From assembly GCA_001630475.1 (NCBI GenBank), contig KV419411.1, positions 208,337 to 272,336 of the forward strand: DNA of 64,000 nt, written 5' to 3'. Origin of the DNA: Sistotremastrum niveocremeum HHB9708. Its lineage: Eukaryota > Basidiomycota > Agaricomycetes > Sistotremastrales > Sistotremastraceae. The first letter of the stretch is position 1, and each line of letters begins with the position of its first letter. The translations under genes and the position numbers were made by a program. This document shows, in pieces, positions 1-64,000 of the stretch. The notes below the pieces were generated by a model. It did not search any database and was not told the origin of the DNA. It saw nothing but the letters and a program-made list of their open reading frames with translations.

Positions 1-94
1 ATTTCCAAGATTCTGGGATTTGTGATATCGATATTGATATTGATATTCCAAAATTTGGGTAAAATATCATATCATATCATATTTTGCAACACTA
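1..94. mobile_element. Terminal fragment of an ATATC-rich hAT MITE (family shared with 34675-35440)
   Basis: The reverse complement starts TAGTGTTGCAAAATATGATA and is about 90% alike, by eye, to the left end of the complete element at 34675-35440, including the run of ATATG/GATAT repeats and the AATTTTGGAATATC block. The element end is at base 94; its other end lies outside the window, so no target duplication can be tested here. No coding capacity is seen. Confidence 0.75.
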
Positions 95-146
95 CCAAAA
101 AGCGAACCATTCCTACCCACTTTTCACTCTTTCCACTCTTTCTATC

Positions 147-1163
147 ATGTCTTCCACCCCTTCCACCACTGACACTCTCGTCGACTACTCTATCCCTCAA
201 TACGCCGACGTCGCTGAAGCAAAAGCCGCTCTTAAGCGCATCTGCAAACTCTTCGCCGACTCCAAAATCGACAGTTGGCAGCGTTACTGCTCGTACTTTC
301 ACGAGTATTGCAGTGTAGCTGTTGGCGCATTCGAAGCCACCGCCATTCTCGAGCGTACGGTCAAGAGGCTCTTCTTCACAGCCTTCGACGAGCCCGATAA
401 GTCCCACCTCATTCACCTTTTGGAGCGGGCCTCCTTCCCTCACTTCGTTTACTGCGAATACTTTCTTTTTAAGTTCTATCATGCGGGTTCTATCGTCTAC
501 AAAGATCGTCTCCGATCTGCGTCTATCGATCCTGCGGATAACCTCCTCGCCAACTTCACTCTCGACCGTGCCGCTAAGCGAGGCATCTCCTTCATTCTCA
601 ACTGCCAACTCTCCAACCTCTTCAGCCACGAAACCATCACCGCTCGAGACGTCTTGAGATTCCGCAATTCAATCGTGGAAGATCTAGGCCTCGACGACTA
701 TCATCCGCACCCGGCAAGAATCGGCACCACCAACTACGATGTTGTCTCGGCTGATGACGAGGACACTCCTCCATCACCTCGGACCGATGCCATTTCTATC
801 TACGACTCGAGTGACGACGATCCCATGGATACCCATGACGAGTCCGGCTCTTCTTCATCATCATTTATCTCCAACGATCTCGAATACAACTTCCCCCTAG
901 CAGCACTGTCCACCGATTCACTGTCCTACACACCTCTCACTACTTCGACCTCTTCGTACGAAGGTCTTACTGCCAAGAAACCCACTGATTTCCTCACTGC
1001 ACCGTCCACCGTACCATCCACCGAGCCCCTCACTGCACCTCTCGTCACCGCCAACACCTTCTCCGCCGTCGTCGACTTACCCGGATATGGCAGCTACGCC
1101 ATCAACATCGACTCCGTCGGGCTCGAACGGCCTTCTCAGATCGTCGGTCTTCGCTTAGATTGA
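147..1163 (+). CDS. Unrecognised acidic/Ser-rich protein, possibly belonging to an LTR retroelement
   Basis: The open frame runs from a hAT MITE end to a stop at 1163. I chose the Met at 147 (MSSTPSTTD) because an upstream in-frame Met at 84 lies inside the MITE. The first roughly 190 residues look globular and helical (Trp, Cys, Phe-rich, e.g. SWQRYCSYFHEYC). The rest is a Ser/Thr/Asp-rich low-complexity linker ending in a short hydrophobic tail (VDLPGYGSYAINIDSVGLE). I do not recognise a domain. A purine-rich tract and a candidate LTR start follow the stop directly, which is where the last ORF of an LTR element would sit, so this may be retroelement coding sequence rather than a host gene. 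No intron signal is needed. Confidence 0.4.
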   Translation: MSSTPSTTDTLVDYSIPQYADVAEAKAALKRICKLFADSKIDSWQRYCSYFHEYCSVAVGAFEATAILERTVKRLFFTAFDEPDKSHLIHLLERASFPHFVYCEYFLFKFYHAGSIVYKDRLRSASIDPADNLLANFTLDRAAKRGISFILNCQLSNLFSHETITARDVLRFRNSIVEDLGLDDYHPHPARIGTTNYDVVSADDEDTPPSPRTDAISIYDSSDDDPMDTHDESGSSSSSFISNDLEYNFPLAALSTDSLSYTPLTTSTSSYEGLTAKKPTDFLTAPSTVPSTEPLTAPLVTANTFSAVVDLPGYGSYAINIDSVGLERPSQIVGLRLD

Positions 1164-1194
1164 TGGGGACATCAACTTCAAAGTTGGGGGGAGA

Positions 1195-1922
1195 TGTAGA
1201 GAATCGTAATAAATTCTTGAAATCTCTCTTCGACTCGAAGTTCCCTTAAGTCCGATAAGTCCGCGATTCAAAGTCCGACTTGCCTCCTCCTCTCCTCGAT
1301 CCTCCCCTGTTTATTTTCGTTCCCTCTTTCTTTCTTCGATCATGGCCATGCGGTCACTCTTTATTCTTTATCGCCCTCATTATTCGATCGTTTCCTAGAA
1401 GTCTCGGGCCGACAGAAAACCCATAGAAAAACCACCCTCAAACATCTTGGCCTCCCTTTTCCCCCTATTTTCCATACGATTTCGTCCCACTCCACCTTTC
1501 AGACCATGTGCATCGCATCCAAGGACCAGTACGAATATCTCTATGATCCGGTAGATTTTTAGTATAAATAGAGGCCTTTTTGCATGTATTTTCCTTAGTT
1601 CCCCAATACTGAGCGAAATCTCCCTCATTTTATTGCGTGTGCTCACTGTGCGAAGTCCCAAGTTGTTCTAAAGGCATCATACGATCGCCTAAGGCTTCTA
1701 GGATCGCTCCTATCGTCTTCACTGCTCCAAAACCCCTCTCTTTCGATTATTCCCCCTATTTTCTCTTCCTTTTCCCCCTGTTTCGCGGCTGCGGCTTGTG
1801 TATTGCGTCTATCTACGGACAAAGACACTCCCTAGTCTAGAACTTCCCTCCTCCTGATTCGCAATCTTCCTCCGATCCCAATCCTTCCCCTCACAAGCAT
1901 TCGGGGTCGAGTTCCTTCAACA
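1195..1922 (+). mobile_element. Candidate LTR of a fossil LTR retroelement
   Basis: A polypurine run (GTTGGGGGGAGA) sits just before TGTAGAGAATCG, the usual arrangement of PPT and 3' LTR start. A TATA box (TATAAATA, about 1563) lies within the segment, as expected for U3. A CA end is possible near 1922 but is not proven, because the partner LTR is not in the window. The element is incomplete here; family (Ty3- or Copia-like) and age cannot be set from this piece. Confidence 0.3.
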
Positions 1923-2539
1923 CCGTCGCGTCTTGAGGCTGTTGGCCCGTACTTTCTTATCTACCGCTACCCACGGTTGACACGGAGTGAGAGAAGGAAC
2001 CGAGGAGAATTGCTCGACCAAAGAGAGCATCGAAGATACCCTTGAGAAGCCCGGATGGCTGTAACTCTGCCGACACTCGGAGTCCGCCTCATCCTTGGCC
2101 TCATCTCGAGCCGCCACGGAGCGCTCACAGGCTGTACAAGACCACAATTCCTATCCTATCGCCTATCTGGAACCTGTCAGTAGGAGTCATCCATTGGATC
2201 CTTATACTAGTAGTGAGATACTTGAGATGGTAGAACCGTTTGCTTCCCTTTGCACGCAGCAGGGGAGGAGAAGGGAGTATTCCGCCATCGGAACGCCTAT
2301 TTTGGCAAAGGAGAAGGAGACACTCCCGTTATCTCCGAGACATTTTCTCCTTGCTCTGGGACAAGCTCTTCGATATCCATTGTCGATATCTTGTATTGCG
2401 TCACGATCTGTTCAATGAGCCTCGACATTATAGAAATCACCCATTCGCTCAATTTGACATATACTTCACATCAATCTCTAACAAGTAACTTATTACTGGA
2501 ATACTTATTGAGTCTTATAATCTCTCTTATTCACTTTCG
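1923..2539. other. Intergenic, no gene seen
   Basis: Between the candidate LTR and the end of the terpene synthase gene. Short overlapping open frames exist but show no recognisable domain or consistent splice pattern. It may include retroelement remnants. Confidence 0.4.
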
Positions 2540-3699
2540 TCATCCTTCAACTCTTGGAAGGGGCTCTACGATTCCTGTCTTCTCGATGACAATCCATTCC
2601 TCCTTCTCGAAATACCTCGAACTCCCAAGACTCCACTCCCAGTTAGCCCTCACCCAATATCCCAATACGTCAATATACGCCGCCACGTGGCTATCAATAC
2701 TCGGACCCCATGAAGGAACTTCGCTGATCGTAGCCTGGAATTTACGAGCGACGTCCTCATGTCGTACGACTGTCCAGTCTACAGCTTCTTGAATTCCCAA
2801 GCCTTGCTTTTGAACTGCGATTGAGACGGTGTTGTGAAGACTTCCTATTGCTTGTTCGCGATTATAAGATAATATATCCTAGACCCGGATTAATCTCCAC
2901 ACACAAACGAATGGCGGAGAATAAGGACTCACATTTCCGAAGATGATGAGATCGGCTGCGCATGTTGCGAGAGTAACGATACTCTCGTGTTTCACAACAT
3001 GCTCCGGAAGACCTTCTGCACATTCTATAACCCAGAACGCAGGGCGAAGTGCACCTGTACTCCGCCTCATGTGAATGTAATCGTCGAAATCCCGGAGACG
3101 ATCGATCTCGCGATCGGAGGCCTCAATGACGACTGCGTTGAGATATTCTCTGAAGTGGGCAACGAATAAAGTTTGTTGCCAGACAGGAGATATCTCGAGG
3201 GCTTTAATCCAGAACCTTCAATACAGCATGAGCTTTCGATAGGTGATGTAAGAGGAGGCACTTACTGACGAGTTATCTCGGCAACGAATGGGTCGTCTTT
3301 ACTGCGCACCTTGGAAGGGCAGTTGAAGACTTCCATGATCGTATTGACGACACTCTGAGCATCGGAGGCTTTCTTGGGATCCGTGAAATCGTCAATCAAG
3401 AATAATATACTCAGGAGATGGCATGCGACGATGAGTGATTCTGGGCAAATATCAGTCGTGTCATATTGAGGAAGGCTTTCCTTACTTTTATCAAGAGTGG
3501 GGTATGCCAATGTGGCGAGGGTGCTTCCCAGCCCGTAACCTCGTCGTACCTTCTCTCTATCCATCAGATCGAGGACTGAGTTATCAACCCAAGATAAAGA
3601 AGCTATCGCCGCTTCCTCAGAATCAGGATGCTGAAGACGAGGCCAAGGCCAATCTTTCAATATATCAGGGAGTCGGAACGATGGTGGAGGAGGCGACAT
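2540..3699 (-). CDS. Sesquiterpene synthase (class I terpene cyclase)
   Basis: It probably cyclises farnesyl diphosphate in the cytosol to a sesquiterpene. Four exons (3699-3486, 3440-3266, 3215-2933, 2878-2540) sum to 1011 nt, giving 336 aa, normal for fungal class I cyclases. The metal-binding Asp motif DDFTD follows LFLI in exon 2. The NSE triad is NDILSYNRE, assembled across the last intron (N ends exon 3). An RY pair (SSRYFEKEE) lies near the C-terminus. I chose Met at 3699 (MSPPPPSFRLPDIL) rather than earlier in-frame Mets because a TATA box (3791-3800) falls between them and it matches the start of the paralogue at 11650. All motifs are intact, so it is probably active. The product cannot be predicted from sequence. 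Introns 2-4 match the positions in the disrupted paralogue. Confidence 0.9.
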
Positions 3700-3790
3700 G
3701 GCTCGTAAATGTGATCGTAGGAAAGGCTGAGTAGTAAGCTCGAGAGGAAGGGAGCAGTCTACGTTGGATAGAGAGCGGTTCATGGGGTCC

Positions 3791-3800
3791 ATATTTATAC
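3791..3800 (-). promoter_or_regulatory. TATA box of the terpene synthase gene
   Basis: GTATAAATAT on the minus strand, about 92 bp upstream of the chosen start codon. It argues against the in-frame Mets at 4050 and 3792 as starts. Confidence 0.55.
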
Positions 3801-5181
3801 CCTGAGGGCTGACGGTCGTCTGCCTGAGCGGAAGTAATTGAAACAGGGTGTTGATGAACCCAATCTCACGAATCTGCGATGGAAGCTCGTAGAGCCGCTG
3901 CCGTACGGCGTGTACTTCGATCAATCGCTGGCATCCTTGTATAGCTACGAGTGAAGAGAGTTCCTTGTAAGGCCAGGGACTATGCTGATTTCGTTCCTGG
4001 CAACTATACGAAAACATTGATCCGGAATCCTTGATTCTGGAGAATACCACCAGAAGTAGTTGATGCGGAAGAGCATGTGTTTCATTGACCGCCTCGGCTT
4101 GGCAGAACTAGAGAGGAACACCCACTGCGCACTTCACAAGGCTTCTCCTCCAACCTGGAGCTTGAAGCTTTGGCGACGACTCTGTTAGACATCGTGATTG
4201 GCGCACAGAATGATACGGGAGCTTCTGAAAGTGACCGATAGCAGAGGATTTAGATCAACAAGCGGGGGAAAATTGATCCCTCAGTTTTCCTTAAGCTTCC
4301 ATGGAGGAGAAACACGATTTGAAGTCCGGATCCAAGTCGCATAGAAGCCATGCCTTTGCATTCCCCATATCCATGTACGTATACACGATATCACCTGGAT
4401 GACGCAACAGAATCAGCAACGGAATACTGAAGCTCCCCATTTGAAATGGTTAAAGGATTGATGGCGTACCTGACATATAGCAGATAGCGGAAGCTTATTC
4501 AACATCATTGCCGGTTCTCCTGCAGCTGGCGCTTGAAGAAGTCGAGCGTCCGGGGATCCAGGTGACGATGGCCGGCTCAGGATGCGGATGCCATCACTGG
4601 CACAATCAAATGTTGAGATCCTGATGATGAGATCTTGAATCTTGAAGCTCGGGACAAGGTTAACTCCAGGTTATGCTCTTTCATGTCACGAAAAGCCCAG
4701 CTGTATTCTGAAGAGCCTAAGATTTTGCAATAACATTTTTTTCGTTTGGTGGAAATTGGGGGGCGAAGGCGGTGGATTTGACATTGGTTGACCTGAAAAC
4801 GCTGAAATGCTAAAGATTCGAGCTAGAAGTCCTCTAAGCCTGAGCAGGGTTTTTCAGCATGTCGTCAGTAGTATGGGACTAGCGGATAAGGAGCGCCACA
4901 GTAGCACGGAGTTTGAACTTCTGCGTTGATGGGCGTTCGAAGAATGGAAACCAGAGAACGACAAAATTGTCTTGTGGAGATGGAAGCTGCAGCTGCGGTT
5001 AGGTCAAGCTGGACGGTTCAGCTGGAGTCGAGCAGGATCCGAATCCGCGGTCGGCATTACGTAACTTTACTACATTCAGGAAGAAAGCAAATAGATTCAA
5101 TCTCCGAATACGGGCGCTCATCGAAATTGTCTGCACTCTGCGAACCAACGCCCGACGCTGCGTGGTCGACACATCAATTAT
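3801..5181. other. Divergent intergenic region
   Basis: Upstream of both the terpene synthase (-) and REX1 (+). No conserved coding sequence, tRNA or repeat was recognised; short open frames lack support. Confidence 0.45.
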
Positions 5182-7716
5182 ATGACTCGCAAGAGACCAG
5201 CAGCAAACGCCGATATGGCATCGTCGCCCACATCACCCGGTTTCGCGCACGAGCATGCCAGTGGGAGTCATAATTATGACAAGAAGAAGATGAAGATGGG
5301 CGACGATGTTAATTCTAACTCGTTCTCGGCTCTTTCTGGTCATCCAGGCTCGGGTGGATCGTTGGAAGAGGGTCAAGTCCGTGAAGACAACGGTGACGAC
5401 GACGAAGAGGGCGAGGGAGAGTGGATGCAAGTTGATAAGCGGAAGGAGAAGAAAGTTAAGAAACAGGCGTCGAAGGCTGTTGTACGTTGTCTCCGACACT
5501 CTGAATGACTCATTTTCTTAATCTGATGCGGTGTAATGTTGAGGATTAGATGAACCCCCCGAGATTCTTCTATTCGAGTACTGAAATCAAGAAACGAAAA
5601 GAAGCCATAACAATTCCTGTACGCCTTCCATATAGTGTTCAAAATATTTTATTAATCAAAAATGATAGGAAATCCGAGATCTAGTCCTTAACCTCGTTGC
5701 AGACGCCCCCGCACCAACATGGCTCAGAATCGAAAATCCGCGTTCAATCCAAAAAGTCTTGATCCTCCTCATTCCAGGCCTTACACCATCCCTGCTTTCC
5801 CTACCCACTCCCACTCTCTCCGCTACAGAATCTCCATTTCTTCCTCTACCCGTACCAGCATCAACACCTTCATTTCCGTTTATAAGCACGTTCATGCATG
5901 CCCTGCCCACGATTGCACCAGGGGAGAGCACGAAGATGCACAGTGTCATGAACACTTTCTTTTCGGGGCCTGTCAGTGGAGAGGAGAAGAAGAGACGAAT
6001 CTTGGAACGCATCTCTCGTAAGGGTCTTCCTATCTAATTGGATATGAAAACTGATTAATGGGTAGAGGAGAGGAATATGAGCTCGGATCCCAGTCAATAT
6101 TGTATGACTGTGGAACAAATGATTGAAAATGATTACCCTGTTCCTTCATACCTCGCCGACGTCTTCACACCGCCTTCGGACGATTGGGTCCAGATTCCAC
6201 TCGCGAAGTACGTGGGACCCAAGCGAGCGAAGATCTACGCTCTCGATTGCGAAATGGTACCCCTCGATCTTTCTTTTATTCCTGCGTCAGTGCTGATGGC
6301 CGATAGTGCGAAACAGAAGATGGAAGAGAATTAACGAGTATATGTATACTCGACTATTCAACCGCGGAGGTCATCTATCGGGAATTCGTAAAGCCCTCAA
6401 AGCCCATCATCGACTACCTCACCCGATTCAGCGGTATCACTGCGGCCCATCTGGAATCAACAACAACGACACTCTTCACCGTCCAACAGTTCCTCTCATC
6501 ACTCCTTTCTCCCTCCTCTCCCTCTTCGTCACTCGAAGAGGGCGAAGAATACGCCGACACACCCACGCCGATCCTCCTCGGCCACTCCCTCGAATCCGAT
6601 CTGCGCGCACTGCGAATCTTGCACCCGCGGTGCATTGATACTTCTGTCATCTTCCACCACCCGCGCGGTCCACCGCTCAAACCTGGCTTGGCTTGGTTAA
6701 CCAAAAAGTGGCTCGGAAGGGAGATACAAAACAGAGGGGAAGGAGGACACGATCCGGAGGAAGATGCAAGGGCTTGTATGGATCTTTTGAGGAGAAAAGT
6801 CGACGGTGGCGTTGGTTTCGGGACGTTCAAGACTGACGTCGAGTCCATTTTCGTCCGGATGGGCCGATCACGTTCGGCAGGGGAGGGAGTGAAGAGTGCT
6901 GTGGTGGATCATGGGAATCCATCAGGGTGGTACGGTGCGAAAGCATCGACGTGCGTGGCATGTAAGAATGACGAAGATGTCGTGAGAGGGGTTGAAGATA
7001 TGATTGGTGGACATCGGTTCGTGTGGGGACGGATGGTGGAGCTTGCGGATGCGCTGGGGTGGACGACGAGTCGAGATAAGGATGCGCCGCCGCCCAGTAC
7101 TTTGACTTCTACCACCATTCCTCATCCTAATCGCACCAAAGAGACCAATCCTTTTACGGCTGGGACGACTTCTACGCCGCCGAATCCGTTCTCGACGTCG
7201 TCGTCGGATCCCTTGATCACACCGTCGTCGACTCAAGCACCCATTTCATCATCATCGGCATCCGTTCCCTCCCCAGACCTCGAAGCGGTCATATCCCGAA
7301 CAAACGCCCACCTGCAAAAGATATATGCCGCTCTTCCTTCAAGAACAGCCTTGATCTTATTCACGGGTCACTCCGATCCAAGGGCTATGTCCGAGTTGAA
7401 TGCTAGACGAGGAAAATTCGAGAGGGAGATGAGGTTCGGTTCGCTCTCTAATTCCAATTCCCAATCACGGCCAAATGGGAACTCTGAAGATGGAGGAGGA
7501 GCGGGAGGCCGAAAGGTGTATGAGAAAGATGGAGGGATAGGAGAGAGTCGACGACCTTTGAAATCTTCGCCTTCGAAGTTGAAGGCACAAAATCTGAATG
7601 TTGATGGAGGGAACGGAGAGGAAAGTGTGCGGTGGACGAGTGAAGATGGGAGGAAGCTTGAGGAGGAGACGATGAAGGCGCGGAAAGGGCTTCTGTTCCT
7701 TGCTCTGAAGCCTTGA
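5182..7716 (+). CDS. REX1: RNA exonuclease 1 (REX1/REXO1 family, DEDDh 3'-5' exonuclease)
   Basis: Predicted nuclear 3'-5' exoribonuclease trimming 3' ends of 5S rRNA, 5.8S rRNA and tRNA precursors. Five exons (5182-5481, 5550-5618, 5669-6017, 6066-6256, 6307-7716) sum to 2319 nt, 772 aa. Visible signatures: FFYSSTEIKKRKEAITI and VLILLIPGLTPSLL in the N-terminal half; LTVEQMIENDYPVPSYL-like segment before the nuclease; ExoI ALDCEMCETEDGREL, split by the fourth intron after DCEM; ExoII region DYLTRFSGIT and LLGHSLESDLRAL; ExoIII HDPEEDARACMDLL with catalytic His and Asp. An acidic region precedes these and a Ser-rich tail follows, with a conserved ALILFTGHSDPRAM block. All catalytic residues are present. 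It is longer than yeast Rex1 because of low-complexity insertions. Exon phases agree throughout. Confidence 0.92.
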
Positions 7717-8038
7717 GTAGCGCAGTCCTAGTGCATCGGCGTTTGACTACCGCATCTCAGACGATCCTCTGACATGGATCATATGATGCGACCGCGACTA
7801 CTTCACTCTAATACTTCACCGTGAATATTCAATGCCTATGACCTTGGGAAGAATAACTACTGCACGTCTTCTCTAAGACACTATAATATCCATCATATGG
7901 TGCTATCAATGGTCACAAACTTTTGAGCAATTTCATGCTGAGAGATGAATATTTGAAACAAAAAGAGTGCGTTGCAAGGGTTGGCGGCGACTGCCGATCT
8001 TCTCGTTTACGCCACGTATACTTTTGTACCAGTAGCGC
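7717..8038. other. Intergenic, 3' of REX1 and promoter of the F-box gene
   Basis: About 320 bp with no gene; AT-rich patches only. Confidence 0.4.
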
Positions 8039-9556
8039 ATGGCCGAGGAGGCAGCTCAGATCCCAGTGGAACTCTATCAGGAAATATTGGAATGGTCAAC
8101 CCTGGAAGCTATCGTCAATCTGGCACAGGTAGGTGTCCTAGGGGTCCATTGAGAGCGCTATTAATATTGATACGTGCTACCCAGTCCACGTATGCTTTTC
8201 GGCAGTTGATTCTATCCAATACTGGCACACAATTTCTTTCGAAGGCATGTCGTAAAGATCCGATCCCACTCCCTGCGGGGACCTCGCTTGACAATCCGCC
8301 TTCGAATTTGTATAACCTATGCGTCCATTCTGTCCGTGTTCAGAAGAGACTGGCAAAAGCAGACGTTGCGACAGCACTTCAACCTCAAAAGATCACAACG
8401 ATGCCTCTTCCATCGGCAATTATCTACGATCCCAATGATCATGATATGTTCGTCTTGAGGGATATACTCGTAGTTGCCCCATCAACGTCCCGTCACAAGC
8501 TCATGATTGTTGACCTCAGTGCACCCCGCTTCATCGAGGTCGAGCTGCATGAGAACATTGATAACTTTTCCTGTCAGATGGCAGATAATAACTCAGAATT
8601 TGTGGCCGCCATGACGTGCAAGGATGACGACGGTGTCACCCTCTTTTGGCATTCATTTTCTGTCCTTGATCCGCGTTTCGGAGAGGAAATAGAATCCTTG
8701 GAGCTGGGATTGCCCCCTACTATGGATGTCTCTGAGATCCTGATCCAAGGCGCCCTTGTGTTTGTCAGCGGTGTGGCGGATTTTGTTGTCTTCGACTTCA
8801 CAAATCTTACGGGCCTTCATGTCCAAATCAATAATATCCGGGTAAGACCTCGACATCCAGATATGCTTGAGCATATGATCGGTTGACACGATGCTTTCAC
8901 AGGCCATTCTCAGATTGTCTATTCACCCGACCTATGATCAACTAATGATCGAGTACCGCGTTAGTCAACGCGGGGAACCAGCTCACATCATGGTTTTCGA
9001 GCTTTCATCTTCAATGCCTGAACTCTTCCCCGACGACGAACTCGGTCCTATATGGCAAACACGCCCTATAGATCCGCCAGATAACGCATTCCCACTTGTG
9101 CCTATCCAGGATCCGAATGCAGAGGATTTTGATATCGCGTTCCAACGAGACTTGCTCTTATCGTTCCGGCCGCGTAGGCGAGAGGCGTCTGAGGTGCTTC
9201 AGATATTCCGAATGAGGAACAATGAAATAGGATCGCTTCTTGTATTTCCTGGAGTACGGTTAAGTCTGCGTCCGCAGATCGAATCAGACATACCGCCGGA
9301 GCTCACAATTCTTGATAATCGAGGAATTTATCAGTGGGGCCGCTATAGCGATGCTATCATTGGAAGGCCGCCTGATTACTCGGATAACTTATATGTCCTG
9401 TTGACGGACAAGGATTTTACCATGCACTGGGTTCGGTTAAATCTGGGAAATGCAGAGCTGGCAATGCAGGTGGGATATAGTGTCTGGGGCTTTGATCATT
9501 CGTTGGGCAGGTTGTTTTTGCGCATTGGAGACCAACTACGTGTTATCGATTATTAA
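8039..9556 (+). CDS. F-box protein with a beta-rich C-terminal domain
   Basis: Probable substrate adaptor of an SCF ubiquitin ligase. Three exons (8039-8128, 8185-8841, 8903-9556) give 1401 nt, 466 aa, all in phase. The start is MAEEAAQIPVELYQEILEW, and the F-box-like helix continues as STLEAIVNLAQ across intron 1. The remaining roughly 430 residues contain repeated beta-strand-like blocks (DMFVLRDILVVAPS, ALVFVSGVADFVVFDF, NLYVLLTDKDFTMHW, GRLFLRIGDQLRVIDY), suggesting a propeller-like fold as in many agaricomycete F-box proteins. Such genes are numerous and variable in mushrooms, and the target is unknown. It sits between REX1 and a terpene synthase relic with no evident functional link. 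Confidence 0.75.
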
Positions 9557-9645
9557 TATTTTCCGTTTCCTTCGATCCGAATCTATATCATAACTTTCTC
9601 AGTCACTCACATACTATCGCCATCAAGGTAAGGTAGGTAGGTCAA

Positions 9646-9789
9646 GATTGGGTCAGGGCGAATTGGGAATGGAGTCTTGGAAGCTCGAGGTATTTTGAGG
9701 AAGAGGAATGGCGTCTTATTGAGAAGACGGGGATTGTAGAGCTCCTTCCGAGCTTGCTTCCGAGAGTGGTGGAAACCGACAAGATCTAA
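9646..9789 (+). pseudogene. C-terminal relic of a third terpene synthase
   Basis: A 48-codon stretch reads WVRANWEWSLGSSRYF and then EEEEWRLIEKTGIVELLPS before a stop (TAA 9787-9789). It is nearly identical in its first half to the C-terminus of the intact enzyme at 2540-3699 (same SSRYF and EKTGIVE). Everything upstream of the Trp is missing, including the Asp-rich and NSE motifs, so it cannot be functional. It keeps the reading frame, which suggests a fairly recent truncation. Confidence 0.85.
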
Positions 9790-9864
9790 AGGATGTTGAA
9801 ACGCTGGCAAATACGCGATCCGTTGCTCTGTTTGGCAGAGATGTCGATATCCTTATCACACTGA

Positions 9865-11017
9865 GAGCCCGTTCGGCGCGTTGTGAACTTTTGGCCGCGC
9901 CCACCAAAAAAGTTCGCAACATGTCGCGTCAGTATTTTTTCGCAATAGTTTGTAGATTTTCGCAATGTACCTGTTCGGTGCATCATTCGCAACGTCGAGT
10001 TGCAACTCGAAAAGTTCGCAACACTATCAAATCCGGACTCGGGCTCTGAGTCAAAGTACGTTTTGGCCCAACCCAACCCCACAGCGGGCACATTCCCCCA
10101 ACACTCAAACTGGCCCCAACTGTTTCAATGATATTCCAAGGGCTGCTGCTGCTGGAGAAAACCACAATGCTGATGAAGAAGATGTAGCAGGAATTTCCAA
10201 AGACAAATTGAAAGCACATTGTGCTCAGGTAGCTCGGACTCCATAGGTATTAGAATGTGTAGCGTGATGTCCGGCAGCACCATCTATGAATTAATAGATA
10301 ATATAGTCATTGTTAAGAGCTTTGCGATACCACAGATTGATGATCCCTCCACATTGCCCCAGCCATTGCATCCCTCCAATCATCTGCTTTGTCCGATCCC
10401 ATATCCTCGCCCGCACATCCATCCTCGTACCGAGCCTGGTCCTCCGCTGCATCTTCTGAATCAACCGGCTTGATGTGGATTTCGGATGGGGCGGAGGCGA
10501 CAGGAAGTGTGATAGAGAGTTGTTGTAGAAGGATCCACAAAGGAGGCCTTCCGTGGAGGCCGATGGGCTGTGTCGAGGCCACGGAGACGCGTACAACGAG
10601 CAAGTTGACAGAGTAGACGGTGATGCGTGCCAAGAGTGTCGTGCATCCTTCACGGATGGCCGTCCAAGAGCTCGTCCAAGACCTCCCTGCTCCAAGCATC
10701 GCCTCGTAGGATGGACATATGGACCGGCTTGAGTATTGTGCAACTGCCAGTGTAGCTGCAGCAATATTATGACGAGTTGTTAATGAGTATCTTTTGTCTT
10801 TAGGTGGCTTTCGTTTTTATAAATCTTGTATCCAATTTTGAAGCTGAGTAGAAGTCGTAGAGATAACAGCCATTGTTAACGTGCACAATGTACTATCGAA
10901 CAGCTAGTCATATGTTGCGAACAAAATTAGCGCAATGCGGTTTCTGCGATGTCCGCGCGACGGAAACTGCAGTTTATTTTCGCAACAACATTTTGGCGCA
11001 ACGCGCCGAACGGGCTC
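9865..11017. mobile_element. PIF/Harbinger-like non-autonomous DNA transposon
   Basis: The ends are a perfect 19-bp inverted repeat, GAGCCCGTTCGGCGCGTTG. They are flanked by a 3-bp direct repeat TGA at 9862-9864 and 11018-11020, the duplication size typical of PIF/Harbinger. Subterminal regions on both sides carry repeated TTCGCAA/TTGCGAA motifs. No transposase was recognised in the 1153 bp; the internal open frames on the minus strand show no known domain. Interior similarity to other sequence was not seen. Confidence 0.75.
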
Positions 11018-11020
11018 TGA

Positions 11021-11649
11021 TTCATAGAACCAGCGAGACACATTACATAAGCATACCTATCGGATATAACGGAAATTGCTTGAAGCGGTAACAAGTCAGC
11101 CTTCCGGTGGCGGAACCCGGATAGCTGCTCTTCTGTTCCACCTTGCTTGGAGAGAGACCGTCAGTACGCATCAGTATTGAGACTGTCTGGGTCTACAAGA
11201 GTCTCATTATGGCCTGATAGCTACGCTTATATGAGGGGTCGAATGACCGCAAGCTGTCGACGCAGGACCAGATGTAAATCCCCCCACCCCAAGCTGTAAC
11301 CTGCTGTAAGCGCTCCGTGGCGCGTCTCGAGCTGAGACGCATCGTCAGTAGGGATGTATCGATAAGAACTTATCGAGGGTTACTTCTGCGTGACCTCTCT
11401 GTTGCTCAATGATACTCACAACCTTGACTCCTGTCCGCATCGACCCTGGGCAGATGGCAGTTGGATGGCACAATTGTTCAGCAATGGCGTTATTTCGCTG
11501 CCATATCTCACCTGTCAACCGTAATTCCAAGTCAATTCGAGCATTCTCATTGTTTCTTGTTTATCGCTGCACCTCCGATTGACGGTGGACCTGCGTGTAT
11601 AAGAGTGCAACTAAAGACTCCTGTATCAGCACTTGGAAATCTGTCCCTC
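11021..11649. other. Upstream region of the disrupted terpene synthase
   Basis: No gene seen. A TATA-like GTATAAGA lies near 11597, about 50 bp before the start codon at 11650, comparable to the TATA placement in the intact paralogue. Confidence 0.4.
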
Positions 11650-13710
11650 ATGTCGGTCGCTCAGGCAGCTATGGTCGTTCAACTACCCGATTTTCCGAAA
11701 GGATGGCCATGGCCTCGCCTTCGGAATGATCATTTTGAAGAGGCTGCCGCCGCTTGCACAGAGTGGCTCAAAGACTCTGTTTTTGACCCGAAAGATGTCG
11801 AAGTTGCGCGTCGAGGATATAACTTTGGTGAGCTGATTCTTTCTCGACTTTGACATCTCAATCCTGAGCTTGTCTTTCGTATGAAGGGTTCACGTTGGCC
11901 GCATTAGCCTACCCAACTCTTGATAAAGGTACTTGGACCATTTGTGCCCATCCATATCCACTCATTCACTTTCACCCAGATTTACTCGTCGTAGCCTTCC
12001 ATATTTTGAGTGCTTTGTTCATGATTGACGATTTCACGGACGGCGAGAAAGGTTCCGAAGCTAGAAGCACTGCTCAGACAATCCTGGATGTTTTCGCGGA
12101 GCCATACAACCAGCGCCCGAAGGATGATGAGTATGTTGCAGAGGTAACCCGACAGTACGTAACTTCCGTATATTCGGAACAGACGCCGAACGATTATCGC
12201 TGCAGGTACTGGCTCTCAGCAATCGGGATTTCTCCACCTTGGCAACAAGAGCGTGGCCTGCGTCACTTTGAAGAGTACCTCGACGCGACTGTCCTCGAAG
12301 CTTCCGATCGAGAACTAGGATATGTCAGAGATTTCGAGGATTTCCTCCAAATACGACGCAAGACTAGCGGTATATTACCATCATTCTGGATCATCGAGTG
12401 TGCGCAACATCTCCCCGAAGACATCGTCAAGCATGAGACAATCGTTACTCTGACCACTTGCGCCATGGATCTCATTATCTATGATAATGTGAGTAGCATC
12501 TCTAGACTGACCTCATCGCATGTATTGAATGGGAACTCATCCTTTGTCTTGCAGGACATATATTCTTGGATAATACTATTTGGCAACCCGGTTTCCGGGG
12601 TTGCCATGATTAATACTTGATTTCTGAAGTAAGCAGGATCATGAACGTTGAACACGGCAATTGCCGATAGACCTTCGTCTCGCCAGGACCGAAGTTACTG
12701 AAGGCTCATCGGACGCTGCCTCACGGGTTCATCATGGGTTCAGACTTCAACTCTGGTGACTACCTCTATTCTCGTCGACCCGCACTTATCCTTCCGTACA
12801 GTTATTGTATGCAACAGGTGGTCTGGATTGATGGCTTCGTGGGTGCGGCTCAAGACGCGACGCTCGCTAATGAGAGAAGGCATCTGTATCTGGAGTCTCT
12901 GCAGATTGATTGTATGGAGAAGATGACGAGAACGGGTGAATACCTCGCGAGGCTCATGAGGTACGTTTATCGTTTCGTTTCGTACTTGGCCAGGAGCGCT
13001 GACTATATCTGTCCCCTTCGCTCTGGCCGCCTCGTCACCTCAACTCCCACCTCGACGATCCCATCCCACCTCCATCATTCAGCATTGGCCGATGTCATTT
13101 CCTCACATCCCATCCACGTCTCTCCATAACTATTGGGCCATTGTCTTCTTCTCCTTGAAGTCTTCCCGCGTATCTCCAATCCCAGATCCGTTGCAAACTC
13201 CCTCACTCTTTTATCGTACACTTAGAATCTCTGTACCTCATCTCTGCAGCCTGAAATATAATTTACATCGAACTTCGGAGTTAGGGCACCACTATCCCGT
13301 TATCATGATTTGTAAGAAAAATTGAAGCAACCCCGGAAACCGGGTTGCCAAATAGTATTATCCTATATTCTTATCCTAAAGAACATGCCGTGGGGAGCAC
13401 GCACAACTCAATTGCGATTGCCGCACATAACTTCGGCTTCCCAATTCAAGAAGCGATCGATTGGATAGCGGGACGTCGAGAAGGAGTTGCTCGCAAGTTT
13501 TTCGAAATTCGAGATGAAGTGCCCTCCTGGGGTGCGGACCTCGATAAACAGGTTGCGGGTTATATCGACGGCTTGGGATACTGGATCCGCGGGAATTTCG
13601 AATGGTGCTTGGAGACTGACAGATATTTCTCTAAAGAACAGCTTCAGAGGATAGAGGCTACGGGGACGGTCGAAATTCGTCCCCCAGTTTCTTCCTCCGG
13701 CACGAAATGA
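11650..13710 (+). pseudogene. Terpene synthase gene interrupted by a 796-bp transposon
   Basis: Exons 11650-11827, 11887-11928, 11980-12154, 12206-12488 and 12555-13710. The last one is split by a DNA transposon at 12568-13363. Without the insert and one copy of its 9-bp duplication, the exons total 1029 nt (342 aa) in perfect phase. Motifs: WPWPRL near the start, Asp-rich DDFTD after LFMI, NSE triad NDIYSYPKE spanning the last intron, and a C-terminal DRYFSKEQ RY pair. The insertion falls in the NDIYS codons, so the allele as assembled is null unless the insert is spliced or excised. Otherwise there are no stops or frameshifts, so the disruption is recent. It differs from the paralogue at 2540 by one extra intron (11828-11886). 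Confidence 0.88.
12568..13363. mobile_element. TIR DNA transposon (MULE- or KDZ-like) with 9-bp duplication, carrying a gene fragment
   Basis: The 37-bp inverted ends begin GGATAATACTATTTGGCAAC and match perfectly. The flanking direct repeat is TATATTCTT (12559-12567 and 13364-13372). Each end also folds on itself: GGCAACCCGG, then TTT, then CCGGGGTTGCC. A 9-bp duplication suits Mutator-like or KDZ-type elements, not hAT (8) or Harbinger (3). No transposase is present. Inside, about 12820-12960 reads as exon-like protein (LANERRHLYLESLQIDCMEK, GEYLARLMR) ending at a good donor (GAG|GTACGT), suggesting captured host coding sequence. Confidence 0.85.
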
Positions 13711-14671
13711 CTAGACACTTTGCAAAATGTATGACATCAAATCAAAGAGAACAGTATAATATGAAAAGCATGTGATAACACTCAATTTGACAACATGGGT
13801 TCCAAATATCGAGTAGACATTAATTCTATTACGAAGCTACTTTCAGATGCGTACGATGGGCCGCCCAAAATGAAAGCACTTTTACCTTTCACCTGAAATT
13901 CGCATCACTCAACTCGAGGTTAGCCATGCTAGGCTTTCATGAATATACATCAACGAAACCGGGGTCCTCGGCAAAGTCCTCGGAGCTATGGTGCTTCTGA
14001 TTCTGATCCTGCGCATGCTCTCAGACGTCATTGCTCCTTTCGTTGCTGCTGCATTGCTCTACCAGGCTACCGTGGAAGTTCACCTTGACCATCTCGAAGA
14101 TCGATGATACCTGATGAACACTGAATGCATTTACATCTCCCTTCATTGTTAGATCAGGTGTCAATCAGTTCACACAGTTCCTTGAAAGAATTCTAATGAT
14201 CTCCATGGAGCCTAGCTAGCCGGGGAACGCGGTAAGGTTGCGGGAGCCAAGGGAGCCGGTCTTTTAGCTGCCGAAGTGCTCAAGCTGGCAACTTTCGTCT
14301 CTTTGCGAGAAACGTAAGGGGTACAATCCTCATTGTAAGCCTCGAAAATACTTCTGAACCTCTGCTGCAATTGATGCATCTAGTCATACCACTGGTGATT
14401 CCCACGGTCTTTTCCACCTTGGTCTGACGTGGATGTCGACCTATCTCAACTCCCTCAGGCATCGTCTCGACTCTCAATTCAATCTCAAAGAAGGCGAGGT
14501 ACAATGGCACCATGACTTGCGCTGGTGCTGTTCTGTCAAATATGGCTTGTGATGACCGAGCTCGAATGAGAACGCTCTTGGAGTTTATTCGTCTTAAAAG
14601 AGCGAAGGAGTCTGTCCAAAATTTGGTGCTCCTCGGTGACAGTGCACTGCCCGATACGACACACAGCTTCG
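13711..14671. other. Intergenic region upstream of the MFS gene
   Basis: About 960 bp. Short frames only; no domain, tRNA or repeat recognised. Confidence 0.4.
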
Positions 14672-16819
14672 ATGTCTGCGAGAAACGACATGTCCAATAC
14701 TTCTTCGTCTACTTTGGACGAAAGCAAGACCCGTGAATTGCATCCTGTGACATTGGATATCCTCGAAGCTCAGAGAGCAGGACCTGATGCAATAAATTCC
14801 GAAGACGAAGGTTTTCGCAGCTGGCTCACTGTTTTCGGGGCGTAGGTGATGTTTAATTGGTGTCGTCTCTCACTTTGATTCCTATGACTTCAGTTTCCTC
14901 GTTCAAGCCACCACGATTGGGTAGCGGGTTTGAACAAGTTTTGTGAAAGCTATGACTGATTTGTGTCTCATAGGCATACGGGAGCATACGGCGTTTACGA
15001 AGCATTCTACAAAGAACACTACCTCAGTAACTCGTCCAGCTCCGCTATCAGGTGTGAATTCCCTACTGTACGGTTTTCGTTCCCGCTGGAACTGAGATGA
15101 TACCGAAGTTGGGTGGGAAGCACCCAGTATTCGCTTGTGTTTGCTTTAGGCTTGGTTGGCGGCCTCCTTTTCGATAGAGGAAAATTGTAAGCCCTCAATT
15201 CCGTTCTTCTTCCTGCCGTCTCTCATATAAAACATCATTTGTCAGTCGATCCACATTTCTTTTCTCCGTCGCGCTCTATATCTTCTCCAATTTTATGCTA
15301 TCTCTAGCACGTCCACAACATTTCTACCAAGTGCCATATTCGCTTCGGAATATTCATGAAAGCTAACCCTGAGCTACAGATATTCCTCTCTCAAGGCCTT
15401 GGCATGGGAGTTGCAATGGGTCTTCTGTACTCCCCGACATTCATGATCGTGGGAGCTCATTTCCATCGTCGCCGAACTTTGGCTATGGGCATTCTGACAT
15501 GCGGTGCTGCCTTCGGAGGAATCATACAACCAATCATTCTCAACCAGCTCTTCAGTTCATCCTTGAGTTTCGGGAATAGTATCCGATGTGATGCCGCTAT
15601 AAATGCTGTGATGCTCATCATCGCTTGTCTCTCCATCACCATAAAGAAACCGAAACTACCTCAGGCTGACGAAACAAGGAAAACAATCCACATTTTCGGG
15701 ATTCTACGGCAACGAGATTATCTACTCGGCTTGATTGCGTAAGATTCACAAGCTCAACATGCTTCACAGATTCAACACCTATTTATAGGGGGAATTTCAT
15801 ATGCTTTCCTTTGTTCTTCCCCGGTCCGGTTGCTCGCTCTTTCGGCTTTGTTTTATCTGATAGTATTGCTGCCCAATAGCCGTCTATATCCAACTTTACT
15901 CAGTAACCAAAGGGCTTCCCGCCACGTTCTCTTTTTATTCGGTGGGGTTTCAATTATGATAGACCACTTTGGCATGTGGCTTAGTCATCAATGAACTACA
16001 GCTGACCATTCTGAACGCATCGAGTATACTTGGTCGTGTCATTTTCAGCATTCTCGCAGCTCGGTACGGCAACATCGAGACAGTAGTCCTTACTGTCTTC
16101 GGGTTGGGGGCAACTCTCTTCGGACTCCTGGGCGTCAGTAGCGTAGCATCCGAGGTCGTCGTCATCTTCATACTCGGTCTCTTCCTAGGCGGCGGTAGGA
16201 ATTTAAGTGTACGATCCCTTGTAAACTGTCGCTGATGTTCATCAGTTTCCGCTCTCCAGCCATCCGTCTATGCAAATACGGCAAAATCTCAACCTCACGA
16301 ACTTGGGTGAGTCCGCGTAGTGAACCCGCTCACAATAGTTGGATGACCTTGCTTTTCCTATCACAGGGCTCGGTTGGGGATTCCTAGTCTGGCCGCAAGT
16401 ACAGAATTGACTTATCCCTCTTTTCATGCGTTCTGATATGATAACGAATAGCCATTCCTTGTTTAATAGGTCATCAGCCTGTCTCCTAGCCTGACGCGAC
16501 GACACTCATTTAAATCATCGTTTGACAGGGCCCCCCATCGACGGTGCTTTTCTAACGGATAAGTTCCAGTGGTGGAGACCCATCGTATTCGTTGGCGTAC
16601 GTCACCTTTACTCTGTTTGAATTGTTGAAGAATTCACATTCTTGTTCCTATCGCAAATACTAGATACTCACCATGTTAGGGGGTGCTCTTTATCTGTCAA
16701 TATTGTTATGGCCCGTCAAAGGCAATTCAGGCGCGGTCACCGCCACCGTGACCTGCCCCAGTGACGGTGGAAGCCTCGAAGAAAAGGAGGATGGAGATGG
16801 TCAGCCCGGAAACCCATGA
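14672..16819 (+). CDS. MFS transporter, monocarboxylate permease-like
   Basis: A plasma-membrane major facilitator protein resembling fungal Mch/monocarboxylate transporters. The start is MSARNDMSNTSSS followed by an acidic tail and SWLTVFGA at TM1. Checked exons: 14672-14841, 14894-14920, 14974-15051, 15109-15186, 15246-15330, 15380-15738, all in phase. Family signatures: GHTGAYGVYEAFYKEHYL, SWVGSTQYSLVFALGLVGG, IFLSQGLGMGVAMGLLYSP and the GAHFHRRRTLAMGI loop. Later exons carry VYIQLYSVTKGLPATFSFYS, NASSILGRVIFSILA, GLFLGGG and a C-terminus EEKEDGDGQPGNP ending at TGA 16817-16819. The 3' exons (after 15800) are short and their borders less certain. It may export or import acids or a terpenoid-pathway metabolite; that link is inferred only from location. 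Confidence 0.8.
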
Positions 16820-17041
16820 TAACGCCTGAGCCTTGATTTAAAGGCCAGATGTAGCATAGAGCAGTGTATTCGGGACAGGAAATATGTCGCATGAAATCGA
16901 AATACAAATTATGCTCAGCACATCCGTGAATTCTCAGTCTAGATGAACTGTCATCGCGTCCAATATATGTACGCGTCTCATTTTGATTCATAATCACGAG
17001 TATGTCATCCGAGTACTTGATCCAGTCCCTGTACAGCTGTT

Positions 17042-19088
17042 TCACCTCCGGGCTTCTCGGCCGACTAAAAGTCGTGCTGCAAGATAGCAACAAGCACCCG
17101 TCAGCGAACAGATCTATGACGCGGTATGATCAGTCTTATTCAGATGAGGGATATCAAGATTGCGCACCCCCGAGAATAAAATGGGCGCGGTCCAATGAAA
17201 GTTACTTCCTAATAGAGCTCCACTTATCGGCGGTGCTGTGAGCATGTCTCGCGTGAATTGGCTGCGATGAATGTGAAGGAGAGGATGATAGTACCCGCTA
17301 GATAGGATATGGCTATTAAAGGTTAATCAGATGAGTAGGCGTTCGCAGAACGAATCGGACAAATCGTACCGACGAAGGATGTGGAGATCCCGACCCGCGC
17401 TCTGGACTCGGTGTATCAGCCAAAGCCATCCAAGATCGAACCGCATCTGCTCACCCCACTTCCGAGCTATTCTTTGCAAGACTTGCCAGAACCGGTGTAC
17501 AAAGTGACATGACTATATTTGGAGGGAATGTGAGACAATGTCGAAAATGAGGACGTTCACTCACAATTTCCGGCGAAAAATCCGTAAATGGCTCCCACCA
17601 CAGCGACGCCGGCTACGCTGTTCACACCGAGAAAAGCCAATATCGTGATACTGAGTAGAAAGTTGCCTGGGAGAATTAGGTTGAAAGCGCCGTAGGATCC
17701 GAAGCGGTCAGCGATCAAATTCGGGGCTACTCGGCCAAGGAGCGTGCCGCCGTTCACTATTGACAGCTGCGGAGGTTGCGTCAATCTCAATATTTTGATC
17801 ACGCGAGATGTTAGACTGACTGAATAAAAGGAAAACGTCGGCGGGAGGCCTTTTGTTATGGAAAGAAGCTGAATGTAGACCACTGTTGGTAGAATGCCTG
17901 GCGTAAGTAACGTAGTCCTACATCCGAATGATACGTACTAGGAAATGCGAGTCCTATCTCGATGAGTACGCCGCTGTCATCAATTGTTAGGGTCCCTCAA
18001 AGATAGTACTTTTATGCGACTCAACCCAATGGTGACGAGTGCGTAAGGAAGCTCCTTCAAAAACGGGATGATCATGCTCAGATTTTTCCTCCTCTCGCCT
18101 TCAACTACAACCTTATTTCTCGGAACGCTCATTAAGAAATTAGAGAGAATCATCAGACCACCGTTCATCCCGGCGCTGATCAAGATCGTGTTCCGAAATC
18201 CCAGAGAGGAGTTGAGGAAGTTGTTGATCATAATTGTCTGGACGAGACCGCTAAGGCCTGAGCCGGCTGATACCAGGCCCATTGCAAGAACACGATGAGA
18301 AACGAAGTGAGATGCTGCTACGGCGAAAGTAGGGCCCCAAGTCAAGCCAGCTGAAAGACCGAGGCCCAAGCCTTGAGTCAAAAATATCTGGAAGACCGAC
18401 TGGTCAAACTTCAAATCTGGCGACATGCAAAAAGTGGGATGAACCTGGTAGTATTGGTTTTCCTTCGCCAATGCGAGAGTGAAGCTCGATAGAAGATATA
18501 TCAGGGTTGACAGAAACAACATCTGTCGGCTGATCGATCAAGAATCAGTTGTGCTATTTTGCATCTGTTCAAGGAAATAATCACAAGTAGCCTTTATCCA
18601 GTAGAGGGCCCGCGATTATACCCAATCCGAATAGCAGTGACCATTGCGCACTACCGATCCAACTGCAGTCATCAGCGTTAGTCCCGTACCTTCGGTCAAA
18701 ATGAGCTAGATCACCTGATATTCGAACTCGATTCGTTTATCAAATAATGTCTCTTGTAAAAATCTTCGTAGACGCCGAACGTGTTGAACGTCCTTCGGAG
18801 AATCAGATTAAATCGCACGCCTCTCAAAGCCGGACATTGCGAATTCTTTACCCTATCCCGGCGAATTGAACCAAGAACCTTTGATTGTTGAGTCAGTCCA
18901 GATTTGAGTCGTTGAAAGCCCCGAGCCGAGGTAAACCTCGGATGTCAAGCTCACCCTCCTAGTACGGTCATCCAGGCACGAGCGCAGGTATCGGTGTACC
19001 TTGCAAGGCTTGCATTGATCGTTACTTCAGCTTTTTCATCGAACACCTCAGACGTCCGATCATCGCTGGGTGACTCGTCAGTACCCAT
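17042..19088 (-). CDS. MFS transporter, monocarboxylate permease-like (second, convergent copy)
   Basis: A homologue of the gene at 14672-16819 in opposite orientation, ends 222 bp apart. Start Met 19088 opens MGTDESPSDDRTSEVFDEKA, an acidic cytosolic tail like its partner, then CARAWMTVLGG. Next come FLVQFAGIG, TFNTFGVYEDFYKRHYL, SWIGSAQWSLLFGLGIIAGP, FQIFLTQGLGLGLSAGLTWG and ASHFVSHRVLAMGLVSAGSG, each bounded by consensus introns at the same positions as in the partner. The second half has VYIQLLSITKGLPPTFSFYS, NGGTLLGRVAPNLIADRFG, GARVGISTSFV, PPISGALLG and a final Arg-rich end at TGA 17042-17044. Shared intron positions show a local duplication followed by inversion. Substrate unknown. 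Confidence 0.78.
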
Positions 19089-19372
19089 CCCCTGTCGTTG
19101 GCGAGGAGACGAGAGAGATTATGATAGGAGTGGATATCATATATGAGCCACATTCGGGAGTCATACGGGTGTAAGCGGTCAGCAAGACGTGATCGATGAT
19201 CATGAGGTGCATCCGTTTTGCAATATGAGTGTCTGGAGAGGGAATTCCGAAGCTCGGCAATCATTGAATCAATGACACAAGGCCCGCAGCAAAATTTTGC
19301 AGGGGTAAAACGTGGCTCTGGGTGAATGTCGTAAAGACCTGTCGGAATACAAGGCCGGAGACGTGGAACAGT

Positions 19373-19377
19373 AAAAA
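19373..19377 (-). terminator. RNA polymerase III terminator of tRNA-Ala
   Basis: TTTTT on the minus strand, a few bases past the mature 3' end of the tRNA gene. Confidence 0.7.
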
Positions 19378-19381
19378 GAAA

Positions 19382-19488
19382 TGGACGATGGGCGATTCGA
19401 ACGCCCGGCTTCATGCAGCGTCTGATTACGTAATCACGTTACGTAAGTAAATGCGAAGCAAGCACTCTACCAACTGAGTTAAACGCCC
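19382..19488 (-). tRNA. tRNA-Ala(CGC) with a 34-nt intron
   Basis: On the minus strand: acceptor GGGCGTT pairs with ATCGTCC with a G3:U70 wobble, the alanine identity element (one T-T mismatch at pair 6:67). D-arm ACTC-AGTTGGTA-GAGT. Anticodon arm CTTGC-TTCGCA with anticodon CGC. Then come a 34-nt intron after position 37, the 3' stem GCATG (one mismatch), variable loop AAGCC and T-arm GGGCG-TTCGAAT-CGCCC. Mature length without intron is 73 including discriminator A. The intron contains repeated TTACGTAA-like palindromes. The stem mismatches mean a degenerate or less efficient gene cannot be excluded. It lies 89 bp from the SEN54 start, divergently. Confidence 0.82.
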
Positions 19489-19577
19489 AACTGCAGACCT
19501 CGGCTGACACAACGTATAACCGTCCACTTCAAATCTTGTGTCCCAGATGAGTTTCTTCAGCTTCTACCCGCGATGAG

Positions 19578-21712
19578 ATGGACGACGACCTTGAGCCAAC
19601 GAGCAGCTTGTCTTCCGACCCACGAAATCCTGTCATTTGCGATGGTCCTACCACAGACTACACTGTCGACGAAGAAGATGAAGAAGTGCCTGATTGGACC
19701 AAATTCGCGAGCATTGCAGGAATAACTCCATCATCACCAGCAGCGTCGAGCCTCAACATCAGCTCTGCAGCGCAGACTGCAGGAGGGAGATCAAAAGCTA
19801 AGGTTAGCGCGTCTGCTGTGATACCCAAGCGTGGCGAGAAGGACTTCGAGCCCAAGACGAAGCCTTCGAATCCATCGGACGATGCTGAGGAGTCTCGAAG
19901 TCGCTCTGGTCCGTCTACTGGCAGTGGATTACAAACTCATGCGCTTGAGAGGGCCAGAAGAGCGATGTTCAGTGCGCTGAGTGGGACGAGAGGTACATCG
20001 AGGTATGAAGTTCATGCCCAGCATACAATTTTGCTTTGGGCTCACGCCTTTTTGTTAGCAAAAACATCAGTTATGGCATCTGGCATCCACATCTCAACAG
20101 AGTGGAAGTTATTCAAGCTAAAGGCATACTATGGAACGCAATGGGTCACTCAGCACCAATTCGCACTTGCCTTTGCACGGAGGAATATTTGTTGGACGAC
20201 CTGAAAGCCTCAACGACCGCGGTCAGGGAAGAGTCCAGAGGGAAAAAGAAGACAGAACTACTCCCTGAGGAAGCATTGTATCTGATCGAGCGAGGGTCGA
20301 TGATTTGTTTCAAACATTCCCCTTCTCCGAGCCTTCATCTCGCTCCATCTGCTTCCACACCGACGTTGATGCCATTTTCCATCTCGTCATTACCGTCAGC
20401 CGATGCACCTCCTTTGATCAGTTCGGCATCATCATCTTTTTCTTTTGATCCTCTGGGGAACGAACCGCCTGGTGCTCCGATGACGGTTCAACACGCATGG
20501 GGCGAGATGATAGGGAGCGAATCTCTAACACTCGAGAAATATCAGGTATGCTCGTGATTCTTAGCGATATCACAGCCTGTAATCTCTTAACTAATCCATG
20601 TCGAATTGACAGGTGTATTCGTATCTGAGACGGCTCGGCTACGTGGTCACAAGACATCGTAAGCCTTCCAGCTCCCCTTGGTACCCTATTCCTGAGATCG
20701 GCGATGCACAATCGACCGCGAAAGCAGCACCAGCCTCTTCTCGTGGTCTCCAAGCTTCAGTAGCGACGTTGGTCAGCTCTCCTTTCAGATGGCTGTGGGG
20801 ATTGATGGAGAGGATGTGGTACGATCCTTGGCACCCTCTGCGAGGGAAATGGAGATGGATACATTCTTATCGTGCGTCTTTCGAATATCATATTCCTTCA
20901 CTAAGCTAACCGAGCCTGTCTAGCTTCTCTTTTCACATCCTTGCGCGCACTGCCATCCGCCTCCTCACGCCCACTCACGTCATCTCCCATCCCTCCTTCC
21001 GCATCTGCATCCACAAAATTCACCAGCGTCTCTAAAACGACACAAGGCTCGAATCGACCTTCACCTCCACCAGCACCCACAGTATCGTCACCCTACGAGA
21101 TCTTCTACAATCTCTACAAGCCCTCAACGCCCTTCCGTAAATCCTCTCCACCACCTCCAGATTTCTACCTCGTCGTCGTCGAGTAAGCCTCCTCCCTGCC
21201 TCCCTTACTTCCATTATTCAACTGACTAACGCATCTTTAGCGCCCGAACTACATCCATACCATCCCTTTTCGATCTCGAAAGATTATGGTCCCAAATCCC
21301 AGAGACTCGTCTTCAAGCTTCATTATCAAGGAAAATGATGGCTGCTAGAAGGGAAGAAGCGAGGAAGGAGAAAGTTGCGATGAGACAACGACAATCAACT
21401 GCTATGAAGAAAGGTGTTGCGAAAGCAGACGACGAGAAAGCCCAATTCGACGGAGAAGATAGGGATAATGAAGGAGGACGGAGCGGACTACTGGCATGGC
21501 TCCGGTCGGTCTTCGTCCGAGGACGAAAGAGCCAAGAAGAGTCGAAAGAAAAGACGAAAGATGTAGAGGATGCTCTGCAGCCCCGTCCTCCACATCCCTT
21601 CGCGGTGCTCAAAGCAGGTCGAAAACTCGTCGTCATCGCCGTCGTAGACAGTGGAAACATTGGTTTCTACAGGTTCTCCGAAGGGGTGTTCGATGAGATG
21701 CCGATGATGTAG
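19578..21712 (+). CDS. SEN54: tRNA-splicing endonuclease subunit Sen54
   Basis: Structural subunit of the Sen2-Sen34-Sen54-Sen15 endonuclease that cuts introns from pre-tRNAs. Five exons (19578-20002, 20059-20545, 20613-20871, 20924-21182, 21241-21712) sum to 1902 nt, 633 aa, in phase. The Sen54 N-terminal domain is clear: ARRAMFSALSGTRGTS, SYGIWHPHLNRVEV, WNAMGHS, then the hallmark LLPEEALYLIERGSM, and LEKYQVYSYLRRLGYVVTRH split by intron 2. Downstream, RWLWGLMERMWYDPWHPLRG and a Pro/Ser-rich linker lead to a C-terminal DFYLVVVDARTT and LERLWSQIP region of the endonuclease-like fold. The C-terminus is a basic helix (MMAARREEARKEKVAMRQRQ) and a short strand segment. It is longer than yeast Sen54 because of low-complexity inserts. 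The start at 19578 (MDDDLEPTSSL) is followed by an acidic N-terminus. Confidence 0.9.
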
Positions 21713-21999
21713 CTTTGACCTCTGTTTGATAAGTGTCTCGCACGCAGTATCTTTATGACAATTAATAATATTGTTCATTTAATCGAAGATAAGCGAAGAT
21801 GGAGAGTCCATTCATTTTCGACGTATACAGAATGGGATCTAATTGCACAGAACTGGTATTACAGCAGACGAGAGCGCGCGAGAATCGTAATGAGAAATGA
21901 GAAGTGAAAAGAGAAAATGAGTCAAGACGAGAGTTCAAATGGATACAGTACTTCCTCCCACCATTACACAACCACCACCCCACGACGACGGAGAGGATT

Positions 22000-24900
22000 C
22001 TATGCTGAGCACATCAAGCAAGCCTCCTTGTTCTCTATACTGCACATCAGCTTCTCATTCTCCAACTCCCTCTCCTTCTGTCTTCTCTTTGCCTCTTCGA
22101 ACTCGAGCTTGTCCTGCTCTTCCTGAGACAGCTCCTTGCCATCTGCGACAGCGGTGACAGCAGGTGCCGGTATCGGAACAGGGTCAGCGAGCTCAGAAGG
22201 AGGCGTCGAAGGTGCTGCGGAAGTCTCGCGTGATAGCGATAATGAACCACCGGATTCGGAAGTGGGAGTAGGTAACGAGGAGAGCGACGCGAGCGAGGTC
22301 GAAGTCGCGATACTGAGGTTAGACGGCAGTGATGAAGGAGGTGTAGGAGGGATAGTAGGCTCGACCGACTCCTCTTTGACCTTGACAGGTGTGGCAGGTT
22401 CAACTGTCACACTAGAGACGGAGCGAGCGAAGGGAGAACGAGGAATGGCAGCTTCGATGGGCTCGGCTTTGATAGCCTTCACCGGCGTAGTAGGAGCAAC
22501 TTTGACAGTGGCGATAGTAGGAGTATCGTCTTTCGCCTTCGCAGCGATCTTAGCATCCTGCTTCGCTTCCTTCTCCTTCTGCGCCAAAGCAGCCTTCTTC
22601 GCCTTCTCCTTAGCGAGAACACTCTGATCCACAGTGAACTGAATAGCAGCCGCAGCCGGTCTTGTCCTCAAGTAATACATGCCGGTCTTCAAGCCCTTCT
22701 TCCAGCCGTAGAAGTGCATACTGGTCAACTGTCCCTTCGTAGGAGCAGCGAGATGGACGTTGAGCGATTGACTCTGACAGATGTAGGCACCACGATCAGC
22801 AGCCATCTCGAGGATCTTCTTCTGAGAGATCTCCCAGACGGTCTTGTAGATGGCCTTCGTCTTCGCAGGGATCTCTTCAATGGCTTGGATAGAGCCGCCG
22901 TTGGCGATGATGCGTTGCTTCATCTCGTCGTCCCAAAGCTTGAGATCGACGAGTTCGCGGAGAAGCCAGGGGCAGACGACTTGGAATTCGCCAGCGAGGA
23001 CACGACGGGTGTAGATGTTCCTATAGATATGTTCAGACGACTTCCCCGGAACAAAGAAGAAGGAACATACGAAGTATAAGGTTCGAAGCACTCATTGAAC
23101 CCAAGAATCTGACTCGTACTCGCCGTAGGCATAGGAGCGACAAGCAACGAATTCCTCAATCCACCCTCTTCAACGATCTTCCTCTTCAACTCGCTCCACT
23201 CCCAAAGATCCGTAGGCTTCTGTCCCCAAAGATCAAACTGCAACAATCCCTTCGACGCAGGCGACCCAGGGAAGGTCTCGTAATGACCCTCCTTGACGGC
23301 GAGCTCGTGCGAAGCTTCGAGAGCGGCATGATATATGGTTTCGAAGATCTGGATGTTGAGTTCCTTCGCTTCCTGCGACTCGAAAGGCATGCGGAGGATC
23401 ATGAAGGTATCAGCGAGACCGTTGACACCGAGACCGATAGGTCGATGACGCATGTTCGAACGACGAGCTTCAGGGACAGGGTAGTAGTTGATATCGATGA
23501 TCTTGTTCAAGTTGTTCGCAACGACTTTGGCAACATCGTGCAACTTCTGGAAGTCGTACGATTTCTTGTCGGCGGAGACGAATGAAGGAAGAGCGAGGGA
23601 TGCGAGATTGCAGACGGCGACTTCGTCAGGAGCGGAGTACTCGATGATTTCGGTACAGAGATTGGAAGACTTGATCGTTCCGAGATTCTGCTGATTCGAC
23701 TTGGCGTTGGCAGCGTCCTTGTAAAGCATAAATGGTCCTCCAGTCTCGATCTGCGCTTCGAGGATCGCAGCCCAGAGCTTCTGAGCCTTGATGGTCTCGC
23801 GTCCGCGCTTCTCGGACTCGTACTTCATATACAGTGCTTCGAACTCAGCACTGTGAACATCGGCCATGCCGGGAGCTTCGTTGGGACAGAAGAGAGTCCA
23901 GTCGCCGTTCTCTTCGACACGCTTCATGCTATAGACATCGTCAACATCGTCACAATCGCGCACGGGTAGGGAACACGTACAATAAGTCGGGAATCCAGAG
24001 AGCATAGAACAGATCTCTAGCTCTCGCTTCTTCCTTGCCGTGATTCTTGCGCAGATCCAAGAAGCTGAAGATATCGGCGTGCCAAGGCTCGATGTAGATG
24101 GCGAAGGCACCAGGACGCTTGTTGCCACCCTGATCGACGTAACGCGCTGTTGCGTCGTAAGCGCGAAGCATGGGAACGATGCCGTTCGAGTACCCGTTGG
24201 TGCCGGCAATGTATGAACTACAATCAAAGCCCATTAGCTGAGTATATGTATAAGTTCACGGAAATGACGTACCCAGTAGCGCGGATGTTGTGGATGTTCA
24301 AGCCAATGCCACCAGCGGTCTTTGAGATCATCGCACAAGTCTTGAGCGTATCGTAGATACCCTCGATCGAGTCATCCTTCATCGCCACCAAGAAGCAGCT
24401 GCTTAGTTGGGGATTGGGGAGACCGGCATTGAATAGGGTGGGTGAGGCGTGGGTGAAGTATCGTTCAGACATGAGATGGTACGTCTCGATACACTTCTCG
24501 ACATCTTGTCCGTGAATGCCGACGGCGACACGCATGAGAAGTTGTTGGGGGCGTTCGGCAACGCGACCGTTGAGTCGGAGGAGGTATGAACGCTCGAGAG
24601 TCTTGAAGCCGAAGTAGTTGTAGTGGAAGTCGCGATCGTAGATGATGGCACTGTCGAGACGTGCGGCGTGCGCCTTGACGGCTTGGTATGTACCCTCGGA
24701 GATCAGTCCTGCTCTCTTGCCGTTCTTCGGGTTGACTGTATCAGACTGTAAGAATGCAGCCTGTGAGAATAGTGCAAGACACGTACTGTAGCTGTATAAG
24801 TCTTCTATGACAGCGCTGAAGTTCTTCTTGGTCTCTTTGTGGAGGTTAGAGATGGCTATTCTTGCAGCGAGAATGGCATAATCGGGATGCTTTGTTGTGA

Positions 24901-25336
24901 GGTAGGCGGCAGTTTCCGAGGCAAGGTTATCGAGTTCGACTGTTGTCACGCCTTGGTAGACACCGGCGATGACCTTCTTCGTGATCTCGATGGGGTCGAC
25001 GTGGTCAATGTCGAGACCGTAACAAAGCTTTGAGATGCGAGCTGTAATCTATTGAAAGAGTGAACACCAGATTCCGTACAGTAGGCGGCACATTAGACGC
25101 GTACCTTGTCAAACGCGACGCGCTCTTTCTGAGGGATGGTCAGTGAACGTAATCATTAGGGGTATGATGAGACTTGCCCGTCTGCAAAGAGCGCACGTAA
25201 GAATGAGACACGCGCGGGAGATGCAAAGACTTACCCGTCTAATGGCACGACAGACAAACGCGACGAACTCATTAGCACACCGTTGGCGACGACGAGCGAC
25301 TGAAACCGACTTACCGCGCTTGAAAACATAGGTCAT
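22000..25336 (-). CDS. RNR1: Ribonucleoside-diphosphate reductase large subunit
   Basis: Reduces NDPs to dNDPs with the small subunit, in the cytosol. Nine exons: 25336-25315, 25238-25235, 25181-25178, 25128-25105, 25048-24787, 24735-24273, 24217-23981, 23928-23071, 23020-22000. They total 2895 nt, 964 aa, exactly in phase. The N-terminal ATP-cone reads [20 protein letters not shown] only if two 4-nt exons (ACGG each) are included. Catalytic features: PQLSSCFL (redox Cys), SSNLCTEI (radical-site Cys), [12 protein letters not shown] (second redox Cys), [12 protein letters not shown] and a C-terminal [12 protein letters not shown] with the two shuttle cysteines. About 200 residues of Ala/Lys/Pro/Ser-rich linker between core and tail make it longer than yeast Rnr1 (888). 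Intron 3 has a GC donor. MCB boxes lie upstream and in intron 4. Confidence 0.95.
25097..25102. promoter_or_regulatory. MCB box (ACGCGT) inside RNR1 intron 4
   Basis: ACGCGT palindrome at the start of RNR1 intron 4. MluI cell-cycle boxes are the MBF sites known to drive yeast RNR1 at G1/S; function here is inferred. Confidence 0.4.
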
Positions 25337-25426
25337 TTTATCCATTCAGCTAACAGGAACGCGCAGTAGTCTTGAGAGAGGGTGTTATTAGGGAGAGGAG
25401 ACGATGATGGGAGGAGTTGAGACGCG

Positions 25427-25432
25427 ACGCGT
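25427..25432. promoter_or_regulatory. MCB box (ACGCGT) in the RNR1 promoter
   Basis: ACGCGT within GACGCGACGCGTTC, 91 bp upstream of the RNR1 start codon. Fits MBF-type S-phase control known for ribonucleotide reductase genes. Confidence 0.55.
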
Positions 25433-25556
25433 TCAGCCGAAGCGTGTGTTGGTCTTATAAGAAAAGGAGAACGAACTTGCTGAGTCAGGAGATGAAGATT
25501 TCTTTGAAGCTCCGATTCAATACCGCGTTGGCGCTGGCACGGGAGCGTGATGTCAC

Positions 25557-25562
25557 GCGTTC
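25557..25562. promoter_or_regulatory. Second upstream MCB box (ACGCGT) of RNR1
   Basis: ACGCGT within TGTCACGCGTTCTCC, about 220 bp upstream of the start codon. Two palindromic hexamers in about 230 bp is more than chance would usually give. Confidence 0.5.
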
Positions 25563-26512
25563 TCCTTCACACTTAGCCGAAGCATCCCGTTCTGCATTAT
25601 AATTCGAGCCAACCGGTGGTCTCATTCATGGAAAATGACCAATCATCGGACTGCAGATCATTTTCAAGGCCTCCTAAATTTTCTCTAGATTTCTTCTCTA
25701 TACTCATAGTCTCGAGCTTCATCCTATGGATCTTGTACAGACCTGCAGGCCTGGCGCTAGTAATGCTACTAATAAAATATCGCTCTGTGAAAACGGAAAC
25801 ACTTGCTCATTATGATCCCCCAACAATAAACTGCGAATCTGTCAATCAGACGTGTACACTAAATGAGACCGTCAAAACATTTCGAATGTATTACATAATC
25901 TTCATATACGTCGAAGCTTGTTGACCTGACTCGGAATCGTCATCTTGACCTGCAACACTTTCGACCGACCCATCAAAGAGACTTCCCTCTATTTATTTAA
26001 CTGAGCTCAATCTTCTTCTGGAAGGCTGGAGCAATTCAGATAAAGATTTCAAGACACCAAATGACGAGCTTGTTCGAGTGAATTGACATTGCTCATCGGT
26101 GTCCTGTCGGAGCGCTCCGGAAGATGAGACTCATCAACAACGATTCAAGCTTCACAACAAGCTACACTGCTAATATAATGGCGACCCATCTCATCTCCAC
26201 AAATTTCATTGCTCGGTCCTTCGCTCGGAGTACCTACGGCTCCCGTCAGGCCCGTCCAAATCATCCGGACCACTCTTCTGCGTCTATTTTTAGTCTACTT
26301 GAGACTACGTGCGTCGAACTGCTCTTCTTTGGGCTTCTTCCATTTAGCTGGATAGTCAGGCGAGCCAAGTGATTCTCTAAAAAGCGTACTAAGAATAGTC
26401 TTCCCACTCCGTAACCACCCGATGATGCCCCCACCTTCAGTACAACATTCGACCACAACATGATCATCTGAACAAACGCACTTCCTTTCTGCCGTTAATA
26501 CCATCTCATGAC
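25563..26512. other. Divergent intergenic region RNR1 / CE1 esterase
   Basis: No gene recognised. A small open frame at 26124-26372 has no domain and no codon support. Confidence 0.4.
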
Positions 26513-26520
26513 TATATAAT
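26513..26520 (+). promoter_or_regulatory. TATA box of the CE1 esterase gene
   Basis: TATATAAT about 60 bp upstream of the ATG at 26578. Confidence 0.5.
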
Positions 26521-26577
26521 GTCTTACTTTCTGTTCGAGTTGTGGCCTAAGTCACCTCAGGTCACTCCACAACCAAT

Positions 26578-27869
26578 ATGGTCGCCCTCACTTCCCTCTT
26601 CGCATCACTCCTCGTCACAGTCAGTGCTGTAAACGCACTCACCTCTTCCCTTCAACAAATCACAGCCAACTTCGGTACAAACCCTACCGGTGTCGAAATG
26701 TACCTCTACAAACCCACAGCAGTCGCAACCCCCACCCCTCTAATTATCGCAATGCACTACTGCACCGGAACAGCCCAAGCCTATTTCCAAGGCACAGCAC
26801 TCGCATCTCTAGCAGATACTCACGGCTACATCGTCGTATACCCCAACGCACCCCGCTCAGGCGGATGTTGGGACGTAAACACCAACGCTACACTCACTCA
26901 CAACGGAGGCTCCGATTCATTGGCTATAGCTAACGTTGTGAGATATGCCATTGCTAATTGGGGTGTGGATGCTTCTCAAGTCTTTGCGACGGGAACGAGT
27001 TCTGGAGCGATGATGACGAGTGTATTGATGGGTGCTTATCCGGATATATTTAAGGCTGGATCACTTTATAGTGGTGTGCCTTATGGATGCTTTGAGGGAC
27101 CTAATGCGTGGAATTCGCAATGTGCGGAGGGTGAGCTTATTCAGACTCCTCAACAATGGGTACGTTTGCCACTTCCCAGGTTCTCTGAATTATTGATGGA
27201 ATATTTTCTCAGGGTGATCTCGTTCGTGCTGGGTATCCCGGATACACCGGTCCCCGTCCTTCAGTTCAGTTCTGGCACGGAACCGCGTAAGTCCTCTTTT
27301 CAGCACACCTACGCAGCTTACCCAACAAATCCAACAGCGATACAACCCTCTATCCCCAAAATTTCCAAGAAGAAATCAAACAATGGACAAACGTATTCAA
27401 CGTCTCCCAAACCCCCACCCAAACCCTCGACAACAACCCTCTCACGGGATACACACGTACATCTTACGGACCTGATATTCAAGGTATCCTCGCTCAAGGA
27501 GTGGGACATACCGTTCCGGAACAGGAACCTGATACACTCAATTGGTTCGGGCTTTCGAATTTGACCCCTGGTCCTCAATCTTCTTCGTCTTCATCTTCTA
27601 CTTCTTCTACTTCCTCTTCCTCTTCGTCATCTACGACTACTAGTGCGACAACTTCGACTACTACGACTACGACTTCTACGACTACCTCGTCCGCTGCTGG
27701 ACCTACTCAAACACATTGGGGTCAATGTGGTGGCATTGGCTGGACTGGACCTACGGTTTGTGCGTCAGGCACGACGTGTAAAGTTTCCAACGCTTACGTA
27801 CGTCCTTTCACTTCACTGTTTCGGACTCGAGCTAATATGGAATGTATATAGTACAGTCAATGTCTGTAA
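26578..27869 (+). CDS. Secreted CE1 esterase (acetyl xylan / feruloyl type) with C-terminal CBM1
   Basis: Removes acetyl or feruloyl groups from xylan outside the cell. Four exons (26578-27159, 27213-27286, 27338-27797, 27852-27869) give 1134 nt, 377 aa. Signal peptide [20 protein letters not shown], then a PHB-depolymerase-like alpha/beta hydrolase: oxyanion region [12 protein letters not shown], nucleophile elbow GTSSGAMM (G-x-S-x-G), FWHGTAD and catalytic His in [11 protein letters not shown] Ser/Thr linker of about 40 residues leads to a CBM1 ([20 protein letters not shown] ... YYSQCL) with its cysteines. The last exon is only 18 nt, coding YYSQCL and the stop. It faces a paralogue at 28281-29616 tail to tail with the same exon plan. 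Confidence 0.9.
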
Positions 27870-28280
27870 GAATGAGGGATGGAGAGACGGCGGAGCACAC
27901 GAGATTCGGGAGGGGCAGACAATGGAAGCATTTGAATGATCGGCAGCTTGATCATGCGTTTACAATTAACGAGCTTATGAAACTTAATGTAATGAAATTA
28001 TCTTATCCTCTTCTCTTCCGGGTGAACATGCGCTTATTGGACGGAATGCTTCCGGTGCATGACAAGGGTTTCTATCGACAAACTCTCAGAGAAATATTAA
28101 TCAAGGACTCAGGAACGATTTGAACGGAAGAAGGATATCTTGATATCACGGGATATAAAGACTGCATAAAAACGTAATGCAAGTACACATAAAGCAAGCA
28201 AACAACCGCCTCCAACTCTCCCCCTAACGCTGAGCTCATCCCAGCGAGGATCCTCCAACTCCCCGAACGGACTTGATGAT
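27870..28280. other. Shared 3' region between convergent CE1 genes
   Basis: About 410 bp with no gene seen; it must hold both transcript ends. Confidence 0.5.
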
Positions 28281-29616
28281 TTACAAACACTGGCTGTACT
28301 ATAAACCCAAAGAATGTCAGCGACGTGCTTATGAAAAGCATAGAAATGAGACGTACGTATGGGTTGGATACTTTGCAAGTAGTCCCAGAAGCACAAGCCG
28401 TAGGTCCCGTCCAGCCGATACCACCACACTGTCCCCAATGAGTCTGTGTAGCCTGCGCGGAGGTAGTTGTTGAAGTTGAAGTGATGATTGAACGGGTGCT
28501 AGTTGTGATCGTCGTCGTTGAAGTCGAGGAAGTAGTAGTCGAAGTCGAAGAAGTAGTAGATGACGTCGACGAAGTGGTAGAGGTGGTAGAGGTAGTAGAA
28601 GAAGTGGTAGAGGAAACGGGACCGGGCTTCAGGTTGGTCAAACCGAACCATGCGAGGGTGTCGTTCTCCTGTTCCGGGACGGTGTGGCCGACACCCTGTG
28701 CGAGGATACCCTGAATATTGGGTCCGTAGGATGTACGGGTGTACCCGGAGAGAGGGGAGTTGGTTTGGGTCGATGTGGGAGTTTGAGAGACGCCGAAGAC
28801 GTTGGTCCATTGTTTGATTTCTTCTTGGAAGTTTTGGGGGTAGAGAGTGGTATCGCTGTCGAATTCGGTCAGCTTCTAGTTAAGATTATACTGAGTGAAC
28901 GTACGCAGTTCCGTGCCAGAACTGAACGGGGGGACGAACACCGGTGTAGCCAGGGTATCCAGCGCGGACGAGATCACCCTGCGGATGCAACCATCGGTAA
29001 AAAGGTTCAGATAACCAAAAGCATGATGACGTACCCATTGCTGAGGAGTCTGGATAAGCTGGCCCTGGGCACACTGCGAGTTCCAAGCATTGGGCCCCGC
29101 GAAGCATCCATAAGGCACGCCAGAGTACAATGATCCAGCCTTGAAGATATCAGGATAAGCACCCATGAGCACACTCGTCATCATAGCTCCTGAGCTCGTT
29201 CCCGTCGCGTAAACTCGGCTCGCATCGACACCAAGACTTGAAATAGCATATCGAACAACGTTCGCGATGCCGAGCGAGTCGGATCCTCCGTTGTGAGTGA
29301 GGGTAGCATTGGTGTTGACGTCCCAACATCCACCTGAACGGGGCGCGTTAGGGTATATGACGATGAAACCGTGGGTATCAGCGAGAGAGGCGAGGGAGGT
29401 GCCTTGGAAGTAGGCTTGGGCGGTACCGGTGCAATAGTGCATTGCGATGATGAGAGGAGTGGGAGTTGCGACGGCCGTGGGCTTGTAGAGGTACATTTGG
29501 ACGCCATTAGGGTTTGAGCCGAAGTTGGCGGTGATCTGTTGGAGGGAGGATGTGAGGGCACTGACTGCGCCTACGGAGACGAGGAGGGAGGTGAACAAGG
29601 AAGTGAGGGCAACCAT
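28281..29616 (-). CDS. Secreted CE1 esterase with C-terminal CBM1 (paralogue, inverted)
   Basis: Same role and architecture as the gene at 26578. Four exons (29616-29035, 28978-28905, 28855-28357, 28298-28281) give 1173 nt, 390 aa; exons 1, 2 and 4 have exactly the same lengths as in the partner. Signal peptide [20 protein letters not shown]; catalytic elbow GTSSGAMM and [11 protein letters not shown] intact. The extra 13 residues lie in the Ser/Thr linker ([11 protein letters not shown] type repeats), as expected from simple-sequence expansion. CBM1 [20 protein letters not shown] ends YYSQCL. A recent inverted duplication, still two apparently functional genes. Confidence 0.9.
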
Positions 29617-29700
29617 GATGACGATGGCAAGCCTGTAGCCGGGGTAAACCTGTGGGGGAGCGACTTGAAGTTGCTTGGCGATCCAGAGAGCGTAGACGGA

Positions 29701-29707
29701 TTATATA
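29701..29707 (-). promoter_or_regulatory. TATA box of the inverted CE1 gene
   Basis: GTATATAA on the minus strand, roughly 85 bp before the start codon at 29616. Confidence 0.4.
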
Positions 29708-31115
29708 CGACGCTCCCAGTATCGAGAGCCTGAGCGGAAAAGGCAAGAACGAGTATTAAAGTTCAGGACTGTAATTAGAGGCTCATCGTCGGGTGGGTAC
29801 GGAATGAGAAAGAATATTAGACGTACATTGCGAGCCCAATTTGCCTCTCGCGTGACATCCATCAAGTGCAATAAAAGTCTTGGCATAGAACGCAGTTGAC
29901 GATCCAAGAATTCGAGCGGAAGATAGACACATCAAGAAGGTCGTGTAGTGGCCGAAAATAGACCGGGGTATAATGTGATGATTGGGACGGCCCTGGGGCG
30001 GATGACGGGAGCCGTATGTCCATCCGAGGGAAACACCGAATAATGAATCGAATTAGGTTTTGGATCGGTTGTGGAGAGTTGGCGACAAAGAAGACGTGAT
30101 TATTAGAGTTGGATGAAGGAGTGCAAGAGTCTCGTGTTCCGGGGCGCTCCGACTGCCCACCGAGCATTCTCGAGATCTCGACGAGCAGCAGCACCTCGTC
30201 CAATTTTCATGCACTGCAACCAAAGTTCCTGATTAATATGACGCGATCAATACACGTGCATGAATTCACCTCGCAAGCCGTTGAAGTTGAAGATCTAGAG
30301 CAAAAGAGTGCACGGCCGAGTATCGGGAAGAAAATGCAGGCCAGATCCGCTACTCATGCGCTTTGGGCAATTCACTTAATCGCAAATCAGAATCGTTGGG
30401 GAACAGACCGTATGAGGACTCACCAACGTGATGCACCAGCCGTTTCAATCGAGCACGTCGTGGATGGATGCTTCCGTCGACTCGCGCGCAGAAAATTATC
30501 AGATGACCGTGACAATCCAGCGCTTAGTTCTTTCCGCTTACATAATCTTCGACTGAGTTTTTTCATACATGGAACAGAATCAAATGCCTCGGAAAGTGGC
30601 TTCAAAAGGTAGAATCAGGGCATCCAAGCTTTGGAAGATCACCCGGAGAAGAAGCCTGAACTCGAAAATGCAATATGCAATAAATATTGGTTCACCACCG
30701 TTATAAAAACCATTACAGACTCGGAATATTAGTGGGACTCGGAGTTCGTCTGTCACATTCTTGTGAAAAAAATTCAGGCAGATAGCAAAAAACAGGTCGC
30801 TCGTTGTCGCGACTCTCTAACCAAAACAGCGAGGGCCGTCATCCTCAATCGGCAATAGGAATAAGTGTGTGAACATGGTACTCAATCTGGAATATCTCGG
30901 CATTTCCCAGACCGTCCCGGAATCCGGATGAGGTTGTGTTTACTGGTTGTTTCCGGTTTGTTTGAAGTTTGTTCTCTGTTACCACAGCTCAGCCGCAGCG
31001 CTCATCTGTTGCCTCCAGAATGCCCTGAAAGCAATGCCGACATATCTCACGGGCCAACTGCTTTGTAACGCCCCCAGTAAGTGACAATTCAATACAAATT
31101 ATATCTCCTTCCCAT
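29708..31115. other. Intergenic, no supported gene
   Basis: A 167-codon open frame at 30109-30612 (+) has no recognisable domain, no introns and ordinary-looking random composition. I do not call it. Confidence 0.4.
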
Positions 31116-31123
31116 ATCACAGC

Positions 31124-31639
31124 TAGAGTTTGAAAGTCCGGTTGCGACTGGACTTTTTCACTTTTTGCCCGTGACTGGTAACTGCCGGTCCGGTTGCCTG
31201 TCAAAATTTTGCATGACTGGCAACTGCAACCGGTTGCAGGGTCCGGCAACCAGTCATATAAAGACCAGTTGCTTGACCAGTCATGGCCAGCAACTGAGGT
31301 CATAACTGGTGTAAAGCATTATTTTAATCAATTATATATTACTTTGGGGCCTTATAAGTGGTCATATAGTATCTAGTAACACATAGGGACACTATATAAT
31401 AGAATATATGATGAATATATGGCCATAAATGATCACTTGACACCCAAAATACCATGGGAACACCCTGTCTGAGGGCCCTTAAGGGTCCTCAGTTGCGACC
31501 ACGGTTGCAACTGGTCATGACTGCAGTTGCCAGTTGCCTGATTTTCAGAAATTCAGATGACCGGCAACTGCAGTCCAGTCACGACCCCACCACGACCTGC
31601 GGTTGCCTGCAGTCACGTGGACTGGACTTTCAAACACTA
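31124..31639. mobile_element. hAT MITE, family I, complete copy 1
   Basis: Ends TAGAGTTTGAAAGTCCGGTT and the inverse of TAGTGTTTGAAAGTCCAGTC, with 8-bp duplications ATCACAGC (31116-31123, 31640-31647). The interior carries many GCAACTG/CAGTTGC motifs and a central AT-rich block (CACTATATAATAGAATATAT), with no ORF. An 8-bp duplication and TAG-start TIR define hAT elements. Confidence 0.9.
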
Positions 31640-31657
31640 ATCACAGCAGCATTCGAC

Positions 31658-32445
31658 TAGTGATGCCAAGGTTCGGTTCGAGAACCATTCCGAACCGGGT
31701 TTGAACTGAACTGAACCGGAGTTCAGTTCAAGTTCGAGTTCAGTTCAGGTCTGGGACCAAGTGGTTCGGTTCGTGGTTCAGGTCTTGGGCCGGGCACCTG
31801 AACCGAGTTCAAACTGAACTGAACCATGAACCCATCCTGAAATAATATGTAAGTATTATGCCAAATCTGTTACAAAAATGTATTTTCTGAGGAATTATCA
31901 AGGATAGTAACAGCTATAGGGATATATTACAGATCCTGTACACTATATTAGCTACCAGGATGCCAGAAGAACATCATGTTAGCCATGTGAGTCTTGATAC
32001 AAGAGGTAGAGTTAAGGGAAACAATGCAGTCAACCTTTATAGAGTGTACTTTGTGGCATATATGAAGAGACAGGATATGTTTTGGTGAGAAGGAATGCAT
32101 GGAACTCTGATGGGAGCAGCAGGTACAGAGCCTTCATGCTCCCAGATTGGCTATTTTGAAGCTTCTTCAAGGTGAAATTTCATTTTTATGGGCTCACATA
32201 GGGCATATGTGGTCATATATACAGTGCCAAAGCTCATACAGGTCATGGAAATTAATATTTAAACATTTAAAATATTATTGGTTCAGAACTGGTTCGAACC
32301 AGGTTTGAACCTGAACTGAACCCTTGTGAACTGAACCACGGTTCAGGTTCAGGTTCAGGGATTTTGGCCGAACCGAACCAAGGTTCAGTTCGGGGTTCAT
32401 GAAAAAAGGCCGTGAACCGAACCGAACTGAACCTTGGCATCCCTA
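31658..32445. mobile_element. hAT MITE, family II (GGTTCGAACC-rich)
   Basis: Ends TAGTGATGCCAAGGTTCGGT and the inverse of TAGGGATGCCAAGGTTCAGT; 8-bp duplication CATTCGAC at 31650-31657 and 32446-32453. Both ends are made of degenerate GGTTCAG/GAACC repeats extending about 150 bp; the centre is non-coding. It inserted 2 bp from the target duplication of copy 1 of family I. Confidence 0.9.
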
Positions 32446-32453
32446 CATTCGAC

Positions 32454-32834
32454 GATCAATGCTCGGATCAATTGGCTCAATCACCGGTATAGTCCTTCCT
32501 TGTTTCCTTTTAAGATCATCGTTCGGTTTTCGGATGTTAGTCTAGTACGCCATCGCATCCACAAGGCTGAGCGTGAGAACGACTAGCGCCAATCTAGTGG
32601 GCCAACCTCCCCGTGTTCGCCGCTTCACGAATATCATGCTACTTCTTGCTTCCGGGATCAAATGTCACTCTCGCCGCCGGATGAATACATCCACTGCACT
32701 GACACAGGGCAGATGGAGGGTGCTGATATCGAACTTGACCTGTGTCTGCAATCAGAAGGCGACACAAGTCCGACAGCCGAGATAGATAAAGTCCAGACGA
32801 GGTCTGCCATGTCCAAGTTTTTTGTCCCGCCAGA
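32454..32834. other. Upstream region of pseudokinase copy A
   Basis: No gene seen. It continues the pre-insertion sequence that also flanks 31116. Confidence 0.35.
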
Positions 32835-33795
32835 ATGCAATCAATCTTTCGCGATACTTCATCGGATCCCTCACGATACGCATGGTATGATATCTTACGA
32901 AGCATAGCGCAAATATCTCCCATACCTGGACTGGAAGGGGTCGTCGACCTGATTGAACACGCGGACAGATCCCTCCTGAGCCTCAAACAGTCAAAGTGCG
33001 TCTTTCAACTCTTTGAATGTTGAGGACATATCTTTGAAAATGAAATCATTGCATTGATAGAGCGCGATGCGAGACCATACTACAGGGTTGCATTCAGATT
33101 TGGGCTCTCGTGAAAGAAGCAGATAGAACAAAGTCCGAGACCTACCTCGAAGACCTCCGCGCGTACGTATCATTCAGTCCGCTAAGATGCTTAATCGAGA
33201 CTCAATGGGTCTTCCGCAGACTGTTGAAAACCTTCATAAAGGCCGGGACCTAGAACACTGGACCGACCAGAACAAATCTAAGGTCTGGTGGATTGTGAAT
33301 AGAAGGATGGTGGACAAACGCATGGAGAGCCACAGTCTCTCGGTTCAGAAAATGCTGGAACTGCTCATCGTAAGTGATGTATGAGATTGTTTCGAAGGTG
33401 CCGCGACACAATCGGCCTTCTTGCACAGACGCACCGCATACTGCAGAGCGGGATCCAGTTAGATGCCGTCGGCGGCAAGCTTGATAGCATTGACGAAAAG
33501 CTTGTGAACATGGATGACCTACTCATCCGCTTCACCAAGAATTTTATTGTCTCTACTGATGCAGAACAAGCGGACGCAGACTTGTCTGCATGCTCGTCGA
33601 ACCAGATAGACAAGCAGCTTTCACCTGCGGATGAATCCGAAGTACGAAAGGCGATGGTATGGCTTGTTGATTGGACATTTTTCTGTTGACACATTCTTCG
33701 TTCAGAATTCTATTCAACAAAATTGTAATGGCGCGCCACTCTGGAGTTCCTTTACCTTTTCCTCACTATCCAATCACTTATCATGACCTCCGGCC
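32835..33795 (+). pseudogene. Pseudokinase family copy A, 5' part (broken)
   Basis: Homologous exon by exon to copy B at 44749: exon 1 32835-32995 (161 nt, MQSIFRDTSSDPSRYAWYDI), exon 2 33061-33162 (102 nt, ARCETILQGCIQIW), exon 3 from 33220, then the KLDSIDEKLVNMDDLLIRF exon and HYPIAYHDLRP. Relative to copies B and C, exon 3 has 5 extra bases after TTCATAAAG, shifting frame. The coding sequence is then cut at 33795 by a hAT MITE; the rest of the gene lies inverted at 35965-36629. Host gene relic. Confidence 0.85.
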
Positions 33796-34004
33796 TAGAG
33801 TTTGAAGGTCCAGTCCACGTGACTGCAGGCAACCGAAGGTCGTGGTGGGGTCGTGACTGGACTGCAGTTGCCGGTCATCTGGATTTCTGAAAATCAGGCA
33901 ACTGGCAACTGCAGTTATGACCAGTCGCAACCGTGGTTGCAACCGAGGACCCTTAAGGGTCCTGGGAAAGGGCATACCCAGGGTATTTTGGGTGTCAAGT
34001 GGGT
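33796..34004. mobile_element. hAT MITE family I, first half of a copy split by an inversion
   Basis: Starts TAGAGTTTGAAGGTCCAGTC right after its 8-bp target CTCCGGCC (33788-33795) and stops near the element centre. The matching second half is at 36630-36939, next to the inverse target GGCCGGAG. Together they make one full-length element. Confidence 0.85.
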
Positions 34005-34674
34005 ATATTAAAGCCTCACCTACCCTTGCATCAAAGGCTCGTCGACCGTTATCGAAGTTCAAAGATGAACTCTTTGAACTGAGGAGCAGGTTCTCGGATT
34101 GGAAATGTAGATAGTGAATGTATGCTTCGTTAAACTGAATATATTGATTTTGTTGACTACTGAACAGATGGCAAAATGACTATTTGAGGGCTCGGCTAGG
34201 TGTCTGAATCAAATCGTAAGGCTCTCTAGTGATTCAGCAGACGGTCTCTGTGACTCGTTCTGATGTCTCTGAGGCTCAGGCGACTGATAAGGAGCGCACT
34301 GGCTCTGATCTGGGGGGGAAATCTGTCTTATTTTTCTGGCTACCTACACTCGTCCTTATATACCTGAGCTACTCCTAGTGTCTTAATTATTTATCCTAAG
34401 CTCCGTGGGGTCGCTACACCATCTCGTAAGTTACTCCAATACGTTTAGGCATGATTTGAATGCTAATTTCCGGCTCCAAGAGGTCCGTCCGACTGTTTCA
34501 GGGTCTTGCTGTGCTGAACTGCATGGTTTCGGGGCGGAGAGCATGTGGAGAAGTGGGGACCGAGGTTACTAGACTTGTGGAGTCGATCAGGGACGTCGGA
34601 GAGTGATGGTGGAGCTCTCGGAGCTCGAGCTATTGGGCTGTGCACTGATTTCGGTGAGTGGAGTGTCTCGCTTA
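34005..34674. other. Interior of the inverted segment, unassigned
   Basis: No gene. A stretch around 34250-34420 has a TATATA box and an end CGCTACA that could be part of an LTR, but no partner or PPT is visible. Confidence 0.3.
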
Positions 34675-35440
34675 TAGTGATGTGAAATATGATATGATAT
34701 GATATTTTCCCCAAATTTTGGAATATCAATATCGTGATCGATATCGCAAATCCCAATATCTTGGAAATATCATATCGATATCGCGATATCGATATTTTGT
34801 TTTCAAAATCAAAATATCACATCGATTTAAATCAATTTTTATCACTTGTGCGATTTAAATCAGTTTGATATCAGTTTTTATCAGTTTTTATTGCAATTTT
34901 TTCTCAAATCCTTCTGTAATCTACATATACCCTCCAGTATATCATGATATCATGGTACTGTGGTGCTATATCAACCTCTACATACAGTCCCCAGTGATAT
35001 CTGTGGTTGAATGATGACCTCATGGGAAGGTTCAGCACCTGTGGGACCTGTGACGGAGGGTGACGGAGGGTGACGGAGGGTGACATGGGTGACATCTGGT
35101 CCCCTGAGGGTGGGAACTCACCTATATATGAGGGATATCACAGTATTCTAGCATATAGGAGGCTATATATCAGTTGGAAGGTGATATATACTGAGATATT
35201 GAGCCCCAGATACCTCAAATTGACCCCAAAATTGACCCCAGATGATTCCAAAATCACATCAGTTTTTATCAGTTTTGATCAATATTTTGCGATATTGCAA
35301 ATTCTGGGAAGGGCGATATTATCATATCATGATCACCTCCAAAATCAGAATACTGATATCACATATCATATCACTTTGCGATATGATATGATATGATATG
35401 CGATATTTTGCGATATTTAATATCCATTTTTGCAACACTA
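34675..35440. mobile_element. hAT MITE, family III (ATATC-rich), complete
   Basis: Left end TAGTGATGTGAAATATGATA, right end inverse TAGTGTTGCAAAAATGGATA; 8-bp duplication CTCGCTTA at 34667-34674 and 35441-35448. AT-rich interior with GATATC repeats and a short tandem GGGTGACGGA array near 35055. Same family as the fragment at 1-94. Confidence 0.92.
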
Positions 35441-35448
35441 CTCGCTTA

Positions 35449-35964
35449 GCATTTGTTTGGTCGGTCTGATATACGATTTGAGACGGGTAATTCTATTATA
35501 CATGACGTTAGGTGCTATTTCCGAGGGCGATACCGTTCCGATTTTCCTTATAGGATACCTTTTGTCTCCCTTGGTCATGTGCTTTAATCGCTTCTGCGTC
35601 TCCTCAGACTATCCTGTGGGCCGCTGCTTCCCCAAGCTTGCTCAGAAAGATTGCCCTAAATGCCGAATGTGTCGCCAGGCTCCGAGGCTCGTGATGCCGT
35701 AGATCTAGATCGGCAAAGGATCGAGGTTTGTGCTTGTAAACCAGTACCAATATCATGATTGACGTGTCTGATCAGACAATCCCTCATTGTGACACATGTG
35801 GCGAGGTATCTGAGTTTATGCCTCCAGAACAGGGTATTTGCGGCGGATGTCACAATAGACCTACACGTACGTCAATTCACAATCTCTCGCCTTGACTCTT
35901 TTGAACTGTCATGTAGTTAGTTCCATCGGATGTCATTGTCGATGGCAGTGACATCGAAGAAACC
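35449..35964. other. Inverted segment, unassigned
   Basis: Short frame near 35600-35700 with CPKCRMC looks cysteine-rich but has no support as a gene. No other feature. Confidence 0.3.
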
Positions 35965-36629
35965 CGCCTCCTATCAATATCTGTGACTGCAGAGATGGAT
36001 GTAAACAAACGATATTCTCAACGTGTGGAAGGATATAAGCGGATATATACGCACGGAGTGAAAGTCATTGTGGAGGATAGAATTGGGGGATAAATTGTGA
36101 AGATGATGGAGCGCGGCTGCAGTTTGGATAACCTGAGGATGTCTATGAGCAAATTCAAATCAATAAATCGTTGGCCCGCTTCACCCAAGATATCCGCGTA
36201 TTGACATCGACTGAGTAATGCTTAGAGTATCTTCGTAGATCTCCCAATGGGAAATGTTCAAATAAGAGGACACTGATGGCCTGCGTAAACGTTGAAGAGG
36301 AACGTATAATTCGAATGACCTACAGTGAGGTTGACCGGTCTCCTTCCCCTTGTGTTAGGTTCACCATCCCAATGAACTCCACTATATTGGGGTGCCGAAC
36401 AGATGACACCACAGCAAGTTCCCGAGAGAAACGCTTAAACATATTATTATATGACAATTCGTGGATGATAAGTTATTCGATTGAAGCTTACCCTGTGCAC
36501 TGTTTCGGGAGACACATCATCCTGCTGATACTGGAAACGCTTCACTTGTACCTTGAGAGTCGATCCTGTCAGCTTGCTAGTCCACGTGTCGTACTCATCA
36601 AACGATTCTATATCTCCAATAGGCCGGAG
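35965..36629 (-). pseudogene. Pseudokinase family copy A, 3' part (inverted)
   Basis: On the minus strand the reading resumes exactly where 33795 stops: RPIGDIESFDEYDTW, KVQVKRFQYQQDDVSPETVH, then exons RFSRELAVVSSVRHPNIVEF, VLLFEHFPLGDLRRYS and QTAAALHHLHNL with introns at the same places as copy B. Homology fades after the ATATTGATAGGAG exon start at about 35975. The kinase-like part therefore lacks its C-lobe. Confidence 0.85.
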
Positions 36630-36939
36630 TAGGGTTTTAAAGTCCGGTCACGACTGGACTTTTTCCATTTTTGCCCATGACTGGCAACTGCCGGTCCGGT
36701 TGCCTGCCAAAATTTTGGGCAACTGGCAACAGGACTGCAGTTGTGGTCCAGCAACCAGTTGCCAAAAAGACCAGTTGCCTGACCAGTCATGGCCGCGACC
36801 TGAGGTCACAACTGATCTAAACCATTATTTTAATCAATTATATATTACTTTTGGGTCTTATTAGTGGTCATATAGTGTCTAGTAACACATAGGAACACTA
36901 TATAATACAATATATGATGAATATGTGCCCATAAATACC
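36630..36939. mobile_element. hAT MITE family I, second half of the split copy
   Basis: Begins TAGGGTTTTAAAGTCCGGTC next to target GGCCGGAG (36622-36629) and ends at the element centre (ATGAATATGTGCCCATAAAT). Completes the half at 33796. Confidence 0.85.
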
Positions 36940-37139
36940 TAGTGTTTCAAGGTCCAGTCTAGGTGACTGGAAAAAACCGGTAACTGGACCGAGGCCGGAC
37001 TGTAGATAACCGGACTTTAAGTTGCAGTCATAGTCAATTTTATAATTCTCGGTCACCAGTCATCCGACACCTGAAATTATTCGGCAACCGGTCAGACCGG
37101 TCCAGACCGGTTGCAACCGATTTCAGCCGAGAGCAAGTC
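36940..37139. mobile_element. Diverged hAT MITE family I fragment
   Basis: Starts TAGTGTTTCAAGGTCCAGTC and carries the typical CCGGTTGCAACCG motifs, but has only one terminus and an interior unlike the other copies. It abuts the inversion joint. Confidence 0.6.
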
Positions 37140-37147
37140 CGACGCGC

Positions 37148-37661
37148 TAGGGTTTTAAGGTCCAGTCATGACTGGACCTTGGCCCTTTTTTCTCATAACC
37201 GGCAACTGCCGGTCTGGTTGCGGACCCAATTTTTGCATGACTGGCAGCTGCAACCGGTTGCAGGGTCTAGCAACCAGTCACAAAAAGACCAGTTGCCTGA
37301 CCAGTCATGGGCAGCAACTGAGGTCATAACTGGTATAAACCACTATTTTATTCATTTATATATTGTTTTTGGGTCTTATCAGTGGTCATATAGTGTCTAG
37401 TAATACTTAATAACACTATAGAATGCAATATATGATGAAAACAAGGGTATAAAGACCCACTTGAGACCCAAAATACCCTGTGACCACCCTGTTTGGGGAC
37501 CCTTAAGGGTCCTCAGTTGCGACCACAGTTGCGACTGGTCACAACTGCAGTTGCCAGTTGCCAAATTTTCAGAAATCCAAAAGACCGCAACTGCAGGTCC
37601 AGTCACAACCTGACTGCAACTGCGGTTTTTTGCAGTCACATGGACTGGACCTTAAAACCCT
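37148..37661. mobile_element. hAT MITE family I, complete copy 3
   Basis: Ends TAGGGTTTTAAGGTCCAGTC in inverse orientation; 8-bp duplication CGACGCGC (37140-37147, 37662-37669). 514 bp, non-coding. Subterminal hairpin GGTCCAGTCATGACTGGACC. Confidence 0.93.
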
Positions 37662-37669
37662 ACGACGCG

Positions 37670-38039
37670 CAGGCTTTGACAGAGCGGTCGCTGGTCAGTC
37701 ACTGAGTCAGTTGTCTACACATCAATAGTCCTCGAACATCAAGCCCTCTCTATCGTTCCTACAGACCACGACATAGCCTCATCGTCCGAATGAACGTACT
37801 CTACAATCGAACGGCGAGAACCAGCGAAAGAAGAGGTCGAGTCGATATCCTAACATCCACCCATCTCTCGCCACCAACTGATCTCCGCCTCTGATCAAAA
37901 TCACAACAAAAACCCGCACGAAGTCTGTGAGAGTGGTCGAACACGGGATAGTCAAAGAGGGGGAGCCGGAGATGACGAGGGGAAGCTGGATTCGGACGTT
38001 CCAACTGTGAGTGATAGACCTCGTCGCGATTTGATAACG
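37670..38039. other. Spacer between MITE copies, no gene seen
   Basis: About 370 bp of unique-looking sequence with only short frames. Confidence 0.35.
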
Positions 38040-38047
38040 GGCTCACC

Positions 38048-38902
38048 TAGGGTTTTAAGGTCCAGTCCATGTGACTGCAAAAAACCGCAGTTGCAGTCAG
38101 GTTGCGACTGGACCTGCAGTTGCAGTCTTTTGAATTTCTGAAAAATAGGCAACTGGCAACTGCAGTTGTGACCAGTTGCAACTGTGGTCGCAACTGAGGA
38201 CCCTTAAGGGTCTCCAAGCAGGGTGATCACAGGGTATTTTGGGTCTGAAGTGGGTCTTTACTGTAGAAAAACAACCATAGCGGCGTGTCCCCTGTCCCCA
38301 GGGTCCGCCGCGCCGCTATATTTTCAAATTGTCCCCTGTCCCTTTCGCTATAAATTAATAAATAAATCATTAAAATATTCCGAAAAATCTCGAAAATATT
38401 CCCAGGCAGGCGGAATCATTAGATGTGTTGGCCCGAGGCATTGGCGGCGCGAAATTCAATGAATTACAATGGTTTATTATACTTTAAAGCTGTTTTTTAT
38501 GCTTTGTCCCCTGTCCCCGGACCCTGTTGCCGCAGCGCCGCAGTGTACTTTCCGTGTCCCCTGTCCCCACCCCCGCCGCAGTGGTCGTTTTTCTACAGTA
38601 TACCCTTGTTTTCATTATATATTGGATTAAATAGTGTTATTAAGTCTTACTAGACACTATATGACCACTAATAAGACCCAAAAACAATATATAAATGAAT
38701 AAAATAGTGGTTTATACCAGTTATGACCTCAGTTGCTGCCCATGACTGGTCAGGCAACTGGTCTTTTGGTGACTGGTTGCTAGACCCTGCAACCAGTTGC
38801 AGCTGCCAGTTATGCAAAAATTGGGTCCGCAACCAGACCGGCAGTTGCCGGTTATGAGAAAAAAGGGTCAAGGTCCAGTCATGACTGGACCTTAAAACCC
38901 TA
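38048..38902. mobile_element. hAT MITE family I, copy 4, carrying a nested insertion
   Basis: TIRs as in copy 3, 8-bp duplication GGCTCACC (38040-38047, 38903-38910). Length 855 bp; subtracting the nested element and one TA leaves 516 bp, matching other copies. Confidence 0.93.
38262..38598. mobile_element. Tc1/mariner-like MITE nested in the hAT MITE
   Basis: Inverted ends CTGTAGAAAAACAACCATAG / CTGTAGAAAAACGACCACTG, flanked by a TA on each side (38260-38261, 38599-38600). The intact family copies read TCTTTATACCC at this site, so the TA duplication is directly seen. Interior is GC-rich with repeated GTCCCCTGTCCCC; no ORF. Confidence 0.9.
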
Positions 38903-38910
38903 GGCTCACC

Positions 38911-39371
38911 ATCTATTGCACATCATTCCTCGCTATTCCTCGGAGTCAGACTCGGCATTCCCTTTTCACTGCCTCCTCCAACGTCCACCGAGTTCGGGCT
39001 CTACCTCATCTCCATCGACGAACGCTCGCACGTACGCGTCGTTTCGATCCCAGTCCGCAGATTCCGTGCTCTTGCCACGCTCTTCGCGATGGTTGTTCCT
39101 TTGAGTTCCATTGACAGTGTTCTGAACATGTATTGACAGTGACAGGCAAGAGGATGGCGGGTGAAATGGTAGAGGCCATGGTGGTCAGTGCAATGATGAG
39201 TTGGGCATGGGAAACTGAAGTAAAATTGTTCCGAGAAAATTCCTAAACATCTATAAATGGTATAATGAGTGTTCGAGAACTCGAGAATTATTGATATTGT
39301 AATATAAAGGATATCCGAGAGTCCGAGATTGAGTAATGATGTAAAGAGGCACAGGGCAGCCGTATTTGGCA
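38911..39371. other. Spacer, no supported gene
   Basis: Short frames in several directions; nothing recognised. Confidence 0.35.
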
Positions 39372-39425
39372 ACTAGTACCCTACAAAAGAGCCAATAAAG
39401 CAGCTTCGTTGACTAGGTTCTGAAT

Positions 39426-39725
39426 TAAGGTTTAACACGAGTCCAGGCAAGAAACAGGTACCCGCAGGTATACCTGGCAAGGTACCTGCTTACTCAGCAA
39501 GGGGCAAGTACCAAGTATCAACTTTTTGGAAAAAACACTGACCAAGCAGGTACTTGGACCAGGTACCTGCTGTTTTTAGTAGGGAAAACAGGCAGGTACC
39601 CAGGTATGAGTACCTGATTTTTGGGGTTTTTTGGAGGCAAGTATAAGCTCAGGCCCTGAAAAAAGCAGGGAGGTACCTGCCACAGGTACCCAAGTATGGC
39701 AAGTATGGACTCGTGTTAAACCTTA
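39426..39725. mobile_element. hAT MITE, family IV (CAGGTACCTG-rich)
   Basis: Perfect inverted ends TAAGGTTTAACACGAGTCCA; 8-bp duplication TTCTGAAT (39418-39425, 39726-39733). 300 bp, filled with degenerate CAGGTACCTG palindromes. Sits in coding sequence of the small gene around it. Confidence 0.93.
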
Positions 39726-40051
39726 TTCTGAATGGTCAGATTTCGAATTCCCCGGATGGCAACTGCCATGCTCTCGTGATCGACCCCAGGGAATGGATCC
39801 TCGACGAAGACATCAAACATCTCGAGCGCCGCTGCCTGGGCCTCGGCGGTCGGACCGTTGGCAAATAATGCTTCCTTGGCGGCGTGGTAGTATTCACGGT
39901 AAGCCCGATTAGATCTCTACGGACGACAGGTTAGCAACGGAACGATATTGAAAGAAGAACCAGCTACGCACATTGAATTCGGTGAAGAATTCCTGGCACA
40001 TGGCCATCACGCTATCCCAGCGACTCTCGACGCTGATGGCCATGGTCCAGG

Positions 40052-40319
40052 TACTGTACTTACACGACCGCGACATACCGTTACGGTCAAAATCTTGAAA
40101 TTTATGTGTCAAATTTGCGTGACGTAACGCTCAGCCGGCCTGTTGTATGTTGATTTTCAATTTTTGGGCGGCCGGCTACGCCGGCATGTATTATTTATGC
40201 TCATTTGTATGTCAAATTTCCACAACGTTACAGTAAAATCACTTCAAGTATGTCGAAATCAGTGTTCCTGGGAACGTTACGGCGTAACGCTCGTATGTTA
40301 TGGTCGTGTAGGTACAGTA
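40052..40319. mobile_element. Small inverted-repeat element, class uncertain
   Basis: Ends share TACACGACC-(3 nt)-ACATAC in inverse orientation, preceded by GTACTGTA / TACTGTAC. Flanks GGTACTGTA and GGTACAGTA may be a 9-bp duplication with one mismatch. Non-coding. Confidence 0.5.
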
Positions 40320-40378
40320 ATCCCGGGCAACTCATTCCTCCGACGAACGTAACGATGAATCTGCAAAGTAGGTACGGT

Positions 40379-40887
40379 TAGTGTTCCAAGGTCCAGTTGC
40401 CGTGACCGGTGGCAACCGGCAGTCGCGACCGGACCGTGACCGGACCGCAGTTGCCGGTTGCCTAGGTTCTTGAAAAATCAGGCAACCGGCAACCGCAGTC
40501 ATGACCGGTCGTGACCGTGGTCGCAACCAAGGACCCTTCAGGGTCCCCAACCAGGGTACCCAGAGGGTATTTTGGGTCTCAAATGGGTGTTTATGGTGAC
40601 ATATCTGGTACATATTGGTCTCTATATGCATATACCACATCATATGAGGTGTATATACAGCATATATAATATAATAATGATTAAAATATTTATAAAAGAC
40701 CAGTTGTGACTGGAAAAACTGGCCATGACTGGTTGTGCAACTGGTCGCAGCCGTGACCGGTCACCGGACCGCAACCGCAGTCGCAGTTGCCAGTCACACA
40801 AAATTTTGGACGGCAACCGGACCGGCAGTTGCCAGTCACACCCTCCGGGGGTCAAAAGTCCAGTCGTGACTGGACCTCAGAACACTA
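40379..40887. mobile_element. hAT MITE family I, complete copy 5
   Basis: Ends TAGTGTTCCAAGGTCCAGTT / TAGTGTTCTGAGGTCCAGTC; 8-bp duplication GGTACGGT (40371-40378, 40888-40895). 509 bp. Confidence 0.93.
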
Positions 40888-41104
40888 GGTACGGTGAGTG
40901 AACGTCAAAACGACGAAATGAAGTACGCACACGTCGCAGGATCCTCCGGAGCGACATATGAGTCCTAAGACGAGGGAAGTGGGGAGAGCGTTGGGCGACG
41001 GCAGCGTATTGGTTGTGCTTAGTGCTCTGTAGATATTGATAACTGCGCACCGCCTTGCGGATGGTCGTCTTGAGGCGGGTAGCGATGAACTGAGAGAGGC
41101 GCAT

Positions 41105-41653
41105 TGTGGTTGTAGTGAATGTGATGAGTAAGGAATGGGGAACGCGATTAGAAAGGATTGGAGGTGATGGTGATGAAGGAGGATGGGTGGGAAGTCGCAG
41201 GCCTTTTATACTGCTGGAGAGACTTGAGGGCAAGCCTGAGAAGCAGCGAGGTCGGTAGTAAACGTACGAGACGAAGAGAAGGTGTTCGCGTCGCGTTCTT
41301 TGTCGACGATGACCGAACCAACGAGAGACCGACTTTCCTGAGTTCGGCCGTTGCATGGGCGAGTACTTGAAGGAAGGCACGAATGTAGGATGCTGCAGAG
41401 GATGATGATAGAGAGGTGGTTGGACTTGTGAAGATGCTGAGGGGGAAGGACGAGAAGGTGCCAATACAGATCTCATCGTCGGCGCTTCTGTTGCGTTTCA
41501 GCGAAATGAAAAAAGCGCAAGTATAAAACGTACCAGTCTGACCGTCCGTGAACCGGTCCCCATTTCTCTTCTCTTTCCTTCACTCCTTTCCTTTACACCA
41601 GTCGCTCTTTCTCAACCCAGCCGCTCTTTTATCACTCTTCCCTCCCAGCCGCC
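41105..41653. other. Divergent promoter region
   Basis: Between the small gene (-) and the BED-like gene (+). A TATA-like GTATAAAAC lies near 41521 upstream of the latter. No gene recognised. Confidence 0.4.
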
Positions 41654-41949
41654 ATGACCCGCAGTAAGAAGACCGGGCCTGACACTTCGCCCGTCGTTAC
41701 ACGTGTCAGGACACTGACAGCTAAAGCAAAAGCCGCAGCGGATGCTGATACATCAAAGAAACAAAGCGTCAAAAAAGCAAAGGCAGCAGCTAAGAAGAAA
41801 TCAGTTACCTCGGCTGCCAAACCCTCTACCCCTCCTACCCCTATCGATGTCGACTCTGAGTCTCCTTCTTCCCAGACTCCTGCGGCCTCCGAGTAGGCTT
41901 CGTCATCGCAGGAAGCCACTGGTACCGACGCTGGAGAAACGGAGACGGG

Positions 41950-42736
41950 TAGGGTTTTAAGGTCCAGTCCATGTGACTGCAAAAAACCGCAGTTGCAGTC
42001 AGGTTGTGACTGGACCTGCAGTTGCGGTCTTTTGGATTTCTGAAAATTAGGCAACTGACAACTGCAGTTGTGACCAGTCGCAACTGTGGTCGCAACTGAG
42101 GACCCTTAAGGGTCCCCAAACAGGGTGGNNNNNNNNNNNNNNNNNNNNNNNNNNNNNNNNNNNNNNNNNNNNNNNNNNNNNNNNNNNNNNNNNNNNNNNN
42201 NNNNNNNNNNNNNNNNNNNNNNNNNNNNNNNNNNNNNNNNNNNNNNNNNNNNNNNNNNNNNNNNNNNNNNNNNNNNNNNNNNNNNNNNNNNNNNNNNNNN
42301 NNNNNNNNNNNNNNNNNNNNNNNNNNNNNNNNNNNNNNNNNNNNNNNNNNNNNNNNNNNNNNNNNNNNNNNNNNNNNNNNNNNNNNNNNNNNNNNNNNNN
42401 NNNNNNNNNNNNNNNNNNNNNNNNNNNNNNNNNNNNNNNNNNNNNNNNNNNNNNNNNNNNNNNNNNNNNGTTATTAAGTATTACTAGACACTATATGACC
42501 ACTGATAAGACCCAAAAACAATATATAAATGAATAAAATAGTGGTTTATACCAGTTATGACCTCAGTTGCTGCCCATGACTGGTCAGGCAACTGGTCTTT
42601 TTGTGACTGGTTGCTAGACCCTGCAACCGGTTGCAGCTGCCAGTCATGCAAAAATTGGGTCCGCAACCAGACCGGCAGTTGCCGGTTATGAGAAAAAAGG
42701 GCCAAGGTCCAGTCATGACTGGACCTTAAAACCCTA
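41950..42736. mobile_element. hAT MITE family I, copy 6, with assembly gap
   Basis: TIRs TAGGGTTTTAAGGTCCAGTC in inverse orientation; 8-bp duplication GAGACGGG (41942-41949, 42737-42744). 787 bp including 341 N (42129-42469). Known sequence totals 446 bp, so either the gap length is nominal or, as in copy 4, something is nested in the gap. Confidence 0.9.
42129..42469. other. Assembly gap (run of N)
   Basis: 341 N inside a hAT MITE. Collapsed repeat assembly is the likely c3ause, since near-identical copies lie at 37148 and 38048. Confidence 0.95.
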
Positions 42737-43131
42737 GAGACGGGTGGTGCTGATGAGGAAGATGATGACGATGACATAGTACGTTGCTGTTCCGTTACAT
42801 GAGCGTCAACTCATAAAGACTATCTAGATTGAGATGGACGCACTGGGAGAGTTGCCACCGTCCAGACCGACGAAGAAGGAGTCCGTCCGAGACCTCTTGA
42901 CGATCTTCTCGGATACTGTGAAGGTTAAGTTCACAGTCAAAGACGACGACAACGAAGTCGTCGCAGTTCAGACTCTGAAAGGTCGTTGGTGCCTTGTCTG
43001 TCGGTGAGTCAGATCATTACTTTCGTATACTCCATGACTCACTCGTTCTCAGAGAGGATCCAAAGTTCGCTGGAAGCGCTTGCCGCGGAGCCTTCAAATT
43101 AGGCGGAAATTCTTCTTGCCGGCAGCACATT

Positions 43132-43637
43132 TAGAGTTCCAAAGTCCAGTCACGACTGGACTTTTTCCAATATTCCCCGTGACTGGCAACTGCGACCGGT
43201 TGCCAAATCCAAAATTTGCTGTGACTGGCAACTGCAACTGCAGTTGCGGTCCGGCAACCAGTCATCAAATGACCAGTCACGACCAGTTGCCTGCCCAATA
43301 TATTATATATTTTAATCATAAATATATTGTTTTACCCTATTATATATGGTCTATTGGTGTCTATTGATCATATATATACTGTATATACATCATATACCAT
43401 GAATACATGGTCATACATGGGGAAAATACCACTACATGACCCTCTGAACACCCTGTTTGGGGAGCCTTAAGGGTCTTCCCTGAGCATCAGTCGCGACCGT
43501 GGTCACGACTGGTCATGACTGCAGTTGCCGGTTGCCTGATTTTCAGAAACTGAGGCAACCGGCAACTGCAGTCCAGTTGCGACTTCGGTCCGGTTGCCCA
43601 ATACGACCAGTCACGTGGACTGGACCTTGGAACTCTA
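43132..43637. mobile_element. hAT MITE family I, copy 7, without target duplication
   Basis: Both ends complete (TAGAGTTCCAAAGTCCAGTC / TAGAGTTCCAAGGTCCAGTC inverse), 506 bp. Left flank AGCACATT and right flank GTCTTGGT differ, unlike every other full copy here. Confidence 0.88.
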
Positions 43638-44748
43638 GTCTTGGTTCAACAGTCGCACAATTAGTTTCAATTGGCGAGAAATGAGACTTGTGAATCAGAT
43701 AAAATGCGAAGTAATTACGAGCTCGCTTAGCTACGCTTTAAGCTGTTGTGAAAAGAACGAGGGCTGTGAGACCCTGAATTACTGAGACATCAAATCGAAA
43801 AAATGACTTTTGCTCCAACAAAGTTCTCGAAATGCACTTCACGGGTTTCTTTTTCTGGGATGTCTGGCCGTGTAGATTTTTATTCTTTTCCTTTGATATG
43901 TAAAAGATATTTTGAGCGTAAAATTCTCCTGTGCGATCCATCCGTCTTGACACAAAGTGAGACTGCGAAATGCAAAGCAAGAGAGGTACCGCTTACCTAA
44001 GCACATCGCTCGCGGAACTTTCGTCCGGCTTCCGACAAAGGCTCATCGGAAAACTTAAAAAACACTCACTGCCTTGACACCATTGATTCTTTTCGCCCTG
44101 CTTGACTAGTGGACCACGGAGCTCATAAAAATGGTCATATGAAGGCGAAATCGTCAAAAATCAAGAAGGCCTCGAAGGCCAAACTTCAAAGAGAAGCCGA
44201 AAGAACTCGCTAAGGAGTCAGGACAATGGACTCGGAACACTCTAGGCCTATCCTCCAGATTGTTATTCATACTCATTGCTCTAAATTCGGTTTTCCACGG
44301 ATGATCAATGTAACAAACGACGATAGAGGTCTACGAGAAAATGAGGCAAAGAGTCTCCCTCCAGTCTGAAACTGAATTCGATCGGGTGTCGATTGTGCTG
44401 GCACCACATTTCTGTCCCATATCTCTTGTCAGTGACTCAGATGCGGATGTATGCTACTGCTCCCCGGATGGTGACGGTGAGAATTACCGGCGTCAATCCA
44501 GTGGATCAACCTACACGTGTCCATTCTTTATTGGATACTTCGCGCGTCTAAGTCTCGCAACCTGGTCCGAGATACTTCGAGTGCATTAACCGCACCGACA
44601 CGAGAGCAAGATAGGGAACTGGGTGCGGCCCCTGTGGTCTGCAGACTGCGCACTGTGCAGAGGCGATGCAAGGGGTCAACTGAATTTGTTGCAGGCACCA
44701 CACTTATACTAGCAGCCCACTTCACACGCGCTCTTCTTTGTCTCCCCA
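43638..44748. other. Intergenic, containing an EBP2 5'-end relic
   Basis: Part of it, about 43930-44210, is a diverged copy of the EBP2 promoter and first codons (47525-47770): shared GATCCATCCGTCTT, CGCTTACCTAAGCAC, TCGCTCGCGGAAC, GACTAG-GATCCACGAG-like and AAGGCCTCGAA blocks in the same order. The rest holds no recognised gene and serves as upstream region of pseudokinase copy B. Confidence 0.75.
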
Positions 44749-47013
44749 ATGCAATCACTCTTCCGCGATACTACGCCAGACCCCTCTCGCTATGGATGGT
44801 ACGGTCTATTACGCAGCGTGGCGCAGATGTCCCCCATATCTGGGCTGGATGGAGTCGTTGACCTGATTGAGCGCATCGATAGATCCATCTTGAGTCTCAA
44901 GCAGTCGAAGTCGATCGCGTCTCTCATTGTTGAGGAAACGTACTTACATCACCTCGATAGAGCTCGATGCGAAACCGTCCTTCAGGGATGCATTCAGATC
45001 TGGGTGCTGGTGAAGGATGAGGAGAGGAAAAAGTCTGAGTCTTATGTCGCGGACCTCCAAACGTACGTCATCTAGAATTCCAGTCGTCATCTGAATGTTC
45101 ACTCAAGCGTCATACGATCATCTTCAGACTTCTGAAAACTTTCATAAAAGACCTGGAAGAGTGGACTGACCAAAATAAATCCAAGGTTTGGTGGATTGTG
45201 AACCGAAAACTTGTCGACAAACGTGTGGAGGAACACAGTCTCTCCGTTCAGCGATTGCTAGAGCTGCTTCTCGTAAGTGGTATGCAAGATAAGTCAAAGA
45301 TATAGTATAATGATTAGTCTTGCACAGGCGCATCGCACAATCCAAACCGGAAATCAGTTGGAAGCCGTCGAGGACAAGCTCAATCACATGGATGAGAAGC
45401 TTGGTAATATGGATGATGTGCTCACGCGCTTTACCAAGAATTTTTCAGTTTCGACTGAAGCAGATCAAGAGGACGCAGACCGGCCCGCCATTCTCAGGAA
45501 CGGGAGGGACGACGAACTTTCGCTCACAGATGAAATCGAGATACGGGCTGCCATGGTGCGTAATCTCCTTTGCGAAATTGGCCTGTAATCCATCTTATTA
45601 ATCCTTCGATGCAGAGATCTCTACGAGAGCGTGATCCAGGGGGTGCAATTTTGATGGCACGTCAGTCCGGAGTTCCTTTATCTGCTCCTCATTATCCAAT
45701 TGCATATCATGACCTTCGCCCTATCGGCGATATAAAATCTTTCAATGAGTACGACACATGGGCTAGCAAGCTGGCAGGATCGACTCTCAAGGTACAGGTG
45801 AAGCGTTTCCAGTATCGAAAGGATGTGTCCCCCGAAACGGTACACAGGGTAAGATTGAATTTGTTAAGGTCTCATCTACCAAATGGGAATACAATAACGC
45901 CACATTTTAGCGTTTCTCTCGGGAACTTGCTGTCGTGTCATCTGTTCGGCACCCCAATATAGTGGAGTTCATTGGGATGGTGAACATAACACAAGGCGAA
46001 GGAGACCGATCAGCATCACTGTGGGCCAATCGAATAATTTGTTTCTCTCTAGGGTTAACATAGATCATCAGTGTCCTCCTGTTCGAACATTTTCCATTGG
46101 GAGATCTGCGGAGTTATTCTAAGCGTTATCCCGTCGATGTGAATACTCGGTTATCTTGGGTGAGATCGTGACAGCGATTTACAAATCCTCATTTGCTCAC
46201 ATTCACCCTCAGATTATCCAAACGGCAGCCGCGCTCCATCACCTTCACAATTTGACCCCCAATTCTGTCCTCCACAATGATGTTCACTCCGTGGGTGTAT
46301 ATTCATGTGTATTCTTCGACACGTCAAAGATATCACCCATTTACACCCCTCTCTGCAGTCACAGATATTGATAGGGGAGCATGGCGTTGCCAAGCTAAAT
46401 TGTTTCACGTATGCGCGTAAGATCCATCAAGCCACTGAGGCCCCGTTCACCGTTGCTATCGCCGCCTCTACCACTTCCACTACCCGTGAGGGACGAGCAA
46501 GATCCGAGGCCAATACCCGGTCAGACAATGATGACAGAGAGATGTATCAGTGGCCCCGAACCTGTAAGGCACCCGAAACAGTTGGGCGTTGGGACGCCAC
46601 AATGCGAACGGGTATTCCTGGAAGACTGTCCCTCGCATCGGATGTTTACAGTTGGTCATTGACAGCCGTGGAAGTGAGTCGCTCTCACCTCATGCCGGTG
46701 TAGCGCATCTTATCCATTTTGAAAGATACTCACATCCATTGATCCGTTTGATTGGGCTTGTTGCCCTCGTGTAGCTGAAGATGGGAGACTGATGAATAGC
46801 TGCATCACTCGGGAGGCTCTAATTGATTCAGAACCCTTTCCAATTGATACCCAAGATCGATTGGGATTTGAGAATCCAGAAACTCGAGAGAAACTCTGGA
46901 ATTTGTTGGAACCTTGCTGGGCCAAAAATCCGGATACGAGACCGTCCATCACACATATGCTTCACCAACTCCATAGTTTCCTGAGGTCACTCATGACGCC
47001 GGTTCAGCTGTGA
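44749..47013 (+). CDS. Helical-domain pseudokinase, copy B (intact)
   Basis: Ten exons: 44749-44909, 44961-45062, 45128-45272, 45328-45555, 45615-45848, 45911-46020, 46072-46159, 46213-46290, 46365-46673, 46726-47013. Total 1743 nt, 580 aa, in phase. Residues 1 to about 230 are all-helical: SGLDGVVDLIERIDRSILSL, CIQIWVLVKDEERK, VWWIVNRKLVDKRVEEHSLS, QLEAVEDKLNHMDEKLGNMD. Then a kinase fold: beta-3 Lys in VQVKRFQY, alpha-C Glu in FSREL, VRHPNIVEFIGM, hinge LLFEHFPLGDL. But no glycine loop, HRD region is HNDVHS without the Asn, and DFG is NCF (KLNCF). So binding may remain but catalysis should be lost. C-lobe DVYSWSLTAVE and CWAKNPDTRPS are kinase-typical. First donor (AA|GTCGAT) is weak. A downstream frame (47111) may be extra C-terminus. 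Possible signalling or cell-death executor; inference. Confidence 0.75.
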
Positions 47014-47720
47014 GGACCGCGTTAGAGATGGTAGCGTCCCAGAACTCGATTGACGGTCAGCTCATTGCCGCCATCCAGTACTATGCTGACGGAAAATAGG
47101 TGAACGTTCGATGGGTGATCCTGCCGCTTCTTTGAAAGAGAGAATGGAGAGTTCCAGGTCTGATATGAATACAAATGACGAGCATTCAGTGAATTCCTCC
47201 TCGCTTGCCCTAGAGTCCGACCCAGACGCGAAACTGTTGCCAGTTGAATGGTTAAACAATTCTGAGCCTATGAGAGGCCGTGTCCTGGAGAAGTGGGAAA
47301 GATAATCGGGATTGGTCACTCTCCCAATCTGTGTCGGTAGGAAGTGCTGTTGAGCCAATGGCCGAGTCTTTGACCACAAACGGCGGGAAGCGAAAGAGGG
47401 AAGCGACAAGCAGGGAGAGGATGGCGAAGAAAAGGATAGCATGAGATGTTCGGTGAACTATATGAATTTTCTTCCTTGCTATTGATCTGTACAAGTTATC
47501 TGAAACCTGTAATTTTCTCATCTGATCCATCCGTCTTCATACAAATTGGAAGTGAACCTGCAAAACGCAAAGCAAAAGACGTATCGCTTACCTAAGCACG
47601 TCGCTCGCGGAACCTTCTCCTCATCCGACCTCCGACAAATTTTTCGTCGTAAAGGTCACTTCCCTAACGTCTCCAACTCCATTCCCTTCGCTCGACTAGC
47701 GATCCACGAGTCTCATAGCA
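47014..47720. other. 3' region of copy B and EBP2 promoter
   Basis: A frame at 47111-47305 (acidic, Ser-rich; DPAASLKERMESSRSDMNTN) could be a spliced tail of copy B, but I found no clear intron linking them. Bases 47525-47720 are the EBP2 5' region, duplicated at 43930. Confidence 0.45.
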
Positions 47721-49699
47721 ATGGGCCGATCAAAAGACAAGTCCTCAAAAGTCAAGGAGGCCTCGAAAACCCCTAACGGGAAAGCGAAAGTTTCAGTAAC
47801 GGCGACCGCGAAGGAGGGTATTGTTGGGAAGAAGGGCAAGGTTGAAGTCGTCCCGGGCACCACTAACACGACGACGACGACCTTAAAAGATAAAGGCAAA
47901 GGAAAGAAGGTGGAGGAGAAGTCGAAAGAGCCCGCGAAGGACAAAGGAAAAGCCAAGGCCAAAGCCAACGGCGGCAAATCACGTCTAGAAGCTACACTCG
48001 ACGCTCTCGAGGCACTCGCTCCCGAAGATGACGAGGACGCAGACGATGAAGATGGAGATTGGGAATCTCTCCCTGACTCTAACGTTGACTCTGCCGACGA
48101 ATCTGGAGGCGACGACGCTGGAGTTCCAGAAGACGAACTCATCAAGATCGCCCAGCAGCTCAAAGCTCTTGAATCTCCTCTTGCCTCTGCTCAGGCCTCT
48201 TCATCTCGAAAAGCCTCTACTTCGAAAGCTTCGTCCTCGAAGGAGAAGGGTAAAAAGAAGGTCGACGTGGTGATGGACGCTTCGAGCGAGGATTCCGACG
48301 TTGATGACGACGAGGATGGGATTGACGAAGAAGGGATGCAGAAGATCCTGGAACTCTTGGGCAACGACGGACTCGACGACGTTGCCAAAGCTCAACTGGA
48401 CATCCTTGCTGGTTCAGCCGACGACGACGACGAAGAAGAAGGCAGCAAAGAATCTGACTCTGGAGAGGAAGGAGCAGAGGGTCTGGAAGACGTTGAAGCG
48501 AGTCTTGATGAAGGCTCTGAAGATGACGAGGACGAAGAGGCCGAGAAAGAGGAGGAAGAGGACGATGATGTCGAGTTAGATGCACTGTCTGACTCTCAAG
48601 CATCACTCGACGCTGACGCCGTTCCCCGTCAAAAGATAACCATCAATAACAAAGTACCTCTCCCGCCTCTACCACTATCAAATTGCTAATGTATCTGATC
48701 ATAGGTGGCACTGGATCGGATTCGAGAAACGATCGAATTAGGTGACCTTCCGTGGACGGAAACGCTGGTGGTGACGTATCCCGAGTCTATCGAAGTCGAC
48801 GTGGACGATGATCTCAATCGTGAACTCGCATTGTAAGCGTTCCTCTCCCTTCACTCCTTCAAAAGTCGAGACTAAACAACATGCAGTTACAAACAATCCC
48901 TCCACGCCGCCGAAACGGCCAAATCACTCGCAGCAAAAGCGAACCCTCCCCTCCCATTCACTCGTCCATCAGACTACTTCGCAGAGATGGTCAAGTCAGA
49001 TTCGCACATGGAACGTATCCGTCAACGACTCCTGGACGAGAGTGCATCGATTAAGAAGAGTCAGGATAAGAAGAGGGAGAGGGAAGGGAAGAAGTTCGGG
49101 AAGGAGGTGCAGAGGGAGAAGTTGAAGGAACGGGAGAAAGGGAAGAAAGATATGGAGGAGAGATTGAAGGGTCTTAAACGCAGTATGTACCCTCTCTATT
49201 CACCTTTACGCGTCTCCGAGCAATCTCTAACTCCGGTTTTACAGAACATAAAGATGCGACAGACGAGAAAGACGACGAAGCATTCGACATAGCAGTCGAA
49301 GACGCCATCTCATCCCAGCCTTCATCAAAACGTCAACGCGCAAATTCAGCCGGGGACAGCAGAGGTCGAGGTCGTGACAGCTCCCGAGGCGATCGTGGAT
49401 CCAGAGGACGCGACGGATCTCGTGGAGGACGGGGTGGAGGCCGAGGAATATCGAGAGAAGGTCGTGATGCAAAGTTCGGCTTTGGAGGCGGCAACAGACG
49501 GTCGAAGTCGAATACGAGAGAGTCGACTGAGGCGTTTGATGGATCTGGTGGTCGCGGCGGCCGTGGACGGGGCGGACGAGGTGGAAGTCGAGGTGGATTT
49601 GGAGGTAGAGGCGGGTCTAGTCGAGGCGGTGGTGGTGGTGGGAGGGGAACGAAGAGGGTTGGAAGGGGACGGAGGATGTCGAGTAAGAGTCGGTCGTAG
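47721..49699 (+). CDS. EBP2: rRNA-processing protein EBP2
   Basis: Nucleolar factor for 60S ribosomal subunit and 27S pre-rRNA processing. Exons 47721-48653, 48705-48832, 48887-49182, 49245-49699 total 1812 nt, 603 aa. N-terminus: Lys/Ser-rich basic (MGRSKDKSSKVKEASKTPNG) then long acidic stretches (EDEEAEKEEEEDDDVELDAL). Ebp2 domain: VALDRIRETIELGDLPWTET, ELAFYKQSLHAAETAK, LPFTRPSDYFAEMVKSDSHM, ERIRQRLLDE and the charged helix KKFGKEVQREKLKEREKGKK, with DAKFGFGGGNRRSKSNTRES near the end. The C-terminus is extended with an RGG/GGRGG-rich tail (SRGRGRDSSRGDRGSRGRDG), as in nucleolar RNA-binding proteins. Complete and probably functional. Confidence 0.93.
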
Positions 49700-49973
49700 A
49701 CCTTATTTGTGTTCGTACTGGTCGTGGTGTTGTTGCAAAATTATCTAGCATTTATTCATAATGGATTTGAATACGCACGCCGAGCTTGGGATTGATAAGA
49801 GTAAGAATAAAGCGTACTACGGAAATACAGGAAATATATTGCATAACTCCACAACAAGAAAAGGAGGGGATGCTACGTCAGTAGCAATATACGAAAAGAA
49901 CATCACGACTCGAATGTCATAGACGGGACAAGATGCCAATATGACGGAAGGAAGAGCCGCAGGAATGCAAAAA

Positions 49974-51845
49974 TCAATCCGAGATAATCTCCGTCATACG
50001 ACTCTCACTGTCCTCGCCTACGCCTCCAATCTTATGCAACCAGAACGGACCGACGGGATCATCATCATCATGGAACACTAAATGCCAAAAGACCCAATAA
50101 GTTACCATCAAGATAATCGAAGCGGGGGCACGTACCAGTTGTCCACGATCCGAGGACACCATAGCATGATCTTATACCGCCAATCTGCACACCTTCAGAG
50201 GACCAAATAACATGTCCCTGCTCTCCACTCGTCTAACGCCCAATCAGCCATGTCCTCTCCTCATCATGATCACGAAGGAGGACTCACAAAATGCCACCGA
50301 ATCTGCCCATCGCCAGTCATACATACCCACCCAACGATACTCGCCATAAATCCCTCCCCATTAGCCACGAGGCCGCCTTCGAAATGGATCTTTGGACGGC
50401 TTGGGAAGAGAGGATGGGGAGGCCCGTGGGCGAGGATTCGGAGATCAACTTTGATGAAGCGGAGGGCTTCGGAAAATGAGGGGTCGATGAGGGGGTTAGC
50501 TACTTGGTGTGATACGAGGTGATGATTGAACTCTGCGACACATTTAAAATCATGTTTCAGTCGAAAGAAGGGATGAAGACATACGTATAAGATCACGATG
50601 ATCGCAGAATGAAAAACCAACTTGCCACCTCCCCTCAATCCCCGCCCAGTCATCCTCCCTCCTCCCTCTCAACCCCGACGCCGAATTCGCCTGAATAAAA
50701 GGTAATGCCAAAGGTCGAGTGATAGGTGAAGTTGGGATTGTGACGCGGTCTATGAAGTTGAGTGTGAAGACGTGGTGGATGTGTCGGAGGTGAAGCCAAT
50801 TTGTGAGAATTTTGTGGTTGTGCGGGTCGGAGTCGAGGGATGGTGGGCGGTTGATGGGGACTGCGGTGAGGGGGCTTTCTTCGTAGTCGATTTCTGGGTC
50901 TTCGTCGGTGGAGTCGACTGGGAGAGGGGAAGATGCGTTGAGGGACTCAATTTCGTCGATTCCGGTGTCGCTTGCGCTCGGTCCTGCATGGCTGCTCGTC
51001 GCGGTACTCAATTCCGCGGTCGAACTCGGATCCGCAGCAGAAGCGCCAGCACCAGCACCAGCATTATCACCCCCAGCACTCGGAGTCGGCGCATCAGGAT
51101 CCAAAAAAGGTCCATAAAGCGCCCCAGGCGTATAATGCGAAATGTCATAAACATACGACCGACTATTCAGCCTCATATCGGGCGTATGATCGATCTTCGT
51201 CAGACCGATGAGAACATGGAGATGAGACCGTAATTGAACTTCGCGAGGAGATGGAGTCCAGAGTTGGTGGTGGAAGATGAGTTGGCCGTAGGGCTCTGTG
51301 AGCTTTATGAGCCAGATTATGTTTTTGCCTGTGGGAATTTTGTCCCCGCCGCCTCCGCCGAGCTCGATGTTTTCGTCGTCGTCTGGGGTTTGGATTGGGG
51401 GGAGTGCGATTGGAGATGTTGGAGGGTGATATGAGCTGCTGGATGGCGATGGAGATGATGATCCAGACGGCGAAAGAGGAGGTGGCGAAGGGAATACAGC
51501 AGCCGTAAGTGCGATGTCTAGCAACGTCTCATACAGCTCTTCCCTCTCCGTAAGCTTCACTCTCTTCAGCCCGCCTGCACTCCCAACAATCGTCTCAGCT
51601 CTGAATCGTTTCTGCAAGCTCACCATCCAGTCATATTCGTCCCCAGCTCTCGGATGCAGGTTGATCTGCATAGCAGGCCGTGGGTCGTCGAATGTCTGAA
51701 GAAATAGGGATTTCCATATGAACGCCTTTGATGGGTGGGTTACTTGGAGAGCGTATGAGCGGGATGTACGTGAGAGGCATGAGAGAGTCAGAGCGTCGCA
51801 GTTGAGCAATATCTGGTCGATGAGTTCTTGTGGTAGTTCGTCCAT
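49974..51845 (-). CDS. F-box domain protein (DDDDPVGPFW type)
   Basis: Likely SCF adaptor. Exons 51845-50585, 50532-50288, 50217-50136, 50077-49974 total 1692 nt, 563 aa in phase. F-box at the extreme N-terminus: MDELPQELIDQILLNCDALT then LSCLSRTSRSYALQV. A central segment of over 150 residues is low-complexity (SPSGSSSPSPSSSS, GAGAGASAADPSS). The C-terminal part has WAGIEGRWQVGFSFCDH, PHPLFPSRPKIHFEGG, GDGQIRWHFV and ends VFHDDDDPVGPFWLHK, a block I associate with a common agaricomycete F-box family. It converges on EBP2 with about 270 bp between stops. Target unknown. Confidence 0.85.
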
Positions 51846-53079
51846 CGTTATCTCTTTTCAAAGACGATGCTCGGGTTAGGGCCTGCTTGTTCGAGCTGCG
51901 GTTAGACTAGTGATGGCGTTATAAGGAGGCTTACAGTAGGTCGACGTCGGCGATGAGATGAGACTCGGCGATCCCAGGCTGTCGCGTCATGGTCGTGACG
52001 AAACCAATTGCCGTTATAGCCGAGTCGGCTCCGGGCGCTTTCGGCTTTCGGCCTGAGTGAAGCTCTCAGTCCAGTAGAAAACTCCGCCGGCCGAAGGTCA
52101 GCCGAGGTTAGCGCCCAGCACCAGCCTGCGCCGGCCTACACTGTCCCGACTGATTTCATTGTATAGGGTTAGCTCAGCGTCTCGCGAGCCATCAAAGGCC
52201 AATGGCCTACATAACTGTGCAATTTCTGAGTATACTTTTATTTTTGGTACAATGTGGGCCAAATGGCCCAGACTGGCCTGCACTGCTTTGCAATAGTACT
52301 AGTTATAATACTCATTCGATGCTTCTACGAGTCCGATCTCAATTTTCTATTGTACGAAATTTTCTGGGAGGTCACCATTAGCCACCAACCTATGCTGAGT
52401 CTCGCCTGTCACTAAATACAGCAGGCCGGCGAAGGACATCAACCTACAATGACCTTTGCCTATGCAGCAATTCCTGAACACCCCGGGCCATCACATGCCA
52501 CCAACCCATCCAGATCCTAACACATCAATCGGCCGACAATCAACAGACAGATAGCGAAGGTCAACTGGCTTGCGTTGGCCTGCATCGACGCTGAGAGGCA
52601 CGAGACCGGATGACACGGCTGGATATATTAGGCAATGCGGGCCATCGCAGGCAAATGGCCCGCGGTGAGCTGATCCGAGAGGCCGTTTTAGGGGGATGGG
52701 CCACCGCAGGCCGTTGGCCTTCGCCGACTTTTATTCCGGCGGGTTTTGCACTCTCTCAGTCGCTCTCTCAGTGAACCCAAGTGCCAAAAGAAGTTTTGTT
52801 TTGAAACAGCGTTCAACAGAACCCATCTACTTTGAGACTTGTAGGAGCAGTACTCGCCACGTCCAAAATTTATTGTCCCACGCCACAGTTGTGGCCGTTA
52901 TCTCCGAAATGCCTTAGCTCGACAGAGCTCTCGACCTCGATATATTGGTTATAGACACAAAGTACATTGGTAGATTTTACTCTCTGGACCTTTGAAAGTA
53001 TACAGAGAAATTATCACGCAAGGCAGTCGTCAGTAGCGTCCAAAAGGGTCTCATCTCAAACAGGCATGCCAACGAGGAG
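51846..53079. other. Intergenic with a GGCC-rich repeat block
   Basis: Between about 52050 and 52770 the sequence is full of TGGCC/GGCCA and GCCGGC repeats. Weak inverted ends (CTCTCAGTCCAGTAGAAAACTC against the inverse of GGGTTTTGCACTCTCTCAG) hint at an old TIR element. No target duplication could be fixed. No gene recognised. Confidence 0.4.
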
Positions 53080-55175
53080 TCACGCGCGACAACAACTTTC
53101 GCTACAATAACTTGTGGACTCAGCGAGTGACGTCTCATCTTGCAAAACAGGCTCCATGCTGATGCAGTCGGGCCGTCGAGTGGGCTCAAAATCCCAACAA
53201 TCTTGACATAGAAACCACAGGTCCGGATAACCATGGAACTCAAGAGGTACACATGCATCGGAAACCCATGATTCTGTCTGATTTGCCTGCGGAGCTAAAA
53301 CGCTTTTGTAGCTGAGAACACCCCGATGCCCCGTGGTACACACTTACTGGGTGTAAAAATAAATGGTGGTTTAGATCGGATCATCTCCCTGATGACATTG
53401 GCAGGCTTTTTGCAATACTGGTATGGGATTTTGGAGGCTATCACTTCCTGAAAGTACTATTCAATATTATACGGAACACCGGACGTGAGTGCAAGCTTCA
53501 GCCTACAAGTATAAGGCAACCAAAGGCCCAGACGTCGCTCGCAGTAGTAGGTTTGGTCGTTGCGTTTGAGTCTTCACACGCATCCAATAATTCAGGTGCC
53601 ATCCAGTTGACGGTTCCTTTGATTCCCGTAGTTGAGGCATAATTAGATCTGGAAAGCGAAGGGTCTGCATCGGCCAGGCTGGCTAGACCAAAGTCCGCAA
53701 GGACTGCAATGCCGTCGTCGGAAACCAGCACGTTGCTCTAGAACTAGATGTCAAGACATATTCAAGATAAGAGGAGGAAGAGCGTACGCCTTTCAAATCT
53801 CCGTGAACGATACCTTGAGAATGCAGAAAATGAAGACCCTCAAGCACGTCCAGCAGCTTCATCGATCATCAACTGTGAAAAAATGTGAAGAGCATGGAGG
53901 TGGGACTTACCAAGAATGCTCGTTTGACCCAGGGATTTCTTTGATATAACTGATCACAGTTCCATTTTTCATCCATGGCGAGACGAGAGAAAAAGGCGAA
54001 CCATCGCCATCTTGAGCCAGTGTATAAGTCGGAAAGAAACAATAGCCTAGAAATGGTAGAACATTTGAATGTTCCATCCTTGCCCACAAACACATCTCCT
54101 TTTTGATGTTCTGGAAAAACACAGTCGACTGGTAAGCAACAAAAGCATGTGAAACTAAGCCGGTCAGCGCACCCTGAGTAACGAACGCCTGTCTCGTTTT
54201 GCGATGTGAACATCTCGTATGACTTTGACAGCGACTGGCTTAGAATCCAGTTTAGCCTTATGGATGTCTGAATAACCTCCCCATGCAACAAGACTCATAT
54301 CAGAATTGGCATAAGAGATTAAGCCACTAAGATTCGGGATTTCATCAGGAAAAAGGGTCCCGTCTTTATAGCCATGTCCCCCCCTCAGCGATCTCCATAG
54401 CGCGCTGTAGGTGCCCATAGCTGCTATGGAATATTGGTAAGTGTCTGGAATATTCTATCGGCAGCCATAGAAGCCTATGACACATTACATGATTTTTCCG
54501 AGGGGGGTACATGGCCATGGATCCGGAGGGTGTTTTCCTGATGTTCTTCGTCTGAGGAGAAATGTGTGCCGTTCGAAGAGAAATATGTGCTAGTCGAGGG
54601 GGGAGGGATAGTCCGATTTATTGTTGTGAGTAAACGGATTGGCGGGAGGCTCAGGGCAAATTCATCGCTCCCAAATTCACTGCGCGTCCTATGTCTCGCC
54701 TGCGAATTGAATTCCAATTCTTCAAGTTCTTCGCGCGACTGACTCGGTCGCGGCGGTTGCGATAATAGCAGCGGTGCTTCTAGTGATAAGCTCTGTCGCT
54801 TGAATGAAGGAGCACGTGGAGGTGGGGACATAGCCTTTCTCTTTCCCGTCACAAGCTGGATCGCATGGTGACTCGATGCGTCGGCTGTCTCCTCAGGTCG
54901 ATCAACCCTATTAACTTGAACGGAAACTCAGCGATGTGTCACCTAGCTTGAGTGAAGTAGCGAGTATTCTGACCATTCGAATTGGACAGGCTGATTGGTC
55001 CATCTGATTCACTCAGTCTCCTATCTTTCCCGGCTCTCGGTACAGAACTCGAGTTCAAGTTTTCGTGGTTGTGGTATGCTGGGTACACTGGCAGGATGTC
55101 GTACGCGTATTGACGTGAGGATCCGGAGGAATCCAGATTTCGCCCGGTGGACATGGTGGATGGGATGGCGTTCAT
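53080..55175 (-). CDS. TKL-type serine/threonine protein kinase (active)
   Basis: Agaricomycete TKL kinase with a disordered N-terminus. N-terminal exon(s): MNAIPSTMSTGRNLDSSGSS and a Ser/Pro-rich second exon (PPRAPSFKRQSLSLEAPLLL). Kinase domain from about 54420: AWGGYSDIHKA (glycine loop), VAVKVIRDVHIAKR (beta-3 Lys), KEMCLWARMEHSNVLPFLGY (alpha-C), GIVHGDLKG + SNVLVSDD (catalytic loop HGDLKxxN, split by an intron), ADFGLAS (DFG), NWMAPELLD (APE), DVWAFGCL, and C-lobe LCQDCWDFEPTRRPD ending at TGA 53080. All catalytic residues are present, unlike its pseudokinase neighbours. Several exon borders, especially 5', are approximate; Met at 55154 is another possible start. Confidence 0.72.
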
Positions 55176-55555
55176 TCACGGGGGGTGCATCCATCGCCTC
55201 CTATTTGATCTATTCCCATGCTGCACAGCAATTCTCAAATAGCGATTTTAGGAAGTGGGAAATTCAGGGACTTCTATAGTAAACGCCTACTAGTATCCCG
55301 TCCCATGCCCTGTAGTCAAAATCAATTGGTCAAAATTGTTCCACTACGTTGACGATCGACAAGATCGACAAGGTCTCTGTCAACGCCCTTGGTGTCTTGA
55401 ATTTGACTACAGTATGTCAGCAATAATGAAGTGTCAACGACGGATAATCCAAGCGCTAGCAGCAACATGATGGCTGAGTTTGAAGTCTTTTCAAATTCTG
55501 GGTCCGATTTTGTCTGGCTTTCTCTCCGGCAAACTTTCAGGTCCGATGTATTCTC

Positions 55556-58343
55556 TTATATCAGATTCCGCATAGTATGAAGCAGTGATCCAGGTCGAAC
55601 ACCCTCAATCAACAGCGCAAGGAGTGATACAAGTAATGATAAAACTATTATTACTCTTGCGTAGCGGCTCAGCAGTCCGACATCAGGTACTCCTTTCGAT
55701 GAGAACACAAATGACGTGCTAAGACTGGTTTCAACAGTTTCCTTGGGCTCGGGAGCAGTTTCTGCAGTATTTTCAGAGTCTTCAGCCTCAGGCACATTTG
55801 GCCGTCCATTCAGCAGATGGTCGCGTTCTGCATCCGGCTCAATGACAAGAGAGGGTGAAGTCAAAGACCGGTTTGCATCTGCATCGTTTCCAAAAGAGCC
55901 AACAGTTGACAATCGAGTTGTCTCCGGACTGATACCAGGCAGTGTGAGAGAGTCGAGGGCGTCTGACGGTTCATTCTTGTCTTGATTCTCGAAAGCTGGA
56001 GTTTGATCCAGCAAAGACTCATCTACTGCTCGTCAGCGTGATGGTGTATGGCGGTTTAGGAGCTAACCTTCATTCGATATTTGAGAGGTTGACGACTCTC
56101 TCCCACCTAGATCATCGGCGGGAAATTCAGAGACGGCAGTTATGAAGACCTTGAGTTGATTGAGCATATTTGCGATGGATGGCCTTGCGTTTGGATGTTT
56201 TGCCCAGCACGGTTCTAGAAAATTTCAGAGTTTGTTTCGACTAATCTGATTCCCAAAGCCCATTTTGTCTCTGGTGCCTATTGGGAAAGGATCCTTCTTC
56301 CGCAATGCGTCACTGGGGACTGTGTTTACCCATTGCCACAATAAGTCTGGCTCAGCGGCCCATTCAAAGGGATCAACAGACGTAAGAATCTTTCAGGAAA
56401 GATCAGAATAACGACGATAGCTCGTGCTCCGCCATGCGGCGACGAAATATACTCACTGACACGGCAGTCAAGCCCCAGCTATAAACATCCGATGCTTTCG
56501 ATAAGACTCCGGAAATCCCGGTTCGTGTTTCGTCGTCCCAATGGGGCAGTGTCTCTGGTGCTTGGCAGGTTTTCGGCCATTCAAGCCCGAATGATGACAT
56601 TTGGGTGTTGTCAACCCAGTCGGTACTAGTTGCGATGTAGATTTCGCGCGAGTGAGTGAAACAATCTAGTTTGGCGACCCCATTGTCTCCTATCAATATC
56701 TGTGACCAGAAAATCGAGTCAATCAGGGAGTGTGCAATACACATCGGAAGTAAAGCCGCTTACAGAGTTGATGTTGTTGTGGATGACGGCGTTTGGCGTT
56801 AGACTGTGAAGGTAGCGAAGAGCTTCTGCGACGTCAAGGATCTAAGTAATATGTTAGTATAAGCATAATAATTTGAGCCGTTCAACTGTAGCATCGAAAC
56901 TCACCCAAGACAATCGAGTGTGTACGTCAACAGAATAACGGTTCAAGTAGTTCCGTAAATTTCCGAATTGAAGATGTTCGAACAGAAGAACACTGTCAGA
57001 GAGGGTTTGCATAAGATTCGGATACGAGGAGAGAGATAACTTACAGCGCGGTCGATCGATCACCTTCTCCTTGAGTAAGATTGACCATCCCGATGAATTC
57101 TACTATATTCGGGTGCCTGACCCGCGATACAACGGCAAGTTCCCGAGAGAAGCGCTAAAACATCGATTAATGTGAATTTTCTGTCAATCCAGGCGTTATG
57201 GATTGCGGCGTACTCGGTGCACCGTCTCCGGGTCTGGCTGCGTTCCCTGATATTTGCTGGGTTTATAGTTGAAACGCTTAACTAGAACCTTGAGCGTCGA
57301 CCCGGTGAGCTGCCCAATCCATGTGTCGTACTCTCCATGAGTTTGAATATCCCCTATAGGTCGAAGATCGTGATAGGCGATTGGATAGTGAGGGGCAGGT
57401 AAAGGAACGCCAGATTCGCGTGCCATCAAAATTGCACCGCCGAGATCATTCTCTTGTATCGATTTCTGCGTCCAGGGTTAAACACCAGCACAAGGGCGAA
57501 CCATTCTTTCTCACCATGGCAGCTCGCACTTCGTTCTCATCTTTAGGAGAAAGTTGATCTAATCTCCCATCTTTCTGAACTGCTAGCTTGTCTGCGCTTG
57601 CTTGGTCGACTTCGGTCGAAAGCACGAAATTCTTAGTGAACGCGGCTTCAGAACTCCAGACCTCCACCAGATGCGTAAGCTTGTCATCCATGTGGTCAAG
57701 CTTGTCTCCAACGGCGTCCAACTGATTTCCAGTCTCTAACGTGCGGTGCGCCTGTACACGTGTATCAGTCATGCCAAAGTAGCTTTGATGGTCGCGAACA
57801 ACTCACAAGCAGCAGCTCTAGCATTCGCTGAACAGAAAGACTATGTTCCTCCACGCGTTTGTCCACCATCCTTCTATTGACTATCCACCACACTCTGGAC
57901 TTATCTGGATGGGTCCCCTCTCCCAGATCATTTATGAAGGTCGTTAGAAGACTGCACGAGATTACCTAGGTCACTAAAGTACTGAGACAGACAGACAAAT
58001 AAGACGAACGTTTGAAGATCCACCACGTAGGTCTCAGATTCCTTCCTCTCCGTGTCCTTCAATAACATCGAGATTTGAATGCATCCCTGCAGTACTACTA
58101 GTACGGTTTCGCATCGAGCTCTGCGAATGAAATGATATCAGTTTTCCGTTTCAATGGATACCGAGATACTCGAACGACGAACCTGGACTGCTTGAGGCTT
58201 AGTATACCCCTATCCACGCGCTCGATCAAATCGACTACTTCATCCAGCCCAGGTAAGGGAGACATCTGCGCTACGCTCCGCCATACGCCATACCATGCGT
58301 AGCGAGAGGGGTCCGAGGCCCTGTCGCGGAAGACTGATCGCAT
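55556..58343 (-). pseudogene. Helical-domain pseudokinase, copy C, with membrane-anchor tail and an in-frame stop
   Basis: Same exon plan as copy B: 58343-58183, 58120-58010, 57951-57807, 57751-57515, 57465-57214, 57154-57045, 56992-56905, 56841-56764, 56699-56457, 56389-56068, 56025-55556 (2217 nt, whole codons). Helical domain as in B; exon 2 has 9 extra bases (VVL repeat). Kinase part: RFSRELAVVSRVRHPNIVEF, LLFEHLQFGNL, HNNINS instead of HRD, LDCF instead of DFG, so catalytically dead. In exon 10, where copy B has Trp (KLWNLL), a TGA lies at 56225-56227, after 529 codons. Frame is kept beyond it (EPCWAKHPNARPS) into a tail of about 150 residues ending in one transmembrane segment (RYARVIIVLSLLVSLLALLI). 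Either a young pseudogene, a truncated protein or a base error. Confidence 0.72.
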
Positions 58344-59017
58344 ATTGAGGAGACACGAGAGACTGGCGCAACAAGGGTGATCTAGAGGGAGCCATACGTA
58401 TTCTTACAGTTGGGATCAGACATGGATTAATCTTACATCGGTGCGAGGACCAGAGGCCTCGTGTTTCGCGTCTAGGGTCGATATCTCTGTAGCCCTGGCA
58501 CCTTTTGTCTCGCCGCAGTTAGCGCATTTGAGTGCCTGGAACGCCCCGAGGTGACTGCATGTAAGCAATGAGAAGCTCTCATTGCCCCCTCAACGAGGGA
58601 TGAGTACCGATGAGTAGGAGTACGTGCAGGGTTTGAGTTTTCTTCGACTTCTAACAACTTGGCTTTGATCTCCACATTTTCTCAAGACTCGTGCGCTGGG
58701 ATTGAAGAAGGTGAAAGGAATAAAGCATGCAATATAAATGTCAGACTCTGAGTTGAGCGTTCCGGTGAGAATTTGTCGGCGGCGCCAAATGAATTCCCTG
58801 AATTCCTGATCAAGTCCACAAGCCGGGCTTAGGTAATCCCTACATTCCCAAACTCTTTCGCAGAAATGACGTAGATGGACAACTCAGTATTTTACTTGAA
58901 GCACGGAATATATATTTTGCAACATCAGAGTCTTACGAAACGGTTAGAAGATATTTCTGGTTCAACTCCACATCCTTTTGCCTACCCAAGGGCATCGATA
59001 TCTCGCAACACGGTATC
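58344..59017. other. Upstream region of copy C
   Basis: No gene recognised; small frames near 58472-58675 lack support. Confidence 0.4.
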
Positions 59018-60206
59018 TCATGGTCGTCCAAAGGGAAGGTTTGCAGCAGCACTCTTGACTATTTGCTGTTGGCGTGGCGGCATCCGAGTTGGAGCGGCTT
59101 CCGGACGTCTAGACTCATGTACAGTATAAACTGGGTCTGTGAGGCCCTTCAGGGGACTTGGCTGGTGCGAATTAGACTCGCACGCCAGCCAATCTGGTAT
59201 CGGGACTAGGGGCGATTCGTGCGGTGACTGAGCATGAGATGCTTCGGAAGCTTCGGCCTGCGGATGGAATCCTTCCTGTTCGTATCCGTCATTCGGCGGG
59301 TAATCATCATCGCTTCCATCATCAGCAATAAGCTCTGTCGGCAGCCGGGGAGTCTGAATCCTCACTCGGGGTGGCGGGGTTTCCGGTCTGGAACTGTGCC
59401 TGGCCCCAGGCGCAACTCGTGGGGGAGGGGTTCGTCTACGCGTGGGTCTTAGTGGAGGCGACATCCATCCGTAATTAGGTGGCCACCTTCTGAGCAATAT
59501 ATAATCGGTCAAGGTTGGAGGGGGTCGCATTCATACCTTGCAGAATTTCGGACCTCATTCTGTGTGTTCGTGAGAAATGCGACACCATCACGTATTTCCC
59601 CAACCGCGTCTTCAAGTCGTCCAAGCTGTTGTTCAGCACATCGAATCTGGCGTGGATTCGTTTTAGCCTCCACGCTCCCGTTGGATTTTGGAACTCGTAT
59701 ATCACTTACGAAGTGATCGATATCCTGGTCGCTGGGTGAACGAAATTTTGTTTCTTCTCGCCTCTTGTGTTCGGACGATTCGTCTTCCCTGCGCTATCAT
59801 CCAAATCTCGCTCAGTAAACGATATAATCCCAAACGAGTTCCGACGAACTAGAATAACGTATATTTTAAAAATGACTGCAAGGATAGGGTGCACTCCAGT
59901 CATCAAAAAATCCCAGTTGAAACCATTCATCAGTGGCGACGGACCATGAATAAGCAGTGCCCCTGCCACAAGACTGAATATGACCACCTGACTTTGTGGT
60001 ATTTCCATGGTCTTCTGAGTCCAACTTACTGTTACGGAGACTAATAAGCTTGTGAGTCGAATTGATTCCACAAGCCAGCCCAACAGAAAAGAACTAGAAG
60101 GCTCACGATTCGATGCCAGCTTTATTGACGCGTAGCACAGAGCGATTCCTAGCCCGATCAATCGGGCATATTCGATGTCTAGTGTGACCGACATCGTTGA
60201 GACCAT
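59018..60206 (-). CDS. Four-helix membrane protein with coiled coil and Pro-rich tail (unknown)
   Basis: Exons 60206-59859, 59793-59710, 59646-59537, 59489-59018 total 1014 nt, 337 aa, in phase. Four likely membrane segments: RLIGLGIALCYASIKLA, LLGWLVESIRLTSLLVSVTV, VVIFSLVAGALLIHG and FLMTGVHPILAVIFKIY. Then a charged stretch (EHKRREETKFRSPSDQDIDH), a coiled-coil segment (CAEQQLGRLEDAVGEIRDGV, AFLTNTQNEV) and a Pro/Arg-rich cytosolic tail (PLRPTRRRTPPPRVAPG). The first intron (GTTATT donor) is the weakest call; the others are strong. I do not recognise the family. It is on the same strand as, and upstream of, pseudokinase copy C. Confidence 0.6.
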
Positions 60207-62021
60207 GAAAATGATCGACTCGTACGATGTCGATTGCGTGGCCCAAGCGTGAGAGATTATATAGCGATTGGGATTCAGCGCGTCTATGTATCACGTTCTC
60301 AGGCATGGCCTCAGGATGATGCCACTCCAGGGCTTTTTTTAAGTGTGCACAAGGTACGTGAACATGAGGCATGCACCCTGTATTTATGTGTCAAAAAGAG
60401 CTGACATGTCAGGTCATAAATCTCACCGTCGTTGGTGAGATATATTGCAGGAGACTTAGCACGGCTGATGCGACATTCTCTGGACTCGGTATCTCAGGGT
60501 CTCCTGGTATTACTGCCCCCAGATTTGTCTCCCGTCCTTTCGCGACACGATTTCCTCATCCGACCAAAATTTAGCAAGAGAGTTCACAGAAATGTTGTCT
60601 GAAAGGATTGCATCAAGTTGAGCCGACTCCATGGCAGTCCTTCCAGATAACATGCAAGGACATCTATTGCGGCCGCTTGACGTCGCTAACAAAATGAGAT
60701 GATCGCCTGGACAAACGACAAGAAGTCCCTGTCTCATCGCCACTCCTGATTCACACCTGGCCCAAGATTACTGAATCCGTATGAACAGTGTGTTGTTTGG
60801 ATTTTTGAGTCGGTAGTCCGAAAGTGAGGTCCGTGTGTCTTCGTGAGTTTCCAAAAACGACACACAAGCAGACTGACAGAATCAAGAGAGCAATTATGAA
60901 GCGAGAGGCCGGCAAGTGCGGAAATTTATCACGGAAACACGCAAGATCCTGATATCGATCACCGAAGATAAAAGCCTGGTCATATAGCGTGCGAATCGAG
61001 TCTGGCGATGCCTTCAACCCGACCTTTGCCGTTCTACCATGAGAATCATGGTACCTTATTATAAATAGACTACGCACCTTCGTTTTATTTAAAAGTCTTG
61101 GAAGGCTCAAAGAAGACGGGATCCAACCAATTCAGTCCAGTAGACTTGACCCGTGCCGGCGGGATGCCGGTTCGGGGACTACGTCGACGTGGCTTGATAA
61201 GGAAAGTTACGGAGAGACTTCTGCTCTATTTTCGGGACATCTAAAAACATCACGAGTCAGATCGTCTGCTCTTTCTCCATCGGCAACGATCACATTTTCG
61301 TTGATCGAGTTCACGGCACAGATATCGTGAAGCTGCTCGTGATCATGCCATGTGAACCGACCGAAATGTGAAGACCACACGCGCTAAAGTCACCAGAAAC
61401 CAGAAAGGCCCAGAGGATCAGATGCGAGCATAACCATTGTCGCCGTCAAGATGTTTAACTGGCCCGCATGGTTCCAAGAATAGTAATAAGCTTACCGCGA
61501 AGGCTGGCCAAGAGCAAGGTGATCGCGGAAAGAAGAGTTCGGAGACTGCCGAAAAGGTAAAATCCTGCTTTCAGGCACTCTATTCGACGTGCGTCTGCTG
61601 TAGAGCCCCAAAGGATCCGTCCCCAAAGGCAATGAGCTTGATCTCGTGTCTACTGCCTCCAAACAAACCCCGTGAGTGTTGTCGCTGAGCTTCGGAACAT
61701 CTAGGAGCCTGACACAAATTTCTCCGTAAATCAGGGGCTGCACACGAAGCCAGCATTCAATTCAACCGATCTACGGCACAGAATCTCGAATGACCTTCCT
61801 TGATTGCCTTCTACGCGGTTTATTTCTGGCTCTCGGGCCATTGCGGGAGTTACATTGAACGCTGTCTTGGCACCTGCCTGAACGGCAGACAAAGGCATTG
61901 GTGGTCGACTGCGGCAGGCAACCAAATTTTGAGCCCGACGATGAACCGAGTTCAAGTATAAGACATGCTCAACTATCCCAATGGTTTCGCCAGAGAATAA
62001 TCTCCTCCTATTCTTCCAAAA
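60207..62021. other. Intergenic, possible membrane-protein remnants
   Basis: A minus-strand frame at 60751-61110 holds one hydrophobic segment (FIIALLILSVCLCVVFG) but no clear splice partners. A TATA-like GTATAAG at about 61957 precedes the xylanase by 65 bp. Nothing else recognised. Confidence 0.4.
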
Positions 62022-63656
<1,635 letters not shown>

Positions 63657-63914
63657 GCTTCGCCACGTCGTTTCGCAGTAGATTATCCAATCCCTGTATC
63701 TATTCGGTTCATTTGTACATTCGGGTTTCTCGTTCTTTCGTCCTAGTGTATCGTACTAGTACACGAAGATCCAAAATACTTATCACGCACATTTGTCATG
63801 GATGTCGTATTTTCGCGTTTTCGGCCGAACTGAGTAGGAGAGTCGCCAAGCACAGCTGTTGCGAGAATGTTCAAAGTCCAGTTTCCATCAGCTCATCAAG
63901 ATTGGACGTGATAT

Positions 63915-64000
63915 TGGCTACAAACACATTTGGGACATTCAATATACAAGAAGTGTCCCCGGAGCAGCTACAAACACATTTGGGACATTAAATATACAAG
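63915..64000 (+). repeat. Direct repeat of about 34 bp at the window edge
   Basis: GCTACAAACACATTTGGGAC followed by ATTxAATATACAAG occurs twice, about 51 bp apart, separated by AAGTGTCCCCGGAG. The array may continue beyond the window. Confidence 0.8.

Follow-up and report, generated by a model that had tools for sequence, protein, structure and literature searches.

The question raised by this locus is whether a small local gene family, made of a presumed helical N-terminal region followed by a dead kinase, encodes executioners of cell death of the MLKL type. The window analyzed is a 64,000-nt stretch of contig KV419411.1 (208,337 to 272,336; assembly GCA_001630475.1) of Sistotremastrum niveocremeum HHB9708, and all positions given here refer to it. 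The family is real. The first-pass annotation had placed three paralogues between 44749 and 58343: only two genes, P2 and P3, lie there, but a third copy does exist, in a broken state, at 32835-33795.

P2 (44749-47014, + strand), delineated by exon reading and Pfam as an intact helical-domain/pseudokinase gene, is the only copy that is clearly intact. It encodes 580 amino acids in 10 exons, or 597 in 9 exons when the 51 nt at 44910-44960 are not spliced out. The exons of its N-terminal region (44749-45555, + strand; residues 1-212 of the 580-residue form) hold presumed helices and a heptad-like linker, while those of the pseudokinase (45615-47014, + strand) carry the motifs VKRF, SREL, HNDVHS, NCFT, CKAPE and DVYSW. 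In one P2 intron, reading of the sequence reveals an alternative acceptor 6 nt upstream that would yield HNDVHSSQIL with a normal spacing. The second paralogue, P3 (56225-58343, - strand), runs from its start to an in-frame TGA at 56227-56225 (codon 530), and its reading frame is not open as assembled. P2 and P3 follow the same plan exon for exon, with GT-AG introns at matching positions, and have in common a C-terminal kinase domain and an N-terminal region of 212-218 amino acids. Their likeness is beyond chance, with 65% identity over 554 codons and a dN/dS of 0.142 (bootstrap 0.084-0.193).

The third copy is in pieces. Its N-terminal part and kinase start, P1 (32835-33795, + strand), is frameshifted, the frame being lost near 33247, and its kinase is interrupted by a repeat insert. 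An inverted kinase half exhibiting the motif LHNDFHS (35970-36629, - strand, the end at 35970 being approximate) bears the same 8-bp flank as P1, CTCCGGCC. With a dS to P2 of 0.39, as compared to ~1.2 for the P1 N-terminal part, this inverted half is the closer of the two to P2. The repeat element inserted into P1 has one end at 33796-34001 (unstranded), which starts with TAGAGTTTGAAGGTCC, and the partner end adjoining the inverted kinase half is TAGGGTTTTAAAGTCC; the 8-bp flank and these element ends lead us to guess at a hAT-like element. Two of the three family members are therefore damaged copies, and no additional close copy was found in the 34.7 Mb genome beyond P2, P3 and the pieces of the broken one. 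The other kinase match in the genome lies on C9 (E 1.3e-4). One match of the N-terminal region on C8 (E 0.33) is unlikely to be an additional copy, reading of the locus having uncovered no similar gene.

The kinase fold is recognized by profile in both genes (PF07714, E 7.4e-18 for P2 and 4.7e-17 for P3 up to its stop), and the best 60 of the 609 PDB sequences matching the P2 kinase include IRAK4, ranked first, CTR1 and MAP3K9. Judged from its sequence, the kinase part of the family is TKL-like. As first described, the β3 Lys (VKRF) and the αC Glu (SREL) are retained in P2 and P3. The glycine loop is degraded and departs from a normal GxGxxG. The replacement of HRD by HND or HNN reads as proposed, but the HND of P2 still contains the HxD Asp, which is lost in the HNN of P3; the HRDxK Lys is replaced by His or Asn in the family kinases. 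The replacement of DFG by NCF or DCF turned out to be one residue out of register, because alignment to IRAK4 places the DFG position of P2 at C-F-T, and that of P3 likewise by homology, the preceding residue being N or D. Both P2 and P3 have lost at least one of the VAIK Lys, HRD Asp and DFG Asp, a loss that marks a pseudokinase. In a rough control on 28 kinase loci of the same genome, read in six frames and with split exons and chance matches included in the counts, a DFG-like motif was present in 24, HxDxK in 22 and both in 19.

How this state arose and whether it matters to the cell can be addressed by comparing the copies. The catalytic residues had been thought to be lost in parallel; the changes are nearly identical and, apart from the HxD Asp, common to the copies, so that ancestral loss is the better explanation and parallel loss is not favored. 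Mis-splicing as the cause of the missing motifs is rejected for P2 and P3, since their introns have GT-AG borders and one copy matches the other. The dN/dS of the kinase part is 0.135 (0.069-0.219) between P2 and P3 over 329 codons, and 0.139 (0.061-0.269) over 133 codons for the younger pair formed by P2 and the inverted kinase fragment; it is 0.091 (0.041-0.165) for the N-domain of P2 and P3. These values support the maintenance of the dead kinase by selection, in line with the selected pseudokinase of the first-pass annotation. As its catalytic residues are lost and this state is selected, the pseudokinase is most likely a binding latch and not an enzyme.

The N-terminal region is probably helical. 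Five hand-chosen segments of it in P2 gave helical moments of 0.56, 0.21, 0.44, 0.20 and 0.40, and two of the five are hence not clearly amphipathic. The order of parts is that of MLKL, as had been claimed, but no significant match of this region to MLKL was obtained in Pfam or in the PDB, and the proposed HMM search of the N-domain returned no MLKL or HeLo family at cut-off. Pfam hmmscan of P2, P3 and their N-terminal regions left the N-terminal region without any family at cut-off, MLKL_N included, and gave no HeLo/HELL profile at cut-off; the best model was a spectrin repeat (E 0.14). Neither PF22215, searched without a positive control, nor PF17111 (listed as PigL_N, with an older, HeLo-like name) had a match in the genome. 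Against the PDB, phmmer retrieved 0 of 177635 sequences at E up to 10, and a profile search gave a single match at E 2.9.

Comparison with the presumed MLKL-like N-termini of NLRs from the same genome was more suggestive, without reaching significance. Using hhalign, the family N-domain aligned to them with a P of 0.08. The alignment of P2 with the N-terminus of NLR L066 is co-linear along the full domain, with a score equaled by 21 of 500 shuffles, and P3 scored against that of NLR L047 above all but 1 of 500. In the same test, between 69 and 346 of 500 shuffles did as well as the true sequence in the other six of the eight family-NLR pairs, and reversal gave a higher score than the true order in three of the eight. 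The best match of the N-domain profile outside the family, among six-frame kinase and NLR loci, had an E of 0.91, and the reverse search of the family exons with the NLR profile returned none at E up to 10. Pfam MLKL_N touches one of four NLR N-termini of this genome, below cut-off (E 0.011). As a bridge to MLKL the NLR profile failed too, missing the MLKL bundle: 4btf appeared only at E 1.5 and in its C-terminal part. No NPHP3_N-type NLR is encoded within the window, the nearest among the matches listed being at C18:331638, ~59 kb past the window end.

Membrane action had initially been deduced from a transmembrane segment ending P3. The segment is present in frame but lies behind the TGA, at ~180 codons from it. 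The frame beyond the stop (55556-56224, - strand) comprises the remaining C-lobe, a 42-nt intron and a 156-residue tail, in which a single 19-residue segment is strongly hydrophobic (Kyte-Doolittle 2.8). Several in-frame GT-AG candidates would skip the TGA on paper, and each was discarded as it deletes conserved or long stretches. P2 has no membrane segment (best 19-residue hydropathy 1.16) and no counterpart of the tail downstream; nor was a second copy of the tail found in the genome, one other match at E 1.5 being taken as chance. The case for membrane action through this tail is weak, because it follows a stop and P2 is devoid of it, and its absence elsewhere in the genome further weakens it as part of a family mechanism.

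With a confidence just short of even, we tentatively favor P2, and P3 before or apart from its stop, as an MLKL-like switch or executioner. Residues ~1-140 would fold into a bundle of helices like that of basidiomycete MLKL-like domains, preceded by an additional helix, and residues ~145-171 into a brace-like coiled linker. The C-terminal half is, by its sequence, a kinase fold that lacks residues required for catalysis and is kept so by selection. The trigger would come from upstream, possibly from an active TKL kinase like the one encoded by the neighboring gene; it may alter the latch and free the bundle, which would then oligomerize and damage a membrane of the fungal cell itself, as happens in reactions to non-self or infection. 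The layout, the pseudokinase residues, the Pfam match, purifying selection on both halves, the alignments to the L066 and L047 N-termini, the sub-threshold MLKL_N match of one NLR N-terminus and the published HELL-pseudokinase and BaMLKL proteins were counted in favor; the shuffle results of the other six pairs and the reversed sequences, the lack of a significant N-domain link, of an NPHP3_N NLR in the window and of a membrane segment in P2, together with damage to two of three copies, was counted against.

A non-lytic scaffold is a credible though less favored explanation: the N-terminal helices would dimerize or dock, and the dead kinase would bind and regulate a client, such as an active TKL kinase, with no membrane damage. 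The pseudokinase and selection data fit it equally, and it sits well with a P2 lacking a membrane segment and with an N-terminal region that the sequence searches did not tie to lytic domains. Directly downstream of P3 lies a canonical, probably active kinase gene of TKL type (53083-54418, - strand; HGDLKG, ADFGLA; exon joins made by eye), a possible partner of the family. However, by a hand count some 40 loci or more in the genome belong to this kinase family, and ~0.05-0.06 of them would be expected by chance within 10 kb of the cluster (hand estimate), which leaves the argument from linkage weak.

It is unlikely that the family is simply decaying, an old gene duplicated in a repeat-rich spot and being lost, with a present function of little importance. 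One copy broken by insert, frameshift and inversion, the TGA of P3 and the lack of another close copy would agree with this, but the exons of P2 remain open and are joined at GT-AG sites, and a dN/dS of 0.139 is still seen in the younger P2/fragment pair. A weakly active enzyme or one with unusual ATP binding, for which P2 retains the β3 Lys, αC Glu and HxD Asp, is very improbable given the DFG Asp changed to Cys, the HRDxK Lys to His or Asn, the degraded glycine loop, the HxD Asp lost as well in P3, and the DFG-like or HxDxK motifs kept by most kinase loci of the genome.

The MLKL-like executioner could be extended to a two-gene, necroptosis-like module, in which a TKL-derived pseudokinase with a basidiomycete MLKL-like bundle would be paired with the adjoining active TKL kinase in the role of RIPK3, the executioner copies diversifying and decaying at an incompatibility-like locus; we hold this to be speculative and improbable. 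Should the N-domain be a four-helix bundle, P2 would be a concrete, testable basidiomycete gene with the full MLKL layout, with which to address if cell death latched by a pseudokinase is ancient or has evolved more than once.

Among known systems, MLKL of mammals and plants displays the same succession of N-terminal region, linker and C-terminal TKL-like pseudokinase; it differs from the family, whose N-terminal region has no sequence match to it and presumably carries an added segment before the first bundle helix. Fungal HELL-pseudokinase proteins are mentioned in a figure legend of a 2025 review (PMC12881547), which gives neither sequences nor a described example there; the layout is thus not of an unknown kind. 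By the description in that legend, HELL/HeLo kinase or pseudokinase proteins share the layout of the family, which, unlike them, exhibits no HeLo/HELL profile at cut-off. About 600 basidiomycete MLKL-like (BaMLKL) N-termini of NLRs, in which an additional helix comes first, have been reported (PMC9815663): the possible extra first helix and the co-linear pattern, not significant, bring the family close to them, whereas its N-terminal region is joined to a pseudokinase and theirs to NACHT. Finally, TKL kinases are expanded in basidiomycetes, as reported for Laccaria bicolor (PMC2838846), and the kinase part of the family is TKL-like too, but with its catalytic residues lost.

The pseudokinase family of this window, which covers positions 208337-272336 of contig C18, is real, selected and local, with one clearly intact gene, P2 (44749-47014, plus strand), which is open to its end once its GT-AG introns of 51-74 nt are removed; introns are short in this genome. 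A 51-nt stretch in its first exon (44910-44960) lies at the position of the first intron of the paralogue P3. With a weak donor and a frame free of stops, this stretch may be spliced out or retained, giving a P2 product of 580 or 597 amino acids, respectively. P2 probably arrived by local duplication, as it is flanked by diverged direct repeats (43875-44176 and 47464-47767), the right one continuing into a reading frame that begins near 47721. The left repeat resembles a decayed duplicate of the start of this frame. P3 starts at 58343 on the minus strand, and its introns match those of P2. It carries an in-frame TGA (56227-56225), a single stop in 738 codons. Past it, the reading continues without interruption through a 42-nt intron to the end of a 156 amino-acid tail, which holds one very hydrophobic stretch. 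This TGA may reflect a recent mutation or an error in sequencing, or may mark the end of a genuine shorter product. No counterpart of the tail was found after P2, and the genome search returned no other copy beyond one match at E 1.5.

The kinase part matches PF07714 and PF00069 in Pfam, and the best 60 of its 609 PDB relatives include IRAK4 (E 1.6e-8), CTR1, WNK1, JAK2, FAK and MAP3K9, among others, pointing to a TKL-like or tyrosine-kinase-like fold. In the alignment with IRAK4, P2 displays HNDVHS opposite HRDIKS and NCFTYAR opposite SDFGLAR; the DFG aspartate is thus replaced by a cysteine and the glycine by a threonine. The corresponding motifs are HNNINS and DCFTHS in P3, and LHNDFHS in an inverted kinase half. 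The β3 Lys and αC Glu are both retained, as the first-pass annotation had read them. Among 28 kinase loci of the same genome, in a rough six-frame reading, 24 possess a DFG-like motif, 22 HxDxK, and 19 both. The P2-P3 dN/dS ratio is 0.142 over 554 codons (bootstrap 0.084-0.193), with values of 0.091 for residues 1-140, 0.217 for the linker (141-225) and 0.135 for the pseudokinase; dS is 1.3-2.1, close to saturation, and these absolute values are rough (replicates with saturated dS were excluded, 496, 487, 472 and 444 of 500 being kept). The younger pair, P2 and the inverted half, yields 0.139 (0.061-0.269) over 133 codons, with 1000/1000 replicates kept. Given these low ratios in both pairs, the dead kinase has been preserved as a protein, and the earlier proposal of a selected pseudokinase is supported.

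The third paralogue had been placed within 44749-58343; the N-terminal exons of this broken copy, P1, are actually located at 32835-33795 (plus strand), with a frame break near 33247. P1 ends within the kinase, at a repeat element, and the inverted kinase half extends from 36629 to about 35970 (minus strand). Both broken ends harbor CTCCGGCC beside the repeat ends TAGAGTTTGAAGGTCC and TAGGGTTTTAAAGTCC, as would result if one element had inserted, duplicating an 8-bp target, and an inversion had come afterwards. The divergences speak against so simple a history: P2 is much nearer to the inverted half (dS 0.39) than to the P1 N-terminal part (dS about 1.2), making gene conversion or a separate copy possible. 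Members of an interspersed repeat family (31118-31639, 33796-34010, 36624-37663, 38048-38903, 40474-40604, 41949-42737 and 43126-43583) cluster around the broken copy, and some lie in inverted orientation, with complementarity reaching 100% over 268 nt. The sequence reads N at about 42128-42470.

N-region and kinase-part queries against the whole genome (34.7 Mb, 111 contigs) retrieved P2, P3 and the broken-copy pieces, plus two weaker matches, a distant kinase (E 1.3e-4, kinase part) and an N-region match at E 0.33, read as chance; distant relatives may escape such six-frame, single-sequence searches. The next gene downstream of P3, likewise on the minus strand, encodes a canonical kinase (HGDLKG, ADFGLA; Pkinase E 2.7e-35), a candidate partner and no more than that. 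Its family is large, with a hand count of about 40 or more loci, and by chance such a kinase would lie 10 kb or less from the cluster about 0.05-0.06 times. A TKL-type kinase query gave 136 exon-level matches in the genome, the query gene counted, and dense clusters of related kinases occur on contigs C50, C6, C42, C54 and C45. Many TKL kinases are reported for Laccaria bicolor in PMC2838846. Elsewhere in the window are a terpene synthase (11868-12617, PF19086), a similar-looking reading frame on the opposite strand without Pfam match (3262-4107), a GH10 glycosyl hydrolase (62922-63653, E 1.5e-49) and two similar genes facing each other (26551-27851, plus; 29700-28072, minus). The second of these two matches Esterase_PHB, and both have, by eye, apparent cellulose-binding tails. 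The terpene synthase and the GH10 enzyme, along with the short introns and the NACHT-type NLRs of the genome, would fit a filamentous basidiomycete.

The MLKL plan proposed in the first-pass annotation found no backing for the N-region in Pfam, where no family reaches the cut-off (best, a spectrin-repeat model, E 0.14), nor in phmmer against the PDB (0 matches, E up to 10); a profile search of the PDB gave one match, at E 2.9. NLRs of the NACHT type are present in the same genome (47 NPHP3_N matches), and four NLR N-termini from it, presumed to be MLKL-like, served as a bridge. Of these four, one touches Pfam MLKL_N, below cut-off (E 0.011). Long Ser/Pro-rich N-terminal extensions, then possibly an MLKL-like helical domain, are seen in the NLR loci L047, L048, L049, L054, L055 and L066. 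With hhalign, the first two presumed helices of the N-region and the NLR profile are aligned in order (P 0.08). The P3-L047 score was equalled by 1 of 500 shuffles, that of P2-L066 by 21, and those of the six remaining pairs by 69-346; reversed sequences outscore true ones in 3 of the 8 pairs. The P2-L066 alignment spans the whole domain, with a common K..WW stretch. At the sequence level, this comparison with the NLR N-termini is suggestive, no more. The bridge profile also missed the MLKL bundle in the PDB, and the N-region negatives therefore weigh little against kinship. The order of N-region motifs may resemble the basidiomycete MLKL_NTD pattern.

In the literature, some HELL domains sit in kinase or pseudokinase proteins reminiscent of MLKL (PMC12881547), and NLR N-termini of basidiomycetes include about 600 MLKL-like sequences that have an additional first helix (PMC9815663). 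Among openly available titles on MLKL, HeLo or pseudokinases in fungi, none was noticed that deals with such a pseudokinase in a basidiomycete. Membership of the family among MLKL-like proteins is putative, and its function is something we infer. Its layout, an N-region followed by a pseudokinase, is the part of the MLKL plan that holds, and is similar to that of the animal cell-death protein MLKL.
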